DNA from: Gordonibacter massiliensis (ex Traore et al. 2017)
GTDB lineage: Bacteria; Actinomycetota; Coriobacteriia; Coriobacteriales; Eggerthellaceae
Length of the DNA stretch: 64,000 nt
Reading direction: 5' to 3'
Assembly (NCBI GenBank): GCA_900170005.1
Contig: LT827128.1
Location: 1,302,001-1,366,000 of the forward strand
The position numbers and the translations under genes were made by a program. This document shows positions 1-64,000 of the stretch, piece after piece. The number at the start of each line of letters is the position of its first letter. Within the stretch, counting starts at the first letter, position 1. The notes beneath the pieces were generated by a model, which saw only the letters and a list, made by a program, of their open reading frames with translations, made no database searches and was not told where the DNA came from.

Positions 1-157
1 GCGAGTAGATGCGCCCGCCGGTCATGTTCTTCGCGCCGGCGAAGTTGCCGCGCTCCACGACGAGCACGCTCTTGCCGGCCGACGCGGCCGTGTAGGCCGC
101 CACGGCCCCGGCGCAACCCGAGCCCACGACGATGACGTCGAAATCGGTTTCAGACAC
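1..157 (-). CDS. fixC: FixC-type FAD quinone oxidoreductase, N-terminal part (cut by window edge)
   Basis: Only the first 52 codons are present; the gene runs off the left edge. It starts at GTG (155-157) behind a GGGGAGAA ribosome site. The protein opens with a Rossmann FAD-binding glycine motif (VVGSGCAG) and continues into VLVVERGNFAGAKNMTGG, the same start as the two complete fixC genes in this window. FixC is the ETF:quinone oxidoreductase-like subunit that passes electrons between ETF (FixAB), ferredoxin-like FixX and the quinone pool. It is the last visible gene of the minus-strand operon MFS-ACAD-CoA transferase-ligase-fixA-fixB-fixC; fixX presumably follows outside. The DNA differs from the copy at 10095-10249 at only a few bases. 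Confidence 0.9.
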   Translation of the reverse strand, partial: MSETDFDVIVVGSGCAGAVAAYTAASAGKSVLVVERGNFAGAKNMTGGRIYS

Positions 158-242
158 GTTCTCCCCTCTCTCTTCCTTCTCTTTTTCCAACACGGTAGGG
201 CGCCCTGCCGCCGCGCAGCGGGAGCGAGGGCGGTAGACGGAG

Positions 243-352
243 GGAAGGGGCCGGCGGCGCCCACCAAGCGAGTTCCGCACGAGCCGAAACGCCCAGCGGG
301 CGTTTCGCGCGAGCAGGACTGCCCGAGCGACTGGGCGTTGCCGGCCCCTTCC
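243..352 (-). other. Folded intergenic element between fixB and fixC (copy 1)
   Basis: A perfect 13-bp outer stem (243-255 with 340-352) encloses a second 6-bp stem (258-263 with 332-337) and a perfect 10-bp inner hairpin (285-294 with 298-307, loop AGC). The interior sequence is largely shared with the element at 42362-42478, in the same position of the third fix operon, while the outer stem sequences differ but still pair. This fits a structured RNA in the operon transcript, or a REP-like hairpin. Its function is unknown. Confidence 0.6.
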
Positions 353-370
353 CGGGTGGGTCGAATGGTC

Positions 371-1258
371 TTACAGCGCCGCAGCCAGCTTGGGCAGCAC
401 GTCCTTCAGATCACCGACGATGCCGTAGTCGCACTGCCTGAAGATGGGCGCGCTCTTGTCCTTGTTGATCGCGAACAGGGCGCCCGCGCGGTTCACGCCC
501 ACCATGTGCTGCATCTGGCCGGACACCCCCACGCCCACGTACACCTTCGGCGAGAGCATGACGCCCGACACGCCGATGTACGACTCACGCGGCATCCAAT
601 CAGCGCCTTCGGCGATGGGACGCGTGCACCCGCATTCGCCGCCCAGCTTGGCGGCCAGATCGTGCATGAGCTGCAAGTCCGCTTCTTCCGTGAAGCCGCG
701 GCCGGCCGCCACCACCACGTCGGCGGCGGACAGGTCGACGTCGCTCTTCGGCAGATCCTTCGCCTCGACCACGCGCAGGGCGCGGGCCGGCGCGATGAAA
801 GCGGCCTCTTCCACGACGTCGGTCCCGGTGGCGCCGGACTCGTCGAACACGCCGGCGCCCACCGTGTAGACGGCCGTGCCGCCGGCGGCCTTGCTCTTGC
901 GCTGGCCCACGCCGCCGAAGTACATGGTGGCGGCCAGGTCGCCGTCGAACTCGATGACGTCGGTGATGGCGGCGGTGCCCAGGTGGGCCGCGAGCCGACC
1001 GGCGAGGACCTTCATGCGGCGGGTGGGCTCCACGAGCACCGCGGCCGGCGCCTCGGCGTCGACAACGGCGTTCACGCTGGCGTAGGCGTCGTCAAGGGAG
1101 CAGCCATCGGGCACGTCGATGTGCACCGCCTTGTCGGCGATGCCGGCAGCAGCCTCCACGCCGGGGGCTATCAGCACCACTTCGTCGGCCATCGCGCGGG
1201 CGCCCGCGCACAGGGTGTGCGCGGCAACAGGGGTTTCGGCGATAACGCATGCTTTCAT
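371..1258 (-). CDS. fixB: Electron transfer flavoprotein alpha subunit, FixB type
   Basis: 295-residue ETF alpha subunit. With FixA it forms the FAD-carrying heterodimer that takes up or delivers electrons for acyl-CoA dehydrogenases in the cytoplasm. The C-terminal FAD-binding region is clear: GVSGQMQHMVGVNRAG, then AINKDKSAPIFRQCDYGIVGDLKDV. Its length is close to that of E. coli FixB. It starts 18 nt after fixA with an AGGAAAGGCAGG-type ribosome site and is followed by a 213-nt gap with a large hairpin element before fixC. It is clearly diverged from the two other fixB copies, which resemble each other more. Confidence 0.93.
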   Translation of the reverse strand: MKACVIAETPVAAHTLCAGARAMADEVVLIAPGVEAAAGIADKAVHIDVPDGCSLDDAYASVNAVVDAEAPAAVLVEPTRRMKVLAGRLAAHLGTAAITDVIEFDGDLAATMYFGGVGQRKSKAAGGTAVYTVGAGVFDESGATGTDVVEEAAFIAPARALRVVEAKDLPKSDVDLSAADVVVAAGRGFTEEADLQLMHDLAAKLGGECGCTRPIAEGADWMPRESYIGVSGVMLSPKVYVGVGVSGQMQHMVGVNRAGALFAINKDKSAPIFRQCDYGIVGDLKDVLPKLAAAL

Positions 1259-1276
1259 GTTTTGATCCTGCCTTTC

Positions 1277-2032
1277 CTACAGGGCCGCTTTGAGCGCGGC
1301 CGCGAACTTTTCGATGTCGCCGTCGACCGAGGCGTCGAGCACCTCGAGCTTGCGCTCGGCCTGCTCGGGGGCCTTCGTCTCGGCCACGTCGACGACCGGT
1401 GCCGGAACATCCGAGGCGGCATCCACCGTCGAAGGCTTCTTGCCGGCGGCCAGGATGTCCTTCATGCCGGGGATGCGCGGCAGGGCCGCGTCGGGCACCA
1501 CGCTCACCACGGCGGGCAGATCGACCCGAACGGTTTGGATCTGCGCCTCGAGCATGCGGTCGCACGTGGCCACGTCGCCGTCGACGGCGATGGAGCATGC
1601 GGCCGTGACCACGGGCAGGCCCAACGCGTCGGCCAGCTGCACGTCCACCTGCTGGGCGTAGTTGTCGGCCGAGCCGTCGCCGCACACGACGAGATCGGCG
1701 CCCATCGGGCCGACGAGCTTCGCCAGCATGGCGGCGGTCGCATGGGCGTCGAGGTCGGCGCACGCGTCGTCGGCCACCATCACCAGCTCGTCCACGCCGC
1801 GGGCGAGCACGCCCTTCTTCAGCTTCGAGTCGTCGGCCTTCGCGTCGGCCACCGACACCACGGTCACCTTCGACCCCTCGTGCTGCGCCGCCAACTGGGC
1901 CGCAGCCTCGATGGCGTTGAGATCGTATTCCGACACGATGCGGTGCGCTTTCGAAAAGTCGAGCGCACCGTCGCCCGCAACCAGGATGTCCTGGTCGTCG
2001 GCGACGACCTTGCAACAAACAACAATGTTCAT
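1277..2032 (-). CDS. fixA: Electron transfer flavoprotein beta subunit, FixA type
   Basis: 251-residue ETF beta subunit beginning MNIVVCCKVVADDQD. I chose ATG 2032 because AGAAGGGA lies just upstream; the frame stays open about 22 codons further but without a site. The adenine-nucleotide-binding fold is seen in YDLNAIEAAAQLAAQHEG and CGDGSADNYAQQVDVQLA. It lies 14 nt after the acyl-CoA ligase stop and 18 nt before fixB, so ligase, fixA and fixB are almost certainly cotranscribed. In FixABCX systems this dimer can split or merge electron pairs between NADH, ferredoxin and quinone; whether this copy bifurcates cannot be read from sequence alone. Confidence 0.93.
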   Translation of the reverse strand: MNIVVCCKVVADDQDILVAGDGALDFSKAHRIVSEYDLNAIEAAAQLAAQHEGSKVTVVSVADAKADDSKLKKGVLARGVDELVMVADDACADLDAHATAAMLAKLVGPMGADLVVCGDGSADNYAQQVDVQLADALGLPVVTAACSIAVDGDVATCDRMLEAQIQTVRVDLPAVVSVVPDAALPRIPGMKDILAAGKKPSTVDAASDVPAPVVDVAETKAPEQAERKLEVLDASVDGDIEKFAAALKAAL

Positions 2033-2046
2033 AATGTTTCCCTTCT

Positions 2047-3696
2047 CTACGATGCTTGCGAAACCTCGTCGCGGGCGGCGTCCTCGGAGAACGCGCACCG
2101 CAAAACGTACTTCTTCACTTTCCCGTTCGCCGTCATCGGAAACCCGTCAACAAAGCGGACGTACCGGGGCACCTTGTAGTTGGCGAGGCGGCGGCAGCGA
2201 TCCACCACGTCGCCCTCCGTCAGAGCGCTGCCCGGCTCCCGCACGACGAACGCGCAGGCGACCTCGCCCAAACGCTCGTCCGGCACGCCCACCACCTGCA
2301 CGTCCCGCACGCCGGCAAGCCCCCGTATGCACTCCTCTATCTCGGCCGGATACGCGTTCACCCCTCCGACGATGAACATGTCCTTCAGCCTTCCGGATAT
2401 CCGCAGGCAACCGTCGTTGTCGATGTACCCCACGTCGCCGGTGCGTAGGCGGCCGCGCGCGTCGAACGCCTCGCGGGTCTCGCGCTCCATGCGGTAGTAC
2501 CCCTTCATGTTGTAGGGGCTGTCCACGAGCACCTCGCCGCACACGCCGGCACCCAGCTCCTCGCCGCTCGCCAGGTCGACCACGACCACGTCGCTGCCCG
2601 GAATAGTGCGGCCCACCGTGCGCGTGATCTGCTCGACCGTGTCCCCCGGCCGGCTGGCGGTGACCATGCCGCACGTCTCCGTGAGGCCCCAGGCCGACGA
2701 TATGCGCGGTGCGATGCGGCGCACGATCTCGTCGGCGAGGGACGCGGGGCACGGGGCCCCTCCCAGCACGCCCGTCCGGCAGCTGCTTACGTCGAAGTCC
2801 TTGAACCGCTCGTCGCGCAGCATCATGAAGAACGAGCTGGGCACGCCGTGGACCACGCTGCACCGCTCGCGCTCGATCGTCTCGAGCGCGGTGCGCGCCT
2901 CGAACTTGGTGGCCAGGCAGAGCTGCGATCCGGTGACCAAGGTCCCCACCACCGCCACCACCGCGCCGAAGCTGTGGAAGAGCGGAAGGGCGAAGAACGT
3001 GACGTCCCCCTCCCCCATCTCGTTCCAGGCGGCGAACCTGCTCATGCGGTTCAGCAGCGCGAAATGCTGCTGCTCCACCCCCTTGGGCGAGCCGGTGGTG
3101 CCGGACGTGTAGATGATGAGCGCCACGTCCTCCGGCCGCACGGCGTCGAGCGCGCTTCGGAAGAGCTCGGGATCGACCGTCTTCCCGCGTTCAATCAACT
3201 CGTCGAGGCCGCACGCACCGCGCAGGTCGCAGGAATCGAGCAACACGACTCCCTCCAAGCAGGGCAGGTCCGGGCAGTGCACGTCTCCGAACCGCTGCTT
3301 CCCAAGCTCGGGGGCCACCTCGACCATGCGATCGAGCAACCCCTCCTTCAAGAACCGCTCCTCCATGATCACGAAGCGCGCCTCCGACTGGGAAAGCTCG
3401 TAGCGCAGCTCGTCGGCATGGTAGCGCGTGTTCACGGTGACCAGCACGGCCCCGACAGACACGACCGCCAGGTAGCACTCCAGCCACTCGGGGCGGTTGC
3501 CCGCCCACAGGGCCACATGGTCGCCTCGTTTCACGCCGATTGCCAAAAGGCCCTTGGCGATGGCGTCCACCCGCTCGAGGAACTCGCCGTACGTGAACGT
3601 TTCCGCCTCCCATGCGAGAAAACACGCATCGCCTCGCTCGCGCGCCGCAAAACGGAGCACCGAACCAAGCGTCATCCCGTCAACCCGAACCTCCAT
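2047..3696 (-). CDS. AMP-forming acyl-CoA ligase (module 1)
   Basis: 549-residue ANL-superfamily ligase that activates a carboxylic acid with ATP and CoA. The P-loop YTSGTTGSPKG is at residues 196-206, followed by AWGLTETCG, the hinge-side GYIDNDGCLRISGRLKDMFIVGG and a C-terminal lysine motif MTANGKVKKYVLR. The start has GAGGGGG upstream. It sits between a family III CoA-transferase (89 nt upstream) and fixA (14 nt downstream), so it probably primes the substrate for the neighbouring acyl-CoA dehydrogenase, the CoA-transferase then recycling CoA from product to substrate. It is distinct from the CaiC-like ligase at 19541. The substrate cannot be told; a medium-chain, carnitine-like or arylpropenoic acid are all possible. 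Confidence 0.88.
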   Translation of the reverse strand: MEVRVDGMTLGSVLRFAARERGDACFLAWEAETFTYGEFLERVDAIAKGLLAIGVKRGDHVALWAGNRPEWLECYLAVVSVGAVLVTVNTRYHADELRYELSQSEARFVIMEERFLKEGLLDRMVEVAPELGKQRFGDVHCPDLPCLEGVVLLDSCDLRGACGLDELIERGKTVDPELFRSALDAVRPEDVALIIYTSGTTGSPKGVEQQHFALLNRMSRFAAWNEMGEGDVTFFALPLFHSFGAVVAVVGTLVTGSQLCLATKFEARTALETIERERCSVVHGVPSSFFMMLRDERFKDFDVSSCRTGVLGGAPCPASLADEIVRRIAPRISSAWGLTETCGMVTASRPGDTVEQITRTVGRTIPGSDVVVVDLASGEELGAGVCGEVLVDSPYNMKGYYRMERETREAFDARGRLRTGDVGYIDNDGCLRISGRLKDMFIVGGVNAYPAEIEECIRGLAGVRDVQVVGVPDERLGEVACAFVVREPGSALTEGDVVDRCRRLANYKVPRYVRFVDGFPMTANGKVKKYVLRCAFSEDAARDEVSQAS

Positions 3697-3785
3697 AATC
3701 GCCCCCTCGATCGCGCCCGCCCGCGCCTTGCAGCGTGCGCGGGCGGGCGCTCAAGAATCCGTCGGCCGTCGCTCGCGGACGTTTC

Positions 3786-5036
3786 CTACTGCTTGTTCTT
3801 CCAGGGGTAGACCAGGTCGCCGTTGGTGTCCTGGGCCAGGACCTTCTGGTCGTACAAGCTCTTGATCTGCTCCTCCGTGTAGCCGAGCTCCCCGAGGATG
3901 TCCTCGTTGTCCATGCCCTGCCACGGGGCCGCGCGCCACACGCGGTTCGGGTTCTTCTTGAACACCGGAACGGAGCGCACGCTGCGGATGGTGTCGCCGT
4001 TGAAGGCGGTCCACTCGTCGAACAGGTTGCGCGCCAGGGCGTGCGGATCGTGCTCGAGGTCTTCCATGGTGTTCACCTTGGAGGCCGGGATGCCGTTGTC
4101 GATCAGCTCCTGCGCCGCCTCGTTGGCGGTGCGGGCCGCGCAGTAGTCGGTCATGGCCTGGCGTAGCTTGTCGCCGCCCGGCGTGCCGGTGTAGAGGATG
4201 GCAACGCCCTGGGGGATCTCCTCGGTGCCGTACTCGAGGCCGAAGAGCTCGCAACCCTTCTGCACGGCCTTGGCGCTGGTCAGCTGCAGCTGGACGTACT
4301 CGTTGTCGGAGCACAGGAACGTGCCGAAGCCCGCCATGGGCGACGAGTCGCCGGCGCGCTCGCGCGTCTCGTGGTCGGTCAGCCACGTGGCCTGGTACTG
4401 CTGGGCCTTGGCCAGGCACTCGAACTGGGCGATGTCCACGGACTCGCCGATCCCGGTCGCGCGCGCCTTGGTGAGGGCTGCGAGCGTGGACATGGCGATG
4501 TAGAGGCCGGTCATGAAGTCTCCGATGAAGGGGCCCACCGGATACGGCGGCGTCACGGGGTTGCGATTCGCGTCCATGTAGGAGGAGTACGCCTGGGCGA
4601 TGGAGTCGAAGGCGGGGCGCGTCACGTAGGACGGGTCGCCGGTCTGGCCGAAGCCGCTCTCATGCACGATCACCAGGCTCGGGTTGACCTCCCACAGCAC
4701 CTCGTCGGTGAGGCCCCACTTGTCGTACTGGCCGCCCTTCGAGCATTCGATGAACACCTCGGCGTCCTTGATCAGCTCGAAGAATATCTTGCGGCCCTCT
4801 TCGGAGGGGATGTTCAGCGAGATGTTGCGCTGGTTGCGCGAGTCGGACTCCACGCAGCGGTTGCTCAGGAAGCGGCGGACGTCGGGGATGAGGGCGTTCT
4901 CCACCCAGATGACGTCAGCGCCGTAGTCGGCGAGGAAGCTCACGCCAAACGGGGCCGCCTGCGCCATGGTGGCGTGCACCACTTTGACGCCGCTCAGAAC
5001 GCCGTACTGGGGAAGGTCTTTAGCTGCTGGCCACAT
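3786..5036 (-). CDS. Family III CoA-transferase, CaiB/BaiF type (module 1)
   Basis: 416 residues. Family III transferases move CoA between carboxylates through an aspartyl-CoA intermediate. The expected aspartate is Asp173 in GPFIGDFMTG, matching Asp169 of E. coli CaiB. The N-terminal part (GVKVVHATMAQAAPFG, LADYGADVIWVEN) and the C-terminal FKKNPNRVWRAAPWQGMDNEDIL are CaiB-like. It lies 78 nt downstream of the ACAD and 89 nt upstream of the ligase in one operon. It is more diverged from E. coli CaiB than the copy at 21432, so a substrate related to but different from carnitine is likely. That is inference. Confidence 0.9.
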   Translation of the reverse strand: MWPAAKDLPQYGVLSGVKVVHATMAQAAPFGVSFLADYGADVIWVENALIPDVRRFLSNRCVESDSRNQRNISLNIPSEEGRKIFFELIKDAEVFIECSKGGQYDKWGLTDEVLWEVNPSLVIVHESGFGQTGDPSYVTRPAFDSIAQAYSSYMDANRNPVTPPYPVGPFIGDFMTGLYIAMSTLAALTKARATGIGESVDIAQFECLAKAQQYQATWLTDHETRERAGDSSPMAGFGTFLCSDNEYVQLQLTSAKAVQKGCELFGLEYGTEEIPQGVAILYTGTPGGDKLRQAMTDYCAARTANEAAQELIDNGIPASKVNTMEDLEHDPHALARNLFDEWTAFNGDTIRSVRSVPVFKKNPNRVWRAAPWQGMDNEDILGELGYTEEQIKSLYDQKVLAQDTNGDLVYPWKNKQ

Positions 5037-5058
5037 GATGAAAATCCTTTCCTTGGGA

Positions 5059-5079
5059 GGCCGGGGCCGCGCCCCGGCC
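5059..5079 (-). terminator. GC hairpin between ACAD and CoA-transferase genes
   Basis: A 9-bp perfect stem (5059-5067 with 5071-5079) lies in the 78-nt gap inside the module 1 operon. No T-run follows on the minus strand, so it is more likely a processing or stabilising hairpin than a full terminator. Confidence 0.4.
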
Positions 5080-5114
5080 GTTTCGCTTTCTTCGTTGAAG
5101 GCTGTGCGGTCGCG

Positions 5115-6272
5115 CTAGTCCTGCGCGTAGGCTTTGACCAGCTCGCGTCCCGCGATATGCACCATGATCTCGTCGGTGCCTCCGCCGAACCGGTTGCCGC
5201 GCGAATCGAGGAACAGGCGGCTCACGCGGGTCTCCTTCGTGTAGCCCAAACCGCCCATGATCTGCATGGCGTCGTCGCACACCTCGAAGCAGGAGCGCAC
5301 GGTGTAGCGCTTCAGAAGGGCCGAGTTGATGCGGATGGAGTTGCCGTTGTCCAGATCCCACAGCGTCTTGTACATGAACAGGCGCGCCGTCTGCAGTTTC
5401 GTCTCCATCTCGACCAGCTTCTCCTGCACGAGCTGGTAGCTGCCGATGTTCTTCTTGAAGCAGACGCGCTTCGAGCAATAGGCCGCAGCTTCGTCCATGG
5501 CGGCCTGGGCCAGGCCGAGGCTCCACGCGGACACGTTGCAGCGCTCGAGCTCGAGTCCGTGCATGAGGTTCTTGAAACCCTCGCCCGGATTGCCCACGCG
5601 CATGTCCTCGGTGGCCACGACGTCGTCTAGGTACACTTCGCAGAACGTCATCATCTGCTGGCCGATCTTCTCCAGCGGCGAGAAGCTCACGCCCTCGCTC
5701 TTCGTGGACACGAGCCACATGGACACGGCCGGGTTGTCGCGGCTCGGATCCTCCTCCTTGGCGAGCACGAGGATGTAAGGGTACTGGTCGCCGTCGCTCA
5801 CGAACGTCTTGCTGCCGTTCAGGCGGTACGTGCCGTCGGGCTGCTTGCGCGAGGTCGTGGACATGTTCTTGTTGTCGGAGCCGGCCTCGGGCTCCGAGAT
5901 GCCGAACACGAAGGGCGGGCGGCCCGTCTCGTGGTACGCGTCGACGCACATCTTGATCTGCTCGGGGCTGCCGAAACGCGTGATGTCGAACATGGCAACC
6001 GAGTTGTTGATGAACGGCACCGACGCGGCCGCGTAGTGGTAGACCGCCTCGAGGACCAGGCCGATGGTGAGCAGGTCGGCCGGAACGCCGCCGTATTCCT
6101 CGTCGATGCCGAGCAGGCCGAACCCCGCGTCCACCCACGCCTTGGTCACCTCGACCGGCACATGATGGTTCTCGTAGTACTCGCGCACCTGCTCCTCGCT
6201 GAAGTAGCGCTCGCAGTACTCCTTCACGCTCGCCACCATGAGCTCTTGCTCGTCCGTCAGATTGAAATCCAT
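5115..6272 (-). CDS. Acyl-CoA dehydrogenase/enoyl-CoA reductase (module 1)
   Basis: 385-residue flavoprotein of the ACAD family starting MDFNLTDEQELMVASVKEY. The FAD/substrate loop is ISEPEAGSDNKNM (about 125-137). The C-terminal position that holds the catalytic Glu in short- and medium-chain enzymes is glycine here (GGGTDEIM, 363-370), while Glu243 (LELERCNVSA) occupies the alternative position used by isovaleryl-CoA dehydrogenase. It resembles the ACAD at 44306 most, and CaiA more distantly. Its operon with ligase, CoA-transferase and fixABC suggests it works as a reductase or dehydrogenase coupled to the neighbouring ETF. The start is supported by AAAAAGGAGGAAAG upstream. Confidence 0.9.
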   Translation of the reverse strand: MDFNLTDEQELMVASVKEYCERYFSEEQVREYYENHHVPVEVTKAWVDAGFGLLGIDEEYGGVPADLLTIGLVLEAVYHYAAASVPFINNSVAMFDITRFGSPEQIKMCVDAYHETGRPPFVFGISEPEAGSDNKNMSTTSRKQPDGTYRLNGSKTFVSDGDQYPYILVLAKEEDPSRDNPAVSMWLVSTKSEGVSFSPLEKIGQQMMTFCEVYLDDVVATEDMRVGNPGEGFKNLMHGLELERCNVSAWSLGLAQAAMDEAAAYCSKRVCFKKNIGSYQLVQEKLVEMETKLQTARLFMYKTLWDLDNGNSIRINSALLKRYTVRSCFEVCDDAMQIMGGLGYTKETRVSRLFLDSRGNRFGGGTDEIMVHIAGRELVKAYAQD

Positions 6273-6335
6273 GCTTTCCTCCTTTTTCGCAGGCGCCGCA
6301 GCGCCCTTTGCCGATTCTTTTCCTCGCCCTGCCGC

Positions 6336-7595
6336 CTACGCCTCGCGCGACTCGCGCGGCAGCTTCTTCGCCTGGTTGAGCGCGAACCACCCCACCAGCA
6401 GCGAGAGCACCACGAGCGTCAAGGCGCCCACGAACATGGCGTTGTACCCGACGCCGTCGATCACGAAGCCCCACATGGACGAGCCGAACGCCAGGCACAG
6501 GTTCGCGAAGACCGACACGCGCGAGTAGATGAGGCTGTAATCGAGGCTGCCGAACACCGAGCGGGTGAGCAGCGGGATGTACACGGAGCCGTTCGCGTAG
6601 TACAGGCCGTACAGGAAGGCGGCCACCAAGATGATGGGCGCGTTCTGCGGCACGAGGAACAGGATGCCGACGCCCAGCAGGCCGCACGCCACGCCGAACA
6701 CCAGGCCGCCGCGCGTCGACTTGTCGGCGAGCGCGCCCATGGTCACCTTGCCGATGGCCTGTCCCAACATGACGGCGGAAGCGATGGTGGCCCCGATGGT
6801 GGGCACCGCCTCGGACACCGCGAGCGTGCTCACGTACGAGGGAAGGTAGTTGTAGATGCACGTGACCAAGTCGGCGAACCCGGCGAAAAGCGCCACCAGG
6901 ATGAACGGAATCGACCACATAGCAGCTTTGAGCGGAACGCCCTCCACCACGACGGCGCTCGGCTTGCCTTCGGGCACCTCGTCGGCGCCGTAGGGGCGCA
7001 GCCCCTTGTCGGACGGGTTGCTGCGCACGACGAACAGCGTGAACGGCAGCGCCAGCACGAGGGCGATGATGCCGAAGGCGAGGTAGCCGGTGCGCCAACC
7101 GAAATCGGCGATGATCCACCCGCCGATGGGGTTGAAGATGACGCCGCCGACGCCGGTGAAGGCCATGCAGATGCCCACGAAGAAGCCGACGCGCTTCTTG
7201 AACCAGCGGTCGATCAGCGTGGGCACGGCGATGAACATGAGGAAGGTGATGCCGAGCCCCAGCAGGAAGCCCGAGATGTAGAACTGCCACACCTCGGTGT
7301 AGAAGGACATGGCCATCAGTGCCACCGACACGCTCACCACCGCGGCCGACAGGCAGATCCGCGCGTCCTTCGTGGCGAACAGCTTGCCCGCGAACGGCAG
7401 GAACAGCGCAACCGTCAAGTACATCACCGTCATGTACAAGGCGAGCGTGCCCTTGCCCACACCCAGGTCGTCGCACACCGGCGTGTAGAAGATGCCGGCG
7501 CAGCTGAGCGCCAGCGCCGAGGGCCCGACGCACATGACGATGCCCGTCAGCACGATCAGGTACCCGTAGTGGAACCCTTTGGTTTTCGCTCCCAT
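6336..7595 (-). CDS. MFS transporter, oxalate/formate antiporter-like
   Basis: 419-residue integral membrane porter with about 12 helices, starting MGAKTKGFHYGYLIVLTG. I chose ATG 7595 because AAGGAGG stands 4 nt upstream; the open frame extends 38 codons further with non-membrane sequence. Helix signatures ALSCAGIFYTPVCDDLG and GFLLGLGITFLMFIAVPTLIDRWFKKR are typical of the OFA subfamily, which exchanges small carboxylates. It is the first gene of the module 1 operon, 63 nt before the ACAD, and probably imports the acid that the module processes or exchanges it with product. The TetR gene at 7867 is divergent. Confidence 0.88.
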   Translation of the reverse strand: MGAKTKGFHYGYLIVLTGIVMCVGPSALALSCAGIFYTPVCDDLGVGKGTLALYMTVMYLTVALFLPFAGKLFATKDARICLSAAVVSVSVALMAMSFYTEVWQFYISGFLLGLGITFLMFIAVPTLIDRWFKKRVGFFVGICMAFTGVGGVIFNPIGGWIIADFGWRTGYLAFGIIALVLALPFTLFVVRSNPSDKGLRPYGADEVPEGKPSAVVVEGVPLKAAMWSIPFILVALFAGFADLVTCIYNYLPSYVSTLAVSEAVPTIGATIASAVMLGQAIGKVTMGALADKSTRGGLVFGVACGLLGVGILFLVPQNAPIILVAAFLYGLYYANGSVYIPLLTRSVFGSLDYSLIYSRVSVFANLCLAFGSSMWGFVIDGVGYNAMFVGALTLVVLSLLVGWFALNQAKKLPRESREA

Positions 7596-7866
7596 AGATC
7601 CTCCTTGCCCGAGATTCTCCGGCTCGCTCCCCATGGCGGCTCGGATTTCGACAAGGCGAACGATACGGAAACGAAGGCGCGAAGACGATCCTCGACTTGC
7701 GCCGTTCAAACCGACTTTTCCACCGCCGGCGGAGACTGGGCATCATTCGGTACAAGCGATGGTTTCTGTCCGGTTTTACCTCATCGTCGCGTTTTTGTGA
7801 TTATGCTTGGAAGTAAGGTTTTGCTATCTTGCAGATGTCTAAGTTGGATTTGAAGGGGAGGCTTCC

Positions 7867-8541
7867 ATGGCAAAGCCGGATCTGACGAAGAACTACATAG
7901 CGGACGTGTTCTTGGACATGTTCGAGACGCTTCCCTACAGCCGCATCACCATCCAGGGTATCGTCGAGAAGGCCCAGATCAACCGCAAAACGTTTTACTA
8001 TCACTTCTTCAACAAGGCCGACCTGATAACATACATCTTCAGAGCGGGGCTCGCCCGCGATCTGGAGCGAGCCTTCGAACCCGAAGAGCTGCTGACGGAC
8101 ACCGAGGTGGAGGATGACAAGTACCGTAACCTCCCCTTTTACACGAGGAGCTCCTTGACCACCGAGGAGCATGACAAGAGCCTGTTCTTCAGGCACCTGT
8201 CCGATTACTTCGGAGCCCACGACTCCTATTACCGCAAGTTGTCCACCTGCGAGGACTGGGGCTATTTCGAGGAGTACATGACGCGCATCTACCGGGCGCA
8301 GTTCAAGAAGGTGATCCTGGAGTTCTTCGCGGAGGAGGGCATCACGGCGCCAGATGAGGATATCGATTACCTGGCCTCGTACTACACGTTTTCCACGGTG
8401 CTCTGGGTCCTCCATCGCCACGTGACCAAGCAGCGCCATTACTCGGCGGACGTCAAGGACCACCTGTCCAATATGTTCTACGACAACATCAGGAACACCG
8501 TCGCAATACAAGCCGAGAGGATACGGGCCGAAGCCCGATGA
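7867..8541 (+). CDS. TetR-family regulator (module 1)
   Basis: 224-residue TetR/AcrR-type DNA-binding protein. The N-terminal helix-turn-helix is seen around residues 26-47 (ITIQGIVEKAQINRKTFYYHFFNKADL), followed by an all-helical ligand domain. AGGGGAGG precedes ATG 7867. It is divergent from the MFS-led operon (7595 to 1) with a 271-nt shared upstream region, the usual place for a local repressor or activator. It resembles the regulator at 45717, which is likewise divergent from an ACAD-fix operon, so the two are probably paralogues that came with the modules. The ligand is probably an acyl-CoA or the free acid (inference). Confidence 0.88.
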   Translation: MAKPDLTKNYIADVFLDMFETLPYSRITIQGIVEKAQINRKTFYYHFFNKADLITYIFRAGLARDLERAFEPEELLTDTEVEDDKYRNLPFYTRSSLTTEEHDKSLFFRHLSDYFGAHDSYYRKLSTCEDWGYFEEYMTRIYRAQFKKVILEFFAEEGITAPDEDIDYLASYYTFSTVLWVLHRHVTKQRHYSADVKDHLSNMFYDNIRNTVAIQAERIRAEAR

Positions 8542-8545
8542 CGCG

Positions 8546-8584
8546 GAATGTCCCGATTGGGGACAGGCGCCAATCGGGACATTC
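8546..8584. repeat. Extragenic hairpin repeat, family C (copy 1)
   Basis: A perfect 15-bp inverted repeat (8546-8560 with 8570-8584, 9-nt loop) begins 5 nt after the TetR stop. Its core (tcccgattgggga) recurs in altered form at 55984-56014. It may also end the tetR transcript. Confidence 0.7.
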
Positions 8585-8594
8585 GGATAGCAGG

Positions 8595-8624
8595 CGGCCG
8601 GCCCCGTGCGCACGGGGCCGGCCG
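8595..8624 (-). terminator. Strong hairpin after fixX
   Basis: A perfect 14-bp GC-rich stem (8595-8608 with 8611-8624, 2-nt loop) lies 28 nt beyond the fixX stop. There is no long T-run on the minus strand, but the position suggests it ends or protects the fixABCX transcript. Confidence 0.55.
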
Positions 8625-8651
8625 AAAGAAAAGGAGGATGTGCTCGGATTC

Positions 8652-8951
8652 CTAGCCGAAGCGGTACTCCACGCCCATGGTGGGCTGCGGGTTCTCCCAC
8701 TTCCTGACGATGGTGGAGCCGCAGGCGATGCGGCAGGTGCCGCACTCGAGGCAGCCCGCGTAGTCGAAGGACTTCTTGCCGTCGGCGTCGATCTTGTAGA
8801 GGGCCGCCGGGCACACGCGCACGAGCTTCAGGAACTCCTCCGTGTCGAGGTCGTCCACGAGCTCGATGTGCGCGCTCTCCTCGTCAACCTCGTACTTGTC
8901 GATGGCCAGGAACTCGTCGACGTTGACCGTGATCTCGTTGACCTCGCTCAC
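8652..8951 (-). CDS. fixX: Ferredoxin-like protein FixX (module 2)
   Basis: 99-residue ferredoxin-like subunit of FixABCX. The iron-sulfur ligands are visible in VCPAALY (about residues 57-63) and CLECGTCRIACGS (about 74-86), as in E. coli FixX (95 residues). Its ATG overlaps the fixC stop by 4 nt (ATGA), indicating translational coupling. It works with FixC on the side of the complex that faces ferredoxin and quinone. It is almost identical to the copy at 40694, with a handful of conservative changes. It is the last gene of the operon and a strong hairpin follows. Confidence 0.93.
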   Translation of the reverse strand: MSEVNEITVNVDEFLAIDKYEVDEESAHIELVDDLDTEEFLKLVRVCPAALYKIDADGKKSFDYAGCLECGTCRIACGSTIVRKWENPQPTMGVEYRFG

Positions 8952-10249
8952 AGCGACTTCACCGCCTTCCTCACCTCACCGGCCAGCTTGAGCAGGCCGC
9001 GTTTCTTCACTATGGGCATCATGCGCTTCACGAGCGGCTTCTGCGGCGCGCCGTCCACGCTGAACATGGCGTTGAAGACCTCCTTGACCATCACCGGGTA
9101 GTCGGTGAACATGCTCGACCAGCCCTCCATGGTGTGGGGCCACTTGCGGAACGTCGCCAGGTCCTGGATGACGAAGGAACCTTCCATCATGTCCTTGTAG
9201 GAGGACAGCCCTGCGGCCGACGTGTCGCCCGCGTCGAGCGCGCGCACCGCGGCCTGGCCGGCCATCTGGCCGGACGCCACCGCGAAGTCCATGCCGCGCA
9301 CCTGGTAGCCCATGTTCATGCACAGGCCGGCGGTCTCGCCGGCCACCAGGCAGCCGTCGAACACGTACTTGGGCACCATGCCGTAGCCGCCCTCGGGCAC
9401 CATGTGGCCGGAGTGCTCGACGAGCTTGGCGCCCTTGATGATCGGCGCGACCGCCGGGTGGTTCTTGAAGTCCTCGAGCATCTGGTAGACCGGAGACTCG
9501 TTCGCGCCGTCGGCGGCCAGCGAGATCGTGGCCACGAGCCCCAGGCTGATCGAGTCCTTGTTGGTGTAGAGGAACCCTCCGCCGACGTTTCCGTGCGTGC
9601 AGTCGCCGACGAAGAGCATCGCCGCGCCCTCGCCCTCCGGGACCAGGAAGCGGTCCTCGATCTGGGAGGCCGGCAGCTCGAAGACCTGCTTGATCCCGAC
9701 CGCCATCTGGGAGGGCTTGGGCCTCGGGTTGCCGAGGCACCTCTCGGACAGGATCGGGTTCACGCCCTCGGCGAGGATGGTCACCTGCGCGGTGATCTCG
9801 TCCTCTCCCGCGCGCACGCCGACCACGCGGCCGGCGCCGTCCTTGATGAGCTCCTCCACGGCGATGCCGCAGATGTACTCCGCGCCGGCGTCCTCGGCCT
9901 TCGAGGCCAGCCACTGGTCGAAGGGGGCGCGCAGCACGCTGTAGGAGTCCTTGCCCTCGCAGGCGAGCTCCGGACTCGTGAAGTCGATCGCCATTTGGGA
10001 GGCGGGGTCCATGAGCGCGATGCGCTCGTGGGTGATCCTGCGCTCGAGCGGGGCCTCGGACTCGAAGTCCGGGAACACCTTCTTGAGGCTGTGCGAGTAG
10101 ATGCGCCCGCCGGTCATGTTCTTCGCGCCGGCGAAGTTGCCGCGCTCCACGACGAGGACGGACTTGCCGGCCGACGCGGCCGTGTAGGCCGCCACGGCCC
10201 CGGCGCAACCCGAGCCCACGACGATGACGTCGAAATCGGTTTCAGACAC
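8948..10249 (-). CDS. fixC: FixC-type FAD quinone oxidoreductase (module 2)
   Basis: 433 residues, close to E. coli FixC (428). The start is GTG 10249 (VSETDFDVIVVGSGCAG) with AAAGGAACC upstream; the longer open frame upstream carries no site. The FAD motif GSGCAGA is at about 11-17 and a conserved AEGVNPILSERCLG region lies in mid-protein. The family accepts electrons from ETF and hands them to quinone or FixX. About 700 bp in the middle (roughly 9261-9970) are almost identical at the DNA level to the copy at 41300-42010, whereas the ends differ, which suggests gene conversion. It is translationally coupled to fixX. Confidence 0.93.
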   Translation of the reverse strand: MSETDFDVIVVGSGCAGAVAAYTAASAGKSVLVVERGNFAGAKNMTGGRIYSHSLKKVFPDFESEAPLERRITHERIALMDPASQMAIDFTSPELACEGKDSYSVLRAPFDQWLASKAEDAGAEYICGIAVEELIKDGAGRVVGVRAGEDEITAQVTILAEGVNPILSERCLGNPRPKPSQMAVGIKQVFELPASQIEDRFLVPEGEGAAMLFVGDCTHGNVGGGFLYTNKDSISLGLVATISLAADGANESPVYQMLEDFKNHPAVAPIIKGAKLVEHSGHMVPEGGYGMVPKYVFDGCLVAGETAGLCMNMGYQVRGMDFAVASGQMAGQAAVRALDAGDTSAAGLSSYKDMMEGSFVIQDLATFRKWPHTMEGWSSMFTDYPVMVKEVFNAMFSVDGAPQKPLVKRMMPIVKKRGLLKLAGEVRKAVKSL

Positions 10250-10310
10250 CGTGGTTCCTTTCTCGATGAGCTTGCGTCCGGCATCGCGTCGATGCCGTGA
10301 TCTGTTTCGC

Positions 10311-10434
10311 AGGCTGCCATCCCGAACGGGCAGGCGCGCATGCCGGTTTCGGCAGGGTGCCGACGGGCTGGCGAAGGTCCCGTCGGAGAAGAGGAGGGTC
10401 GGCGCGCAGCCTGCCTCGCTCGAGATGGCAGCCT
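10311..10434 (-). other. Folded intergenic element between fixB and fixC (module 2)
   Basis: An 11-bp outer stem (10311-10321 with 10424-10434) encloses a 7-bp stem (10329-10335 with 10409-10415) and an inner 7-bp hairpin (10361-10367 with 10379-10385). The sequence is unrelated to the elements at 243 and 42362, but position, size and overall shape are the same, so the gap seems to keep a fold rather than a sequence. Confidence 0.5.
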
Positions 10435-10496
10435 GGCCCGAGCCCGGCGCGCTTGGAAACGGCGCGCGCAAGGCCCGGACCGAGAGATTCTTCCTG

Positions 10497-11387
10497 CTAC
10501 AGCGCCGCCGCCAAGGCCGGCAGGACGTCCTTGACGTCGCCCACCAGGCCGTAGTCGCACTGCTTGAAGATGGGAGCGTTCTTGTCCTTGTTGACGGCGA
10601 ACATCGTGCCCGCGCGGTTGCAGCCCACCATGTGCTGCATCTGGCCGGAGATGCCGCAGGCCACGTAGACCTTCGGCGAGAGCATGAGGCCCGACACGCC
10701 CACGTAGAGCTCGGTGGGCAGCCAGTCCACGCCCTCGGTGAGGGGGCGCGAGCAGGCGAGGCCGGCGCCGATCTTGTCGCAGAGCGCGCGGGCGAGGTCG
10801 AGCTCGGCCTCCTCGGCGAAGCCGCGGCCCGCGGCAACGACGACGTCGGCCTTGTTGAGATCGACGCCGCTCAGCTCGCGGGGCTTGGAGTCGACGAGCT
10901 CGAGCGCGACGGCCGGAGCCACCCAGGCGGCGTCCTCGACGGCGTTCGCGCCGGAGGGCTCGGCGCCCTCGAACGCGCCGGCGGCCACGGTGTACACGGC
11001 CACGTCGGTGACCGGCTTCTGCACGCGCTCGGCGACGCCGCCGAAGTACAGGCTCTTCGCGCCGTCGGCGGCGAACTCCATGACGTCGGTGATCACGGCG
11101 GTGCCCGCGTGCGCGGCCACACGGCCGGCGATGGACTTCAGGTGGCGCGTGGGCTCCACCAGCACGACGCCCGGCTGCTCGGCGTCGAACACGGAGGCCA
11201 CGGTCGCGGCGGCGTCGTCGTACACGGCACCGGCGGGCAGGGCGATGCGGACGATCTTGTCGGCCGTGCCGTCGGCCACTTCCAGGCCGTCGATGGCCAC
11301 GAGCACGACCTCGTCGGCCATGGTGCGCGCGCCGGCGGCAAGCTCGCGGGCGGCGTCGGAGCGTTCAGCGAGAACGAGTGCTTTCAT
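10497..11387 (-). CDS. fixB: Electron transfer flavoprotein alpha subunit, FixB type (module 2)
   Basis: 296 residues, starting MKALVLAERSDAARELAAGARTMADEVVLV at ATG 11387; the frame stays open far upstream, but homology to the other two copies and AAGGTGGAA upstream fix the start. The C-terminal FAD-binding segment GISGQMQHMVGCNRAGTMFAVNKDKNAPIFKQCDYGLVGDVKDVL is intact. It lies 20 nt after fixA. It is more like the copy at 42491 than the one at 371. It should form the ETF dimer serving CaiA and related ACADs, because the operon is divergent from caiD and lies near caiABC. Confidence 0.93.
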   Translation of the reverse strand: MKALVLAERSDAARELAAGARTMADEVVLVAIDGLEVADGTADKIVRIALPAGAVYDDAAATVASVFDAEQPGVVLVEPTRHLKSIAGRVAAHAGTAVITDVMEFAADGAKSLYFGGVAERVQKPVTDVAVYTVAAGAFEGAEPSGANAVEDAAWVAPAVALELVDSKPRELSGVDLNKADVVVAAGRGFAEEAELDLARALCDKIGAGLACSRPLTEGVDWLPTELYVGVSGLMLSPKVYVACGISGQMQHMVGCNRAGTMFAVNKDKNAPIFKQCDYGLVGDVKDVLPALAAAL

Positions 11388-11407
11388 TGCGGTGTTCCAC
11401 CTTTCCC

Positions 11408-12157
11408 TTAGAGAGCTGCCTTGATGGCGGCTGCGAACTGTTCGATGGCGCCGTCTGCGGAGGCGTCGAGGATCTCGAGCTTGCGGTCGGCCTGCTCGGG
11501 AGCCAGCGTGGACACGGCCTCCACCGAGCCGGCGTAGGCGCCGGCGGCGGCACGCACGTCCATGGGCTTCTTGCCCGCAGCCAGGATGTCCTTCATACCG
11601 GGGATGCGCGGCACGGCCACGTCGGGGGAAACGGACACCACGGCCGGCAGCGGCACGCGCACCGTCTCGACGACGCTCTCCAGCGTGCGCTCCACCAGAA
11701 GCGAGCCGGCCTCGGGCGTGATCTTCGTCACGCCGTTGACGGAGGGCACGCCCAGGCGGGCGGCCAGCTGCACGTCGACCTGCTGGGCGTAGTTGTCGGC
11801 GGAGCCGTCGCCCATGAGGATGACGTCGTACTCGCCCACGAGCGCGGCCAGGGCCTCGGCCGTGGCGTGCGCGTCCATGTTCGCGTACGCGTCGTCGGCG
11901 CACATGACGAGCTCGTCGACGCCGCGGGCGAGGATGTTCTTCTTGAGCTTGGAGTCGTCGACGGACGCGGGGCCGGCGGTGACGGCCGTGACCTTCGAGC
12001 CCTCGACGGCCGCGGCCAGCTGGGCCGCGGCCTCGATGGCGTTCAGGTCGTACGTCGACACGATGCCCTTGGCCTTGGAGTAGTCCAGGGTGCGGTCGGA
12101 CGCCACCTGGATGTCCTGGTCGTCGGGGACGATCTTGCACGAGACGATGATGTTCAC
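11408..12157 (-). CDS. fixA: Electron transfer flavoprotein beta subunit, FixA type (module 2)
   Basis: 249 residues starting MNIIVSCKIVPDDQDIQV, with AGAGAAAGGCAC upstream. It is the first gene of fixABCX, whose order and sizes (249, 296, 433, 99) match E. coli fixABCX. The N-terminal half is nearly identical in protein and DNA to the copy at 43427-44185, while the C-terminal half (after about residue 105) has diverged, again a sign of partial conversion. A 769-nt region separates it from the divergent caiD. This reproduces the head-to-head layout of cai and fix operons known from E. coli, although here only caiD faces fix. Confidence 0.93.
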   Translation of the reverse strand: MNIIVSCKIVPDDQDIQVASDRTLDYSKAKGIVSTYDLNAIEAAAQLAAAVEGSKVTAVTAGPASVDDSKLKKNILARGVDELVMCADDAYANMDAHATAEALAALVGEYDVILMGDGSADNYAQQVDVQLAARLGVPSVNGVTKITPEAGSLLVERTLESVVETVRVPLPAVVSVSPDVAVPRIPGMKDILAAGKKPMDVRAAAGAYAGSVEAVSTLAPEQADRKLEILDASADGAIEQFAAAIKAAL

Positions 12158-12926
12158 CTTTATGTGCCTTTCTCTTCGGATTCGGAGGCGCTTGCTGCTG
12201 CACTCCGCCCCGTCGCGCCCAGGGCTGACGGCGGGGCGGGCTTGATGGATCGCAGTGTGCGCCGCCAGCGAAAAGGCCGCATCGCAAAATCGCTGCTAAA
12301 ACATCATTACTCAAAAACTAGCGATACTTGAACAGGCACTTTGCGATGCTTGATCGCATGTGCGAGACAGACGAAAGAGCAACCTGCGAAGCCCATCCGT
12401 TTTGCGGGAGCGGATTTTCGCACGATTTTCGCCGCAATGTTACGCTGCCAACAGGACATCGCACCTATGAGGGTTTCTTTGCATTTTCTGAACTGGGAAA
12501 ACGCCCTCTGCATCACGGGAAAGCGCAACGGATCGCCTCCCCGAGGCATCCAAACGCAACATTGCGACGAAAAGCGTGCGTTTCGCTCGAGGGTAGCACA
12601 TCGACCTCAGCTCGGTTACGGTTTTCCGGGCCGCACTCGGATGCGACGAGGCCTCTGCAAAGCAAAGCGGAAGACCCCTCCCCCGCATCTTCAAAGCACG
12701 TGGCGACGCCGCTACTCATTTTCTTGCGATGCCGCGTTTTTGAGTATCGGCGAATTACCGCGCGCCTTGCGATGCGCGCCTTGCGCGCGAGGCGCATCAT
12801 GGACGGCAGTTCGCCGAGCGGGCGAAACGCACGACGGCCTTCCCCCGAGCTGCAACCGGGACGAGGGTCGAACCGGCCGCACGCCCGCCCGGCATCCACG
12901 CAGTTTCAAACAATCAAGGAGGAGCA
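12158..12926. promoter_or_regulatory. Divergent control region between fixA and caiD
   Basis: 769 nt without a convincing gene. It must hold both promoters. An 11-mer gtttttgagta occurs once on each strand, pointing towards its own gene: on the plus strand at about 12735-12745 for caiD, and on the minus strand at about 12308-12318 for fixA. The sequence here is less GC-rich than the genes. I could not place -35/-10 boxes with confidence. Open frames crossing it encode nothing recognisable. Confidence 0.45.
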
Positions 12927-13712
12927 ATGGCAGATTACTTCGGCACCGACACCGTCGTATCCGAACTTCGCGAGGACGGCTTGCTGATCATCCGCATCAA
13001 CCGTCCCGAGGTGGCGAACGCGCTCAACGGCGCGACCTCCAAGGCCATGGAGAACATCATGAACAACGCCGAGACCGATCCCGCGGTGCGCGCGATCATC
13101 GTCACCGGCACCGGCAAGGTGTTCTGCGCGGGCGAGGACCTCTCCGAGCTCAGCGAAGGCGGCGAGTGCCAGACCGTGACCGAGCACGGCTTCGGCGGCC
13201 TGACCGCGCGCCTGTGCTCCAAGCCCGTGATCGCGGCCTGCAACGGCTCCGCGGCTGGCGGCGGCATGGAGATCGCCCTGTCCTGCGACATGGTGGTGGC
13301 CTCCGAGCGCGCCAAGTTCGGCTGCACCGAGGTGGGCCTGGGCATCATCGCCTCCACCGGCGGCCTCGTGCGCCTCGCCCGCGACATCAACCGCAAGGAC
13401 TGCATGGAGCTGCTGCTCACCGGCAAGAAGATCAAGGCCGACGAAGCCAAGGCACTGGGCCTGATCAACTACGTCGTGCCGGTCGAGGAGGTCATGGACA
13501 AGGCCATCGAGCTGGCCGAAGAGTGCCTGAAGAACGCTCCTCTGGCCCTGAAGTGGACGAAGTACATCGTGCACGCCGCCGACCAGATGTCCGAAGAGGA
13601 CGCCATGCGCTACTCCGACGCCGCCTACCGCTTCCTGGAGAAGACCGCCGACGGCATCGAGGGCCCGGCCGCCTTCGTCGAGAAGCGCACGCCGAACTGG
13701 ATCGGCAAGTAA
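12927..13712 (+). CDS. caiD: Crotonobetainyl-CoA hydratase-like (CaiD type)
   Basis: 261 residues, exactly the length of E. coli CaiD. It is a crotonase-fold hydratase, expected to interconvert crotonobetainyl-CoA and carnitinyl-CoA. The oxyanion-hole loop is CNGSAAGGGMEIALSCD. Glu115 and Glu135 (FGCTEVGLGI) match the two catalytic glutamates of E. coli CaiD (111 and 131), and the ending GIEGPAAFVEKRTPNW is CaiD-like. AAGGAGG stands 5 nt before ATG 12927. It is transcribed alone, divergent from fixABCX, and closed by a strong terminator. A general enoyl-CoA hydratase remains possible, but caiABC 7 kb away favours CaiD. Confidence 0.82.
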   Translation: MADYFGTDTVVSELREDGLLIIRINRPEVANALNGATSKAMENIMNNAETDPAVRAIIVTGTGKVFCAGEDLSELSEGGECQTVTEHGFGGLTARLCSKPVIAACNGSAAGGGMEIALSCDMVVASERAKFGCTEVGLGIIASTGGLVRLARDINRKDCMELLLTGKKIKADEAKALGLINYVVPVEEVMDKAIELAEECLKNAPLALKWTKYIVHAADQMSEEDAMRYSDAAYRFLEKTADGIEGPAAFVEKRTPNWIGK

Positions 13713-13754
13713 CCCTCCCGTTAACCCATCCGAGGGCCTCAATCGGCCCGAACC

Positions 13755-13786
13755 AAGCCCCCGGGTCATCACCAACCCGGGGGCTT
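13755..13786 (+). terminator. Rho-independent terminator after caiD
   Basis: A perfect 12-bp stem (13755-13766 with 13775-13786, loop CATCACCA) is followed by CGCTTTTG, 42 nt after the caiD stop. Confidence 0.85.
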
Positions 13787-13912
13787 CGCTTTTGCTCCGC
13801 CGCGAGAAGGCATTCGCCCGGGCGAAAGGGCGTCCCGCTCTTCCCAGTGACCGAAGTTCCCGTATACTGTCGATATCGAGGAAACGAGCCGAATCGGACG
13901 AAGGACGCAGCA

Positions 13913-14479
13913 GTGAGCAAGGTCCTGCACATCTTCGGAGCTTCGGGCTCTGGAACGACTACCCTGGGGAAAGCGATAAGCGAAGCCTACGACTGCCGCT
14001 TCATCGACGTGGACGACTGCTACTGGCTCCCAACCGATCCCCCCTTCCGACGCAAAAGACCACGGGAGGAGCGGTTGGCGATGATCGTCGAAGGCATCGA
14101 CTCGCATAAGCGCAGCGTTGTCAGCGGATCGCTTTGCGGATGGGGCGATTCCCTTATTCCCCGATTCGATGCCGCCGTGCGTATTGAGGCGAACACATCG
14201 GTCAGGATCGACCGCCTTGAGAGACGGGAGCGGTGCAGGTTCGGATCCCGCATCGACGTCGGCGGAGACATGCACGCAGCCCATCGGGATTTCATCGCCT
14301 GGGCGAAGAGCTACGACACGGCCGACGAGGCCGTTCGAGGGAAGGCCCTGCACGACTCTTGGCAGAAATTGCTTTGCTGCCCCCTTGCCGTTGTGGACGG
14401 CACCCGAGACGCGGCCTGCGTTCTGCACGATCTGAAAGCGCTTCTCGGGCATTTGTTCACGCCCGCACCAACCAGATGA
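13913..14479 (+). CDS. P-loop adenylate-kinase-like protein
   Basis: 188 residues. The N-terminus VSKVLHIFGASGSGTTTLGKAI holds a Walker A loop (GASGSGTTT, residues 9-17), followed by FIDVDDCYWLPTDPPF, typical of the small ATPase group often annotated as adenylate kinase or topology modulation protein. The real substrate of that group is not established. The start is GTG 13913. Its stop overlaps an ATG of the next gene, so the two are probably one transcript, unrelated to carnitine metabolism. Confidence 0.7.
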   Translation: MSKVLHIFGASGSGTTTLGKAISEAYDCRFIDVDDCYWLPTDPPFRRKRPREERLAMIVEGIDSHKRSVVSGSLCGWGDSLIPRFDAAVRIEANTSVRIDRLERRERCRFGSRIDVGGDMHAAHRDFIAWAKSYDTADEAVRGKALHDSWQKLLCCPLAVVDGTRDAACVLHDLKALLGHLFTPAPTR

Positions 14480-14487
14480 GGACAATG

Positions 14488-15453
14488 ATGGCGCATAGGA
14501 TCATCCTTGAGGAATACGACCCCGCTTGGCCTGCCGAGTTTGAAAAGATCAAGCGCGAGCTTGACAGCGTCTTGGGGAGCACGGTGCTCGCCATCGAGCA
14601 CGTCGGCTCGACATCTGTGCCGGGCCTTGTTGCCAAGCCGATCATCGACATCGACGTCGTTATCGATGGATGCTTCGACGAGACGAGGCGCATTCTCGAA
14701 AGCGCGGGATATCGCCATGAGGGGGATCTGGGCATCGAGGACCGAGAAGCCTTCTCGTATGTTGCAAAAGCGCATCTGACGAACCACCATCTTTACGTTT
14801 GCGACGTGCGCAGCACCGAGCTCCTACGACACCTCTCATTCCGCAACCTGCTCAGGGCCGACGAGACGGCGCGAAACGAGTATGCGCGCGTCAAGCAAGC
14901 GGCGGCGGCGCTGCATCCCCATGACGTCGACGCCTATACTTCGAGCAAGGGCCCCTTCGTGGAAAAATGTCTCGAACGGCATTCCACCTTCCCGACGATA
15001 ACCTGCCTGCGCGACAGGCCCGATTTGGCGGAGGCGGCGGCACAGTGGTTTCATGGACGCTGGGGCGTGCCGGCCGAGGCGTATCTCGAGAGCATAGGGG
15101 CGTGCACGGCACGGCCAGCAGAGGTGCCGCAGTGGTACGTCGTGCTGGGCGGAGGCGGCGGTATCGTCGCCGGCTGCGGCGTGATCGAAAACGACTTCCA
15201 CAACCGCCCCGACCTCTCCCCCAACCTGTGCGCGCTCTTCGTGGAGGAAGGATGGCGCGGAAGGGGCCTCGCGCGACGGCTCGTGAACTTTGCGCGGCAC
15301 GACGTTGCCACGTTGGGTCGGACTCAGCTCTATCTCATCACCGACCACGTGGGACCCTACGAGCGCTATGGCTGGGAGTTCGTCTGCATGGTGGAAGATG
15401 GCGAAGCCCAGCCGACGCGCCTATATCGCGCGCCGGCAGTCGTGTCGGATTGA
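14488..15453 (+). CDS. GrpB domain fused to GNAT acetyltransferase
   Basis: 321 residues with two parts. Residues about 1-165 form a GrpB/UPF0157 domain (YDPAWPAEFEKIKREL, IEHVGSTSVPGLVAKPIIDIDVVID), a nucleotidyltransferase-like fold. Residues about 170-320 form a GNAT acyltransferase with the acetyl-CoA loop VEEGWRGRGLARRLV and the typical ending YERYGWEFV. Three in-frame ATGs exist (14476, 14485, 14488); 14488 has the best spacing (6 nt) from GAGG. The substrate is unknown; such GNATs often modify small molecules or antibiotics. It is coupled to the P-loop gene. Confidence 0.75.
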   Translation: MAHRIILEEYDPAWPAEFEKIKRELDSVLGSTVLAIEHVGSTSVPGLVAKPIIDIDVVIDGCFDETRRILESAGYRHEGDLGIEDREAFSYVAKAHLTNHHLYVCDVRSTELLRHLSFRNLLRADETARNEYARVKQAAAALHPHDVDAYTSSKGPFVEKCLERHSTFPTITCLRDRPDLAEAAAQWFHGRWGVPAEAYLESIGACTARPAEVPQWYVVLGGGGGIVAGCGVIENDFHNRPDLSPNLCALFVEEGWRGRGLARRLVNFARHDVATLGRTQLYLITDHVGPYERYGWEFVCMVEDGEAQPTRLYRAPAVVSD

Positions 15454-15519
15454 ACGAGAGAGCACTCGGCTCGCACCTCTTTTCGCGAGACGAGCGCAGT
15501 AAAACGGGGTTTGCAGATT

Positions 15520-16809
15520 CTACCGGTCTTCCAGTTCGCCCGTCAGGCGCTCTTTCCAGGTGAGTTTGCGCGGGGCGAACGGAAACGGCAGGGGCACGTC
15601 GGCGCCGATGGAGCGCAAGGCTATGTCCCAGAGCGTGCGACGGCCGCCGAAGTACAGGTAGCGCTTCTCCCGTTCGGGCAGCACGGCCTCGTCAACGGAG
15701 CCCTCGCGGGCGAAACCGTCGAGGATGGCGTCGCTTTCGCGCTTCGCCTTCGCCTTGCGGTAGGCCACCACGGCGTTCGCCACGAACACGCCCACGGTGT
15801 AGGGCAGCACGAACGCCTTCACGAGCGCCACCAGGTCGTCCGCACGGTAGCCCGAGAGCGAGGCGGCCTGGCTGCTCAGCACGTCCGCGTCGATGGCGCT
15901 TGCCAGCTGCCCGCCCCCGCTCTCGGCCGCCCAACGCTGGACGTCGACCACCCATGCGCCCGCGAACACGATGGCGGCGCCCGAGAACACGACCGCCGCC
16001 AGCCCCAGGCCCTTGAACCAGCGCGCGACGCTGGCCATCCAGTAATACGGCACGGTGTAGGCGTACAGCAGCAACAGCAGCGCCGCGAACACGATGGAAC
16101 CGCCGATGACCACGGCGTCCTGCTGCACGAAGTAGTTGGTGGCCGAGCCCAGCACGCGCTGCACGTCGTAGACCCAGGAGAAGCCGTCGGCGATCATCGT
16201 CTCGGCCGACAGGCCGAGCGCGGCCACGATGCGCATGCCCCAGGAAAGAAGCACGCTCAGCAGCGCCACGATCACGAAAAACGCCGGCAGCGTGACCGCG
16301 ATGCCGGCCAAGCCCCGCGCAAGCCCGCTGTCGAAGCGCAGCGCCGCGTAGTAGAACAGCAAAAAGCCGCCGAGGAGCACCGCTGCGAAGCCGAGGTACA
16401 GCGCGACCGAGCCGGCGAACTCCGCGCCCGGAACGAGGGCGACCGCCACGCGGAACGCGAGCAGCGCGACCGCGAGGCCCACCACGGAGGCGCAGCCCAG
16501 CACCCAGGCGCGCTGCAACCGATCGGCCTCGGTGTCGAGGTGCGCGCCTCCGCCCTCGTCCACCAGCTTCACGAATTCCAGGCGGTGGATGCGCCGGGAC
16601 ACGCTCACGGCCTTCCAGGTGAAAGCGACGGCGAAAGGAGCGAACAGCGCGAGGCCCGCCCCTGCGGGCAGCGCGAGGCACAAGGCCGCGAGCAGCACGA
16701 GGGGCACGCCCCACCGGTAGGCGCTCCCGAACGGCCGCGCGACCCATTCCCGCAAGCGCGCAGCCGACGCGCGCGCCGCTCGCTCGATATCGTGGACGAT
16801 TCCCATCAT
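15520..16809 (-). CDS. Polytopic membrane protein, function unknown
   Basis: About 429 residues. I did not recognise the family. Visible are two hydrophobic segments near the N-terminus, then several pairs of helices (AWVLGCASVVGLAVALLAF, VALYLGFAAVLLGGFLLFYY, GIAVTLPAFFVIVALLSVLL, VVIGGSIVFAALLLLLYAY, AAVVFSGAAIVFAGAWVV, AFVLPYTVGVFVANAVVAY), roughly eight in all. A soluble C-terminal tail contains YFGGRRTLWDIALRSIGADVPLPF. The start is uncertain: ATG 16809 or 16806, with no strong ribosome site. Its strand is opposite to the GrpB-GNAT gene and it lies downstream of the MFS gene at 16891. Confidence 0.6.
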   Translation of the reverse strand: MMGIVHDIERAARASAARLREWVARPFGSAYRWGVPLVLLAALCLALPAGAGLALFAPFAVAFTWKAVSVSRRIHRLEFVKLVDEGGGAHLDTEADRLQRAWVLGCASVVGLAVALLAFRVAVALVPGAEFAGSVALYLGFAAVLLGGFLLFYYAALRFDSGLARGLAGIAVTLPAFFVIVALLSVLLSWGMRIVAALGLSAETMIADGFSWVYDVQRVLGSATNYFVQQDAVVIGGSIVFAALLLLLYAYTVPYYWMASVARWFKGLGLAAVVFSGAAIVFAGAWVVDVQRWAAESGGGQLASAIDADVLSSQAASLSGYRADDLVALVKAFVLPYTVGVFVANAVVAYRKAKAKRESDAILDGFAREGSVDEAVLPEREKRYLYFGGRRTLWDIALRSIGADVPLPFPFAPRKLTWKERLTGELEDR

Positions 16810-16890
16810 GCGTCCAGTGTAGGGTTGCGCGGCGAAACGGACAAGCAACGGGACCTCAACCGCCCGGTCGGCGGCGGGAACCGGCGTCCC

Positions 16891-18300
16891 CTACAGCGAG
16901 CTCGTCTCGTCGAGGGACTTGCCGCGCGTCTCGGGCGCCATGAGCACCGACAGCACCAGGCCCAGCACCACCAGGCCGGCCGCCACGAGCATGGTGGGCC
17001 CCACGCCGAACGCCGACAGGAACAGGGGCGTTCCGTAGGTGGCCACCACCGTGCCGATGCGCGAGAACGCGATGGCGATGCCCACCGCCGAGGCGCGCAC
17101 CTCCGTGGGGAACAGCTCGTTGGGATAGAGCCACTGCAGGATGCCGGGCCCGCCGCTGAAGAACGCGTACAGGCCGAACGCGACCACCACCACGAACACG
17201 GGCGCGTCGGGAAACAGCCCCAGGATCACCAGGCCCACGGCCATGAGCGCGAGCGAGCGGATGAGCAGGGGCCGGCGCCCCATGGAGTTCAGCCAGAACA
17301 TGGCCGGGATGGAGCCGATGAGGAAGAACAGGCTGACCACGCTCTCGCCGAGGATGGCCTCGTGCCCCGCGCCCAGGCCGAAGGCGGTCATGATCTCGGG
17401 GCCGAACGTGTAGATGGCGTACATGGGCGCCACCTGGCAGAGCGTGAGGACGCCCAGAAACACGATGCGCTTGAGGTAGCCGCCGCGGAATATCTGGAGC
17501 ACCGACATCTTCTTCGCAGCGGCGTCGGGCTGCTCGATCTCCACGTCCATGCCGTAGACGCGCTCCATGACGGCGTGCGCCTCCTGGGTGCGGCCCTTAC
17601 TCGTGAGCCACAGGGGCGACTCGGGAACCCCGCTGCGCCCGATGAGCAGGAAGATGCAGACGGGGATGGGCGAGGCCAGCATCCACTTCCAACCGTCGTC
17701 GAGGCTGTAGAGCGCGTACCCCACGACGGCCGCCACCGTGGCGCCCAGATACCACGCGGCCGACACGATGCCCATGTTGATGGAGCGGCTCTTCTTGGGG
17801 GCGAACTCGGCGATGAGCGAGGTGGCTATGGGATAGTCGGCGCCGATGAACATGCCGATGAAGAAGCGCGCGGCCACGAGCTCCCAGGGAGCCTGGGCGA
17901 ACACGCTCCACAGCGAGAACAGGCAGATGGCCACGACGTCGGCGATGAACATCTTGCGCCGGCCGATGCGGTCGGTGACGTAGCCGCCGAGGATGGTGCC
18001 GAAGAAGATGCCCACGAGCACCGACGCGCCGATGAGGGCGCTCTGCTCGGTGGAGAGCGAGAAGGCGGGCACGATCTGCGTGAGCGCCACGCCGATGAGC
18101 GAGAGCACGTAGCCGTCGAGGAACGCGCCGCCGCTCGCGAAAAACGTGATCTTGCGCAGGAAGGGCGTCATGGACACGTCGTCGAGCGTCTTCTTCACGA
18201 CGCGCTTCGTGGCGCCGACCACCTCCTCGCCGATCTGCTTCGCGTCGGCTGCGACGGGAGGGCTTGCCACCTGCGTGAGTTTCTTTACGTTCTCGATCAT
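16891..18300 (-). CDS. MFS transporter, sugar-porter-like
   Basis: 469 residues and 12 predicted helices. Family marks are DRIGRRKMFIADV after helix 2, the central RSGVPESPLWL, and GRRPLLIRS with PETRGKSLDE at the end, as in the metabolite:H+ symporter/sugar porter groups. An N-terminal cytoplasmic segment of about 45 residues precedes helix 1. It is the last gene of the carnitine operon (after the MaoC hydratase, 90-nt gap), so it may carry carnitine, gamma-butyrobetaine or a related acid. No BCCT-family CaiT is present in the window. The substrate assignment is inference from context. Confidence 0.85.
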   Translation of the reverse strand: MIENVKKLTQVASPPVAADAKQIGEEVVGATKRVVKKTLDDVSMTPFLRKITFFASGGAFLDGYVLSLIGVALTQIVPAFSLSTEQSALIGASVLVGIFFGTILGGYVTDRIGRRKMFIADVVAICLFSLWSVFAQAPWELVAARFFIGMFIGADYPIATSLIAEFAPKKSRSINMGIVSAAWYLGATVAAVVGYALYSLDDGWKWMLASPIPVCIFLLIGRSGVPESPLWLTSKGRTQEAHAVMERVYGMDVEIEQPDAAAKKMSVLQIFRGGYLKRIVFLGVLTLCQVAPMYAIYTFGPEIMTAFGLGAGHEAILGESVVSLFFLIGSIPAMFWLNSMGRRPLLIRSLALMAVGLVILGLFPDAPVFVVVVAFGLYAFFSGGPGILQWLYPNELFPTEVRASAVGIAIAFSRIGTVVATYGTPLFLSAFGVGPTMLVAAGLVVLGLVLSVLMAPETRGKSLDETSSL

Positions 18301-18390
18301 GGTGCTACCGCCTTAAGTCTCGTGGTGCGAGACCCCGGTTCGCGGGGCCTTGCGGGGGCGGCCCGCTGACCGGCAGGCCGCCCGAACCCC

Positions 18391-19263
18391 CTACTCCCAC
18401 TCGCAGATGCCGAAGTTCAGGTGGGGCTTGGCACCAGTCTCGTCGGCGTCGGCGTCGACCAGCTGGAAGCGGATCTCGTTGTCGCCCACCTTCCACATGC
18501 GGGTCTGCAGCGTGGTGCCCGGCAGCACCGGCGAGGTGATGCGGGTCTTGAAGCGCTTCATGCGCTCCGGCTCGCCCGGGAAGAACGAGCTGATGATGTG
18601 ACGCATCGTGAAGCCGCCCAGGCTCACGCCGTGCGCGATGGGGCGCGCGAGACCCGTCTGCTCGGTGTAGGCGAAGTCGATGTGCTGCTGGTGCCAGTCG
18701 CCCATGAGGCGGTAGATCAGCGGCATGTTGAGCGGCATCGTCTCCTCCACCACGGCGTCGGGCGCGCGATCGGGCATCTCCACGATGTCCTTCGGGGGCT
18801 TGGGGCCTCCCCAGCCGCCGTCGTAGATGCACACGTCCCAGGTCTCGGTCTCGCACAGAAGCGTGCCGTCGGAGGAGTAGGAGCGCCCGGTCTGCTTCGA
18901 GAGGCACCCGCGGCCCTCGCCGCGGTCGTACAGCGCGTCCTGGGTGACGAACGTCTCGATGCGGTCGTTCATCTTGAAGGGCGCGTGCAGCTTGATCTCG
19001 AAGCCGTAGTGCAGCGATCCCTCGTAGTTGTAGCCGTAGTCCAGCGTGCGCGTCATCTCCTCGTGCACGGTCAGCGGCACGCCGAAGATGGGCAGCACCT
19101 TGAGGTCGGGGTTCGCGGCGTCGTGCTCGTTGACGTACTCGAGGTCGGTCTCGCCGTCGTAGCCCGCGTTGCAGCCGAGCGCGCAGATCTCCAGGTCCTT
19201 GAACGTGTACTCCCGCACGAACGGCCCGAACTCCTTGCCCACGATTTCAGTGCTGATTGCCAT
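18391..19263 (-). CDS. MaoC-like double-hotdog acyl-CoA hydratase
   Basis: 290 residues. Length and features suggest a MaoC-type enoyl-CoA hydratase with two hotdog halves. The C-terminal half has DFAYTEQTGLARPIAHGVSLGGFTMRHI, the D-x4-H hydratase motif region (IAHGVSLG). The N-terminal half (YDGETDLEYVNEHDAANPDLKVLPIFGVPL) resembles the N-terminal domain of 2-enoyl-CoA hydratase 2. ATG 19263 is chosen for AAGGAGAGG just upstream. It lies in the caiABC operon, 277 nt after caiC. Since the crotonase-type CaiD is also in the window, this gene is a second, unrelated candidate for hydration of crotonobetainyl-CoA or of a different substrate. Confidence 0.78.
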   Translation of the reverse strand: MAISTEIVGKEFGPFVREYTFKDLEICALGCNAGYDGETDLEYVNEHDAANPDLKVLPIFGVPLTVHEEMTRTLDYGYNYEGSLHYGFEIKLHAPFKMNDRIETFVTQDALYDRGEGRGCLSKQTGRSYSSDGTLLCETETWDVCIYDGGWGGPKPPKDIVEMPDRAPDAVVEETMPLNMPLIYRLMGDWHQQHIDFAYTEQTGLARPIAHGVSLGGFTMRHIISSFFPGEPERMKRFKTRITSPVLPGTTLQTRMWKVGDNEIRFQLVDADADETGAKPHLNFGICEWE

Positions 19264-19316
19264 GACGCCTCTCCTTATCTTGTCGGTGCCGGTTTGAACC
19301 GGCTGTTGCATCCTCA

Positions 19317-19440
19317 GGTGGAACCCGTGGGGGCGATCTCCCGATCGCCCGTTCCGGCGAAGCCGGAAAAGCAACCGGGGGCCGCGTTCTCGCGCTTTGC
19401 GCGAGCGGGCGCTCTGGAGAGCGCCCCTACGGGTTCCACC
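19317..19440. repeat. Extragenic inverted-repeat element, family B
   Basis: The ends form a 19-bp stem (19317-19335 with 19422-19440) with one G-T wobble, and smaller hairpins lie inside. The end sequence (gaacccgtaggggcg type) recurs in part near 21285-21300. It sits between caiC and the MaoC gene. Confidence 0.7.
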
Positions 19441-19540
19441 GGCATCGTTCGTTGCCGATCACCGGCATCGGTCACGGTCGATCACCCGCATCGGTCGTTG
19501 CGGCCGCCGCCGATCGCCGTCAGCCGCCGCACCCCGTGCC

Positions 19541-21136
19541 TCATTTCAGCAGCTTCTTCTCTATCTTCATGGAGCATGTGCGGGGGAAGCTGTCGACGAT
19601 CTCCACGTACGAGGGGACCTTGAACCCCGCCATGTGCTCCTCGCAGAAGGCCAGCACCTCCTCCTCGGTGATCCGCGCGCCTGCGGCCGGCAGCACGAAC
19701 GCCTTCACGGCCTGGTCGCGGATGGGGTCGGGCACGCCGATGACGGCGGCTTCGGCGATGAGGGGATGGTCGACCAGCACGTTTTCCAGCTCGGTGGTGG
19801 AGATGTTCTCCCCCGCCCGCTTGATCATGTTCACCTTGCGGTCGACGAAGAAGAACCAGCCGTCCTCGTCCATGTAGCCCTTGTCGCCGGTCTTCAGCCA
19901 GCCGTCCTCGGTGAACGTGCGCGCCGTGGCCTCCGGGTCGCCCCAGTACTCCTTCATGATGGTGCGGCCGCGCACGCCGCGCACCTGGATCTCGCCGATC
20001 TCGCCCGGCGCGCCCTCCCGGCCGTCCTCGCGCATGATGCGCACCTCGTAGCCCAGGCCCGCGCGCCCCACCGACGGCCAGCGGCGCGGCCCGGCGGGCG
20101 GGTCGGTGAGCACCCAGCCGATGGACTCGGTGGAGCCGTACGTGTTCATGAGCGACGCGCCGAAGCGCTGCTCGAACGCCTCCTTCTCGGCGTTCGACAC
20201 CGGCAGGAAGTAGAGGATCTCGCGCAGCTCGTGGTTGCGGTCGTCGGGCGATGCGGGCTGCAGCATGAGCGTGCGCAGCATCATGGCCACGCACTGCGTG
20301 ACGGTGGCTTTGAACTCGCGGATCTGCGACCAGAAACGGCGGGCGCTGTACTTCTCCACCACGATGAGCGTGGCGCCTGCCGTGAGCACCGGCATGAGCG
20401 CGGCCAACTGGAAGTTCGAATGGCAGGCCGGCATGGTGGTGAGCAGGCGGTCGTCGCGCGTGAGCGTGACCTCCCAGTCGCCGTACAAGCCGCTGAACAG
20501 GATGTTCGCGTGCGTGAGCACCACGCCTTTCGGACGCGAGGTGGTGCCGGACGTGAAGATGATCTCGGCCGCGTCGTCGGCGCAGAGGGGCCGCACCTCG
20601 GCGAGCCCGGTCGCCGCCGCGGCGCGCAGCCGCGAGAAGTCGCGCAGGGCCTCCTCGCGCCCCAAGGCGGCGCGCGCCTCTTCGACGCCCTCCACGCCGT
20701 CGTCGTCGGTACGCGCGACCAGCACGCCCTTGGGCAGATACGGCCCGCTTGCGCGCACGGCGCGGTACAAATCGAGGAACTTCGGCTCCACGACCGCGCA
20801 GGAGGCCTCGGTGCGCTCGAGCACGAACGCGGCTTCCTCAACGAGGTACTGCTCGTTCATGGGCACCATGACGGCGCCGATCTTCGCCAAGCCGAACAGG
20901 CACATCATGAACTCGGGGCACGTGCACAGCTGCACGGCCACGCGCTCGCCCGCCTGCACGCCCAGGGAAAGGAACACGTTGGCCGCACGGTCGATCTCGT
21001 CGTTGAACGCGCGGTACGTGTACGCGGTCGTCGAGCCCGCGCGATCGCGGAAGAGGAGGAACTCGCGCTCGCCGCACGCGGCCACGAGGCCGTCCCACAG
21101 GCTGCGCACCGTTTCGTTTCCCACGATGTCGGTCAC
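19541..21136 (-). CDS. caiC: Carnitine/crotonobetaine-CoA ligase (CaiC type)
   Basis: 531 residues. It activates crotonobetaine, carnitine or gamma-butyrobetaine with ATP and CoA. The match to E. coli CaiC is specific: the P-loop FTSGTTSRPKG (194-204, with the unusual Ser-Arg shared with E. coli), VVEKYSARRFW, RRWPSVGRAGLGYE, and FVDRKVNMIKRAGENIS. The C-terminal catalytic lysine motif is CSMKIEKK, where E. coli has Gly before Lys; the lysine is kept. The start is GTG 21136 behind AAGGAAGG; the frame is open 44 codons further up through repeat DNA. The order caiA, caiB, caiC is as in E. coli, but with 270-300 nt gaps filled by hairpin repeats. Confidence 0.88.
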   Translation of the reverse strand: MTDIVGNETVRSLWDGLVAACGEREFLLFRDRAGSTTAYTYRAFNDEIDRAANVFLSLGVQAGERVAVQLCTCPEFMMCLFGLAKIGAVMVPMNEQYLVEEAAFVLERTEASCAVVEPKFLDLYRAVRASGPYLPKGVLVARTDDDGVEGVEEARAALGREEALRDFSRLRAAAATGLAEVRPLCADDAAEIIFTSGTTSRPKGVVLTHANILFSGLYGDWEVTLTRDDRLLTTMPACHSNFQLAALMPVLTAGATLIVVEKYSARRFWSQIREFKATVTQCVAMMLRTLMLQPASPDDRNHELREILYFLPVSNAEKEAFEQRFGASLMNTYGSTESIGWVLTDPPAGPRRWPSVGRAGLGYEVRIMREDGREGAPGEIGEIQVRGVRGRTIMKEYWGDPEATARTFTEDGWLKTGDKGYMDEDGWFFFVDRKVNMIKRAGENISTTELENVLVDHPLIAEAAVIGVPDPIRDQAVKAFVLPAAGARITEEEVLAFCEEHMAGFKVPSYVEIVDSFPRTCSMKIEKKLLK

Positions 21137-21388
21137 GTTTCCCACCCTTCCTTCGTTGTGCAGTCGCACGGTTTTCGCGATCTTGCGGGTCGCGGTTCCG
21201 CGGTTTCGCGGCTCGCGCAGGGAGCCTTCAGTGCGCTCGCCGCGCGGTTCGTCGTTGGCGCGGAGCACCGCGCCGGGCGGCCAGCAGGCCGCCCCTACGG
21301 GGACCGCCGGCGGGTCGTCGGCGCAGGCCGCGCCCGCGGGGGGGGCAACCGGCGGGTTGTTTCGGTTTCGCCGGTTGCCGCGATACCG

Positions 21389-21428
21389 CCGGACCGCCCT
21401 CCCCTGCGGGCGGCCCGGGGCGGTCCGG
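21389..21428 (-). terminator. GC hairpin just after caiB
   Basis: An 11-bp perfect stem (21389-21399 with 21418-21428) begins 3 nt beyond the caiB stop in the caiB-caiC gap. The rest of the gap (21137-21431) holds a G8 run and pieces of repeat family B. It may be a transcript-stabilising hairpin or partial terminator. Confidence 0.5.
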
Positions 21429-21431
21429 ATG

Positions 21432-22646
21432 TTACTCGCTCGTCTTGATGACGCCGGCCGCTTCCAGCTCGGCGATCTGCTCAGGGCTATAGCCCAGCTT
21501 CGTCAGCACGTCGACGGTGTCGCCGCCCTGGTTCGGCATGGGGCGCCAGATCTGGCCGGGGTTGTTCTTGAACTTCGGGAACACGCCCAGGCCCTTGAAC
21601 TCCTTGCCGTCGGCCGTCTCCCAGTTCTGCCACACGCCGCGCTGCTCAAGGTGGTCTTCGGCCACGAGGTCCTCGAACTCCATGACCACCTGCACGGCGA
21701 TGCGGTGCGCCGCGAAGTCCTCCTCGATCTCGTACTTCGAGCGCTCGAGGCAGTAGGCGTCGAACGCCGCCTCGATCTCCTGGGCGTGCGGGTTGGACAG
21801 CCACAGGCCGCTCGTGTCCTCGGGGATGTCCTCGGTGCCCCACAGGTGCCCCAGGCCGATGGCCTCGAGGAAGTACTTGTTCTGGTCGACGCCGTACAGG
21901 CAGATGCCCAGGAAGCCGTCCTTGCACTGGTACTCGCCGATGCCGCACAGGTTCTGGTTGCGGGCGCCGGGACGGGGCCACTTGATGCCCTCGTTCAGGT
22001 AGTCCACCAGGTAGTACTGGCCGATGGACAGCAGCGTCTCGTACATGGCCAGGTCGATGGACTCGCCCTTGCCCGTCTTGGCGGCGCGGTAGAGCGCGGC
22101 CAGCGACGAGGAGGCGATCATAAGCGTGTTGAAGTAGTCGCCGGCGTAGGGGCCCGGGTTCATGGGCTGCTCCTGCGTGCCGTTCTGGCTCATGTAGCCG
22201 GAGTACGCCATGACGGTGAGGTCGTAGGCGGCGCGCTTGACCATCTTCGGATCACCCGTCTGGCCGAAGCCGGACACGTGCACGATGACGAGCCTGGGGT
22301 TGATCTCCCACAGAACCTCGTCGGTCACGCCGTGCCGGGCGTAGGTGCCGCCCTTGGAGGCCTCCATGAAGATGTCGGCGTCCTTGACCATCTCGAACAG
22401 GATCTTCTTGCCCTCGTCCGAGAAGTAGTTCAGCGACACGGAGCGCTGGTTGCGGCGCTCGGCCTGCTTGATGTAGGGGGTGTCGCGGATGGTGTCGCCC
22501 GCGCCGGTGTTCTCGAGCCAGGTGACGTCGGCTCCCCAGTCGGCGAGCAGGTCGCATGCCTTCGGGCACGCGAGCTCGACGGCCGAGTAGACGACCTTCA
22601 CGCCGTCGAGGGGACCGTAGGACGGCTTTTCGGTGGGAAGTGCCAT
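21432..22646 (-). CDS. caiB: L-carnitine CoA-transferase-like (CaiB type)
   Basis: 404 residues (E. coli CaiB has 405). It should shuttle CoA between gamma-butyrobetainyl-CoA and carnitine or crotonobetaine. The active aspartate is Asp170 in GPYAGDYFNT, matching Asp169 of E. coli. Long CaiB-type stretches are visible (TDIFIEASKG-like DIFMEASKGGTYAR, GVTDEVLWEINPRLVI, GKGESIDLAMYE, PKFKNNPGQIWRPMPNQG). ATG 22646 has AAGGAGG at ideal distance. It lies between caiA (274-nt gap with a repeat) and caiC. It is more CaiB-like than the transferases at 3786 and 30058. Confidence 0.9.
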   Translation of the reverse strand: MALPTEKPSYGPLDGVKVVYSAVELACPKACDLLADWGADVTWLENTGAGDTIRDTPYIKQAERRNQRSVSLNYFSDEGKKILFEMVKDADIFMEASKGGTYARHGVTDEVLWEINPRLVIVHVSGFGQTGDPKMVKRAAYDLTVMAYSGYMSQNGTQEQPMNPGPYAGDYFNTLMIASSSLAALYRAAKTGKGESIDLAMYETLLSIGQYYLVDYLNEGIKWPRPGARNQNLCGIGEYQCKDGFLGICLYGVDQNKYFLEAIGLGHLWGTEDIPEDTSGLWLSNPHAQEIEAAFDAYCLERSKYEIEEDFAAHRIAVQVVMEFEDLVAEDHLEQRGVWQNWETADGKEFKGLGVFPKFKNNPGQIWRPMPNQGGDTVDVLTKLGYSPEQIAELEAAGVIKTSE

Positions 22647-22750
22647 GGTGTTTCCTCCTTGATCGATAACGGTAGTTTTCATCCCGAGCGGAGCGCGACG
22701 TGTGCCCCAGTCTGCCATCCCGAGCGGAGAACGCAGCGCTCTCCCAGGTT

Positions 22751-22873
22751 GTCATCCTGAGCGGAGCGCGCAGCGCGGAGTCGAAGGATCCCGTTTGGCG
22801 TGAGCCGTGGGATTCCCTGCTGGCGCCGCGCGGGATCCTTCGACTCCGGCCTACGGCCTTCGCTCAGGATGAC
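22751..22873. repeat. Extragenic palindromic repeat, family A (copy 1)
   Basis: The ends gtcatcctgagcg and cgctcaggatgac pair, and a second inverted repeat around ggatcccg/cgggatcc lies inside. A second full copy is at 33790-33916. Half copies with catcccgagcggag start near 22679 and 22717, and another is near 35128. The element fills the caiA-caiB gap. Confidence 0.8.
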
Positions 22874-22920
22874 AGGCGGGGCCTTCGCTCGCTCAGGACG
22901 ACATCGGGATGACGGCTTAC

Positions 22921-24072
22921 CTACTTCTGCTTGTACTTGATGGAGGCGCCCTTGGAGGTGGCGAGGATCATCATCTCGTCGGTGCCGCCGGAGACGCGGT
23001 CGACGCGCAGGTCACGCCAGATGCGGTTGATGCGGTGCTCGCTGGCCACGGCGATGCCGCCCATGATCTGCATGGCGTCGTCGGTCACCTCGAACGCGGC
23101 GTTGGCGCAGTAGTACTTGCACATGGCGGCGGCGGCCGGGTCGAAGTTGCCGTCGTTGTTGTCGGCGTTCCAAGCGGCCTCGTACAGCATGTTCTTCATG
23201 TTCGTGAGCTTGATGCACATGTCGGTGATCTTGATCTGGTTCAGCTGGAAGCGGCTGATGGGCTTGCCGAAGGCGATGCGGGTGTTCGCGTGCGCCATGG
23301 CGTCCTCGAACGCGCTGATGGCGGTGCCGTAGTCGCAGGCGCCCACGAGCCAGCGCTCGAAGTTGAAGTCGGACACGCCGCGCATGAAGCCGTTGCCCTC
23401 CTTGCCGAAGATGTCCTTCTCCTCAAGCTCCACGTTGTCCATGTACACCTCGCAGCAGCTGTCCATGCGCAGGCCCAGCTTGGTGAGCGGCGAGAGCTTC
23501 ACGCCCGGCTTGGACATATCGAGGAAGAACTCGGTGAACATGCTCTCGTCGTCGGCGTTCTTCGCCATGATGACCAGGTACTTCACGCCCGCGGACGACG
23601 TGATGAACGTCTTGGTGCCGTTGAGGTAGATCTTGCCGTTCTCGCGCTTGTACGTGGTGGCCAAAGCTCCCACGTCGGAGCCGGCGCCCGGCTCGGTGCA
23701 GGCGGAGTTCCAGATCTGCTCGCCGGAGCCCAGCGTGGACAGCACGGCCTCGATCTGCTCCTCGGTGCCCTCGCGGATGACGGTCTCGAAGCCGGGCAGC
23801 TGGTAGAGCACGTAGGTGGGGGCGCCGTACTTGCCCAGGATCTCGTACACGGCCATGAGCGTCACGCAGGGCTGCTCCAGGCCCAGGCCGCCGTGGCTCT
23901 CGGGGAGCATGATCTGGTCGAAGCCCAGCTCGCAGAGGCCCTTGACCCAGCGCAGCGGGTACTCGTGCTTCTCGTCGCACTCGTGGAAGTACGTCTCCCA
24001 GTTCTCGCTCTCCATGTACTCGCGGTAGCTGTCGACGATAAGCTCCTGCTCGTCACTCAGTTTGAAATCCAT
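22921..24072 (-). CDS. caiA: Crotonobetainyl-CoA reductase-like (CaiA type)
   Basis: 383 residues (E. coli CaiA 380). It is an ACAD-family flavoprotein that should reduce crotonobetainyl-CoA to gamma-butyrobetainyl-CoA with electrons from ETF (FixAB). CaiA-specific stretches are [67 protein letters not shown] and [16 protein letters not shown]. The C-terminal catalytic position is glycine (SGGTDEM), as in E. coli CaiA; Glu239 ([10 protein letters not shown]) lies at the alternative position. ATG 24072 follows AAGGTTGGC. Next upstream is the esterase gene (122-nt gap). This is the best single marker that the operon handles carnitine or a close analogue. Confidence 0.9.
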
Positions 24073-24194
24073 GGTGCCAACCTTTCCTTGTCGGATATCG
24101 GCGCGGCTTCCCCGCCGCGCCGCCTTGCCTGTCGTTGCGGCCGTTTCGGGCGCTGCCGCCCGGGGTGGCCCTCCCCTCGCGCCGTTCGGCGCGG

Positions 24195-25190
24195 TTAGAG
24201 CCCCAGCTGCTGGCGGTAGAACGTCGCGGCGTGCTCCAGCGCGTCGTTCGCCTCGTCGAGCATCTTGGTGTAATGCAGAAACGCGTGGATGACCCCTTCG
24301 AACACCTCGTAGCGCACCGGCGTGCCGTACTGCTCCAGGATGGCCGCGAGCGTGGCCGAGTCGTCGCGCAGCGGGTCGAACTCCGCCGCCGCGACGTAGC
24401 ACGCCGGCACGTCGCGCGTGAGGTCGTTCAGGAACAGGTTCGCGTAGCGCGCCCGGGCGAGCTCGGTGGGGTCCTCGGCGTACAGGCCCAGGTACCACTG
24501 CCAGTCCTCCTCGGTGAGCCCGTCCCACGCGCCGCCCAGCAGGCGCATGGACGACGAGTCCGTCAGGCCGAACCAGCCGTAGAACAGCAGCAGGCACTTC
24601 ACGAAGCCGCTGCCGCCGCGCTCCTCGCGCAAATACAGCGTGGCCGCCAGGCCCAGGTGCGCGCCGCCCGAGTCGCCGGCGAAAGCCAGGCGGTCTCCGT
24701 CGATGCCGTAGGCGGCGCCGTGGACGTGCAGGTGCTCCGCCACGGCCGCGACTTCTTCCACGGCGCTCGGGTACTTGGCCTCGGGCGACAGGCGGTAGTC
24801 CACGGCAACCACCACGGCGCCGGTCTTGGCAGCCAGGATGCGGCAGACGCGGTCGTGCGTGTCCAGGTTGCCCAGCACGAACCCGCCGCCGTGCACGTAC
24901 ACGATGCCGGAGGAGGCGGGCTCTCCCGCCGCGCGGCCCGCAGCGGTTTCCCGGGTGGGATAGTAGTACCGCACCGGGATGTCGCCGTGGAGGCCGCGCA
25001 CCGTGTCGTTGCGCGTCTCGGCCATGACCGGGCCGCCCTCGGCCCAATAGGCGCGGCCGGCCACGTAGTTCTCGCGCATCTGCTCGAAGCCCGCGCTCGT
25101 GTCGTTCGCATCGCCTGCCAGCTCGTCCTCGCGGGCCAGCACGGCCTTCATCTGCGGGTTGATCTTCGCCAGCACGTCGAGCTTGTTCAT
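24195..25190 (-). CDS. Alpha/beta-hydrolase esterase, hormone-sensitive-lipase family
   Basis: 331 residues. The HSL-family oxyanion motif HGGG is at 100-103. The nucleophile motif is GDSGG (Ser174; most relatives have GDSAG), and the triad is completed by Asp272 (FDPLRDD) and His302 (GVIHAFLHY). There is no signal peptide, so it acts in the cytoplasm on small acyl esters. In the carnitine operon, between the MFS porter and caiA, an attractive role is freeing carnitine from O-acylcarnitines before CoA activation. That is inference, not visible in the sequence. GGAAAGGACGCGACC lies upstream of ATG 25190. Confidence 0.85.
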
Positions 25191-25239
25191 GGTCGCGTCC
25201 TTTCCGCGTGAGGGTTTCCGAACCGGTTCGTCCGAGCCC

Positions 25240-26562
25240 TTACGCCTTGGCGGAGGCCGAATCGGACTCGATCGCCGGGGCGGTTTCCTCGGCGGCCAGG
25301 TTCTTCTTCATGGCGCGGCGCGTCATAACCAGGCAGGCGCAGCCGAGCACGGCGAAGACGATGAGCACGATGAAGATGGTGTTGAAGGCGTCGGCGCCCT
25401 GGGCGTCGATCATGCCGCCGAACCAGGTGTGCACGAACACGTCGGGCATGAAGCCGACCACCGACAGGATGCCGGAGGCGGTGCCGAAGATGCCCATGGG
25501 GACCTTGGCCTCCGTGAGCGGCGAGGAGCCGATGGAGAACGCGCCGTAGGTGACGAAGCCGAGCACGACCACCAGCACGGCGACGGCGATGACCATGGCC
25601 TCGGTGCGCGGCAGGATCATGAAGCAGGCCAGCACGACGGCGCTCGCGGCGAAGAACAGCAGGATGGACTTGGAGGGGCTCTTCAGCTTGTCGGCGAAGA
25701 AGCCGGCCACCGGGCCCGCCACCAGGCCGATGCCGTAGGTGCGGATGAGGCCCACGATGGACACGATGGCGACCGGGGCGGCGAAGCAGGTGGTCATGAA
25801 CGGCGTGGTGTAGGTGACGCCCTGGTACACGGCGTACACGAAGAAGTACGCGAGGCAGGCCCAGATGACGCCGGGGTGCTTGATGGCCTGGACGACCTCG
25901 CCGAGGCTGAACATCTTGGCGTCCTTGTTGATCTCGCCCTTGAAGTTGGGGATGAAGATGAAGGAGGCCACGGCCAGAAGCGCGATGAGCACGCCCAGGA
26001 ACACGAGCAGCACCTGGATGCCCTCGGAGGGGATGGGGATGGCGGAGATGATGGCCGTGTTGATGAAGCCGATCACGAGGCCCGCGGCGCCGTAGATGGA
26101 GTAGCTGATGCCGATCTTGGAGGCGTACTCGTCCTCGGCGCAGCACAGGCGCACGATCTTGAAGCGCGTGCCCCACCAGATGAGGATGGACGTGATGCCG
26201 AAGCCCACGAACAGCACGTACATCATGGTGAGCGACGGGAGCATCGCGTACACGAACGTGAGCAGCGCGGTGCCGCCGAAGCCCACCCACGACAGCGTGC
26301 GCATGCGGATCTTGTCGGCGATGATGCCGGAGGGCAGATAGCAAATGACCGCCGCGATGGCGTAGCAGGACACGAGCGCGCCCAGGTCGGCGTTGGTCAC
26401 GCCGAGGCCTTCCATGAGGGGCTCGTAGAACACGTTCTTCAAATAGATGGGCGTGTAGATGATGGAGGATCCCATCGACACGAGGATAAGGAGGAACCAC
26501 TTGTGGATCCCCGTGAGGTCCTTGTAGGTGACCTCCCCCTTAGCTTTGGCAAGCAACGACAT
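25240..26562 (-). CDS. MFS transporter, first gene of the carnitine operon
   Basis: 440 residues, 12 predicted helices, starting MSLLAKAKGEVTYKDLTGIHKWFLLILVSMGSSIIY. ATG 26562 is preceded by AAGGAGAAAGG; 89 further open codons upstream are not membrane-like. The LPSGIIADKIRMR loop after helix 2 and IPNFKGEINKDAK at the central loop place it in MFS, near phosphoglycerate/nitrate- or OFA-like groups that I cannot separate by eye. It is 49 nt before the esterase and divergent from the membrane-LuxR gene, so it is the likely substrate importer or exchanger of the carnitine-type pathway in place of CaiT. Confidence 0.86.
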   Translation of the reverse strand: MSLLAKAKGEVTYKDLTGIHKWFLLILVSMGSSIIYTPIYLKNVFYEPLMEGLGVTNADLGALVSCYAIAAVICYLPSGIIADKIRMRTLSWVGFGGTALLTFVYAMLPSLTMMYVLFVGFGITSILIWWGTRFKIVRLCCAEDEYASKIGISYSIYGAAGLVIGFINTAIISAIPIPSEGIQVLLVFLGVLIALLAVASFIFIPNFKGEINKDAKMFSLGEVVQAIKHPGVIWACLAYFFVYAVYQGVTYTTPFMTTCFAAPVAIVSIVGLIRTYGIGLVAGPVAGFFADKLKSPSKSILLFFAASAVVLACFMILPRTEAMVIAVAVLVVVLGFVTYGAFSIGSSPLTEAKVPMGIFGTASGILSVVGFMPDVFVHTWFGGMIDAQGADAFNTIFIVLIVFAVLGCACLVMTRRAMKKNLAAEETAPAIESDSASAKA

Positions 26563-26861
26563 TGCGCTTTCCTTTCTCCTTGCAGTTGTCCGGCCCCTGC
26601 CGCCCGCCGGTGGCTCGTTCACGACGGTGGGCGGCAGGTTCCGGGCCGATGAGCGCATTCTGTTCGCGAGCCGTGTTTTTGCCATCGCAAATTCTCCATG
26701 AACAGCCGAATACTTACTTTTTTGCGAGGCGTTACCGTAGAATTGGTGATAGGTTCTCACTATGAGTAGCGAAGGCGGCCCGCCGTCGCGCACCGGCGGT
26801 TCGGGCAGGTAGGCAGCATCGTCAACCATCGCAAAACCGAGAACGAAGGGTGGGCGCGTCC
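26563..26861. promoter_or_regulatory. Divergent control region between carnitine operon and luxR
   Basis: 299 nt. It contains a relatively AT-rich stretch (26695-26770) and a ctatgagtagcga sequence at about 26759-26771 that resembles the gtttttgagta sites in the fixA-caiD region. No gene is visible. It probably holds both promoters and the binding site of the LuxR protein (inference). Confidence 0.4.
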
Positions 26862-28325
26862 ATGGCGAACCAAGCGGAAGATCTCAAGGGTCAAGGCACG
26901 AAGCCAGCAGCGTCGTTAACGTCCCTCGCTGCCCGTCCGGCGGCGAAGTACGTGGGTTTCGCGCTGCTTCTGGCGTGGCATTACGCGCTGTGGTTCGCGC
27001 CGCACGTGTTCACGCACACCGAGCTTTTAGACGAGCGCGTGACCGTCTCGTGGCTCGTGAACCTGGGGGCCACCGTGCTGTTCCTGTTCCTTATCGCGCT
27101 TTTGCTGGGGCGCAAGCGGCACCTCTCGTCGTTTTGCTGGCTCGGCCACGTCACGCCCGTGCTCATGGCCGCCGCCACGCTCGTGCTGTGCGTGGCGCCG
27201 TTCTCGCTCTCCGTGCCCGGCGTGGCCTACCTGCTTTCGTTCTTCTTGGGCGCGGCCGAAGCCGTGATGTGGATACTCTGGGGCGAGCGCTACGCGTGCG
27301 TGAAGGCCAACTTCTCCATCAAGCACATCGGCACCGTGTTCGGCTTCACGCTGCTCGCCTGCGTGGGCCTGGCCTTGGTTCTGCCCCCTGTGGTATCGGC
27401 CGCCTTCGTGGCGCTGCTGCCGTTGGCGTCCGGCGGACTCTTGACGCTGGCCCGGCGCGACGGCGCGCGGTCCTTCCCGCCGCTGCTGCCGAAGAACGCC
27501 GCGCACGGCGGCTTCAAGAGCATGGTGGTGGTGTGCGGCATCTCGTTCGTGGCGTCCGTCGCCGCCTACTTCCTGGCAGCCGTCATACCGTGGGAGGAGC
27601 TGCCCACCCGCGAGGTCAGCTTCACGTTCGGCATCATGGGCGGGGCCGTGCTCATGCTGGGCATAGCCGGCATCTGCATCGCGTCCAAGGACAAGGTGAA
27701 CATATTCAAGCTGTATCCCTGGCTGCTCGTGTTCGAGATCGTGGCGTTCTCGCTGTTCATGGCCGACGGGGCGCTGTACTTCCCCGCCTTCATCATGGCG
27801 GTGGGCATCTCGTCCATCTTCGAGATACTCCTTATCATGTACTTCGGTATCCTCACGTCGAAGGGCTACAACACCCCGGCGCTCGCCTTCAGCTTCTCCG
27901 GCGGCTTCGTGCGCGCGGGCATAGCCGTGGGCAACACGCTGGCCGTGGCCTACGAGCACGCGCCCGCCGTGGCGCAGGCCGTGACGCCCGAGACGTGCCT
28001 CGCGTTCATCTGCGTGCTGGCGGCGCTGCTCATTCCGCTCGTGCGCCAGGAGTTCAGCATCCTCGCCCTCACCGCCGCGCCGCCCTCGAAGGCCGAGGTG
28101 GACGAGATCTGCATCGAGGTGGCCAAGGAGTTCTCGCTGTCGGCGCGCGAGCGCGAGATACTGGAGCTCATCGCCCGCGGCTACACCACGAACACCATAT
28201 CCGTGAAGCTGGTCATATCGCCTTACACGGTGAACACCCACATCCGCCACATCTACGAGAAGATGCAGATACACAAGCGCAGCGAGCTGCTGAACTACAT
28301 CAACATGCAGCGCAGCGACTTCTAA
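26862..28325 (+). CDS. LuxR-family regulator with polytopic membrane domain
   Basis: 487 residues. About 400 N-terminal residues form around 12 hydrophobic helices (for example YVGFALLLAWHYALWFAPHVF and VSWLVNLGATVLFLFLIALLLG). They are followed by a GerE/LuxR helix-turn-helix (LSAREREILELIARGYTTNTISVKLVISPYTVNTHIRHIYEKM) ending near the C-terminus. This membrane-LuxR architecture is very common in Eggerthellaceae and is thought to sense small molecules at the membrane. ATG 26862 is preferred over GTG 26850 because AAGGGTGGG precedes it. It is divergent from the MFS-esterase-caiABC operon and is its likely regulator. A terminator follows. Confidence 0.88.
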   Translation: MANQAEDLKGQGTKPAASLTSLAARPAAKYVGFALLLAWHYALWFAPHVFTHTELLDERVTVSWLVNLGATVLFLFLIALLLGRKRHLSSFCWLGHVTPVLMAAATLVLCVAPFSLSVPGVAYLLSFFLGAAEAVMWILWGERYACVKANFSIKHIGTVFGFTLLACVGLALVLPPVVSAAFVALLPLASGGLLTLARRDGARSFPPLLPKNAAHGGFKSMVVVCGISFVASVAAYFLAAVIPWEELPTREVSFTFGIMGGAVLMLGIAGICIASKDKVNIFKLYPWLLVFEIVAFSLFMADGALYFPAFIMAVGISSIFEILLIMYFGILTSKGYNTPALAFSFSGGFVRAGIAVGNTLAVAYEHAPAVAQAVTPETCLAFICVLAALLIPLVRQEFSILALTAAPPSKAEVDEICIEVAKEFSLSAREREILELIARGYTTNTISVKLVISPYTVNTHIRHIYEKMQIHKRSELLNYINMQRSDF

Positions 28326-28756
28326 GAGCCGATCGCCGCCCTGGGGTGCGGCGATCCCGCCATCGTGCGCCATGCTATCCGCAGAAAAGGGGGCTTCGAG
28401 CCCCCTTTCGCTTTTCCACCTAGCTCGATCGTCGTTTGTATTTACCCATATTCGCCGTTCCGTGTAAAAGCCTTTGGCCAAGATGCGGTAGATCGATCCC
28501 CTCAGATCGGGAAAAATGAGGCGTCAAACCGCTCGCTCGCCGCCGAATCCATACCGCTCGCCGGCAGCGACCCCCCCTTCCCACCTTGGGCTTTTCTTCT
28601 CGCCTGCCAATCGATAGACGGGCTCTATCGATTGCGCCGATTCGCGTCGCAACGCCAATTGGACGCGCCCGACCGGCCGGGCGCAGAATGACGGCATCAA
28701 GCGACGGGGTTCGCTGAAAGAGACAAGGCTCGTCAACCTTAAGGAAAGGGGTTCAC
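28326..28756. promoter_or_regulatory. Gap before module 4, with luxR terminator
   Basis: 431 nt. Its first part holds the luxR terminator (28386-28408). The remainder (28410-28756) has no recognisable gene and presumably carries the promoter of the ACAD operon starting at 28757. A short inverted pair around ctatcgat/atcgatag (near 28611-28631) could be an operator. Confidence 0.4.
28386..28408 (+). terminator. Rho-independent terminator after luxR
   Basis: A perfect 10-bp stem (28386-28395 with 28399-28408, loop TCG) is followed by CGCTTTTCC, about 60 nt after the luxR stop. Confidence 0.8.
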
Positions 28757-29944
28757 ATGAGCAAACTGACCGACGAGGAGTTCCAGGCCTACCTCAAGCA
28801 GATCCGCGAGCTGGCCGAGGGTCCGCTCGAGGAGATGCAGCCGGAGATCGAGGTGACCAACAAGTTCCCGCAGGAGTTCTACGACCTCGCCATCAAGAAC
28901 GACCTGTACCGCTTCGCCCTTCCCGAGGAGTACGGCGGATGGGGGCTGAACGAGCAGCAGATCCTGCAGGTTCAGGAAGAGTTCTCCCGCGGCCCCGGCG
29001 GCATGCGCATGCACCTGCACTACGCGGCCGACCTGAACTGGCGCATCCTGGACGACTACGGTTCGGACGAGCTCAAGGCCCAGTACATGGACAAGTTCCA
29101 GGACAAGACCATCTTCACCTGCTTCGCCCTGACCGAGCAGTCCGGCGGCACCGGCGCCGACATTCACACGACGGCCGTGAAGGACGAGAACGGCGACTAC
29201 GTTCTCAACGGCGAGAAGTGGCTCATCTCCCACACCGACTGCTGCGAGTTCGCCTACGTCATCGCCGTGACCGACGAGAGCAAGACCGGCGACGAGCGCC
29301 TGTCCGCCTTCTTCGTGCCCGTCGACACCCCCGGCTACGAGACCACGCCCATGCCCCACATGATGGGCGCCCGCGGCGCGGCCCACACCGGCCTGAAGTT
29401 CACGGACATGAAGCTCGACAAGAAGTACCTGCTGGGCAAAGAGGGCCAGGGCATGGAGATCGCAATCCACTCGCTGTCCGTCTCCCGCGCCCACATCGCC
29501 GCCTCGAACCTCGGCATGTGCCAGCGCATGTTGGAGATGAGCCTGGCCCGCGCCAACGACCGCGTGACGTTCGGCAAGCCCATCGCCTCGCGCCAGATGA
29601 TCAAGCGCGAGCTGGCCGAGATGCAAACCTACACGCACGCCCTGCGCTGCATGGTGCGCGACTTCGGCAAGGAGTACGACGCCGATCCGAACGGCAAGTA
29701 CATCGAGGAGAAGGCCGCCATGTGCAAGCTGTTCTCCATCTACTCCACCCGCATCGTGTCCGACGGCATGCTGGAGATCTTCGGCGGCGACGGCTACTTC
29801 GAGGATTCCCCGTACGGCCCGGTCGAGCGCATGTACCGCGACGCCCGCGCCATGTGGCTCGAAGAGGGTGCCCCGAACGTCCAGCGCATCACGATCGCCC
29901 GCAACTGCCAGAAATTCGGCGGCGCCGTGGAGTACCAGGACTAG
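28757..29944 (+). CDS. Acyl-CoA dehydrogenase (module 4)
   Basis: 395-residue ACAD-family flavoprotein starting MSKLTDEEFQAYLKQIREL, with AAGGAAAGGGG upstream. The substrate/FAD loop is LTEQSGGTGADIHTT (125-139). Unlike the ACADs at 5115, 22921 and 44306, it carries the classical C-terminal catalytic Glu (Glu370 in WLEEGAPNVQR), and the alternative position 243 is serine. It is first in a plus-strand operon with a family III CoA-transferase and a ligase. No fix genes adjoin, so it must use an ETF encoded elsewhere. The substrate is unknown. Confidence 0.9.
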   Translation: MSKLTDEEFQAYLKQIRELAEGPLEEMQPEIEVTNKFPQEFYDLAIKNDLYRFALPEEYGGWGLNEQQILQVQEEFSRGPGGMRMHLHYAADLNWRILDDYGSDELKAQYMDKFQDKTIFTCFALTEQSGGTGADIHTTAVKDENGDYVLNGEKWLISHTDCCEFAYVIAVTDESKTGDERLSAFFVPVDTPGYETTPMPHMMGARGAAHTGLKFTDMKLDKKYLLGKEGQGMEIAIHSLSVSRAHIAASNLGMCQRMLEMSLARANDRVTFGKPIASRQMIKRELAEMQTYTHALRCMVRDFGKEYDADPNGKYIEEKAAMCKLFSIYSTRIVSDGMLEIFGGDGYFEDSPYGPVERMYRDARAMWLEEGAPNVQRITIARNCQKFGGAVEYQD

Positions 29945-29985
29945 CCCTACCGCAATACGAGTCGCACCGGAACAAACTCCTACAG

Positions 29986-30024
29986 CGAAAGGGCTGTCCC
30001 CCTCACCGGCGGATGGCCCTTTCG
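29986..30024 (+). terminator. Hairpin between ACAD and CoA-transferase (module 4)
   Basis: A perfect 9-bp stem (29986-29994 with 30016-30024) lies 41 nt after the ACAD stop. There is no T-run, so partial termination or transcript stabilisation is likelier than a full stop. Confidence 0.45.
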
Positions 30025-30057
30025 CCCTAACTCAGCCCGCTTTGCAAGGAGGTTTTG

Positions 30058-31293
30058 ATGAAACCGTTAGAGGGAATCAAAGTGGTCGACCTGACCAGCT
30101 ATCTGGCCGCCCCCACCACCGGGCGCGTGCTGGCCGAATGGGGCGCCGACGTGGTGAAAGTCGAGTCGTTCGGCGGCGACCCGGCGCGCCGGCAGGCCGG
30201 CGTGTTCAACATGCCCATGTCCGATGACGAGAACCTGGCGTTCGACTTCGCGAACCTCGGCAAGAAGTTCATGACGTTGAACCTGAAGAGCGACACGGGC
30301 CTCGAGGTCATGATGAAGCTCCTGGCCGACGCCGACGTGTTCCTCACCAGCAACCGCACGAAATCGCTCGTGAAGATGGGGCTGGATTACGACGCGCTGC
30401 ACGAGAAGTTCCCGCAACTCGTGTACGCCCAGGTCACCGGCTACGGCGACAAGGGCCCCGAGAAAGATGCGGCGGGTTTCGACGTCACGTGCTACATGGC
30501 GCGCGGCGGCGTGTTCGGCACCACCGTGAACCGCGGCGACGCGCCCCTCATCCCCACGAACGGCCTCGGCGACTTCAGCGTGTCCATCTTCGTCGCAGCC
30601 GGCATCGCCGCGGCGCTGTACAACCGCACGCGCACGGGCGAGGGCGACCGCGTGAGCGTGCCGCTGCAGCACGCGGGCCTCTACACGCTGTCCACGGGCA
30701 TCATCTCGGCGCAGTACGGAAACGTCTACCCCAAGAACCGCCGCGAAGTGCCCAATCCCTTCAACAACATGTACTGCTGCTCCGACGGGAAATGGGTGTG
30801 CGCCTGCCTGCCCGAGTACGACCGCGATTTCGACAAGATGTGCACGGCGCTCGAGATCGACCCGGCGGAGTTCTTCGCCATCGACCCCGAGGCGAACATC
30901 TGCGCCAAGGTGAACGAGAAGAACCTGAACCAGCAGGTCATCGACCTGCTCGACAGCCACTTCAAGAACTACACGCAAGCGCAGGTGCTGGCCACCTTCA
31001 AGGCGAACGACATGCCCTGCGAGCCGGCCGCCACGCCGAACGACATCTACGAGGACGAGAACTGCTGGGAGAACGACATGCTCGTGAAGATCCCCTACCC
31101 CTCGGGCGATCGCGTCATGGCCACGAGCCCCATCCATTTCAACTCCATGCCGGGCGCGCCCGAATACAAGAACTACGGCAACATGGGCGCCCAGACCGAG
31201 GAGATCATGGCCTCGCTCGGCTACAGCGAAGACGAGATCAAGGCCGCTGCGGAACGCGGCGACGTGCGCGGCAGCACGTCCATCTTCGCGTAG
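30058..31293 (+). CDS. Family III CoA-transferase (module 4)
   Basis: 411 residues. The start is ATG 30058 with AAGGAGG 5 nt upstream; a TTG one codon earlier is not needed. The active aspartate is Asp172 (TNGLGDFSVS). The N-terminus MKPLEGIKVVDLTSYLAAPTTGRVLAEWGADVVKVES resembles 2-hydroxyacyl and aryl-acrylate CoA-transferases of gut anaerobes (HadA/FldA group) more than CaiB. It lies between an ACAD and a ligase, so the module may handle an aryl- or branched-chain enoate; this is inference from family resemblance. Two strong hairpins separate it from the ligase. Confidence 0.88.
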   Translation: MKPLEGIKVVDLTSYLAAPTTGRVLAEWGADVVKVESFGGDPARRQAGVFNMPMSDDENLAFDFANLGKKFMTLNLKSDTGLEVMMKLLADADVFLTSNRTKSLVKMGLDYDALHEKFPQLVYAQVTGYGDKGPEKDAAGFDVTCYMARGGVFGTTVNRGDAPLIPTNGLGDFSVSIFVAAGIAAALYNRTRTGEGDRVSVPLQHAGLYTLSTGIISAQYGNVYPKNRREVPNPFNNMYCCSDGKWVCACLPEYDRDFDKMCTALEIDPAEFFAIDPEANICAKVNEKNLNQQVIDLLDSHFKNYTQAQVLATFKANDMPCEPAATPNDIYEDENCWENDMLVKIPYPSGDRVMATSPIHFNSMPGAPEYKNYGNMGAQTEEIMASLGYSEDEIKAAAERGDVRGSTSIFA

Positions 31294-31309
31294 CGCACGC
31301 GGCGCGACC

Positions 31310-31409
31310 GGGCTCCCGAAGGCGGATCCTCCTTTACGCCTTCGGGAGCCCCGCACGCCTTCCAGCTCGTTTCGGCATGCGCGCAACCGGGCGCGCATGC
31401 CGAAACGAG
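31310..31409 (+). terminator. Two tandem strong hairpins between CoA-transferase and ligase
   Basis: Hairpin 1 has a 15-bp stem (31310-31324 with 31337-31351) starting 17 nt after the transferase stop. Hairpin 2 is a perfect 19-bp inverted repeat (31366-31384 with 31391-31409, loop AACCGG) ending 30 nt before the ligase start. Neither has a clear T-run. They may reduce read-through or set the ratio of the two messages. Confidence 0.6.
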
Positions 31410-31439
31410 GGGCTGGGCAGACCGAGCGAGGAGACGGGG

Positions 31440-33155
31440 ATGATCACGGATCTGAAGATCAACGAGGAGCGCAAGCGCCTCTACTACGAGCGAGGTTACT
31501 GGGGCGTCGAGACATTGGGCGACGTTTGGAACCGCCAAGCGAAGGCGTGCGCCGACCGCGAGTACGTCGTCGACGACCGCGGGCACCGCTACACCTACGC
31601 CTACGTGGACGACGCGGCCGGACGCCTGGCCTCGTGGCTTGCGGACGTGGGCGTCGAGGAAGGCGACGTGGTGAGCTTCCAGATGCCGGTGTGGGCCGAG
31701 TTCTGCATCGTGTACGTGGCCTGCCTCAAGCTGGGCGCCGTCATGCACCCGCTGTCGCGCGCGTTCAACGAGCGCGATCTGCGTTTCGCCCTCAACCAGG
31801 TGGGCAGCGCCGCTTTCGTCTGCCCCGCCACGTCCCGCAACTGCCGCTACGATACGCAGATCGCCGCCGTCCTGGCCGACGTCCCCTCGATCAAGGGGGT
31901 GGCCGTGTTCGACCGCGACAAACCGGCCACCGCGCCCTTCCCGCTGGTCGAGCGCATCCTGGAGGAGTACGAGCCCCTCTCGAAACGTCCCGCCCTCACC
32001 ACGTCCGACCACGTGGCGCTCATCCTGTCCACGTCGGGCACGACCGGCAAGCCCAAGGCGGTGCTGCTCACGCACAACAACCTCATCTACTCCGAACGCG
32101 CGTTCACCAGCGAGCTGGAGCTCACGGCCGACGACGTCATGTTCATGCCCGCGCCGCTCAACCACGCCACCGGGTTCAACCACGGCCTGATAGCCCCCCT
32201 GCTTTTGGGAGGAAAAGCCGTGCTGCAGGAGAAGTTCGACGCGAGCGCCGCCATCGACCTCATGAACGCGGAAGGGGCCACGTGGTCCATGGGAGCCACG
32301 CCCTTCATCTACGACCTTTTGGCCTGCATCGACGCGACGGGAAAGCGCCCGGAAAAGCTGCGCTTCTACCTGTGCGGCGGAGCGCCCGTGCCCGGCTCCA
32401 TGGTGCGGAGGGCCCGCGAGCAGGGCATCGTGCTGTGCGAGGTGTACGGATCGACCGAAAGCTGCCCCCATGTGTTCGTGCCGCCCGCCTACGCGCTGGG
32501 CTGGAACGGCGCGTTCTCGGGACGACCGTTCAAGGGCGTGGAAGTGCGCGTGGTGGACGAGCGGGGCCGCGACGTGGCGCCCGGCGTGCAGGGCGAGGAG
32601 CTCTCGCGCGGCCCGAACGTGTTCGTGGGCTACCTGGGGAATCCGGAGGCGACCGAGCGCACCCTCTCGGACGACGGATGGTTCGCCAGCGGGGACCTGT
32701 GCTCCATGGACGAGCGCGGGCGCATCCGCATCAACGGGCGCAAGAAGGAGATCATCATCCGCGGAGGCGAGAACATCAGCGCGGTGGAGGTTGACGAGGC
32801 GGTGACCGGCTGCCCCGGCATCGGCGACCACGCCACCATCGGCGTCCCCGACGCACGCTTGGGCGAGCGCATCTGCCTGTTCGCCGTGCCCACGGGCGAC
32901 GCGCGCCCCGGCGTGGCCGAAGTGGCGGCCCATCTCAAGGGCAAGAACGTGCAGAAGAGGCTGTGGCCCGAGCGCGTGGAGTACATCGACGCCGTCCCCC
33001 GCACCGAGAGCGGCAAGGTGCGCCGCAACCAGCTGTTCGACGAGTTGGCCCTGCGCCTGGCGGGCGCGGCGGGCGCGAGGACGGGAGCGGCGGCGGCAGG
33101 CGGCAAGGAGCAGACCGATGCCTCCGACAACCGTCCGGAAGGAGCCGCGCTATGA
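31440..33155 (+). CDS. AMP-forming acyl-CoA ligase (module 4)
   Basis: 571 residues, starting MITDLKINEERKRLYYERGYWGVETL at ATG 31440 (GAGGAGACGGGG upstream). The P-loop STSGTTGKPKA is at 197-207, with EVYGSTESCPH, the adenosine-binding SGDLCSMDERGRIRINGRKKEIIIRGGENIS, and the C-terminal lysine motif RTESGKVRRNQL. The type is like cyclohexanecarboxylate or medium-chain acid CoA ligases. The last 40 residues (Ala/Gly-rich, then GKEQTDASDNRPEGAAL) look like a dispensable tail. Its stop overlaps the ATG of the next gene by 4 nt, so the two are translationally coupled. Confidence 0.88.
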   Translation: MITDLKINEERKRLYYERGYWGVETLGDVWNRQAKACADREYVVDDRGHRYTYAYVDDAAGRLASWLADVGVEEGDVVSFQMPVWAEFCIVYVACLKLGAVMHPLSRAFNERDLRFALNQVGSAAFVCPATSRNCRYDTQIAAVLADVPSIKGVAVFDRDKPATAPFPLVERILEEYEPLSKRPALTTSDHVALILSTSGTTGKPKAVLLTHNNLIYSERAFTSELELTADDVMFMPAPLNHATGFNHGLIAPLLLGGKAVLQEKFDASAAIDLMNAEGATWSMGATPFIYDLLACIDATGKRPEKLRFYLCGGAPVPGSMVRRAREQGIVLCEVYGSTESCPHVFVPPAYALGWNGAFSGRPFKGVEVRVVDERGRDVAPGVQGEELSRGPNVFVGYLGNPEATERTLSDDGWFASGDLCSMDERGRIRINGRKKEIIIRGGENISAVEVDEAVTGCPGIGDHATIGVPDARLGERICLFAVPTGDARPGVAEVAAHLKGKNVQKRLWPERVEYIDAVPRTESGKVRRNQLFDELALRLAGAAGARTGAAAAGGKEQTDASDNRPEGAAL

Positions 33156-33754
33156 GCGATCGCACCTACAGCGCAACCCGCACGAAGGCCACCTGGAAGC
33201 CCCGCGTGATCGACGTCGACCCTCCCCTGTTCCGCTGCGCCGCCTGCGGCGCGGTGTTTTTGGGAGTGGCCGGCAACCGGCCGGCTTCGTTCAGCGGCAC
33301 GGGACGCACGCTCGTGGGAGAGCCCCCCTACGCGCACCTGGACGCCGCGCCTTCGTGCTGCGGGCGACCCATGGAGCGGCTGCGGGCCGTGGACGCGGAA
33401 GAGCTGCCGCCGGGCATCGAGCTCGACTACGCCATCGTGGGCGGCTACAACAACAACGCCGTGAAGCTGTCCTGGCGCATCGAGCGCGAGGGTTGCTCGC
33501 TTTCCTGGGCGGCGCTCAAGACGTTCACCGGCGTCCAGCTGTCCTATGTCATGCCGAAGAAACGCTCGCCTTTGGTGTTCGCGCTGGCCGACGAGGACGC
33601 CTACGCCTACTGCGACGAGGACCCATGCCTCGAATGCATCTTCATGTGCAAGCGGGGCTTCGTGTTCTTGGCTTACGTGGAGGGCTTCGGCCTCGTGCGC
33701 CTGCCGCTCGAACGCGCCGTGGCAACCGGCACCCGCGGCGTCTTGCAGGGCTAG
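33152..33754 (+). CDS. Unknown Cys-containing protein coupled to the ligase
   Basis: 200 residues, function not recognised. The start ATGA overlaps the ligase stop. Visible features are an N-terminal FRCAACGAVFLG that could be a zinc or iron knuckle together with PSCCGRPM (about residues 69-76), then a beta-rich half (LDYAIVGGYNNNAVKLSWRIE) ending in a Cys cluster DPCLECIFMCKRGFVFLAYVEG. The beta-rich half faintly recalls the superoxide-reductase/desulfoferrodoxin sandwich, but the histidine ligands are absent, so I do not assign it. The coupling suggests a role with the module 4 CoA enzymes, perhaps metal binding or regulatory. Confidence 0.65.
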   Translation: MSDRTYSATRTKATWKPRVIDVDPPLFRCAACGAVFLGVAGNRPASFSGTGRTLVGEPPYAHLDAAPSCCGRPMERLRAVDAEELPPGIELDYAIVGGYNNNAVKLSWRIEREGCSLSWAALKTFTGVQLSYVMPKKRSPLVFALADEDAYAYCDEDPCLECIFMCKRGFVFLAYVEGFGLVRLPLERAVATGTRGVLQG

Positions 33755-33789
33755 GGGCGGCACCCTCGCCGGCACCCTCCGTCTTTTCC

Positions 33790-33916
33790 GTCATCCTGAG
33801 CGGAGCGCGAAGCGCGGAGTCGAAGGATCCCGCGCGGCGCCAGCTGTAACGGTTCCTGCTGGCGCCGCGCGGGATCCTTCGACTACGGCGACTGCGTCGC
33901 CTCCGCTCAGGATGAC
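33790..33916. repeat. Extragenic palindromic repeat, family A (copy 2)
   Basis: The same ends as the copy at 22751-22873 (gtcatcctgagcgga ... tccgctcaggatgac), with the same internal ggatcc-type inverted repeat. It lies between two convergent genes (33754 and 34027), where it could act as a two-way transcription stop. Confidence 0.8.
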
Positions 33917-34026
33917 AGAAAAGCCGTTCCACCCATGATGACAGGGGCGTTTTGCGTTGCGCCAGTGCGACGAAAGCCCGGCAGCAAGCTCCCCTTCGCC
34001 CCGCTCAAAGCAGCGAAGCAGGCGCT

Positions 34027-34944
34027 TCATTCCGGTTCTTCCGTGCTGGGAACAGCTCCGGGAGGAGGCGTGAAGTCGGCTGCAAGCTCCAGGAACGACT
34101 CCACGGCGCGGCTGCGGAACTTGTCGCGCTTGTACACCATGTAGATGCGGTGGAAGTCGCGCGGCACGTCGCGCAGCGGCACGATGGAGACGCCGCTGAA
34201 CGACTTCAACCCGATGGAAAGCGTGGCCAGCCCGCACAGCGTGGGATCGGACGCCACCATGCCGCCCATGGTGATCTCGTCCTCGTACTCGCGCACGGCG
34301 GGCAGATCGTACTCGGCCAGCACCTCGTCGACCTCTTCGCCGATAGGCGTTCCGGTGCGGTACGTGCACACCGTGTAGCCGTGCAACTCGTCAAGGGAGA
34401 GCGACGAGCGGTTCGCCAGCGGATGGTCCTTCGACATGAAGGCCACCAACTCGTGGGACACGGCATGCTCGAAGCATAGGTCGGGTTTGTTAGGAGCCTT
34501 CGCGGCGAACACCACGTCGTAGTCGTCTCGCTCGAGGCCCTCGATGAGCGGCAGCGAGAAACCTTGGAACATGTTGATCTTCACACCCGACCCGTACACG
34601 GCGCGATAGGCCTTGATCAGGCTCGGCAGGTAATCTCCCTGCACGGTGAAGATGGCCCCCACGTTGATGACGCCCACCAGGTCGTCGTTGTACTCGCGCG
34701 CGAGCTCGATGCCGCGGTCGATCTCCTGCAGGCCGCGTTTCACGCACTCGTTGAACTCGCTGCCGAACCTCGTGAGGCGCACGCCGCGTCCCTGGCGCTG
34801 GAACAACGGCGCGCCCAGCTCCGCCTCGAGCGCCTTGATGGCGTGGGTGAGCGAAGGTTGCGTGATGTAGAGGTCGCGAGCCGCCTGCGCGTAGTGCTGG
34901 AGCTCGGCCAGCTTCACGAAGTAACGCAGATGGGAGAGGTTCAT
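34027..34944 (-). CDS. LysR-family regulator
   Basis: 305 residues. The N-terminal winged helix (MNLSHLRYFVKLAELQHYAQAARDLYITQPSLTHAIKALEAELGAPLFQRQGRGVRLT) is standard LysR, followed by a substrate-binding domain with the usual hinge. It ends opposite the plus-strand module 4 and lies downstream of the MFS gene at 35143 on the same strand (198-nt gap), so it may regulate either; LysR genes are more often divergent from their target, and no divergent gene exists here. The effector is unknown. Confidence 0.88.
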   Translation of the reverse strand: MNLSHLRYFVKLAELQHYAQAARDLYITQPSLTHAIKALEAELGAPLFQRQGRGVRLTRFGSEFNECVKRGLQEIDRGIELAREYNDDLVGVINVGAIFTVQGDYLPSLIKAYRAVYGSGVKINMFQGFSLPLIEGLERDDYDVVFAAKAPNKPDLCFEHAVSHELVAFMSKDHPLANRSSLSLDELHGYTVCTYRTGTPIGEEVDEVLAEYDLPAVREYEDEITMGGMVASDPTLCGLATLSIGLKSFSGVSIVPLRDVPRDFHRIYMVYKRDKFRSRAVESFLELAADFTPPPGAVPSTEEPE

Positions 34945-35142
34945 GGCAGGCCCGTCCTTGTCGGTCGAGTGGATGCGCTTCCCTTGAACTGCACGACTTG
35001 CCTCCTCTTCGAGGCCCTGCCGGATGCGGGCGAGTAGAACACGCTGTCGCCTATTGTAGCAGCCTTGGATGGGCGGAAGGCAAGCATTTCTATCAGGGCG
35101 CGAAGCAAGAAGCCCCCTCCCCCTGTTATTCCGAGCGGAGCG

Positions 35143-36444
35143 CTAAAGCCGCTCGAGGTACACCCTCCTTCCGGCACGGTAAGCGACGGTGAAGCCCGCG
35201 AATATGACGACGATGCTCGCGAGCCCCGCGACGAAGAACGCGTCCCATCCAACGTGTTGGTACAGCAAAGCCAAACCCGAGGCGGCAAACGCGCCCACCA
35301 GGTTCACCGGGATCAAAACAACCGAGTATATCTGGTCGTAGTCCCTGCTGCCGAACACGAGCCGCGTGACGTAAGGAAGAAGCGTGGTGACGAACGGGTA
35401 GATCAGGCCGTAGAGCAGACCGCCGCCGAACAGAACGGGCAGGCAAACCGCCTCGCCACCTGCCCAGATGCACGACAGGCCCAGAAAGCCGCCCATGCAG
35501 CCCACGACGAGCGCCAGCTGCACGGACTTCGACTCCAAAGCCCCGATGAGCACCTTTCCGCCCGCCATGCCCACCATGGTGAAGGCTTCGAGCGTTCCGG
35601 ACATGACCATGAGGGCCGCCACGGCCTCCAACGTCGAGCGGTCGATGGCAACGTAGCTTTGGTAGAACGTCGTGAAGTGCTGCGGGAACACGCCGCCCAC
35701 GTTTGCCATGCAGCCTGCGAACACGAGCGCGTAGAAGTACCAGCTTCTGAACGCCCGCTTGGCAGGAACGCCCGGCAGTTCGCGCACGGCGTCGCCGGCG
35801 GCTGCGGGCGACGCCAAAGCCTCGCCGTAAGCCCGCAACCCCACGTCTTCCGGATGCGAGCGGATGGCGAATACGGTGAACGGCACGCTCAGCGCGAAAG
35901 CGACGATTCCCAGCACTAGGTACACCTCGCGCCAACCCGATAAGTCGGCGCCGAGCAGATGCTGGCCGATGAGGTTGAGCACCGCACCGCCGACGCCGGT
36001 CATGGCGTACGTCAGCCCGAGCACCAGGCCGAGGCGTTTTTTGAACCACCGGTTGAGAAGGCTCGCCACCATGAGCCACAGCAAGGTTATCTCGCCGAAA
36101 CCTATCAGCACGCCCGAGACGTACCACTGCCACAGCTCGGTGTAGAACGACATGGCCATGAAGCCGCCGCTGGTGGCCACGGCGGCGGCGGTGCAGACGA
36201 CGCGCATGTCGAACCGATGCAGAACCTTGCCCATGACGGGCGACAGGACCACTTCGGCAAGGTACACGATGGTCATGTAGAACGAAACCTGGAACACGTC
36301 GACGCCCAGGTACTGCGACACGGGCCGGTAGCACAGACCGGGCACGCTGAACGCGACGGCCGCGCACCCGAACGTGCAGAAAACGCAGGTTGCGAGCACC
36401 GCCCAATGCCGGGGCGTCATGTGCTGGGTTCGAGCGCCGCCCAT
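35143..36444 (-). CDS. MFS transporter, OFA-like
   Basis: 433 residues and 12 helices. I chose ATG 36444 (MGGARTQHMTPRHWAVLATC) with AGGGGGT upstream; ATG 36420 is the alternative. The pattern FGCAAVAFSVPGLCYRPVSQYLG, MAMSFYTELWQWYVSGVLIGFGEITLLWLMVASLLNRWFKKRLG matches the porters at 6336 and 36667, so the three are paralogues. It lies 222 nt after the next MFS gene upstream on the same strand. It is probably an exchanger for small carboxylates related to the surrounding CoA modules. Confidence 0.86.
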   Translation of the reverse strand: MGGARTQHMTPRHWAVLATCVFCTFGCAAVAFSVPGLCYRPVSQYLGVDVFQVSFYMTIVYLAEVVLSPVMGKVLHRFDMRVVCTAAAVATSGGFMAMSFYTELWQWYVSGVLIGFGEITLLWLMVASLLNRWFKKRLGLVLGLTYAMTGVGGAVLNLIGQHLLGADLSGWREVYLVLGIVAFALSVPFTVFAIRSHPEDVGLRAYGEALASPAAAGDAVRELPGVPAKRAFRSWYFYALVFAGCMANVGGVFPQHFTTFYQSYVAIDRSTLEAVAALMVMSGTLEAFTMVGMAGGKVLIGALESKSVQLALVVGCMGGFLGLSCIWAGGEAVCLPVLFGGGLLYGLIYPFVTTLLPYVTRLVFGSRDYDQIYSVVLIPVNLVGAFAASGLALLYQHVGWDAFFVAGLASIVVIFAGFTVAYRAGRRVYLERL

Positions 36445-36666
36445 TGCGACCCCCTGTCTCGAAGGGGGCGTCCCCGCCCCACCCACCTCTTGTTCGATCC
36501 CTGATCGCCCGCGCCTTCGCCCAGCATCGGCGGCCCGCTTCGCACCGCCGTCCTCGACGTGCGAGCGCCCCTGCGGCCAAAGCACGTGCCGCCCGTTCGA
36601 ACCGCAAGGGTGCTCGCACCCGAAGGCGCGGAGCCTGCCTGCGGGCCTTGCGGCCCGCCTGCGAGG

Positions 36667-37962
36667 CTATTCGGTCCACTGGGCCTTGATGGCCTTCTGC
36701 TTTCCGAAGGAGTACAGGCCGCACAGCAGCACGACGACCTGCATGACCAGCCCGACGATGAACACGACGGGATAGCCGAAGTTCGAGCCGAGGAACGCCC
36801 AGATGGTCGCGCCGAACGCGCCCATGAGGTTCACGAACACCGACACGCGGGAGTAGATCTCGGAGTACTCGCGCGTGCCGAAGATCTGGCGCACCACGAT
36901 GGGGCACAGCACCACGGCGCTGGCGAAGAAGAAGCCGTAGATGCAGGCGCCGGCGTAGAGCATGATCTCGGACTGCACGCCCAGCCACACCAGCAGGATG
37001 CCGGCCACGCCGGCCACGAACGCGGCGATCATGGTGGTGCGCGCGTTCTTGTCGGCGAAGCCGCCCATGGCCACCTTGGATATGGCCTGCGCCACCATCA
37101 CGGCCACCGACATGATGCCGCCGACCACGGCCACGTCGTAGGCAACGCTGCCCGCCGCGCCCAGCGAGCGCATGTAGGACGGGAACTGCGGGGCGATGAT
37201 GGTGAGGAAGTTGATGAGGCCGGCGTAGATGAAGATGGCGTAGAACACGGGGCTCTTCATGGCCTTGGAGGCCGACAAACCGCGCGGCTTCTCGGGAGCG
37301 GCGTTGTCCGACACTTCGGCGCCGTAGGGGGCCAGGCCCACCTCCTCGGGCGTGGAGCGGATGCAGAACAGCGTGAAGGGCAGGGACGTGACGAGCGCGA
37401 TGACGCCCCAGATGAGGTAGATCTGCGTGTAGGCCATGCCGCCAGCGTTGAGCGAGGTGAACAGGCCGTTCCAGATGGCGCCGCCCACGCCGGTCATGGC
37501 CATGCAGATGCCCAGGAAGAAGCCCGCGTTCTTTTTGAACCAGCGGTTCAGGAGCGTCGGCAAGGCCAGCCACAGGATGGAGATCTCGCCCAAGCCCAGC
37601 ATGACGCCCGAGATGTAGAACTGCCAGATCTCGGTGTACAGGCTCATGAGGATGAAGGCGACGCCCACGAGCGCGGCCGACACCGACAGGATGATGCGGA
37701 TGTCCATCTTCTGGATGAGCTTGCCGGCGATGGGCGAAGCGATGGTCATGGTCAGATACAGCACGGTGATGTAGAGGGCGAACGGCGCCGTGTTCAGCGA
37801 TCCGTCGGCCGTGTACTGCCCCAGCGCCTCGGACACGACCGGCTGGAAGTTCGTCCAGGTCGAAAACGTCAGAGCCGAGCAGCCGAACGTCAACATGATG
37901 CCGGTTACGATGAGCAGCACGTGCCGCGAGCTCATCTTCACCTTCGTTGTCTCATTACTCAC
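36667..37962 (-). CDS. MFS transporter, OFA-like
   Basis: 431 residues. The start is GTG 37962 (VSNETTKVKMSSRHVLLIVTGIMLTFGCSALTF) with AGGAGAGG upstream. It has 12 helices with the same signature loops as its neighbours (YTEIWQFYISGVMLGLGEISILWLALPTLLNRWFKKN). It is adjacent to the porter at 35143 and downstream of the ACAD at 38245 (282-nt gap), all on the minus strand, so the three may share a transcript or at least a substrate. The direction of transport cannot be judged. Confidence 0.87.
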   Translation of the reverse strand: MSNETTKVKMSSRHVLLIVTGIMLTFGCSALTFSTWTNFQPVVSEALGQYTADGSLNTAPFALYITVLYLTMTIASPIAGKLIQKMDIRIILSVSAALVGVAFILMSLYTEIWQFYISGVMLGLGEISILWLALPTLLNRWFKKNAGFFLGICMAMTGVGGAIWNGLFTSLNAGGMAYTQIYLIWGVIALVTSLPFTLFCIRSTPEEVGLAPYGAEVSDNAAPEKPRGLSASKAMKSPVFYAIFIYAGLINFLTIIAPQFPSYMRSLGAAGSVAYDVAVVGGIMSVAVMVAQAISKVAMGGFADKNARTTMIAAFVAGVAGILLVWLGVQSEIMLYAGACIYGFFFASAVVLCPIVVRQIFGTREYSEIYSRVSVFVNLMGAFGATIWAFLGSNFGYPVVFIVGLVMQVVVLLCGLYSFGKQKAIKAQWTE

Positions 37963-38244
37963 GATTGATCCTCTCCTAACATTTGCTTTTCCCCTGCCCC
38001 GTGCGCCCGTCCGACTGCCATCGGCCGGCCGCTTGAGGGCGGTGAACGATTTCCCGTGGGAAGTCGCACCGAGGACGAACTCCTGAGGTTATAATCCCGC
38101 GATTCTTAGCAAATTGGGACGGTCAATATTGAAAATATGAGTAATGATTCGTTTCTTCTATGAGTCGCTGCATCGAGGCGCGCCCGTATGCGACGCGCAC
38201 GGCGTCGGCAACGGTTTGGGACATGCGGCGGTTTCTGTCGGCCG

Positions 38245-39429
38245 CTAGGCTCGATCCTCTTCCGCCAATGCGGCGTACTTGTCCATGAGCAGGGGCGCGG
38301 CGATGTAGACCATGATCTGGTCGGTGCCCTCGGCTATCTGGAAGCCGCGGCAGTCCTCCCAGATGAACGACACCCGCTCGCTGCACGTGTAGCCGCGCCC
38401 GCCGAACACCTGCAGCGCATCGGAAGCCACCTCGGTGGCGGCTCGCGGCACGTAGCGCTTCGCCAGCGCCACGGCCAGCCTCGTGGCCTTGGCGTCCGCA
38501 CCGTCGTCCAGCATCCACGCCGCCTTGTACACGGCGTTGCGCATGTTCTCCAACTTCACCTCCATGTCCACGAGCATCTGCTCGATCACCTGGAAGTTCG
38601 CGATGTTCGTGCCGAACGCCGTGCGACGCCGCGCATAGCCCACGGCGTCCTCCATGGCAGCTTGGGCCAATCCCAGCGCCGTGGCGCACGAGAAGAGGCG
38701 ACCCAGCTCGAACAGGTGGAACAGCTGGGGAAAGCCGGTTCGCTTGCCGTGCAGGCGGTAGTTCTCGTCGAGGCGCACGTCTTTGAACACCACATCGGAG
38801 AAAGGCAGCATGGACTGGCCGGTCTTCTTGATGGGATACACCTCGATGCCGGGCAGGTTGTGCGGCACGAGCCACAGCGACAGCGCCGGGTACTTGCCCT
38901 GCGGCGCATCCTGGTCGACGGCAGCCACCAGCAGATACGGCGCGAATTCGCCGTTGTTCACGAACGTCTTGCGCCCCGACAGTATGAGCCTTCCGTCCAC
39001 CGTGCGAGTGGAGGTGCGCATGCTCATGGTGTCGGAGCCGCCCTCGGGCTCGGATATGGCCAGCGCGAAGGCAAGGCGCCCCTCGTTCTGGAACTGGGCG
39101 CGCACGAAGGAGAACTCGTCGGTGTCGGCGAACTCCTCCATGATCTGAAGGTTGAGGAAGTCGTTGGGAAACGGCAGCGTCGCGCCGCTCACGCGTGCCA
39201 GCTCCTCCAGCACGAGCACCTGGGCCACGAGGTCGTAGTCACGGTGGTCGCGGCGGTGGATGACGCCGAAGCCGTTGAAGTCCAGGTTGACGAAATCGCG
39301 CACCACCTCGTCGGGCAACCCTCCGTCGCGACGCCATTGGCTCACGTTCTCGAACGTGAAATGCTGGCGGCCGAACGTCCGCACCGATTCGATGAGCTTC
39401 TCGTGATCAGCAGTGAGACCGAAATCCAT
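38245..39429 (-). CDS. Acyl-CoA dehydrogenase (stand-alone)
   Basis: 394 residues starting MDFGLTADHEKLIESVRTFG; ATG 39429 follows AGAGGTGCGG, and 55 open codons upstream are non-homologous. The FAD loop is ISEPEGGSDTMSM. The classical C-terminal catalytic Glu is present (Glu367, IAEGTDQIM) and the alternative site is Gly243 (FELGRLFS). An ARRRTAFGTNIANFQVIEQMLVDMEVKLENMRNAVYKAA segment is well conserved. It is divergent from the thioesterase at 39653 and upstream of two MFS genes. No ETF, ligase or transferase is directly attached. Confidence 0.88.
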   Translation of the reverse strand: MDFGLTADHEKLIESVRTFGRQHFTFENVSQWRRDGGLPDEVVRDFVNLDFNGFGVIHRRDHRDYDLVAQVLVLEELARVSGATLPFPNDFLNLQIMEEFADTDEFSFVRAQFQNEGRLAFALAISEPEGGSDTMSMRTSTRTVDGRLILSGRKTFVNNGEFAPYLLVAAVDQDAPQGKYPALSLWLVPHNLPGIEVYPIKKTGQSMLPFSDVVFKDVRLDENYRLHGKRTGFPQLFHLFELGRLFSCATALGLAQAAMEDAVGYARRRTAFGTNIANFQVIEQMLVDMEVKLENMRNAVYKAAWMLDDGADAKATRLAVALAKRYVPRAATEVASDALQVFGGRGYTCSERVSFIWEDCRGFQIAEGTDQIMVYIAAPLLMDKYAALAEEDRA

Positions 39430-39652
39430 TCCGCACCTCTTTCGTGTTGGGTTCAGTGTACCCGATGAGCGGTCGAGCGTCGATGCGTCGAACCGCTCCA
39501 CGCGACCGTTCGCAGGGAGTCTGACCGTCAATTCGGCGATTGTGGGTAGCGAATCAAGGGTCAAACGCCGCCCGAGCATCGCTTTTTCAAACAAGGCGGC
39601 TTATGATGACCCGAGCGGACGTGCTTGCGAACGCGCGCGAAAGGAGCGTCAC

Positions 39653-40066
39653 ATGACCGAACTGACCCCAGAATTGGTGGCGGAGCTGAAACGCAACGTG
39701 CCGCCCCAGCGAGAGTTGGAGGGCATCGAGATCACGGCCTCCGAGCCGGGCGGCGTGCGCTACGAGATCGACGTGCCCTCGTCGGTGCTCAACTACCACG
39801 GCACCATCCACGGCGGCTTCATGTCAACGCTGCTCGAGGTGGCGGCCGGCATGGCCACGTACGCCTACGGCGTGAGCAACGTCGCGCTTGCTTGCTCCAC
39901 GAACTTCATTCGCGCCATGGGAGCCGAACGCGTGGCCGTGACGGCCGAGGCGTCCCACAAAGGCCGAAGCACCGCCGTGGTGCACTGCTCCGTCAACCAA
40001 GCGTCCACCGGAAAGCTCGTAGCCGAGGCGACGTACACCATGTTCCTGTTGGGGCCCCTGGCGTAG
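39653..40066 (+). CDS. Hotdog thioesterase, PaaI type
   Basis: 137-residue hotdog protein. The active-site loop is HGTIHGGFMSTLLEVAAGMATYAYG, with HGG and Glu (LLEVA) as in PaaI/acyl-CoA thioesterases. A second core strand CSTNFIRAMGAERVAVTAEASHKGRS is typical. ATG 39653 has AAAGGAG upstream. It is divergent from the ACAD at 38245 with a 223-nt shared region, and converges on a second hotdog gene. Such enzymes release CoA from stalled or aromatic acyl-CoA intermediates, a fitting housekeeping role in this island. Confidence 0.85.
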   Translation: MTELTPELVAELKRNVPPQRELEGIEITASEPGGVRYEIDVPSSVLNYHGTIHGGFMSTLLEVAAGMATYAYGVSNVALACSTNFIRAMGAERVAVTAEASHKGRSTAVVHCSVNQASTGKLVAEATYTMFLLGPLA

Positions 40067-40118
40067 ACGAGCCGCCTTTCGTCGTCTTAGGCAGGCATTC
40101 GGCAGAAGCGCGAGGCCG

Positions 40119-40601
40119 TCACACGACGCCGGGATTGCGGGGAAAGTACGGCTCGGGCGGAAGCGCCGCAGGATCGATCGACCCGACGAAGAACAGGCCG
40201 ACTTCGGCCGTCACGCACAGACGTCCGTTTCCGTCGACGATACGAACTTCCACGAGCGCCGTCGACGAGCCGTCGTGCAGGACGCGCGCCTCGACAGCCA
40301 CGCTGTCGCCCACCTCCACGCCCCGGATGAAATTGAGGCTGGCCTGCTGCGTCACGTTGCGCTTGCCCAGCGTGTAGCCCGCCATGCACGCCGTCACGTC
40401 CACCAAATACATGAGGTATCCGCCATGCACCTTGCGAAACAGGTTGGACGTCTCGGGCGGCGCGGCCACGCGGTTGCGCACGAACCCGCGCCGCAGCTCC
40501 TCGCTGACCACGGCCGTGAAGCCCCCGAGATCGCTCAAGTGGTTAAGGCACCCTTCGCGCAGATACGCGGGCAGATCGACGGATTCCGCAAGATGGACCA
40601 C
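40119..40601 (-). CDS. Hotdog thioesterase, PaaI type (end of module 5)
   Basis: 160 residues. The start is GTG 40601 (VVHLAESVDLPAYLREGC) with AAAGGAG 5 nt upstream. The active loop is FRKVHGGYLMYLVDVTACMAGYT (HGG with Asp in LVDVT), and QQASLNFIRGVEVGDSVAVEARVLHDGSST gives the second strand pair. It lies 92 nt after fixX in the module 5 operon, so it is probably cotranscribed with the ACAD and fixABCX and releases free acid from the product acyl-CoA. It is not closely similar to the hotdog gene at 39653. Confidence 0.85.
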   Translation of the reverse strand: MVHLAESVDLPAYLREGCLNHLSDLGGFTAVVSEELRRGFVRNRVAAPPETSNLFRKVHGGYLMYLVDVTACMAGYTLGKRNVTQQASLNFIRGVEVGDSVAVEARVLHDGSSTALVEVRIVDGNGRLCVTAEVGLFFVGSIDPAALPPEPYFPRNPGVV

Positions 40602-40693
40602 CGGTTCTCCTTTCGAAAACGCCCTCCCCCGAACACCCAAAAGAGTCGAGGCTTTTTCAGAGTGCCGACCCGAGCGGCCATGCGCCGCGATCC

Positions 40694-40993
40694 CTAGCCG
40701 AAGCGGTACTCCACGCCCATGGTGGGCTGGGGGTTCTCCCACTTCTTCACGATGGTGGAGCCGCAGGCGATGCGGCAGGTGCCGCACTCGAGGCACCCCG
40801 CGTAGTCGAAGGACTTCTTGCCCTCGGCGTCGACCTTGTAGAGCGCCGCCGGGCACACGCGCACGAGCTTCAGGAACTCCTCAGTGTCGGGGTCGTCCAC
40901 GAGCTCGATGTGGGCGCTCTCCTCGTCCACCTCGTACTTGTCCAGCGCCAGGAACTCGTCGACGTTGACCGTGATCTCGGCTATCTTGCTCAT
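40694..40993 (-). CDS. fixX: Ferredoxin-like protein FixX (module 5)
   Basis: 99 residues, near-identical to the copy at 8652, with the same Cys ligand set (VCPAALY, CLECGTCRIACGS). It overlaps fixC by 4 nt. Differences are concentrated at the N-terminus (MSKIAEITVN against MSEVNEITVN) and a few single residues. It is followed after 92 nt by a thioesterase instead of a terminator, so this operon extends further than module 2. Confidence 0.93.
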   Translation of the reverse strand: MSKIAEITVNVDEFLALDKYEVDEESAHIELVDDPDTEEFLKLVRVCPAALYKVDAEGKKSFDYAGCLECGTCRIACGSTIVKKWENPQPTMGVEYRFG

Positions 40994-42285
40994 AGGGACT
41001 TCACCGCGCCTCTCACTTCCTTGGCGAGCTTGAACAGCCCGCGCTTCTTCACTATGGGCATCATGCGCTTCACGAGCGGCCTCTGCGGCGCGCCGTCCAC
41101 GCTGAACATGGCGTTGAACACCTCTTTCACCATGACCGGGTAGTCGGTGAACATGCTCGACCACCCCTCCATGACGTGGGGCCATTTGGAGAAGGTCTTG
41201 AGGTCCTGGATGACGAAGGATCCCTCCATCGCGGTTTTGTAGGAGGCGAGGCCCGCCTCGCTCACGTCGCCCTCGTCGATGGCCTCGACGGCCGCCTGGC
41301 CGGCCATCTGGCCGGAGGCCACCGCGAAGTCCATGCCGCGCACCTGGTAGCCCATGTTCATGCACAGGCCGGCGGTCTCGCCGGCCACCAGGCAGCCGTC
41401 GAACACGTACTTGGGCACCATGCCGTAGCCGCCCTCGGGCACCATGTGGCCGGAGTGCTCGACGAGCTTGGCGCCCTTGATGATCGGCGCGACCGCCGGG
41501 TGGTTCTTGAAGTCCTCGAGCATCTGGTAGACCGGAGACTCGTTCGCGCCGTCGGCGGCCAGCGAGATCGTGGCCACGAGCCCCAGGCTGATCGAGTCCT
41601 TGTTGGTGTAGAGGAACCCTCCGCCGACGTTTCCGTGCGTGCAGTCGCCGACGAAGAGCATCGCCGCGCCCTCGCCCTCCGGGACCAGGAAGCGGTCCTC
41701 GATCTGGGAGGCCGGCAGCTCGAACACCTGCTTGATCCCGACCGCCATCTGGGAGGGCTTGGGCCTCGGGTTGCCGAGGCACCTCTCGGACAGGATCGGG
41801 TTCACGCCCTCGGCGAGGATGGTCACCTGCGCGGTGATCTCGTCCTCGCCCGCGCGCACGCCGACCACGCGGCCGGCGTCGTCCTTGATGAGCTCCTCGA
41901 CCGCGATGCCGCAGATGTACTCCGCGCCGGCGTCCTCGGCCTTCGAGGCCAGCCACTGGTCGAAGGGCGCGCGCAGCACGGCGTAGGAGTCCCTGCCCTC
42001 CTCGGCCAGCTCGGGGCTCGTGAAGTCTATCGCCATCTGGCTCTCCGGGTCCATGAAGGCCATGCGCTCGTGGGTGATCTTGCGCTCCAGCGGGGCCTCG
42101 GACTCGAAGTCCGGGAACACCTTCTTGAGGCTGTGCGAGTAGATGCGCCCGCCGGTCATGTTCTTCGCGCCGGCGAAGTTGCCGCGCTCCACGACGAGGA
42201 CGGACTTGCCGGCCGACGCGGCCGTGTAGGCCGCCACGGCCCCGGCGCAGCCCGAGCCCACGACGATGACGTCGAAATCTGACAT
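40990..42285 (-). CDS. fixC: FixC-type FAD quinone oxidoreductase (module 5)
   Basis: 431 residues starting at ATG 42285 (MSDFDVIVVGSGCAG; AGAGAGGAAACC upstream). The first codons differ from the other two copies, which start with GTG and have two extra residues. The FAD motif and the AEGVNPILSERCLGNPRPKPSQMAVGIK region are the same as in module 2. The central part (about 41300-42010) is almost base-for-base the module 2 gene, including silent sites; both ends are clearly diverged. It is coupled to fixX by an ATGA overlap. Confidence 0.93.
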   Translation of the reverse strand: MSDFDVIVVGSGCAGAVAAYTAASAGKSVLVVERGNFAGAKNMTGGRIYSHSLKKVFPDFESEAPLERKITHERMAFMDPESQMAIDFTSPELAEEGRDSYAVLRAPFDQWLASKAEDAGAEYICGIAVEELIKDDAGRVVGVRAGEDEITAQVTILAEGVNPILSERCLGNPRPKPSQMAVGIKQVFELPASQIEDRFLVPEGEGAAMLFVGDCTHGNVGGGFLYTNKDSISLGLVATISLAADGANESPVYQMLEDFKNHPAVAPIIKGAKLVEHSGHMVPEGGYGMVPKYVFDGCLVAGETAGLCMNMGYQVRGMDFAVASGQMAGQAAVEAIDEGDVSEAGLASYKTAMEGSFVIQDLKTFSKWPHVMEGWSSMFTDYPVMVKEVFNAMFSVDGAPQRPLVKRMMPIVKKRGLFKLAKEVRGAVKSL

Positions 42286-42361
42286 GTTGGTTTCCTCTCT
42301 CATCTTCCGAATACGTGCCGCCGCCTCGGGTTTCGGCGAGGTTTCGACCGCGTACGAGCCG

Positions 42362-42478
42362 AGGGGCGAGGACGATGCGCCCACCAAGCGAGTTCCGCAG
42401 GAGCCGAAACGTCCGGCGGGCGTTTCGCGCGACCTCAGGACCGCCGAGCGACTGGGCGCGTCGTCCCCGCCCCGGCAG
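42362..42478 (-). other. Folded intergenic element between fixB and fixC (copy 2)
   Basis: It corresponds in position and inner sequence to the element at 243-352. The inner hairpin (about 42404-42413 with 42417-42426) has one C-to-T change that keeps a G-T pair. The outer stem is completely different in sequence (gaggacga type) but still pairs over about 18 bp with one mismatch and one wobble. Conserved unpaired blocks include caccaagcgagttccgca and gagcgactgggcg. Confidence 0.6.
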
Positions 42479-42490
42479 GTCGGCATGCGC

Positions 42491-43375
42491 CTACAGCGCC
42501 GCGACCAGCCTCGGCAGCACGTCCTTCAAATCGCCGACGATGCCGTAGTCGCACTGCCTGAAGATGGGCGCGCTCTTGTCCTTGTTGATCGCGAACAGGG
42601 TGCCCGCGCGGTTGCAGCCCACCATGTGCTGCATCTGGCCGGAGATGCCGCAGGCCACGTAGGCCTTCGGCGAGAGCATGAGGCCCGACACGCCGATGTA
42701 CGTTTCGCTGGGAAGCCAGTCCACGCCCTCCGTCAACGGACGGGAGCAACCCAGGCCCGCACCCAACTTGTCGCAGAGCGCGCGGGCGAGGTCGAGGTCG
42801 GCCTCCTCGGCGAAGCCGCGGCCGGCGGCCACGACGACGTCGGCCTTGCCGAGGTCGACGCCGCTCAGCTCGCGGGGCTTGCGATCGAGCAGCTCCACCG
42901 GATGCGCCGGCGCGACCCAAGCGACGTCCTCGACGGCGTTCGCGCCGGAGGGCTCGGCGCCCTCGAAGGCGCCGGCGGCCACGGTGTACACGGCCACGTC
43001 GCCGACCGGCTTCTGCACGCGCTCGGCGACGCCGCCGAAGTACAGGCTCCTCGCACCCGCGTCCTCGAAGCCCAGAACGTCGGTGACGGTCGCGGTGCCC
43101 GCATGGGCGGCCAGCTTGCCGGCGACGATCTTCATGCGGCGCGTGGGCTCCACCAGCACGACGCCCGGCTGCTCGGCGTCGAACACGGCCGAGACGGTGT
43201 CGGCCGCGTCCTCCATCACGGCGCCCTCGGGCACCGAGATGCGTGCGACCTTGTCGGCGATGCCCTCCGGGGCGTCGCCGAAGGAGACGAGCACGACCTC
43301 GTCGGCCATGGTGCGTGCGCCGGCGGCGAGCTCGCGGGCGGCGTCGGAGCGTTCAGCGATTACCAGTGCTTTCAT
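42491..43375 (-). CDS. fixB: Electron transfer flavoprotein alpha subunit, FixB type (module 5)
   Basis: 294 residues from ATG 43375 (MKALVIAERSDAAREL); AGGCAGGG lies upstream, and a TTG three codons earlier is not needed. The FAD region GISGQMQHMVGCNRAGTLFAINKDKSAPIFRQCDYGIVGDLKDVLP is intact. The protein mixes features of the other copies: most of it matches the module 2 copy, but the last 30 residues match module 1 (AINKDKSAPIFRQCDYGIVGDLKDVLP), suggesting recombination among the three loci. It starts 51 nt after fixA. Confidence 0.93.
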   Translation of the reverse strand: MKALVIAERSDAARELAAGARTMADEVVLVSFGDAPEGIADKVARISVPEGAVMEDAADTVSAVFDAEQPGVVLVEPTRRMKIVAGKLAAHAGTATVTDVLGFEDAGARSLYFGGVAERVQKPVGDVAVYTVAAGAFEGAEPSGANAVEDVAWVAPAHPVELLDRKPRELSGVDLGKADVVVAAGRGFAEEADLDLARALCDKLGAGLGCSRPLTEGVDWLPSETYIGVSGLMLSPKAYVACGISGQMQHMVGCNRAGTLFAINKDKSAPIFRQCDYGIVGDLKDVLPRLVAAL

Positions 43376-43426
43376 GGGTATCAACCCTGCCTTTCTGCGA
43401 AGTGGGATTCGGTTTGCGACCAGGGG

Positions 43427-44185
43427 CTACAGGGCCGCCTTGAGCGCGGCGGCGAATTGCTCGACGGCGCCGTCGGACGAGGCGTCGAGGATCTCGAGTT
43501 TGCGGCTGGCCTGCTCGGGCGCAAGACACGCAACCGTCTCAAGCGAGGCCGCCGCGCCTCCGCCGGCCCCGACCACCTCCATGGGCTTCTTGCCCGCGGC
43601 CAGGATGTCCTTCATGCCGGGGATGCGCGGCACGGCCACGTCCGGCGTCACGGACACCACGGCCGGCAGCGGCACGCGCACCGTCTCCACCACGTCCTCC
43701 AGCACGCGCTCCACCACGAGCGCGCCGTCTTCGGGCGTTATCTTCACGGCGGCGTTCACCACGGGCACGCCCAAGCGGGCGGCCAGCTGCACGTCCACCT
43801 GCTGGGCGTAGTCGTCGGCGGAGCCGTCGCCGCAGACGACGACGTCCCAGTCGCCGGCCTTGGCGACGAGCGCGGCCAGGGCCTCGGCCGTGGCGTGCGC
43901 GTCCATGTTCGCGTACGCGTCGTCGGCGGCCATGACGAGCTCGTCGACGCCGCGGGCGAGGACGTTCTTCTTGAGCTTGGAGTCGTCGACGGACGCGGGG
44001 CCGGCGGTGACGGCCGTGACCTTCGAGCCCTCGACGGCCGCGGCCAGCTGGGCCGCGGCCTCGATGGCGTTCAGGTCGTACGTCGACACGGTGCCCTTGG
44101 CCTTGGAGTAGTCCAGGGTGCGGTCGGACGCCACCTGGATGTCCTGGTCGTCGGGGACGATCTTGCACGAGACGATGATGTTCAT
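43427..44185 (-). CDS. fixA: Electron transfer flavoprotein beta subunit, FixA type (module 5)
   Basis: 252 residues starting MNIIVSCKIVPDDQDIQV, with GAAGGAAAGGACC upstream. The first 105 residues and their DNA are nearly identical to the copy at 11408-12157; afterwards the two drift apart (ALVAKAGDWDVVVCGDGSADDYAQQ against ALVGEYDVILMGDGSADNYAQQ). It follows the ACAD after a 120-nt gap that contains a run of 11 G (44253-44263). It is the ETF small subunit for the module 5 ACAD. Confidence 0.93.
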   Translation of the reverse strand: MNIIVSCKIVPDDQDIQVASDRTLDYSKAKGTVSTYDLNAIEAAAQLAAAVEGSKVTAVTAGPASVDDSKLKKNVLARGVDELVMAADDAYANMDAHATAEALAALVAKAGDWDVVVCGDGSADDYAQQVDVQLAARLGVPVVNAAVKITPEDGALVVERVLEDVVETVRVPLPAVVSVTPDVAVPRIPGMKDILAAGKKPMEVVGAGGGAAASLETVACLAPEQASRKLEILDASSDGAVEQFAAALKAAL

Positions 44186-44252
44186 GATATGCGGGTCCTT
44201 TCCTTCGAAGGTTGAATCCGATAAGTACGCGAGCGGGAGGCGCGACGCGGAA

Positions 44253-44263
44253 GGGGGGGGGGG
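44253..44263. repeat. Homopolymer tract of 11 G
   Basis: An uninterrupted G11 run (C11 on the coding strand) lies in the ACAD-fixA gap, about 70 nt upstream of fixA. Tracts of this length are prone to slipping in replication and in sequencing. Confidence 0.8.
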
Positions 44264-44305
44264 AGGTTCGCGCCGCGCATCTCGCCCGCAAGGAGAAGAG
44301 GAGGC

Positions 44306-45460
44306 TTACTGGGCGTACTTCTTCGCCACCTGGCGACCGGCGATGTAGGCCATGATCTCGGGCGTGCCGCCACCGAACATATTGCCGCGCATGTCGGCCC
44401 AGATGCGGCCGATGCGCACCTCGGTGGTGTAGCCTAGGCCGCCGTAGATGGCCAGCGCCATGTCGGCCACGTTGAAGCACTCGGTGCAGCCGTAGCGCTT
44501 GAGCAGGGCGGAGTCCAGCTGCACGGAGATGCCGTTGTCCAGCTCCCACAGCGTCTTGTACAGCATGTTGCGGGTGTTCTGCACGCGGATCTCCATCTCG
44601 GTGAGCTTCTCCTGGATCATCTGGAAGTTCGCGATGGGCTTGTTGAAGGCGATGCGCTGGTTGGCGTAGGCCGCCGCGTCCTCGAGGGCCGCCTGCGCCA
44701 GGCCCACCTGCTCGGCCACGAGGAAGGCGCGCTCCACCTCGAAGTTCTTCATCAGCATCATGAAGCCGTCGCCCGGCGCGCCCATGCGGTCGTCCTCGGT
44801 GAGCACCACGTCGTCGAAGTACACCTCGCAAAACGGGATGCACTGCTGCCCTATCTTGTGCAGCGACGCGGTGGAGATGCCCGCGCGGTCCATGTTCACC
44901 AGCCACAGGCTCATCTTGGCGTTGTCGCGCGACGGGTCCTCGTCCTTGGCCACCACGATGGTGTAAGGCAGGTGCTCGCCCATGGTCACCCACGTCTTCT
45001 GGCCGTTCAGGCGGTAAGTGCCGTCGTCTTGCTTCTTGGCCGTGCAGCTCATGTTGCGGTTGTCGGAGCCCGCGCCCGGCTCGGATATCGAGAGCGAGCA
45101 CAGAGGCCAGCCCGTTTCGAGGTAGGCGTCCATGCACTTCTGGATCTGCTCGGGCGAGCCGAACTCCACGATGTCGAACATGGTGAGCGAGTTCTGGTAC
45201 AGGATGTGGTTGCAGCCGCTCGAGTGGTACAGCTCCTCGATCATCAGGCCCAACGTGACCTTGTCGGCCGGGATTCCACCGTACTCCTCAGGGATGCCCA
45301 TGAGGCCGAAGCCCATGTCGCGGTACGCCTCGGCCACCTCGTCGGGCATCTTCTGCGTCTCGTACATCTCCTTGATGACGTCTTCGGTGAAGTAACGCTC
45401 GCAGAACTCGCGCACGCTCTCAAGAAGAAGCTCTTGCTCGTCGGTCAAAGAAAAGTCCAT
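44306..45460 (-). CDS. Acyl-CoA dehydrogenase/enoyl-CoA reductase (module 5)
   Basis: 384 residues starting MDFSLTDEQELLLESVREFC. It is the close paralogue of the ACAD at 5115 over its whole length (ISEPGAGSDNRNMSC, HKIGQQCIPFCEVYFDDVVLTEDDRMG). The C-terminal position has Gly in place of the classical Glu (FGGGTPEIM), and Glu243 (FEVERAFLVA) is the likely base. It is first gene of the module 5 operon ACAD-fixABCX-thioesterase, with the TetR gene at 45717 divergent. Unlike module 1, no CoA-transferase, ligase or porter is attached, so activation of its substrate must be encoded elsewhere. Confidence 0.9.
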   Translation of the reverse strand: MDFSLTDEQELLLESVREFCERYFTEDVIKEMYETQKMPDEVAEAYRDMGFGLMGIPEEYGGIPADKVTLGLMIEELYHSSGCNHILYQNSLTMFDIVEFGSPEQIQKCMDAYLETGWPLCSLSISEPGAGSDNRNMSCTAKKQDDGTYRLNGQKTWVTMGEHLPYTIVVAKDEDPSRDNAKMSLWLVNMDRAGISTASLHKIGQQCIPFCEVYFDDVVLTEDDRMGAPGDGFMMLMKNFEVERAFLVAEQVGLAQAALEDAAAYANQRIAFNKPIANFQMIQEKLTEMEIRVQNTRNMLYKTLWELDNGISVQLDSALLKRYGCTECFNVADMALAIYGGLGYTTEVRIGRIWADMRGNMFGGGTPEIMAYIAGRQVAKKYAQ

Positions 45461-45716
45461 CTCGTCCTCCGTTCATTTCCGAACATAGCGCCGGAAACAC
45501 CCGGCCTCTTGGGTCAAAGGATACGCCGCACGTTCAAGCGAATGGACCAGCAAATCTTTTGATCTGGGTAAAAACGGAGCACTTTGTTATCCACTTTTTG
45601 GTTTTTGTGGTCATAATGAGGGCAGCGGGAACAAGGGTGACGGGGGCACCGTGGAGGTGCGCGCCTCGTCGTTCGCCTGCCACGATAGACAGGGTTCGTT
45701 TTTTGGGAGGTTGATC

Positions 45717-46370
45717 ATGGGATCGCCAGCAACCATGCTCGAAATCGCCGAGTCGTTCGTCGCCCTGACGGAAAGCAAACCGCCGGAGAAGATATCGGTG
45801 TCGGACATCATCGCCCAGGCAGGCAAGAATCGCAAGACGTTCTACTATCATTTCACCGACAAGAACCACCTGATAGCTTGGACGTTTCGCCATGATCTAG
45901 CCTGCGAGCTGCACCGTCGTTTCAACGCGGGCCAGCTCGTGTTCGAACAGCCGACGGACGATCCGTGCTCCTCCCTTCCCTATTACGTTTTCATCAAGAA
46001 GGGCGTGCGCTCGCTCGACGGCTCGGAGTTCTTCGAGGCGTTGGCGGCGTGCTTCGAGGGGAGGCGTGCCTACTACGCGCGCGTGCTGCGCATGAGCGAG
46101 GCGGGCTGCCTGAAGGACTATCTGTACGACCTGTACCTCCCCGCCGTGCGCTCCGACATCGCATTCGTGCTGAGCAACCGGCGGCTCAAGGATGCGAGCG
46201 TCGAGTTCCTTGCCGAGTTCTACACCGGCGCGTTTCTGTCCTATCTCGTGCGGCGCACCTGCGACCTGCATCGCGCCCGCCTCATGGAGGGCGTTGGACC
46301 TTTCGCAAACATCGTGCACTCCTCGTTGGAAAACGAGATCAAAGAGCAGCAGCTTCGGCGCATGCTGTAG
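45717..46370 (+). CDS. TetR-family regulator (module 5)
   Basis: 217 residues. The start is ATG 45717 with GGGAGG upstream; the frame is open 22 codons earlier. The helix-turn-helix ISVSDIIAQAGKNRKTFYYHFTDKNHLIAW (about residues 26-55) is close to that of the regulator at 7867, and the C-terminal ligand domain is also related. It is divergent from the ACAD-fix operon (256-nt shared region, notably AT-rich at 45555-45620). It is the likely local regulator of module 5. Confidence 0.87.
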   Translation: MGSPATMLEIAESFVALTESKPPEKISVSDIIAQAGKNRKTFYYHFTDKNHLIAWTFRHDLACELHRRFNAGQLVFEQPTDDPCSSLPYYVFIKKGVRSLDGSEFFEALAACFEGRRAYYARVLRMSEAGCLKDYLYDLYLPAVRSDIAFVLSNRRLKDASVEFLAEFYTGAFLSYLVRRTCDLHRARLMEGVGPFANIVHSSLENEIKEQQLRRML

Positions 46371-46413
46371 AAGCCGCCACGCCCGACTGCGAGCGAGAGA
46401 GGCGGGGCGCAAA

Positions 46414-46437
46414 AACGGGGCGCCGAAGCGCCCCGTT
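46414..46437 (-). terminator. Terminator between tetR and aldehyde dehydrogenase
   Basis: A perfect 10-bp stem (46414-46423 with 46428-46437, CGAA loop). On the minus strand it is followed by TTTTT, so it ends the aldehyde dehydrogenase transcript; read from the plus strand it may also stop tetR (GTTCCTTCT follows). Confidence 0.8.
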
Positions 46438-46461
46438 CCTTCTAGCATCCGTCACGTCAGC

Positions 46462-47946
46462 CTACTTCTCGGGGTAGAACCCGCTCGGCTCCTCGCCCAG
46501 GTTGATCATGATGTTCTTCGTCTGGGTGTAGTGCTCGAGCATGATCTTGTGCGTCTCGCGGCCGATGCCGGACTCCTTGTAGCCGCCGAACGGCGCGCCG
46601 GACGGAATCTGGTTGTAGGTGTTCACCCACATGCGGCCCGTACGCACGCCCTGCGCCACGCGGAAGGCGCGGTTGATGTCGCGGGTCCACACGGCGCCAC
46701 CCAGGCCGTACACCGAGTCGTTCGCCAGGTCGATGACCTCTTGCTCGTCGGAGAACTTGATGACCACGGCCACAGGCCCGAAGATCTCCTCCTGCGCCAC
46801 GCGGCAGGAGTTGTTCGGCACCTCGATGAGCGTCGGCCTCATGAACGCGCCCTTGGCGAGCTCGCCCTCCGTGATGCGCTCGCCACCGCAGAGCACCTTG
46901 CCGCCCTCCTGCTTGGCGATGTCCACGTACTCGAGGATCTTGTTGAGCTGGTTCTGGTCCACCTGGCTGCCCATCTGGGTGTCGTCCTCCCAGGGCATGC
47001 CCACCTTCACGTTGCCGAACACCCGGCACGCGTCCTCGACGAACTTGTCGTAGATGCTCTCGTGCACGAAGATGCGGCTGCCGGCGCAGCACACCTGGCC
47101 CTGGTTGAACAGGATGCCCAGCTGGATGCCGTCGAGCATCATGTCCCACTTGCAGTCGGGGAAGATGATGTTCGCGGACTTGCCGCCCAGCTCCAGCGTG
47201 GCGGGGATCAGGCGCTCGGCCGCCGCGCGGGCCACGTCTCGACCCACCTCGGTTGAGCCGGTGAACGCGAGCTTGCTGATCTTCGGATTGTCGAGGATGT
47301 ACTGGCCCGACTTGGAACCGCGGCCCGTGACCACGTTGAACACGCCGGCCGGGATGATGTCCTCGGTGAGCTTGGCCAGCTCGAGCACCGTGAGCGAGGT
47401 GGTGGAAGAGGGCTTGAACACCGTGCAGTCGCCGGCGGCGAGCACGGGGGCGAGCTTCCAAGCGGCCATGAGGAACGGGAAGTTCCACGGCACGATCTGG
47501 CCGACCACGCCGATGGGCTCGTGCAGCACGAGCGACATCATGTTGCCGGGCAGCAGGTCGGCTTCGCCCGTATCGGCCAGCAGCACGCCGGCGAAGTAGC
47601 GGAAATGGTCGACGGAGAGCGCCACGTCGATGGCGCGCGTCTCGCGAATGGGCTTGCCGTTGTCGAGCGACTCAAGAAGCGCGAGCTTCTCGGCGTTGGC
47701 CTCGATGACGTCGGCGACCTTGTTCAGGATGATGGCGCGCTGGGCCTTGTCGGTCTTGCCCCAGGTCTCGAATGCCTTCCACGCCGCGTCGACCGCGCGA
47801 TCGACATCGTCCTTCGTCGCGTCGGCGATGGTGGAAAGCTGCTCGCCGTTGGCCGGGCAGAACACGTCGATCGCGCCGCCGTCCGAGGCGTCGACCCACT
47901 GGCCGTCGATGTAGAGCTGATAGGATTTCTGAGCGGGATTTTCCAT
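46462..47946 (-). CDS. NAD(P)-dependent aldehyde dehydrogenase
   Basis: 494 residues, the full length of the ALDH superfamily. The catalytic Cys is at about 286 (FNQGQVCCAGSR), the general base at Glu252 (LELGGKSANI), the cofactor loop is PWNFPFLMAAWKLAPVLAAGDCTVFKPS (153-180), and FTGSTEVG is at 229-236. It oxidises an aldehyde to an acid in the cytoplasm. It resembles betaine-aldehyde and general aliphatic aldehyde dehydrogenases; specificity cannot be assigned. Given the neighbouring carnitine-type genes, a trimethylaminobutyraldehyde or betaine aldehyde role is possible but unsupported. It stands alone, with GGATGAAAGGATGC upstream of ATG 47946 and a terminator after it. Confidence 0.88.
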   Translation of the reverse strand: MENPAQKSYQLYIDGQWVDASDGGAIDVFCPANGEQLSTIADATKDDVDRAVDAAWKAFETWGKTDKAQRAIILNKVADVIEANAEKLALLESLDNGKPIRETRAIDVALSVDHFRYFAGVLLADTGEADLLPGNMMSLVLHEPIGVVGQIVPWNFPFLMAAWKLAPVLAAGDCTVFKPSSTTSLTVLELAKLTEDIIPAGVFNVVTGRGSKSGQYILDNPKISKLAFTGSTEVGRDVARAAAERLIPATLELGGKSANIIFPDCKWDMMLDGIQLGILFNQGQVCCAGSRIFVHESIYDKFVEDACRVFGNVKVGMPWEDDTQMGSQVDQNQLNKILEYVDIAKQEGGKVLCGGERITEGELAKGAFMRPTLIEVPNNSCRVAQEEIFGPVAVVIKFSDEQEVIDLANDSVYGLGGAVWTRDINRAFRVAQGVRTGRMWVNTYNQIPSGAPFGGYKESGIGRETHKIMLEHYTQTKNIMINLGEEPSGFYPEK

Positions 47947-48493
47947 TCGTGCATCCTTTCATCCGGCGACGGCGGCGCCGTCACCCCCAACCTCGCGGCC
48001 AACCCGACCGCTCCCGTCAGCATACCGCGAGCATCGCCCACCTGTCAGTCGTTGTTTTGTGGAAACCCGTCAACGGTCGGGAAACGCTGTCGGCGCAGTA
48101 ACAATTCAAAGCGGATCGTTGGGGATTGCACGGCGTCAACACGCGGCGGACGGCCGGCCGACACCGCCAAGCCAGTCCCGGATGCGGAAAAATCACCGAT
48201 CTCCCCCTCCAAGAGCCCGGAAACGCCTCACCACGCATACGCTCAGCACTAATGAGCTAGCGTTTTTCCTGCTCGCAGGAAGCATATACTGCAAGACAGG
48301 CCGCGCCGCCTCGTCAAGTAGGGGAAGATCGATGATTTTTGTGCAAGCAGGCCCGGACGGGCTGCCAAGGCGCGCTCGCGCCGTACCAACACTTCGGGTG
48401 AAGCAAAGAGGATGCCAACCCCCCTCTTGAAAGCCAGGGCGGCCCGTCCGAAGACGGGCCGCCGCAAAAAACTCCGGAACGTGCGCGCCGCGA
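47947..48493. promoter_or_regulatory. Gap between leuA and aldehyde dehydrogenase
   Basis: 547 nt. The right side belongs to the leuA 3' end, with a perfect hairpin at 48438-48463 (11-bp stem, CGAA loop) 30 nt after the leuA stop. The left side holds the aldehyde dehydrogenase promoter region. The middle (48050-48430) is less GC-rich, with gagctagcgtttttcctgc near 48250-48270. I saw no gene, tRNA or riboswitch in it. Confidence 0.4.
48438..48463 (-). terminator. Hairpin after leuA
   Basis: A perfect 11-bp GC stem (48438-48448 with 48453-48463) lies beyond the leuA stop. The T-rich side lies upstream on the coding strand rather than downstream, so its efficiency as a terminator is uncertain. 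Confidence 0.5.
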
Positions 48494-50026
48494 TTAGCCG
48501 CGCTTCTCCTGCTTGTCGTTGAGCAGGCGGTTGAGGGCGTTCAGGTACGCCTTCGTGGACGACACCACGATGTCGCCGTCGGCGCCGCGGCCCGTGTAGA
48601 TGTCGCCCGACGGGTCGGTCACGCGGATGGTCACCTCGCCCAGCGCGTCGATGCCGCGCGTGACGGACTGCACGGCGAATTCGGTGAGGTCGTTGTCCAC
48701 CTGCACGATCTTGTTCACGGCCTTGCACATGGCGTCGATGGGGCCCGTGCCGTACTCGCATGCCGTGACCGTCTGGTCGGCCGCATTCTTCAGGGTGACG
48801 GTGGCCGTGGGCGTGAGCGGGAAGCCGCAGCTGATCTGCACGCCCTCGAGCGTGTAGAGCGCGCTCTCGTTGCGGTCGCGCTCGTTCACGAGGCTCTCGA
48901 GGTCCTCGTCGTACACTTCCTTCTTCTTGTCGGCCAGGTTGAGGAACGCCTCGTACACCTGGTCGAGCGCCTCGCCCTCCAGCTCGTAGCCCAGCTCCTC
49001 CAAGCGGTGCTTCAAGGCTGCATGCCCCGATCGGGCCGTGAGCACGATCTGGCTCGTGCCGGCGCCCACGTCGGCCGGGTCGATGATCTCGTAGGTGTCG
49101 CGCTTCTTCAGCACGCCGTCCTGGTGGATGCCGGAGGAGTGCGCGAAGGCGTTCGCGCCCACGATGGCCTTGTTGGCCTGCACGTTCATGCCGGTGATGG
49201 ACGACACGAGGCGGCTCGCCTTGCAGAACTCGCGCGTGGCGATGTCGGTGTGGGCGTCCAGCTCGTCGCCGTGCATCTTGATGGCCATGACCACTTCCTC
49301 CATGGCCGTGTTGCCCGCGCGCTCGCCCAGGCCGTTGATGGTGCACTCCACCTGCGTGGCGCCGTTCTTCACGCCCTCCATGGCCAAGGCCGTGGCCATG
49401 CCCAAGTCGTTGTGGCAGTGCACGGACACCGTGACGTTCTCGATGCCGCGCACGCCCTCCATGAGGTACTTGATGCGCTGGCCGAACTCGGTGGGCAGCG
49501 AGTAGCCCGTCGTGTCGGGAATGTTCACCACGGTGGCACCGGCGTCCACGACGGCCTGGATGACGCGCACGAGGAAGTTGTAGTCGGAACGGCCCGCGTC
49601 CTCGGCGTAGAACTGCACGTCCTCCACGTACTTCTTGGCGTATTTCACGCATTTGACGGCGCGCTCCACGCACTCGTCTTCGGAAATGCGCAGCTTGTCG
49701 CGCAGATGGCTGGGGCTCACGCCCAGGCCCGTGTGGATACGGGGACGCTTGGCGTACTTGAGCGCGTCGGCGGCCGAGTCGATGTCCTTCTCCACGGCGC
49801 GCGTGAGGCCGCAGACGACGGCCGCGTCGCCCGCGAGCTCCGCGATGCGGCGCACGGACTCGAAGTCACCGGGACTCGAGATGGGGAAGCCGGCCTCGAT
49901 GACGTCCACGTTCAGACGCAGCAGCTGACGCGCGACCACCAGCTTCTCCTCGGTGTTCATGGAAGCGCCCGGCGATTGCTCGCCGTCGCGCAGCGTGGTG
50001 TCGAAGATGTCGATCTTGCGCGTCAT
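48494..50026 (-). CDS. leuA: 2-isopropylmalate synthase
   Basis: 510 residues. It condenses acetyl-CoA with 2-ketoisovalerate, the first step of leucine synthesis. The N-terminal TIM barrel has the metal-binding start [16 protein letters not shown], and [12 protein letters not shown] and [17 protein letters not shown] are the other family signatures. The C-terminal LeuA dimer/regulatory domain is present ([15 protein letters not shown] ... [13 protein letters not shown]), so leucine feedback is expected. AAAGGACG precedes ATG 50026. The gene is single, with a 169-nt upstream region; I could not recognise a T-box or leader peptide there. The ilvC gene at the right edge belongs to the same amino-acid family of pathways. 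Confidence 0.95.
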
Positions 50027-50195
50027 GTGCGTACGTCCTTTCCGTCACGTGCCCGTCGCCATCGCGCCCGGTGGAAACCATAGACGACGGGCGGCTCAAT
50101 TTGGTTTGACTATCATAGCAAATATGCCGAGTGCGGAAGTGGGAAATCACGACGAACGCGCAAAGCGACCCCGCTTCGCCGCTCGTCACCCGATC

Positions 50196-53100
50196 CTACT
50201 TCGACGCGCGTCGCTTGCGAGCCGCGAGCGCTGCAGCCGCCGTAGCGAGGGATGCCAGCGCCAAGCCCACGACGAGCGGAGCCGCCGCGTCGCCCGTGCT
50301 CGCGAGCGCCTTCGGCTCGGCCGAGGCCTCGCCACCGCCCGACCCGGTGCTTTCGGCCGCAACGGACGCGGGCTCGAACACCGGCTCGTCCGCATCCTCG
50401 CCCGCGCCGAACCTCCACGCGCCCTCCCCCGCGCCGACCAGCCGCGCGCCGTAGCGGCTGTACAGCGCGTCGCCGTCGACCGCAAGACGATAGAGCTTCC
50501 CCGCTTCGAGTGCCCGCGGTAGAACCAGCCTGACAACCATGCCGTCCTCCGAAACCTGCACCTGCGGGCCGTTCGCATCGAGACGGGCCAGCTCGGCGCC
50601 GTCGGGCGCGCGCACCGCGAAGAAGCCGTGGCCCCGCTCCACGGGTTGGCTGAACGTCAGCTCCAGCGTCGCGGTGGCCGGGTCGTAGGAGACCGCGCCG
50701 TTCGCGGCCGAGAGTCGCGTCAGCGTGAGCGGCGCCGTGCACACGTTGAGCGACACTTCGGACTTCGACGTGCACGCCCCCGTCGACGACTTCCCCACCT
50801 CGATGGTCTCGATGATTTCCTGGGGCGTGTCGCTCGTGATGGTGAGCGAGGTCTTCCACTCTGCGCTTCTCTGGTCGCGTATGCGGTCGTACCCGTCGCG
50901 TCCGTCCGGCGCGACGGTCACGGGGCCCACGTACCAGTCGTCGTGGCCGTTGCCGCCCTTCTCGCCGCTGACGGAGTAGCGCCCCTCCGCGCTGTCCTGG
51001 GTCACCGTGAGCGTGCCGGGAAGCAAGGTGATGTCGTAGCAGTCGTCGCTTGCGCCGTAGAAAGCGATCTCATGCGCGCCGAGCTCCCACCAGCCGGAGA
51101 TGCGCGGCGCGCCCACGCTGTCGATTACGTCGGGCGTCTCGCCGTTCACCAGCCCTTCCACCGTATACGTGTAGTCCGGCTCGTCCTCGCCGTACAGGAT
51201 GGCCTGGTCGTCGGCCTTGATGGTGCAGGGGGCCTTTTCGACGGTGAGATACCCGGTGAAGCGCCCGTCCTCGTCCCTGTCGCCGTTCACCGTGTAGTAC
51301 GGCTCGTCGATGGCGATCTTGACCATATAGCGCCCCTCGCTCACCTCGCTGCTCGGCAACGTGGGCGGCTCGGACGTCAGCGTGTACACGTTGTAGCCTA
51401 GATCCTCGCGCCACAAGGGCCGCCAGTACTGCACCGTGTAGTGCGGGTTACCGGGAAGCTCCAGATCGAAGGCTGCCGGTTTGCCCGTGTAGGTCTTCGT
51501 CTGCACAAGATCGTCGGAGTGGAGGTCCACGACGCGGTTCTCGATGCGCGGCCACGGGTAGCCGTCGCGCTCGGCCAGCACGGCGGGCGCGGGGAAGTTC
51601 ATGGTTTGCGCAGGCACGCCCTCTTGCGCCGCAGCCCCCTCGTTCGCCCGCGTCTGCCAATGCGTCGGATCAGAGAACTTGAGCGCGGACAACGCACCTT
51701 CGCCGGTCATATCGACGATGGAAAGCCCGCCCACGTTGTTGTACTCGTCGTCCTTCACGGAGCCGCCGTTTGATACAAGCGCCCCTTCGATCTGCGTGTT
51801 CGATTCCGTTGCATACCAGCAGTTCTCCACCTTGCCCCGCAGTCCCGACGAGTAGGACGCGACGCCGCCGGCATAGCTCGCCTCGATGTCGGGCGCGGTC
51901 ACGCGCCCGCCGTTGTAGCAGTCTTCGATGGTGCCGTACGCATAGCAGCGGCCGACGATGCCGCCCGCGTAGGCGTGCTCCTGCTCCTCGACGGAAACCT
52001 CGCCGATGTTGAGGCTCTCGGTCACAGAGCTGTCGGCGAGGGGAACAGAAGAGGCCATCTCGCCCACGACGCCGCCCGCCTCGTTTCTGCCGAGCACCCG
52101 GGCATGGTTGGCGCATCCCTTGATCCTCGAAGGGTCGCCCGAAGTCGGGCCTTCCGAGGACCCCGCGACGCCGCCCACCCCTTCGCCGCCCGTCACCTTG
52201 CCGGTGTTGTACGAAGCGTACACGCCGTCGATGCGGTAGACGGAGCCGACGAGGCCGCCGGTCGCGTCGTTGCCCGTCACGCTGGCCGTGTTCGAGCCGG
52301 ACTCGATACGCGCGCCGTCGCCCTCCGCGCGACCGACCAGGCCGCCGGTCGAGTAGCCGCCCGTCACCTTGCCGTCGTTCCCGGCAGAACGCACGACGGC
52401 GTTCGCAGCGGCCATGCTGCCCACGATACCGCCCGTGTGCCTGTCACCGCTGACGGCGCCGACGTTCGAGCATCCGTCCAGCACGGCGCCCGCGCCCTCG
52501 ATGCGGCCCGCCAAGCCGCCAACCCCCTCAGGGTTCTTCGCTTCCTCGTCGACGGACACGGCGGCGTCGTTGGCGCATGCCGACAGGGTCGCGCGCGCAC
52601 CCGTCACGAGCCCGTAGATGCCGCCCACGCCGCTGTCGCCGCGCACCGGTGCCGTGTTCGTGTACGACGCGAGCGCGAAGTCATCCGCCGCCAGCTCGCC
52701 GATGAAACCGCCGGTCGCGTCATGCCCGACAACGCCTCCGCTGCAGGAGACGTCTTCCAGATGCGCGCCCGCGCCCGACAGCCGCCCGACGGCGCCACCG
52801 ATCTTTCCGCCCCAGCAGGAGACAAGACCGTCATGGGAAGCCCCTTCCACCTGCGCGCTGACGCCCGACAGGCTGCCCACGAGCCCGCCGGTTATCGAGG
52901 CACCCCAGGTCTTGCCGACGCACGAGCAGTTCGTTATCCGCGCGTTCGCACCGGACAGCTCGCCCACCAGGCCGCCCGTCACATCATCGCCTTGAACCTC
53001 GCTGCGCACGTTGCAATCGGAAATCTGCGCGTCATCGCCCGCAAGCCTTCCCACCAGGCCGCCCGTGCGATCGCCGCCCCACAGGAAGTCCGTTTCGACG

Positions 53101-55805
53101 CGGCAATCCTGAACGTGCAACCGATCGCCCGTCACCGCGCCCACCAAGCCGCCCACGCCGTCGGCATCCGGCGCCATGATGTCCTCCTCGCACGCGCACG
53201 CGCGGATGAGCACGTCGTCGCCGGACACGAGTCCCGCCGCGCCGCCGGCCATGCTGCCTTCGGGCATCGCGCTTCCTATGCAGTTGTACAGCATCGCGTT
53301 GCTGCGGACCTCGCCCGCAAGGGAGCCGCACGGTTCGCCGTCGGCGCGCGGAACGCCGTCCACTTTCACGTTCATGATCCTACCGCCGTCGAGCACGGCC
53401 GCCAATCCAGCCATGTCGTATGACAGCGTGACGGTATGCCCCATGCCGTCGAATTTGCCGCGATACCCCTGCGCGCCGCCCAACCCGGCGAACACTGTGC
53501 CCAGGTAGATGTCGTTTGCCAGCACGTAGTTCTGATCGGGATGGTTCGCGGCCTCAAGCAGATCGTCCGCAGTGTAGAGAAAGGCGAACTCCTCGAACAC
53601 CGGCTCCTCCGAACCGTCGAGCTCTTGGCTTTCGAAGTCGTGCCGCGACACGACGCCGGAGTATCCGACGCCGAGCGCGGCCGCCGCCCCACCCGGCGCG
53701 AACGGGGCCAGCAGCGGATAGCAGCGCAGCTCGGACGCGCCGTCATGCGATGTCGAGCGCGCGCTCGTGTACGACCACCGGCCGTCGCCCAGCTCGTCGC
53801 GCAAGCCCTCTTCCAACATCTGGTCGGTCGTGCGCCCCTCGACGCGGACGTCGTTGTCGTTGGTCGAGTTGTTGCCCACCGGGGAGAGGTTCACGCGGTC
53901 GGCGTTGTAGTACAGATCGCTCAGGCGGGAGTTCCCCGTGCTCTTGTTGCGCGTGCCGACGAATGCTCCCACGTCGTCCGAGCCCGAGACGCCGCCCGCC
54001 ACGTAGCATTCGCTCAAGCTGCGCGGCTGGGGCGTGTCCGTCATGTCGCCCGCGATACCGCCCACCGCGCTTTCGCCCTCCACGTCGCCCGTGGAGTAGC
54101 AGTACGCGATATCCGCACTCGCGTCGCCCACGACGCCGCCCACCCGCAGGTTGCCGTGCACGGCTCCCTCGCTGAAGCAATCCTCCAGGTAGTGGCCGCT
54201 CAGATAGCCCACCACACCGCCGCAGCCCGTTCCGGTTCCCGTCACGGCACCGTAGTTGGCGCACAGGCCGAGCGCGTGGTCCAACCCGATGGGCACCTTG
54301 AAGATCACCTTCGAAGCCGAGGTGCTGCCCACGATGCCGCCCACGTTGTCCACGCCGCTCACGTCACCGTCGTTCAAAAGCGACTGGGCCATGCCGAACG
54401 TCTTGTTGTCGCCGATCACGCCGCCGACTTCCGAGCGGCCCTGCACGGCACCGTGGTTCACGCACAGCAAGACGCCGGCGTTGTTGGCGCCCACGATGCC
54501 GCCCACGCCGTCGCCCGTGCCCGACACGGCGCCGTCGTTCTCGCACCCCGTAATGTAGCAGTCGTAATCGATCTCGGGGCTGATGCTGCCCACGATGCCG
54601 CCGACCGAGCCGTCGCCCGACACGGTGCCGTGATTCTCGCAGTTCTCCAGAACGCCCTTGCCGTCCAAATGCGCCAGGATGCCGCCCGTCAGCGAGTTGT
54701 TGTCGGAGCTGGTGTTCGCCACGGCACCGTGGTTCGCGCAGTTGATCGCATGCGCGTCGTCGTTGAAGTAAAGAAAGCAACCGGCCGCATCGGCAACCGT
54801 GCCCGTGATGTTCCCGTAATTGACGCAGCTTTCGAAAACCGCCTTGCCCTCCGCGCGGGTTGCGATGCCCGCACCCTGCCCCTCGAGGTCGAGATGGCTC
54901 TCGCAAGACGCGATGCGGCCCGACGACGACAGCGCGATGCCGCCGACGGCCGTTCCCTGCAAGTCGCCGTCCGCGGTGCAGCCTTCGATGACGCCGCCGG
55001 CCTCGTTGAAACACGCGATGCCACCCACCAGGCCCACCGGCCCGATGGCGCAGTCCAGCTTCACGTTGCGGATGGTGCCGCTGTTCTCGTACGCCAGCGC
55101 CGAGGCGTACATGACGGCGGCGGGTTCGAGGGAATTGGACGTGGTGACCGCTCCGGTTATGAGCAGGTTCTCGATCAGGCCGGCGTTCTTGCGGAACATC
55201 GACAGAAAGGAGATGCCACCGTCGGCCGTCCCGCGCACGAAGCGAACGTCCATCGCGAGCTCGATTCGCGCGCCGTTGCCGTCGAAGCGCCCGGTGAACG
55301 TCGCATCGATGGGAGCGAAATCGGACTTCGGCCGAAACGTCGAGGGGGCGAGGTAGTAGTTCCCGTCGGCCGGATACGCGGGGTCTTTCCCGACCTTCGC
55401 CAGCTCGGCGTCGTTTTCGACGTAGATGGCCTCCTGCGGGCCGCTCCCGTCACCGAAATCATGCTGCTTCTTCGTGGGAGCGCTCGCGAACAGGGCGTTG
55501 GAAGCCGCGTCCTCGGCGCCGTCGGGCGCAGGCGCGTTCACGGCGTTGTCGGGCGCCAACGGGGCCTCGCCGGACACCGTGTTCTCGGGCACGGGCTTGG
55601 CGGCGCCGTCGGCTGCGGGTTCGCCCGTCGCCTCCGGCGGGGTCTCGCCGGGCGCCGTCCCGCCGGTTGCGGTTTCGTCGGGAATCGTCTCGCCGGCCGG
55701 GGGCGTCGCCCCAGGCTCCTCGGCGAAGGCGGCCGCGGGCACGAGCCCCAGCGCCAGAACCAGCGCCAGCGCCATCGAGAACGCGCGCTTCCCCTTAGTT
55801 TCCAT
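50196..55805 (-). CDS. Large cell-wall-anchored surface protein with GLUG-type repeats
   Basis: 1869 residues. The signal peptide is METKGKRAFSMALALVLALGLVPAAAFA (cleavage near 28), followed by a Pro/Thr/Glu-rich stretch to about residue 95. A very long repeat region of about 1250 residues has units like VGGIVG..SG..I.NC.N.G.V.G (GLUG-type, probably a beta-helix). An MBG-like beta domain follows (YTGKPAAFDLELPG ... ILYGEDEPDYTYTVEGLVNGE), then an Ig-like domain with FSQPVERGHGFFAV. The end is a sortase signal: LASTGD, a hydrophobic helix, and RKRRASK. It probably serves adhesion or binding of host or bacterial surface. Transcription is monocistronic. The start ATG 55805 fits the signal peptide; the earlier open frame has none. 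Confidence 0.88.
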   Translation of the reverse strand: METKGKRAFSMALALVLALGLVPAAAFAEEPGATPPAGETIPDETATGGTAPGETPPEATGEPAADGAAKPVPENTVSGEAPLAPDNAVNAPAPDGAEDAASNALFASAPTKKQHDFGDGSGPQEAIYVENDAELAKVGKDPAYPADGNYYLAPSTFRPKSDFAPIDATFTGRFDGNGARIELAMDVRFVRGTADGGISFLSMFRKNAGLIENLLITGAVTTSNSLEPAAVMYASALAYENSGTIRNVKLDCAIGPVGLVGGIACFNEAGGVIEGCTADGDLQGTAVGGIALSSSGRIASCESHLDLEGQGAGIATRAEGKAVFESCVNYGNITGTVADAAGCFLYFNDDAHAINCANHGAVANTSSDNNSLTGGILAHLDGKGVLENCENHGTVSGDGSVGGIVGSISPEIDYDCYITGCENDGAVSGTGDGVGGIVGANNAGVLLCVNHGAVQGRSEVGGVIGDNKTFGMAQSLLNDGDVSGVDNVGGIVGSTSASKVIFKVPIGLDHALGLCANYGAVTGTGTGCGGVVGYLSGHYLEDCFSEGAVHGNLRVGGVVGDASADIAYCYSTGDVEGESAVGGIAGDMTDTPQPRSLSECYVAGGVSGSDDVGAFVGTRNKSTGNSRLSDLYYNADRVNLSPVGNNSTNDNDVRVEGRTTDQMLEEGLRDELGDGRWSYTSARSTSHDGASELRCYPLLAPFAPGGAAAALGVGYSGVVSRHDFESQELDGSEEPVFEEFAFLYTADDLLEAANHPDQNYVLANDIYLGTVFAGLGGAQGYRGKFDGMGHTVTLSYDMAGLAAVLDGGRIMNVKVDGVPRADGEPCGSLAGEVRSNAMLYNCIGSAMPEGSMAGGAAGLVSGDDVLIRACACEEDIMAPDADGVGGLVGAVTGDRLHVQDCRVETDFLWGGDRTGGLVGRLAGDDAQISDCNVRSEVQGDDVTGGLVGELSGANARITNCSCVGKTWGASITGGLVGSLSGVSAQVEGASHDGLVSCWGGKIGGAVGRLSGAGAHLEDVSCSGGVVGHDATGGFIGELAADDFALASYTNTAPVRGDSGVGGIYGLVTGARATLSACANDAAVSVDEEAKNPEGVGGLAGRIEGAGAVLDGCSNVGAVSGDRHTGGIVGSMAAANAVVRSAGNDGKVTGGYSTGGLVGRAEGDGARIESGSNTASVTGNDATGGLVGSVYRIDGVYASYNTGKVTGGEGVGGVAGSSEGPTSGDPSRIKGCANHARVLGRNEAGGVVGEMASSVPLADSSVTESLNIGEVSVEEQEHAYAGGIVGRCYAYGTIEDCYNGGRVTAPDIEASYAGGVASYSSGLRGKVENCWYATESNTQIEGALVSNGGSVKDDEYNNVGGLSIVDMTGEGALSALKFSDPTHWQTRANEGAAAQEGVPAQTMNFPAPAVLAERDGYPWPRIENRVVDLHSDDLVQTKTYTGKPAAFDLELPGNPHYTVQYWRPLWREDLGYNVYTLTSEPPTLPSSEVSEGRYMVKIAIDEPYYTVNGDRDEDGRFTGYLTVEKAPCTIKADDQAILYGEDEPDYTYTVEGLVNGETPDVIDSVGAPRISGWWELGAHEIAFYGASDDCYDITLLPGTLTVTQDSAEGRYSVSGEKGGNGHDDWYVGPVTVAPDGRDGYDRIRDQRSAEWKTSLTITSDTPQEIIETIEVGKSSTGACTSKSEVSLNVCTAPLTLTRLSAANGAVSYDPATATLELTFSQPVERGHGFFAVRAPDGAELARLDANGPQVQVSEDGMVVRLVLPRALEAGKLYRLAVDGDALYSRYGARLVGAGEGAWRFGAGEDADEPVFEPASVAAESTGSGGGEASAEPKALASTGDAAAPLVVGLALASLATAAAALAARKRRASK

Positions 55806-55983
55806 GCGACCACCCCGTTCACGTCGAGCCGTCCGAAGTCGTCCGCACGAACACGGCCAGCCTATGCGGCGCGGGCGATATCGGCTATGAAATAAGTGTA
55901 CGTCGCATCGTGACCAGGGCGCGGATCCGTACCTGCCAGATCGGCCCCATTCGTGCCAGAACCGCCGCACCTGCGGCAAAAAC

Positions 55984-56014
55984 GTCCTGATTGGGGACTG
56001 TCCCCAATCAGGAC
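55984..56014. repeat. Extragenic hairpin repeat, family C (copy 2)
   Basis: A perfect 14-bp stem (55984-55997 with 56001-56014, 3-nt loop) whose tgattgggga core matches the hairpin at 8546-8584. Confidence 0.65.
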
Positions 56015-56068
56015 ATGTTCAGCACTTGCACTATCGGAACAACGGCCGCTACTAAGTCGGTCTAAAGG

Positions 56069-56099
56069 GAATGGCCCCGGTGCAATACCGAGGCCATTC
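56069..56099 (-). terminator. Probable terminator of the transhydroxylase-like operon
   Basis: An 8-bp stem (56069-56076 with 56092-56099), partly extended inside; on the minus strand CCCTTTAG follows. It lies about 100 nt after the small-subunit stop. Confidence 0.5.
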
Positions 56100-56196
56100 G
56101 ATCAGAGCCGCTTGAGAACTTTATGCAACCGTCCAACGTTCGGAGTCTCGTTCATTTTCGATGCAACCCCTACGACAAGAACGTTGTTCCGTGTGC

Positions 56197-56997
56197 CTAG
56201 GCAGACTTTTCCAAGAGAACCATTCCCGCATTGCAATCGGCCTCCTTGGTGGATGCGGTCTGTTCCCGAGGAGCATACCCTGCAGCCGAGACCGTCAGGC
56301 GGTAATCCGCCTCCTTCAGGTTCCTGAACCAGAAGTCGCCGAATTCGTCGGTTGCCGTCTCCAGGGCCTCGAAAGAACCGTCAAGAGGCTCCAGGGACAC
56401 CTTCGCCCCTATGACCACCTCGTCGGCCGCGTCGTCGATGACCTGACCAGCGACCCATCGCTGGGGAAGATTGAGGTAATAGACGTTCGATTCGGGGTCG
56501 AGCCTCTCCGCCTTGCCGATCTCTTCCGCAAAGTCGCTTTCATCGCCGAAGCGCAAACCTCCCACCGGGCAGGCGTCGACGCAGCGCGGGACGCTCCAGC
56601 CGTCGTCTATCAGGTGCGCGCAACCGGTGCATCCCTGGGGAATCTCCAGCGCCTCGTTCCAATAGATACCCTCGAATTCGTCCGCCAGGTCCTTGCGGCC
56701 CTTCGCCTTCTTCGGATCGATGACGATCAGCCCGTCGTCCCTGTCCATAAGCAACTCGGGAGCGTAATCCCGCACGGCATCGCTTTGGGCTCCGATTATC
56801 GGCGTGTACGTGATATTGACCTTCGGGACGCTTCCGTGCACCTCCTCTTGCACCTTGCACCAGAATTGCCCCGTGTCCGGTTGCTCCGCGGCATACGGAA
56901 GCCAAGCGGTACCGCAGTGCTCGTCCTTGCAGGCGATTTGGCAGCTATGGCAGCCATTGCACCTATCAACGTCTATTACAAACACTTTCCTGGACAT
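56197..56997 (-). CDS. Iron-sulfur subunit, pyrogallol-transhydroxylase-like, with reduced cluster set
   Basis: 266 residues. It is the electron-transfer partner of the molybdoenzyme encoded next to it. N-terminal ligands Cys13, 16, 19, 23 (CNGCHSCQIAC) and the set Cys123, 126, 139, 143 (CTGCAHLIDDGW..RCVDAC) suffice for two [4Fe-4S] clusters. As I recall it, the Pelobacter transhydroxylase small subunit has a further CxxCxxxxC and a fourth Cys giving three clusters; here that region (about 62-110) has no Cys. The C-terminal third (about 181-262) is a transthyretin-like beta barrel, also present in that enzyme. There is no signal peptide, so it is cytoplasmic. It starts 27 nt after the large subunit gene. 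GGAGAGGATGGAAAC precedes ATG 56997. Confidence 0.87.
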   Translation of the reverse strand: MSRKVFVIDVDRCNGCHSCQIACKDEHCGTAWLPYAAEQPDTGQFWCKVQEEVHGSVPKVNITYTPIIGAQSDAVRDYAPELLMDRDDGLIVIDPKKAKGRKDLADEFEGIYWNEALEIPQGCTGCAHLIDDGWSVPRCVDACPVGGLRFGDESDFAEEIGKAERLDPESNVYYLNLPQRWVAGQVIDDAADEVVIGAKVSLEPLDGSFEALETATDEFGDFWFRNLKEADYRLTVSAAGYAPREQTASTKEADCNAGMVLLEKSA

Positions 56998-57024
56998 GTT
57001 TCCATCCTCTCCACAGAGCCTTAT

Positions 57025-59706
57025 TTAAGCTTGAACGATTTTCGTGCTGGCGAGAGCGCCCTCGGACTTGTCGAACGGCCGATTGAACTGGTCGGGGTAT
57101 TTCTCGGCCAATTCGAAAACATCGACCTTTTCGATGCCGACGAGGAAGCCGTTGGTCACCTCGCCGGGAGCGTTCTTGGAAGTCGTCGCGCTCGGGCAGA
57201 TGAGGTTGTTCGCGCCGCCGCGATCGAGCCCGCCCGTGCCGAGGACGATGCCGTCCACACGCGCTCCGTGGTCTTGGCTCAAAACGTTCTCGCGGATGCG
57301 CTCGGTTGTCATCGCCCCGCCCAAAACGCTGCCGCGTTCGTTGTACAGACGAACGATGTCGCCGTCCTCGATGCCAAGCCTTTCGGCATCGCGCGGGTTG
57401 ATCCAAACGGGTTCGTACTGGTACCCGTCGGGCCCCGTGACCTTGCATGTCGCAATCTCGCGGAACCAAGTGATGTCGTCTCCCTGCGCATGAACGCGCC
57501 AGCGAGGGTGGTTCGACATGAGCAAGAAAGGATAGTCCTTGGCCCGATCGCTCGACAGGCGCTCTTTGTGCTCGTCGGACTCTTCGATCCAATGCGGAAC
57601 CTCAGGTCGCTCAGGGTCGTTCGGCCAATGCTCGTGGATGCTCAGCGAGTAGAACTCGATCTTGCCCGTCGGCGTTTCGAGCGGGTTGTTCTCGGGGTCT
57701 TCGTAGAACGCGCGCATGCCGACAGGATCGCTTTTCCAATCGGCTTCGTCCTTGAAGCGAATGGGCAGGTATCCCTTTTCTTGGAATTTCTCAAACGGCA
57801 TATGCTCGCTGCATCCGCCGAATTCGTAACCGACGCGCTTCATCGTTTCAAACGACGGCTCGCCCATGATGTGGCCTACCTGGTCGGGCGCGATCTGTCC
57901 ACCCGACTTGCCGGCAACGGCGCCCTTCAAATCGGGGGAATAGCACCACTCTTCCATAAGCTCTTCCGCCATGCCGAGCTTTTCAGCGATAGCCAATACG
58001 GCTTCCGCATCGGTCTTGGCCTCGCCAAGCGGATCGATCGCCGGCAACTCATCGACCACCATGTCGTTTTCACCGCACTGGAACGACGTCCCGATGTCGT
58101 CCTGCTCGAATTTGGTCGAGATGGGCAAGATGATATCGGCGAACAGCGTGTCGTTCTCCATCCAAGGATGCTGCACGAGGTAAAACTCTATCGACTCGTC
58201 GCGCAGGGCCTCTTGCATGGTGTTCCCGCCGTTCCAGCACGTCGACCAGCAAGGAGTGTCCGTCCAGATCATATGTATGCGCTCGGCACCAGGAAGCGGG
58301 AACTCGTAGTCGACGTACTGGTCCTCCAGCGGCATGTTGCAAACGACGCGTCCCGGCCAGGTGAGCTTTTCCCCTTCGGGCATAAGGATCGCTTTCGGAA
58401 CCAGCGTTTGCGGGATGAAGCTCGTGAGGTACGTTCCTTGGACATGCCCGGAATAAGCCGCCCACATGAAGGTGCCCCACTCGCCCTTGGGAAGCGAGTT
58501 CAAGCCCTCCATGCCGAACAACCCCCACTCGATGAACTTGAACATCGTACGGCCGGGAGCCCCCACGCCCTGCATCGCGAGAAGGGCGACCTCCAAACGC
58601 GCAGGCTCCGTCGAGAAGCAGCTGCGGATGTACCCGCCGCCGTTGCAGTGAGCCGTTGAGACGTTGCGCGTTGCCCAATAGCGCGCAAGCGCCTTGATCT
58701 CCGCCGCCGGAACGCCGCATTTCGACTCTGCCCACCGAGGGGTTTTGGGAATACCGTCCTCGCCGCCCATGACGTAGCGTTCGAACCAATCGAATCCCTC
58801 GGTATGCGTTGCGACGTACTCTTTTTCGTAGGTTCCCTCTTCGATCCAGGTATAGGCTATTCCCAGCCAAAGGGCGGCGTCGGTGTTCGGAAGCGGGGTT
58901 ATCCATTTGTCCGCATGGATCGCCGCGCCGTAATTGAGGTCCGGGCAAATGTATATCTGCTTGATGCCGATCTCCAACCAGAAATAGCTGATCTTGGAGG
59001 CCATGAAGCCGCCCCAACCCCAGGGCGTGGTCTCGGGATCGCAACCGACGCAGATAACGGCGTCGGCGTTCTCGCTGATATCCCAAAGCGTGTTCTCCTG
59101 CAAGGCCTGCTGGCCGAGCGGATTCATGCCCCACATGTGCTTGGCGCCCCAATACCAGCCTTCCCAGCTGTCCGGCTGCCTTGCTTGGAGGGTGAAGCCG
59201 CCCATCAGGCCCATGAGGCGGGTGTTGCAGCCATGGCTTGCATGTATGACCTTGGTTTCGCCATGCCCGTCGCCCTGGCAGAGAATCGAGTAATTCCCGT
59301 ACGTGTCTATGACGCGGCGAATCTCATCGGCGCAAATCTGGGTCGCCTCGTCCCAGCTGATGCGCTCGTACTTCGAGATGCCGCGGTTTTGCGGGTTCCT
59401 CTCGCCCTGAGGGTCCCAATCCACGCGCTTGAGCGGGTAAGGAACTCGGTTCGGAGAATAGACGCGCTTCTTGTAGGCAAGCGCCATGGGCGACACCGTA
59501 GTGGTCATGCCGCTCGTAAGGGTGTGGCCCCTCACCTCGATCTTCCATGGATTGATCTCGTCTTCGGCGTATTCCTCGTCGAAATGCACGGGGCGGATGC
59601 GGGCGATCTTGCCGTCTTTGACGTCAACGGCAGCCGTATTGCTGCCCGATGCGAATCCGCACCATCCCGTGGTCTTGTAGACCGTTTTATCCTGTGTGCT
59701 TGCCAT
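57025..59706 (-). CDS. Molybdopterin oxidoreductase large subunit, transhydroxylase/catechol-dehydroxylase-like
   Basis: 893 residues of the DMSO-reductase superfamily. Without an N-terminal Tat signal or N-terminal Fe-S Cys motif, it fits the pyrogallol-phloroglucinol transhydroxylase and acetylene-hydratase branch (Pelobacter alpha subunit 875 residues). Conserved stretches are PYPLKRVDWDPQGERNPQ, YERISWDEAT and PDSWEGWYWGAKHMWG. His148, Asp179 and Ser180 match the Pelobacter active-site His144, Asp174 and the Mo-ligand Ser175. Related two-subunit enzymes in Eggerthella and Gordonibacter remove hydroxyl groups from catechols, so a reductive dehydroxylase of a dietary or host phenol is likely; the substrate is unknown. 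GAGGAGG precedes ATG 59706. The LysR gene is upstream on the same strand. Confidence 0.88.
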   Translation of the reverse strand: MASTQDKTVYKTTGWCGFASGSNTAAVDVKDGKIARIRPVHFDEEYAEDEINPWKIEVRGHTLTSGMTTTVSPMALAYKKRVYSPNRVPYPLKRVDWDPQGERNPQNRGISKYERISWDEATQICADEIRRVIDTYGNYSILCQGDGHGETKVIHASHGCNTRLMGLMGGFTLQARQPDSWEGWYWGAKHMWGMNPLGQQALQENTLWDISENADAVICVGCDPETTPWGWGGFMASKISYFWLEIGIKQIYICPDLNYGAAIHADKWITPLPNTDAALWLGIAYTWIEEGTYEKEYVATHTEGFDWFERYVMGGEDGIPKTPRWAESKCGVPAAEIKALARYWATRNVSTAHCNGGGYIRSCFSTEPARLEVALLAMQGVGAPGRTMFKFIEWGLFGMEGLNSLPKGEWGTFMWAAYSGHVQGTYLTSFIPQTLVPKAILMPEGEKLTWPGRVVCNMPLEDQYVDYEFPLPGAERIHMIWTDTPCWSTCWNGGNTMQEALRDESIEFYLVQHPWMENDTLFADIILPISTKFEQDDIGTSFQCGENDMVVDELPAIDPLGEAKTDAEAVLAIAEKLGMAEELMEEWCYSPDLKGAVAGKSGGQIAPDQVGHIMGEPSFETMKRVGYEFGGCSEHMPFEKFQEKGYLPIRFKDEADWKSDPVGMRAFYEDPENNPLETPTGKIEFYSLSIHEHWPNDPERPEVPHWIEESDEHKERLSSDRAKDYPFLLMSNHPRWRVHAQGDDITWFREIATCKVTGPDGYQYEPVWINPRDAERLGIEDGDIVRLYNERGSVLGGAMTTERIRENVLSQDHGARVDGIVLGTGGLDRGGANNLICPSATTSKNAPGEVTNGFLVGIEKVDVFELAEKYPDQFNRPFDKSEGALASTKIVQA

Positions 59707-59802
59707 GGCCTCCTCTTTCTCTCATCCGACCAACAAAGAAAACTTGTCGATCGAGCTCCTGAAAACAAGCCTAGAGCAAGCAGGTCTTTTTCATTCCCGC
59801 TC

Positions 59803-59826
59803 TTTGCTTCACTATAGTTAAGCAAA
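59803..59826. promoter_or_regulatory. Near-perfect 24-bp palindrome, candidate LysR operator
   Basis: The arms tttgctt and aagcaaa flank a self-complementary actatagt, with one mismatched pair only. It lies 97 nt upstream of the molybdoenzyme start, in the 156-nt gap after the lysR stop. It fits the T-N11-A form of LysR boxes. Confidence 0.65.
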
Positions 59827-59862
59827 CCTGAAGGTTGCCGGATGGTCGAGCCCTACCAGGTT

Positions 59863-60822
59863 CTATTCGTCGTTCTTTTTTGCGGATTCCTCGATCGTCA
59901 GATTTGAAGACGCGCTGAATTGGAGCAGCTTCGGAATAACCGATATAGCCGATGCGGCCTGCACTCCCCTTTTCAGCGTTTTCAGAATAGGCTCGAGGTC
60001 ATCGGTTTTCACGGTTGGATACATCACGAGTATGGATCGCCATATTTCCGGCTCTACGATCGGAAGATGCCGTTTTTCCGAAAGCATCGTTAGGGGCGCG
60101 GTCATGAGAGACGACCGGAAATGTATCACGTTCGGGTCGACCATGGATGCAAAGTACTCTTCCGAGCTGGATTCCCGAACGTTTTCCCAGTTCATTCCGA
60201 TCTCGTCGAGAAATTCATAGTACCAAGGGCTGACGCCATCGAGATCGGTCGGCACGGTAACCTTCAGATGGGTTATCTCGTTGCATTCGATCGAGTCCTT
60301 GTCCGAGAACGGAGGTTTGTTTGGAAGCGATACGAAAAGCTGCTCTCTCGTCAATTCAAAGGAATCGAAGCCTGGTACAGAACGAGATTTCGAGAGGAAA
60401 ACAAAATCGTATAGCCCTTTGATCAATCCCGATAGAACCGCAGACTCGTCATCGATCGTCACCTTGAAATTCAAATCTGGATGAGCGTTAGCCACGTACG
60501 CCATCTCCGAATTGGCCAAGGTGGGATAGAAAGAGCCAACCCGTATCGTTCGCGCATCGATTCGTTTCCGACGTGCTATCTCCTCCTCGATCTCGTTTGC
60601 GAGAAAAAGGATTCTTTCAGCGCGGTCGAGCACGATTTTCCCATAGAGAGTCGGCTTCAGGGGAGAATGCGTGCGATCGATGAGCGTGCATCCCAATTCG
60701 GATTCGAGCTTCTTGATGTTTTGGCTCAGGGCAGACTGCGAAATATAGAAGTTATCCGCAGCGACCTTCATTGAGCCGCTGTGGATCGTGTTCACAAACA
60801 AATTCAATTGGAATAGATTCAT
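59863..60822 (-). CDS. LysR-family regulator of the molybdoenzyme
   Basis: 319 residues from ATG 60822 (MNLFQLNLFVNTIHSGSMKVAADNFYISQSALSQNIKKLESELG). The helix-turn-helix is followed by an effector domain with FVSLPNKPPFSDKDS. The ribosome-site position is a run of 10 G (60829-60838) 6 nt before the ATG. An upstream in-frame ATG at 60852 would translate through the G-run (MKFVLGGGSPMNLF), so slippage could change expression or the N-terminus. It lies directly upstream of the molybdoenzyme genes with a palindromic site between, so it is their probable regulator. GC content is visibly lower here than in neighbouring genes, hinting at acquisition. Confidence 0.87.
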   Translation of the reverse strand: MNLFQLNLFVNTIHSGSMKVAADNFYISQSALSQNIKKLESELGCTLIDRTHSPLKPTLYGKIVLDRAERILFLANEIEEEIARRKRIDARTIRVGSFYPTLANSEMAYVANAHPDLNFKVTIDDESAVLSGLIKGLYDFVFLSKSRSVPGFDSFELTREQLFVSLPNKPPFSDKDSIECNEITHLKVTVPTDLDGVSPWYYEFLDEIGMNWENVRESSSEEYFASMVDPNVIHFRSSLMTAPLTMLSEKRHLPIVEPEIWRSILVMYPTVKTDDLEPILKTLKRGVQAASAISVIPKLLQFSASSNLTIEESAKKNDE

Positions 60823-60828
60823 CGGCGA

Positions 60829-60838
60829 CCCCCCCCCC
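60829..60838. repeat. Homopolymer tract of 10 at the lysR start
   Basis: Ten C on the plus strand (G10 on the coding strand) directly upstream of the lysR ATG, at the place of the Shine-Dalgarno sequence. Confidence 0.85.
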
Positions 60839-60975
60839 AGAACGAACTTCATTCTTGCACAAAGGATTCCACCTTTGCAAGCATGCGGATCTGCGGCGGA
60901 TGGCGAATTCGAGCAAACGCGGCGGCGAGCGCGTCCCATGCCCCCTTCGTTCGTTTCATCTGCCCTTCCATGAAA

Positions 60976-61003
60976 CAGGGCGGCTCCTCTCGGAACCGCC
61001 CTG
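60976..61003 (-). terminator. Terminator after serA
   Basis: An 8-bp stem (60976-60983 with 60996-61003), extendable with one mismatch, about 55 nt after the serA stop; TTTC follows on the coding strand. Confidence 0.65.
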
Positions 61004-61058
61004 CTCGCCTTCGCAGTCGTTCAGGTTCGTGCGATTGGCCGAATGCTCGCTCTTTTCG

Positions 61059-62639
61059 CTACAGCTTCACGTACCAGAGGTTCTTCAGCTCGGGGATCTC
61101 GGCGCGCAGACGGTCCAACACGGCGTCGTCGATCGCGCCTTCGACGTTCATGTAGACGAGCGCGCACTGGTCCTCGGGCTTCGCGCCGATCTGCATGGTG
61201 GTGATGTTGATGCCGGCCTCGCCCAGGATGGTGCCGATGGTGCCCATGCGGCCCGGAGCGTCCACGTACTCGAAGATGAGCGACTGGCGCCCCGGCGCGA
61301 TGTCTATCTTGTACCCCAGAAGCGACACGATGCGCGCCGTCTGCGCGGCGTCGCCGCGGGTGCAGGCCACCTCCGTGCCGTCGGCCATGACGGCCACCGT
61401 GGAAGCGTAGCCGTCGGCGTCGGGGCGCGCCTGCGTCTCCACCTTGATGCCGTGGCGCTTGGCCACCGCGTCGGCGTTCACGGGCGTGACCGTGGCGCGG
61501 CCCTGGTAGGACAAGAGGCCCTTCACCGTGCCCGCCACGAGGATGGACGGGTCGGCGGCGGCGAGCGCGCCGGCGGCCGTGAGCTTCAGGTACTGCGGCA
61601 CCTCGCCGTGGATCTGCGCCAGCATGCTGCCCATCATCTGGCAGGCGGGCACGTACGGCCCCACCGCGTCCATGACCTCGGGCGGCACGGGCGCCATGTT
61701 CACGGCCGTGGGCACGATGGAGCCCGCGAGCCCGGCGGCCACGTACTCGGCCGTCTGCACGCCGGCGCGCAGCTGGGCCTCCTTGGTGGACGCGCCCAGA
61801 TGCGGCGTGAGGATGGCGTTGTCGAACTCGTGCAGCGGGCTCTCCGTGCAGGGTTCGCTCTCGTACACGTCCAGGCCCACGGCGCCGATCTTGCCCGCGG
61901 CCAGGAAGTCGGCGAGCGAGTCCACGTTGTAGATGCCGCCGCGCGCCGCGTTCACCAGGATGACGCCGTCCTTCATGCGGGCGTACTGCTCGGGTCCGAA
62001 CATGCCGATGGTCTGCTTGGTCTTGGGCAGGTGCACGGTGATGAAGTCGGCCAGCGGCACGATGGCGTCCACGTCGTCGTAGAGCGTCACGCCCAGCTGC
62101 TCGGCGCGCTCGGGGCTGCAGTACGGGTCGTAGCCGACGAGCTTCATGCCGAACGCGCTCGCCCGCTCGGCCACCAGGCCGCCGATGCGCCCCAAGCCGA
62201 AGATGGCGAGCGTCTTCTCGAAAAGCTCCACGCCCGTGAACTTGGAGCGCTCCCATTTGCCGGCGTGCATGGAGGCGTTGGCCTGGGCGACGTTACGTGC
62301 GCAGGCCAGCATGAGGGCCATGGTGTGCTCGGCGGCGCTCACGATGTTCGACGTGGGGGCGTTGCACACGATGACGCCGCTGTCCGTGGCGGCCTCCACG
62401 TCCACGTTGTCCACGCCCACGCCGGCGCGGCCGATGATGCGCAGGTTCTCCCCCGCCTCGATGACGTCGCGCGTGACCTTCGTGGCCGAGCGCACGATGA
62501 GCGCGTCGTAGCCGGGAATCTCGGCGACGAGCTCGTCGGGCGACATATCCAGCTTCACGTCGACCTCGTAGCCCTTGTCGCGCAGCAGCGCGACGCCCGC
62601 GTCCGCCAGCTTCTCGGCAACCAGAACCTTCTTCGTCAT
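61059..62639 (-). CDS. serA: D-3-phosphoglycerate dehydrogenase
   Basis: 526 residues, the long form of SerA. It oxidises 3-phosphoglycerate with NAD+, the first step of serine synthesis. The N-terminal catalytic part has IIGRAGVGVDNVDVEAA. The NAD motif is FGLGRIGGLVAERASAFGMKLVGYDPY, the family signatures are VNAARGGIYNVDSLADFL and HLGASTKEAQLRAG, and an intervening domain is followed by a C-terminal ACT domain (VDAPGRMGTIGTILGEAGINITTMQIG), which usually binds serine. I take ATG 62639 (MTKKVLVAEKLADAG); GTG 62651 four codons earlier is possible. Monocistronic. Confidence 0.95.
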   Translation of the reverse strand: MTKKVLVAEKLADAGVALLRDKGYEVDVKLDMSPDELVAEIPGYDALIVRSATKVTRDVIEAGENLRIIGRAGVGVDNVDVEAATDSGVIVCNAPTSNIVSAAEHTMALMLACARNVAQANASMHAGKWERSKFTGVELFEKTLAIFGLGRIGGLVAERASAFGMKLVGYDPYCSPERAEQLGVTLYDDVDAIVPLADFITVHLPKTKQTIGMFGPEQYARMKDGVILVNAARGGIYNVDSLADFLAAGKIGAVGLDVYESEPCTESPLHEFDNAILTPHLGASTKEAQLRAGVQTAEYVAAGLAGSIVPTAVNMAPVPPEVMDAVGPYVPACQMMGSMLAQIHGEVPQYLKLTAAGALAAADPSILVAGTVKGLLSYQGRATVTPVNADAVAKRHGIKVETQARPDADGYASTVAVMADGTEVACTRGDAAQTARIVSLLGYKIDIAPGRQSLIFEYVDAPGRMGTIGTILGEAGINITTMQIGAKPEDQCALVYMNVEGAIDDAVLDRLRAEIPELKNLWYVKL

Positions 62640-62934
62640 AACGGCAACCACCTCTGCAAGAGTTCGATTCCTATGTTTTTCGCTTTACCGCGCTGGAGCA
62701 TTCTACCTTCCGCCGGCGCAACGGCCCCCATGATAAAACGAAACCGCCCGCCCTTTAAGGACGAGCGGCGAAATAACCTATGAATAGCGAAACGATGGCT
62801 CCTTGGCACAGCCGTCACTTGCCGAAAACACCGGGATTCGAAGCGCGGATGCGATTGGATGTGGAATCGCCGATGTCCCCTTCCCCCATATCGGATATCC
62901 TTGATTCACCGCACACGCAAAGGGAAGGAACATT

Positions 62935-63378
62935 GTGGAAAAGACCGCATCGCAAAAAGCCCTTAAAGTTATCTCCATCATCATGATCGTGCTCGCCGCG
63001 CTGGCGCTGCTCTTGGGTATTGGCGGGATCGCGGCCGGCGGAGCCCTCGGTCTCTTGGGCACCAGCGTGGACGGCCGCCCTGGAGCGATGTTCGTGGGCG
63101 GATTGACCATCTTGGCCAGTCTCGCCATCGTGGTTGGCGGGGGCATCAACCTGGTCATAGGCATCTTCGGCTTGCGCGGCGCAAACGATCCCCACAAGAT
63201 CGGCGCGTTTTTTGTGTTGAGCATCATCGGCGTTGTATGGGCCGCCATCAACTCCATCGGAACGCTCATGGGCGGATCGATGGATGCGGGCACCATCGTA
63301 AGCGCGATTTGCGGGCTTATCCTGCCCGTGACCTGCTGCGCGCTGGCCTACAGCATCAAGAAGGAGAACAATCTCTAA
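62935..63378 (+). CDS. Small membrane protein with four helices, function unknown
   Basis: 147 residues starting at GTG 62935 (VEKTASQKALKVISIIMIVLAAL) with AGGGAAGGA upstream. There are four hydrophobic helices: IISIIMIVLAALALLLGIGGIAAG-like at 13-37, GGLTILASLAIVVGGGINLVIGIFGL at about 54-79, AFFVLSIIGVVWAAINSIGTLMGG at about 90-113 and a last one at about 118-140. The tail SIKKENNL is basic. I know no defined function for this type of protein, which is common in gut Actinobacteria. It stands alone between serA and ilvC on the opposite strand. Confidence 0.75.
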   Translation: MEKTASQKALKVISIIMIVLAALALLLGIGGIAAGGALGLLGTSVDGRPGAMFVGGLTILASLAIVVGGGINLVIGIFGLRGANDPHKIGAFFVLSIIGVVWAAINSIGTLMGGSMDAGTIVSAICGLILPVTCCALAYSIKKENNL

Positions 63379-63460
63379 GCGTTCCGTTCAGAGTCGCCCC
63401 CGTTGCCGCCCGAGATATGCTTTCGGCCGCTAAGACGTGTTTTCGGCGACAGCACACGAA

Positions 63461-63494
63461 AAAGGGGCCAGACTCATTTGAGCCGAGCCCCTTT
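63461..63494 (-). terminator. Terminator after ilvC
   Basis: An 8-bp stem (63461-63468 with 63487-63494); on the minus strand it continues with further T's (CCCCTTTTTCGT), a standard Rho-independent form, 24 nt beyond the ilvC stop. Confidence 0.8.
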
Positions 63495-63517
63495 GCGTTG
63501 CGTTCTCGCCCTACCGA

Positions 63518-64000
<483 letters not shown>

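Follow-up and report, generated by a model that had tools for sequence, protein, structure and literature searches.

A pyrogallol transhydroxylase-like molybdoenzyme of Gordonibacter with a predicted two-cluster small subunit and a conserved segment in place of the third cluster site

Introduction

Multi-cluster ferredoxin-like subunits are commonly viewed as fixed wires. The closest described system to the enzyme analyzed here is the pyrogallol-phloroglucinol transhydroxylase AthL/AthS of Pelobacter acidigallici (TH; PDB 4v4c, chains A and B), whose small subunit has 12 ligand Cys in its sequence and carries three [4Fe-4S] clusters. In the TH-type group, a Ser residue serves as the Mo ligand, and the resorcinol hydroxylase RhL/RhS of Azoarcus anaerobius, which we compare through the literature rather than by sequence, is linked to it by the grouping of RhL with PgtL in one Ser-ligated family, as far as the accessible text of PMC10100899 describes.

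The published catechol dehydroxylases group next to acetylene hydratase and apart from pyrogallol hydroxytransferase, according to the available portion of PMC7028382. The Eggerthella-type enzymes Dadh, Hcdh, and Cadh have a Tat signal, a four-cluster subunit, and a membrane anchor gene. The Gordonibacter-type enzymes (Dodh, Cldh, Gp Hcdh, Gs Vadh, and Eadh1-3) are two-subunit bis-MGD proteins without a signal peptide, and they belong to the clade near acetylene hydratase (PMC7028382, in the same portion; for the inferred Gs Vadh, by our similarity scores).

Here we report the analysis of a molybdoenzyme gene pair in a 64,000-nucleotide stretch of Gordonibacter massiliensis contig LT827128.1, hereafter the window. 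We compared both subunits with TH and with a set of homologous loci (labeled L plus a number), including those of Gordonibacter sp. 28C (Gs 28C, genome G067). Our literature search found no substrate, electron donor, or activity assigned to any AthL-clade enzyme of Eggerthellaceae.

Results

The gene pair consists of two uninterrupted open reading frames on the minus strand, encoding an 893-aa large catalytic subunit, an AthL/pyrogallol transhydroxylase-like bis-MGD protein (57025..59706), and a 266-aa small electron-transfer subunit that matches 4v4c_B (56197..56997). Directly upstream on the same strand is a gene for a LysR-type regulator (59863..60939, minus strand; PF00126, PF03466), whose start likely lies at about 60822, since the HTH match begins only at residue 44. 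Among the inspected neighbors, namely serA, leuA, an aldehyde dehydrogenase, LysR, and a surface-type protein, no ring-degradation gene was recognized, and no membrane-anchor gene was recognized immediately next to the pair.

Within the DMSO reductase superfamily, the enzyme falls on the AthL side. The large subunit matches PF21423 with 42.3 bits (cut-off 27), as well as PF00384 and PF01568; no Fe4S4 domain is among its Pfam matches, its first 110 residues contain a single Cys (C16), and no twin-arginine signal was seen at its N-terminus by eye. It scores 423 bits against 4v4c_A and 37 bits against acetylene hydratase, and TH is by far the nearest solved structure for both subunits, with 37.8% identity over 735 aligned residues for the large and 33.6% over 232 for the small one. 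The transhydroxylase-like character suggested by the sequence-only reading thus holds in both sequence and structure comparisons, and so does its claim that the active-site residues are kept: in alignment columns His148 (59263..59265, minus strand) corresponds to TH His144, and Asp179-Ser180 (59167..59172, minus strand) to TH Asp174-Ser175. These residues are identical in 71/71 (His), 69/71 (Asp), and 70/71 (Ser) other three- or four-cluster homologs; being near-universal, they mark the family, not the reaction. All membership features of the AthL/PF21423 clade are present, namely PF21423 itself, subunits closest to TH, the His/Asp/Ser set, and the transthyretin-like domain. Leu405 is aligned at the catalytic TH Tyr404, in a stretch that aligns poorly and is not conserved in the window protein.

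The small subunit matches 4v4c_B in sequence (E 3.1e-30) and is predicted to share its entire fold with TH. Its AlphaFold2 model has a mean pLDDT of 95.3 and superimposes on 4v4c_B with a VIA-align Z of 26.1 and an rmsd of 1.9 over 256 residues, in a structure comparison covering the chains ranked by Foldseek. The transthyretin-like barrel noticed earlier is indeed retained, as a CarboxypepD_reg domain (PF13620; residues 182-250; 56248..56454, minus strand) that matches carboxypeptidase D domains with Z of about 12.

Of its 11 Cys (positions 13, 16, 19, 23, 28, 47, 123, 126, 139, 143, and 255), eight make up two motifs of the ferredoxin-like fold: motif I, CxxCxxCxxxC at Cys 13/16/19/23 (56929..56961, minus strand), and motif IV, CxxCx12CxxxC at Cys 123/126/139/143 (56569..56631, minus strand). 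Together, these eight would hold two [4Fe-4S] clusters, and since all of them are invariant in a 59-row alignment, the two-cluster wire is under constraint. Alignment to 4v4c_B and the Cys count agree with the proposed lack of a third cluster: the protein has neither the CxxCxxxxC set nor the Cys-Pro further on, and with these all four third-cluster ligands are gone. The small subunit has no substitute four-ligand set. C28 and C47, the other candidate ligands, also occur in 23/72 and 10/72 of the rows that possess third-site ligands, and are more common in two-cluster rows (19/20 and 14/20, respectively); as two Cys, they are insufficient for an ordinary four-Cys [4Fe-4S] site.

In place of the third-cluster ligands, the protein has a segment with neither Cys nor His, which we call the GAQ cassette (residues 69-122; 56632..56793, minus strand) and which is modeled with high confidence. 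Its characteristic positions are fixed in all 20 two-cluster rows and rare in the 72 others (G69, 0/72; A79, 3/72; R101, 7/72; D103, 8/72; G110, 0/72). The loop at residues 168-170 (56488..56496, minus strand) is about four residues shorter than in most three- and four-cluster homologs, and its gap columns are empty in 20/20 two-cluster rows versus 1/72 others. Loss of the third cluster is neither a chance event nor decay, as the replacement segment is conserved across two-cluster members; L051 and L204 bear divergent versions of it.

The family comprises four-, three-, and two-cluster members. Two-cluster small subunits account for 22 of the 148 classified in a census of 51 Eggerthellaceae genomes, and two-cluster rows with the conserved replacement for 20/92 in the alignment set; some environmental relatives have four clusters. 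Five paralog pairs in the same genome (L039-L043) share the architecture of the window pair, with large subunits 41.6-58.3% identical to the window one, whereas their small subunits all retain the 12 ligand Cys. Two-cluster rows are scattered on the large-subunit tree and on the small-subunit tree with the cassette masked. Mapping the state on quick trees with several long branches takes 6 changes for the 92-row tree of the large subunit, each of them forced by starred branches. The tree of the small subunit without residues 60-110 also takes 6 (4 forced), and a 117-row tree of the large subunit takes 7 (5 forced). Placing all two-cluster rows in one clade gives an AU p of 0.0003, and 0.046 on the larger set. 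The three-cluster paralog L043 stands amid two-cluster relatives on the 92-row tree and is joined there by two more three-cluster rows on the 117-row tree. A coupled change in the large subunit was dropped as an explanation, since no column tracks the trait perfectly (the best, E709, has lineage-weighted values of 0.98 vs 0.19).

Among rows with at least 800 nt of upstream sequence, a LysR homolog precedes 6/15 two-cluster and 2/66 three- or four-cluster rows. It is found directly upstream and on the same strand in all four other lineage-i loci with upstream sequence (L044, L045, L047, and L191), and likewise in L189 and L190, two of the three such loci of lineage iii. None of the eight two-cluster rows outside these lineages has it, leaving 9/15 without, and a search using the window LysR as the only query found none next to L203, L225, or L048. 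LysR as a mark of every two-cluster enzyme was therefore rejected.

The suggestion that the pair might be an uncharacterized catechol dehydroxylase found no support with regard to family membership, given 423 bits to TH and 37 to acetylene hydratase, a placement that uses similarity scores and not a tree shared with the published dehydroxylases (Cdh); a similar chemistry is possible. The window pair differs from the Eggerthella-type enzymes in its two clusters and in having no recognized Tat signal or anchor gene, and its catalytic subunit of 893 residues compares with 770 in Gp Hcdh (PMC11585353, accessible text). None of the enzymes that we could place as characterized is nearly identical to it. 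The nearest copy found, the Gs 28C ortholog L044 (NZ_PPTR01000011.1), is 98.4% identical in the large and 94.4% in the small subunit, with the same two-cluster small subunit and the same neighbors; our literature search found no characterization of it.

Could the enzyme nevertheless be a known Gordonibacter-type catechol dehydroxylase, such as Gs Vadh (C1878_02750) itself? Both occur in the same genus as two subunits with a LysR gene, as described for Gs Vadh in the available part of PMC11887054. The 550th gene would also fall near the window ortholog if our crude ORF densities (0.58-0.73 per kb) equaled gene densities and contig numbers followed the sequence of records in the G067 file. However, the described cluster has two transporters, and the ortholog unit in Gs 28C (serA-LysR-large-small-surface protein) has none; the available part of PMC11887054 uses AthL as the outgroup of its dehydroxylase tree. 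Another Gs 28C locus, G067:C12 80760-88371, matches the description better, with LysR, a Mo enzyme, and two transporter-like genes, the latter called by eye from sequence rather than by Pfam. This Mo enzyme is acetylene-hydratase-like (253 bits), with TH not among the best 60 matches listed, and carries an Fe4S4 domain. If the 581,271-base contig precedes the 446,845-base one (G067 contigs being partly measured), the distance of the locus from the start is about 662 kb, which for the 550th gene means 0.83 genes per kb. This value agrees with the 2979 genes of G. pamelaeae 3C (PMC11585353, accessible text) set against the 3.6 Mb of another G. pamelaeae strain, and disagrees with our crude ORF counts. 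We infer that the Mo enzyme at this locus is Gs Vadh and that L044 is at odds with the Vadh cluster as described, and judge identity of the window enzyme with a known dehydroxylase of this type to be very improbable.

Discussion

Taken as a whole, the reading that we favor, at somewhat better than even chances, is that LysR and the two subunits form one functional unit around a phenol-acting, two-cluster AthL-clade enzyme, presumably reductive, with the donor at the second cluster and a cassette that was probably acquired by recombination. The unit would probably be induced by its substrate. We predict the enzyme itself to be a bis-MGD molybdoenzyme with a Ser ligand, located in the cytoplasm, whose target is a phenolic hydroxyl of a dietary or host compound; most likely it removes or moves that group, with reductive removal as the leading candidate reaction. 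The electron path to Mo would consist of no more than two [4Fe-4S] clusters. Motifs I and IV would hold them, in what is probably the half of the small subunit facing the large one, a proximal position that we presume from the NarH/FdnH geometry. With the third site turned into a conserved folded segment, we expect docking of the donor at the second cluster. The nearby 168-170 loop is shortened as well. TH operates during fermentative growth, at least in the accessible text of PMC10100899, so the reductive direction is guessed from how these bacteria live.

The earlier proposal of a shortened wire proved sound in that only two clusters are predicted. Simple decay of the wire in a redox-neutral enzyme is argued against by the strict conservation of the remaining clusters. 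The same evidence bears on a true transhydroxylase or isomerase-like enzyme, which would move a hydroxyl between phenols with no net redox change, its clusters having a priming or structural role and their loss being neutral. Such a reaction is that of the nearest solved relative, it fits the retained His148, Asp179, and Ser180, and it would accommodate the variable cluster number among close relatives, as with L043. We still find it unlikely, because the replacement segment is conserved, the remaining eight Cys are invariant, and Leu occupies the TH Tyr404 position, although the alignment there is unreliable. More doubtful is an oxidative hydroxylase resembling RhL, in which a hydroxyl from water is added and electrons exit through the two-cluster wire: RhL and PgtL share a Ser-ligated family in which the named members carry out hydroxylations (PMC10100899, accessible text), but related bacteria use catechols as electron acceptors, reducing them (available portions of PMC7028382 and PMC11574389), and the inspected neighborhood offers no recognizable ring-degradation gene.

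The two-cluster state appears to have been reached on several branches, most likely through a ready-made cassette recombining among paralogs. Some cassettes are more like those of another branch than of their own. With two-cluster sequences only, the L045 cassette favors lineage iii over its own lineage by 14:2 inside versus 15:41 outside (Fisher p 1.8e-5), and L045 and L188 together give p of 1.5e-5 to 1.8e-4 in five comparisons. The same test focused on the window protein was not significant (2:2 inside, 12:41 outside, p 0.25). This mosaic similarity points to swapping of a ready-made segment, so that wire length in AthL-clade enzymes may be exchanged like a module. Convergent loss would instead have each branch lose the third cluster independently and evolve a similar sequence because only that sequence packs. 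In its favor, the shortened 168-170 loop is separate from the cassette, the intervening stretch 123-165 is not clearly closer to other two-cluster lineages than to its own sisters, and L051 and L204 resemble partly different solutions. Room for convergence is also left by region 69-122, which is more conserved than the remainder in three-cluster proteins too, and by its lack of a consistent rise in synonymous identity. Convergence after loss does not predict the siding of L045 and L188 with lineage iii, and we judge it rather unlikely. We did not accept the raised amino acid identity in the cassette as an indication of transfer on its own, as three-cluster proteins show it too. A recent transfer was also rejected, as synonymous codon identity in the cassette is not consistently raised. 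The full form of the exchange reading, in which a ready-made segment some 54 residues long, eliminating an entire [4Fe-4S] site, passed on several branches among Eggerthellaceae AthL-clade paralogs and re-targeted the enzymes to another donor with the catalytic subunit unchanged, we put forward tentatively, at somewhat less than even chances.

Close relatives with four, three, and two clusters and a conserved replacement make the role of distal clusters testable, be it donor choice, potential tuning, or nothing. They also indicate that gut Eggerthellaceae have, besides the catechol dehydroxylases studied to date, a separate second group of molybdoenzymes that probably act on phenols. As a further candidate role, an AthL-type enzyme in the ellagic-acid (eam) cluster was considered and rejected; in a search of four genomes (the window's own, G066, G067, and G068), Amidohydro_2 stands beside an AthL-type pair at one locus, L048 of Gs 28C.

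Locus and family membership

The enzyme is encoded on the minus strand of the window by genes in the order LysR regulator (59863-60939), large subunit (57025-59706; 893 residues) and small subunit (56197-56997; 266 residues), in a genome assembled as one contig of 3.95 Mb. The Pfam domain search assigned PF21423 (AhtL-like domain 1), PF00384 and PF01568 to the large subunit but listed no Fe4S4 domain there, and it assigned 4Fe-4S domains and CarboxypepD_reg to the small subunit. The closest solved structures of both subunits are the two chains of the pyrogallol transhydroxylase (TH) of Pelobacter acidigallici (large, 423 bits and 37.8% identity over 735 aligned residues; small, E 3.1e-30 and 33.6% identity over 232 aligned residues), which, together with PF21423, agrees with the sequence-only reading of a transhydroxylase-like molybdoenzyme. 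Among the best 80 of 187 relatives in a scan of named genomes, the nearest is Gordonibacter sp. 28C; identity to its copy is 98.4% (large) and 94.4% (small), and the two loci have in common serA, LysR, both subunits, a large surface-type protein and leuA. The 1927-aa ORF adjoining the pair in the window (50196-55979, minus strand), a predicted surface-type protein, has MBG_2 and GLUG matches and, by eye, a hydrophobic C-terminus ending in Arg/Lys; a similar ORF adjoins the orthologous pair in Gordonibacter sp. 28C.

According to PMC7028382, the published catechol dehydroxylases (Cdh) form a clade beside acetylene hydratase and apart from pyrogallol hydroxytransferase. The Gordonibacter sp. 28C locus inferred as the dehydroxylase Vadh has an Fe4S4 domain and matches acetylene hydratase with 253 bits, transhydroxylase not being among the best 60 matches listed, whereas the scores of the window enzyme are the opposite. 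The window enzyme is thus a member of the AthL-like clade and, by these scores, lies outside the Cdh clade, and the earlier suggestion of an uncharacterised catechol dehydroxylase is not supported as family membership. Judged from its sequence, it is not a transhydroxylase proper either, because its small subunit lacks the third cluster. Gordonibacter dehydroxylases were predicted to have fewer clusters than those of Eggerthella, a statement of PMC11574389 that concerns the Cdh clade; in the titles and abstract openings of the open-licence papers listed, we found no description of a two-cluster AthL-like member or of any AthL-type enzyme that has been characterised in Eggerthellaceae.

The missing third cluster and the probable reaction

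Motifs I and IV, the Cys groups of two clusters, account for eight cysteines of the small subunit (13, 16, 19, 23, 123, 126, 139 and 143). Neither the CxxCxxxxC group nor the subsequent Cys-Pro seen in homologs is present, and residues 69-122, the GAQ cassette, are free of Cys and His, in agreement with the two clusters and eight ligands originally proposed. All five paralog pairs detected in this genome keep the third-cluster ligands. The eight cysteines are invariant in a 59-row alignment; in a 92-row set, comprising the window, TH and 90 of 112 small subunits found (22 were dropped as duplicates, as short, or for an absent or short large subunit) and including 20 two-cluster rows, the sole exception is L188 of genome G124. 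Its motif I is absent, seemingly owing to a disturbed reading frame in that assembly, possibly an assembly error. The structure predicted for the small subunit alone (mean pLDDT 95.3; cassette blocks 94-98) superposes on 4v4c_B with Z 26.1 and rmsd 1.9 over 256 residues, so the predicted fold is retained without the third-site ligands. Cys28 and Cys47, outside the cluster motifs, occur in 19/20 and 14/20 two-cluster rows versus 23/72 and 10/72 others, as raw counts uncorrected for relatedness.

The large subunit retains the His, Asp and Ser of TH as His148, Asp179 and Ser180, as had been noted from the sequence and as do nearly all relatives aligned, so a phenol is likely bound at a Ser-ligated Mo. 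Such a site may serve transhydroxylation or oxidative hydroxylation; however, reductive removal of a phenolic hydroxyl is favoured, because catechols serve as electron acceptors for bacteria of this group (PMC7028382 and PMC11574389) and both clusters that remain show no variation. In the reductive reaction, the electron donor would dock at the second cluster of the small subunit.

Cluster numbers across the family

A family search (E <= 1e-40) gave matches in 53 of 138 Eggerthellaceae genomes. The matches listed, other than the one at G017:C27, come from 51 genomes and comprise at least 148 distinct small subunits: 118 three-cluster, 7 four-cluster, 22 two-cluster (in 17 genomes) and one with an incomplete third-site group; G036 and G057 have matches beyond those listed. 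The 22 include L127, the same gene as L188 and without motif I, and L204 (genome G041, 5965-6813), which has a single Cys left at the third site, no GAQ and the second half of the cassette, and is possibly an intermediate or a chimera. By regular-expression classes, all four motif groups occur in 24 rows, and L096 in addition has a variant of them; of the 12 rows listed by name, one is an Actinomycetota MAG (L082) and the others are Chloroflexota MAGs. The census and these rows indicate that the family ranges from four to two clusters, with losses that presumably begin at its distal cluster, by NarH/FdnH geometry. These four-cluster rows from outside Eggerthellaceae include L063, L066 and L087, and are mostly Chloroflexota among the names listed. 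In a three-cluster subgroup (L059, L061, L064, L069, L079 and L080), class lists and column counts suggest that Leu replaces the last Cys of CxxCxxxxC, so that the site may be a [3Fe-4S] one or have other ligands.

Recurrence of the two-cluster state and origin of the cassette

G69, Q71, A79, R101, D103 and G110 are present in 20/20 two-cluster rows, and these rows are scattered over the trees. At least six changes are required on the 92-row large-subunit tree, and starred branches force every one of them; the small-subunit tree without residues 60-110 needs six, four forced; and a 117-row large-subunit tree, drawing on the 111 small subunits of the census with a usable large partner, needs seven, five forced. 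Constraining the two-cluster rows to one group lowers the log-likelihood by 1767 units for 92 rows and by 1848 units for 117 rows, with AU p of 0.0003 and a marginal 0.046, respectively, on quick trees with long branches.

For two-cluster lineages whose three-cluster sister is in the set, the sequence outside the cassette resembles this sister, whereas the cassette resembles those of other two-cluster lineages. The most telling comparison, among two-cluster sequences only, is that of L045, whose ratio for lineage iii against its own lineage is 14:2 inside the cassette and 15:41 outside it (p 1.8e-5). Across five comparisons of this kind with L045 or L188, p ranges from 1.5e-5 to 1.8e-4. With L047 as focus the ratios are 5:1 inside versus 13:43 outside (p 0.006), and with the window protein 2:2 versus 12:41 (p 0.25). 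Since cassette similarities cross lineages unlike the rest of the protein, we read them as the probable exchange of a ready-made segment. A similar replacement may also have arisen convergently: synonymous identity in the cassette is not consistently raised, and three-cluster proteins likewise show conservation of this region. Moreover, loop 168-170 is shortened in 20/20 two-cluster rows and 1/72 others, and the stretch between it and the cassette has no clear preference, which looks like a structural requirement.

Regulators and neighbourhoods

Among rows for which 800 nt or more of upstream sequence is available, a LysR gene lies directly upstream in 4/4 other rows of lineage i, that of the window protein (L044, L045, L047 and L191), and 2/3 of lineage iii (L189 and L190), and is rare elsewhere (0/8 other two-cluster rows; 2/66 three- or four-cluster rows). 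LysR is thus tied to the lineage of the window protein and to the one resembled by the L045 cassette, not to the two-cluster state in general; in both of these lineages the cassettes give the impression of exchange.

The three-cluster paralog L043 of the same genome (1997-8483 of that locus) has as neighbours, by eye, a two-component LuxR-type regulator, an FKBP-type protein and a small conserved protein. This neighbourhood is seemingly common, partly by Pfam, to the two-cluster L192 and L197 of other genera, a similar locus with a differing cluster number. At locus L048 of Gordonibacter sp. 28C (571-3427, minus strand), an AthL-type pair with three clusters lies near a GerE/LuxR-type regulator and an Amidohydro_2 protein with a Tat-like start by eye, possibly a phenolic acid decarboxylase partner.
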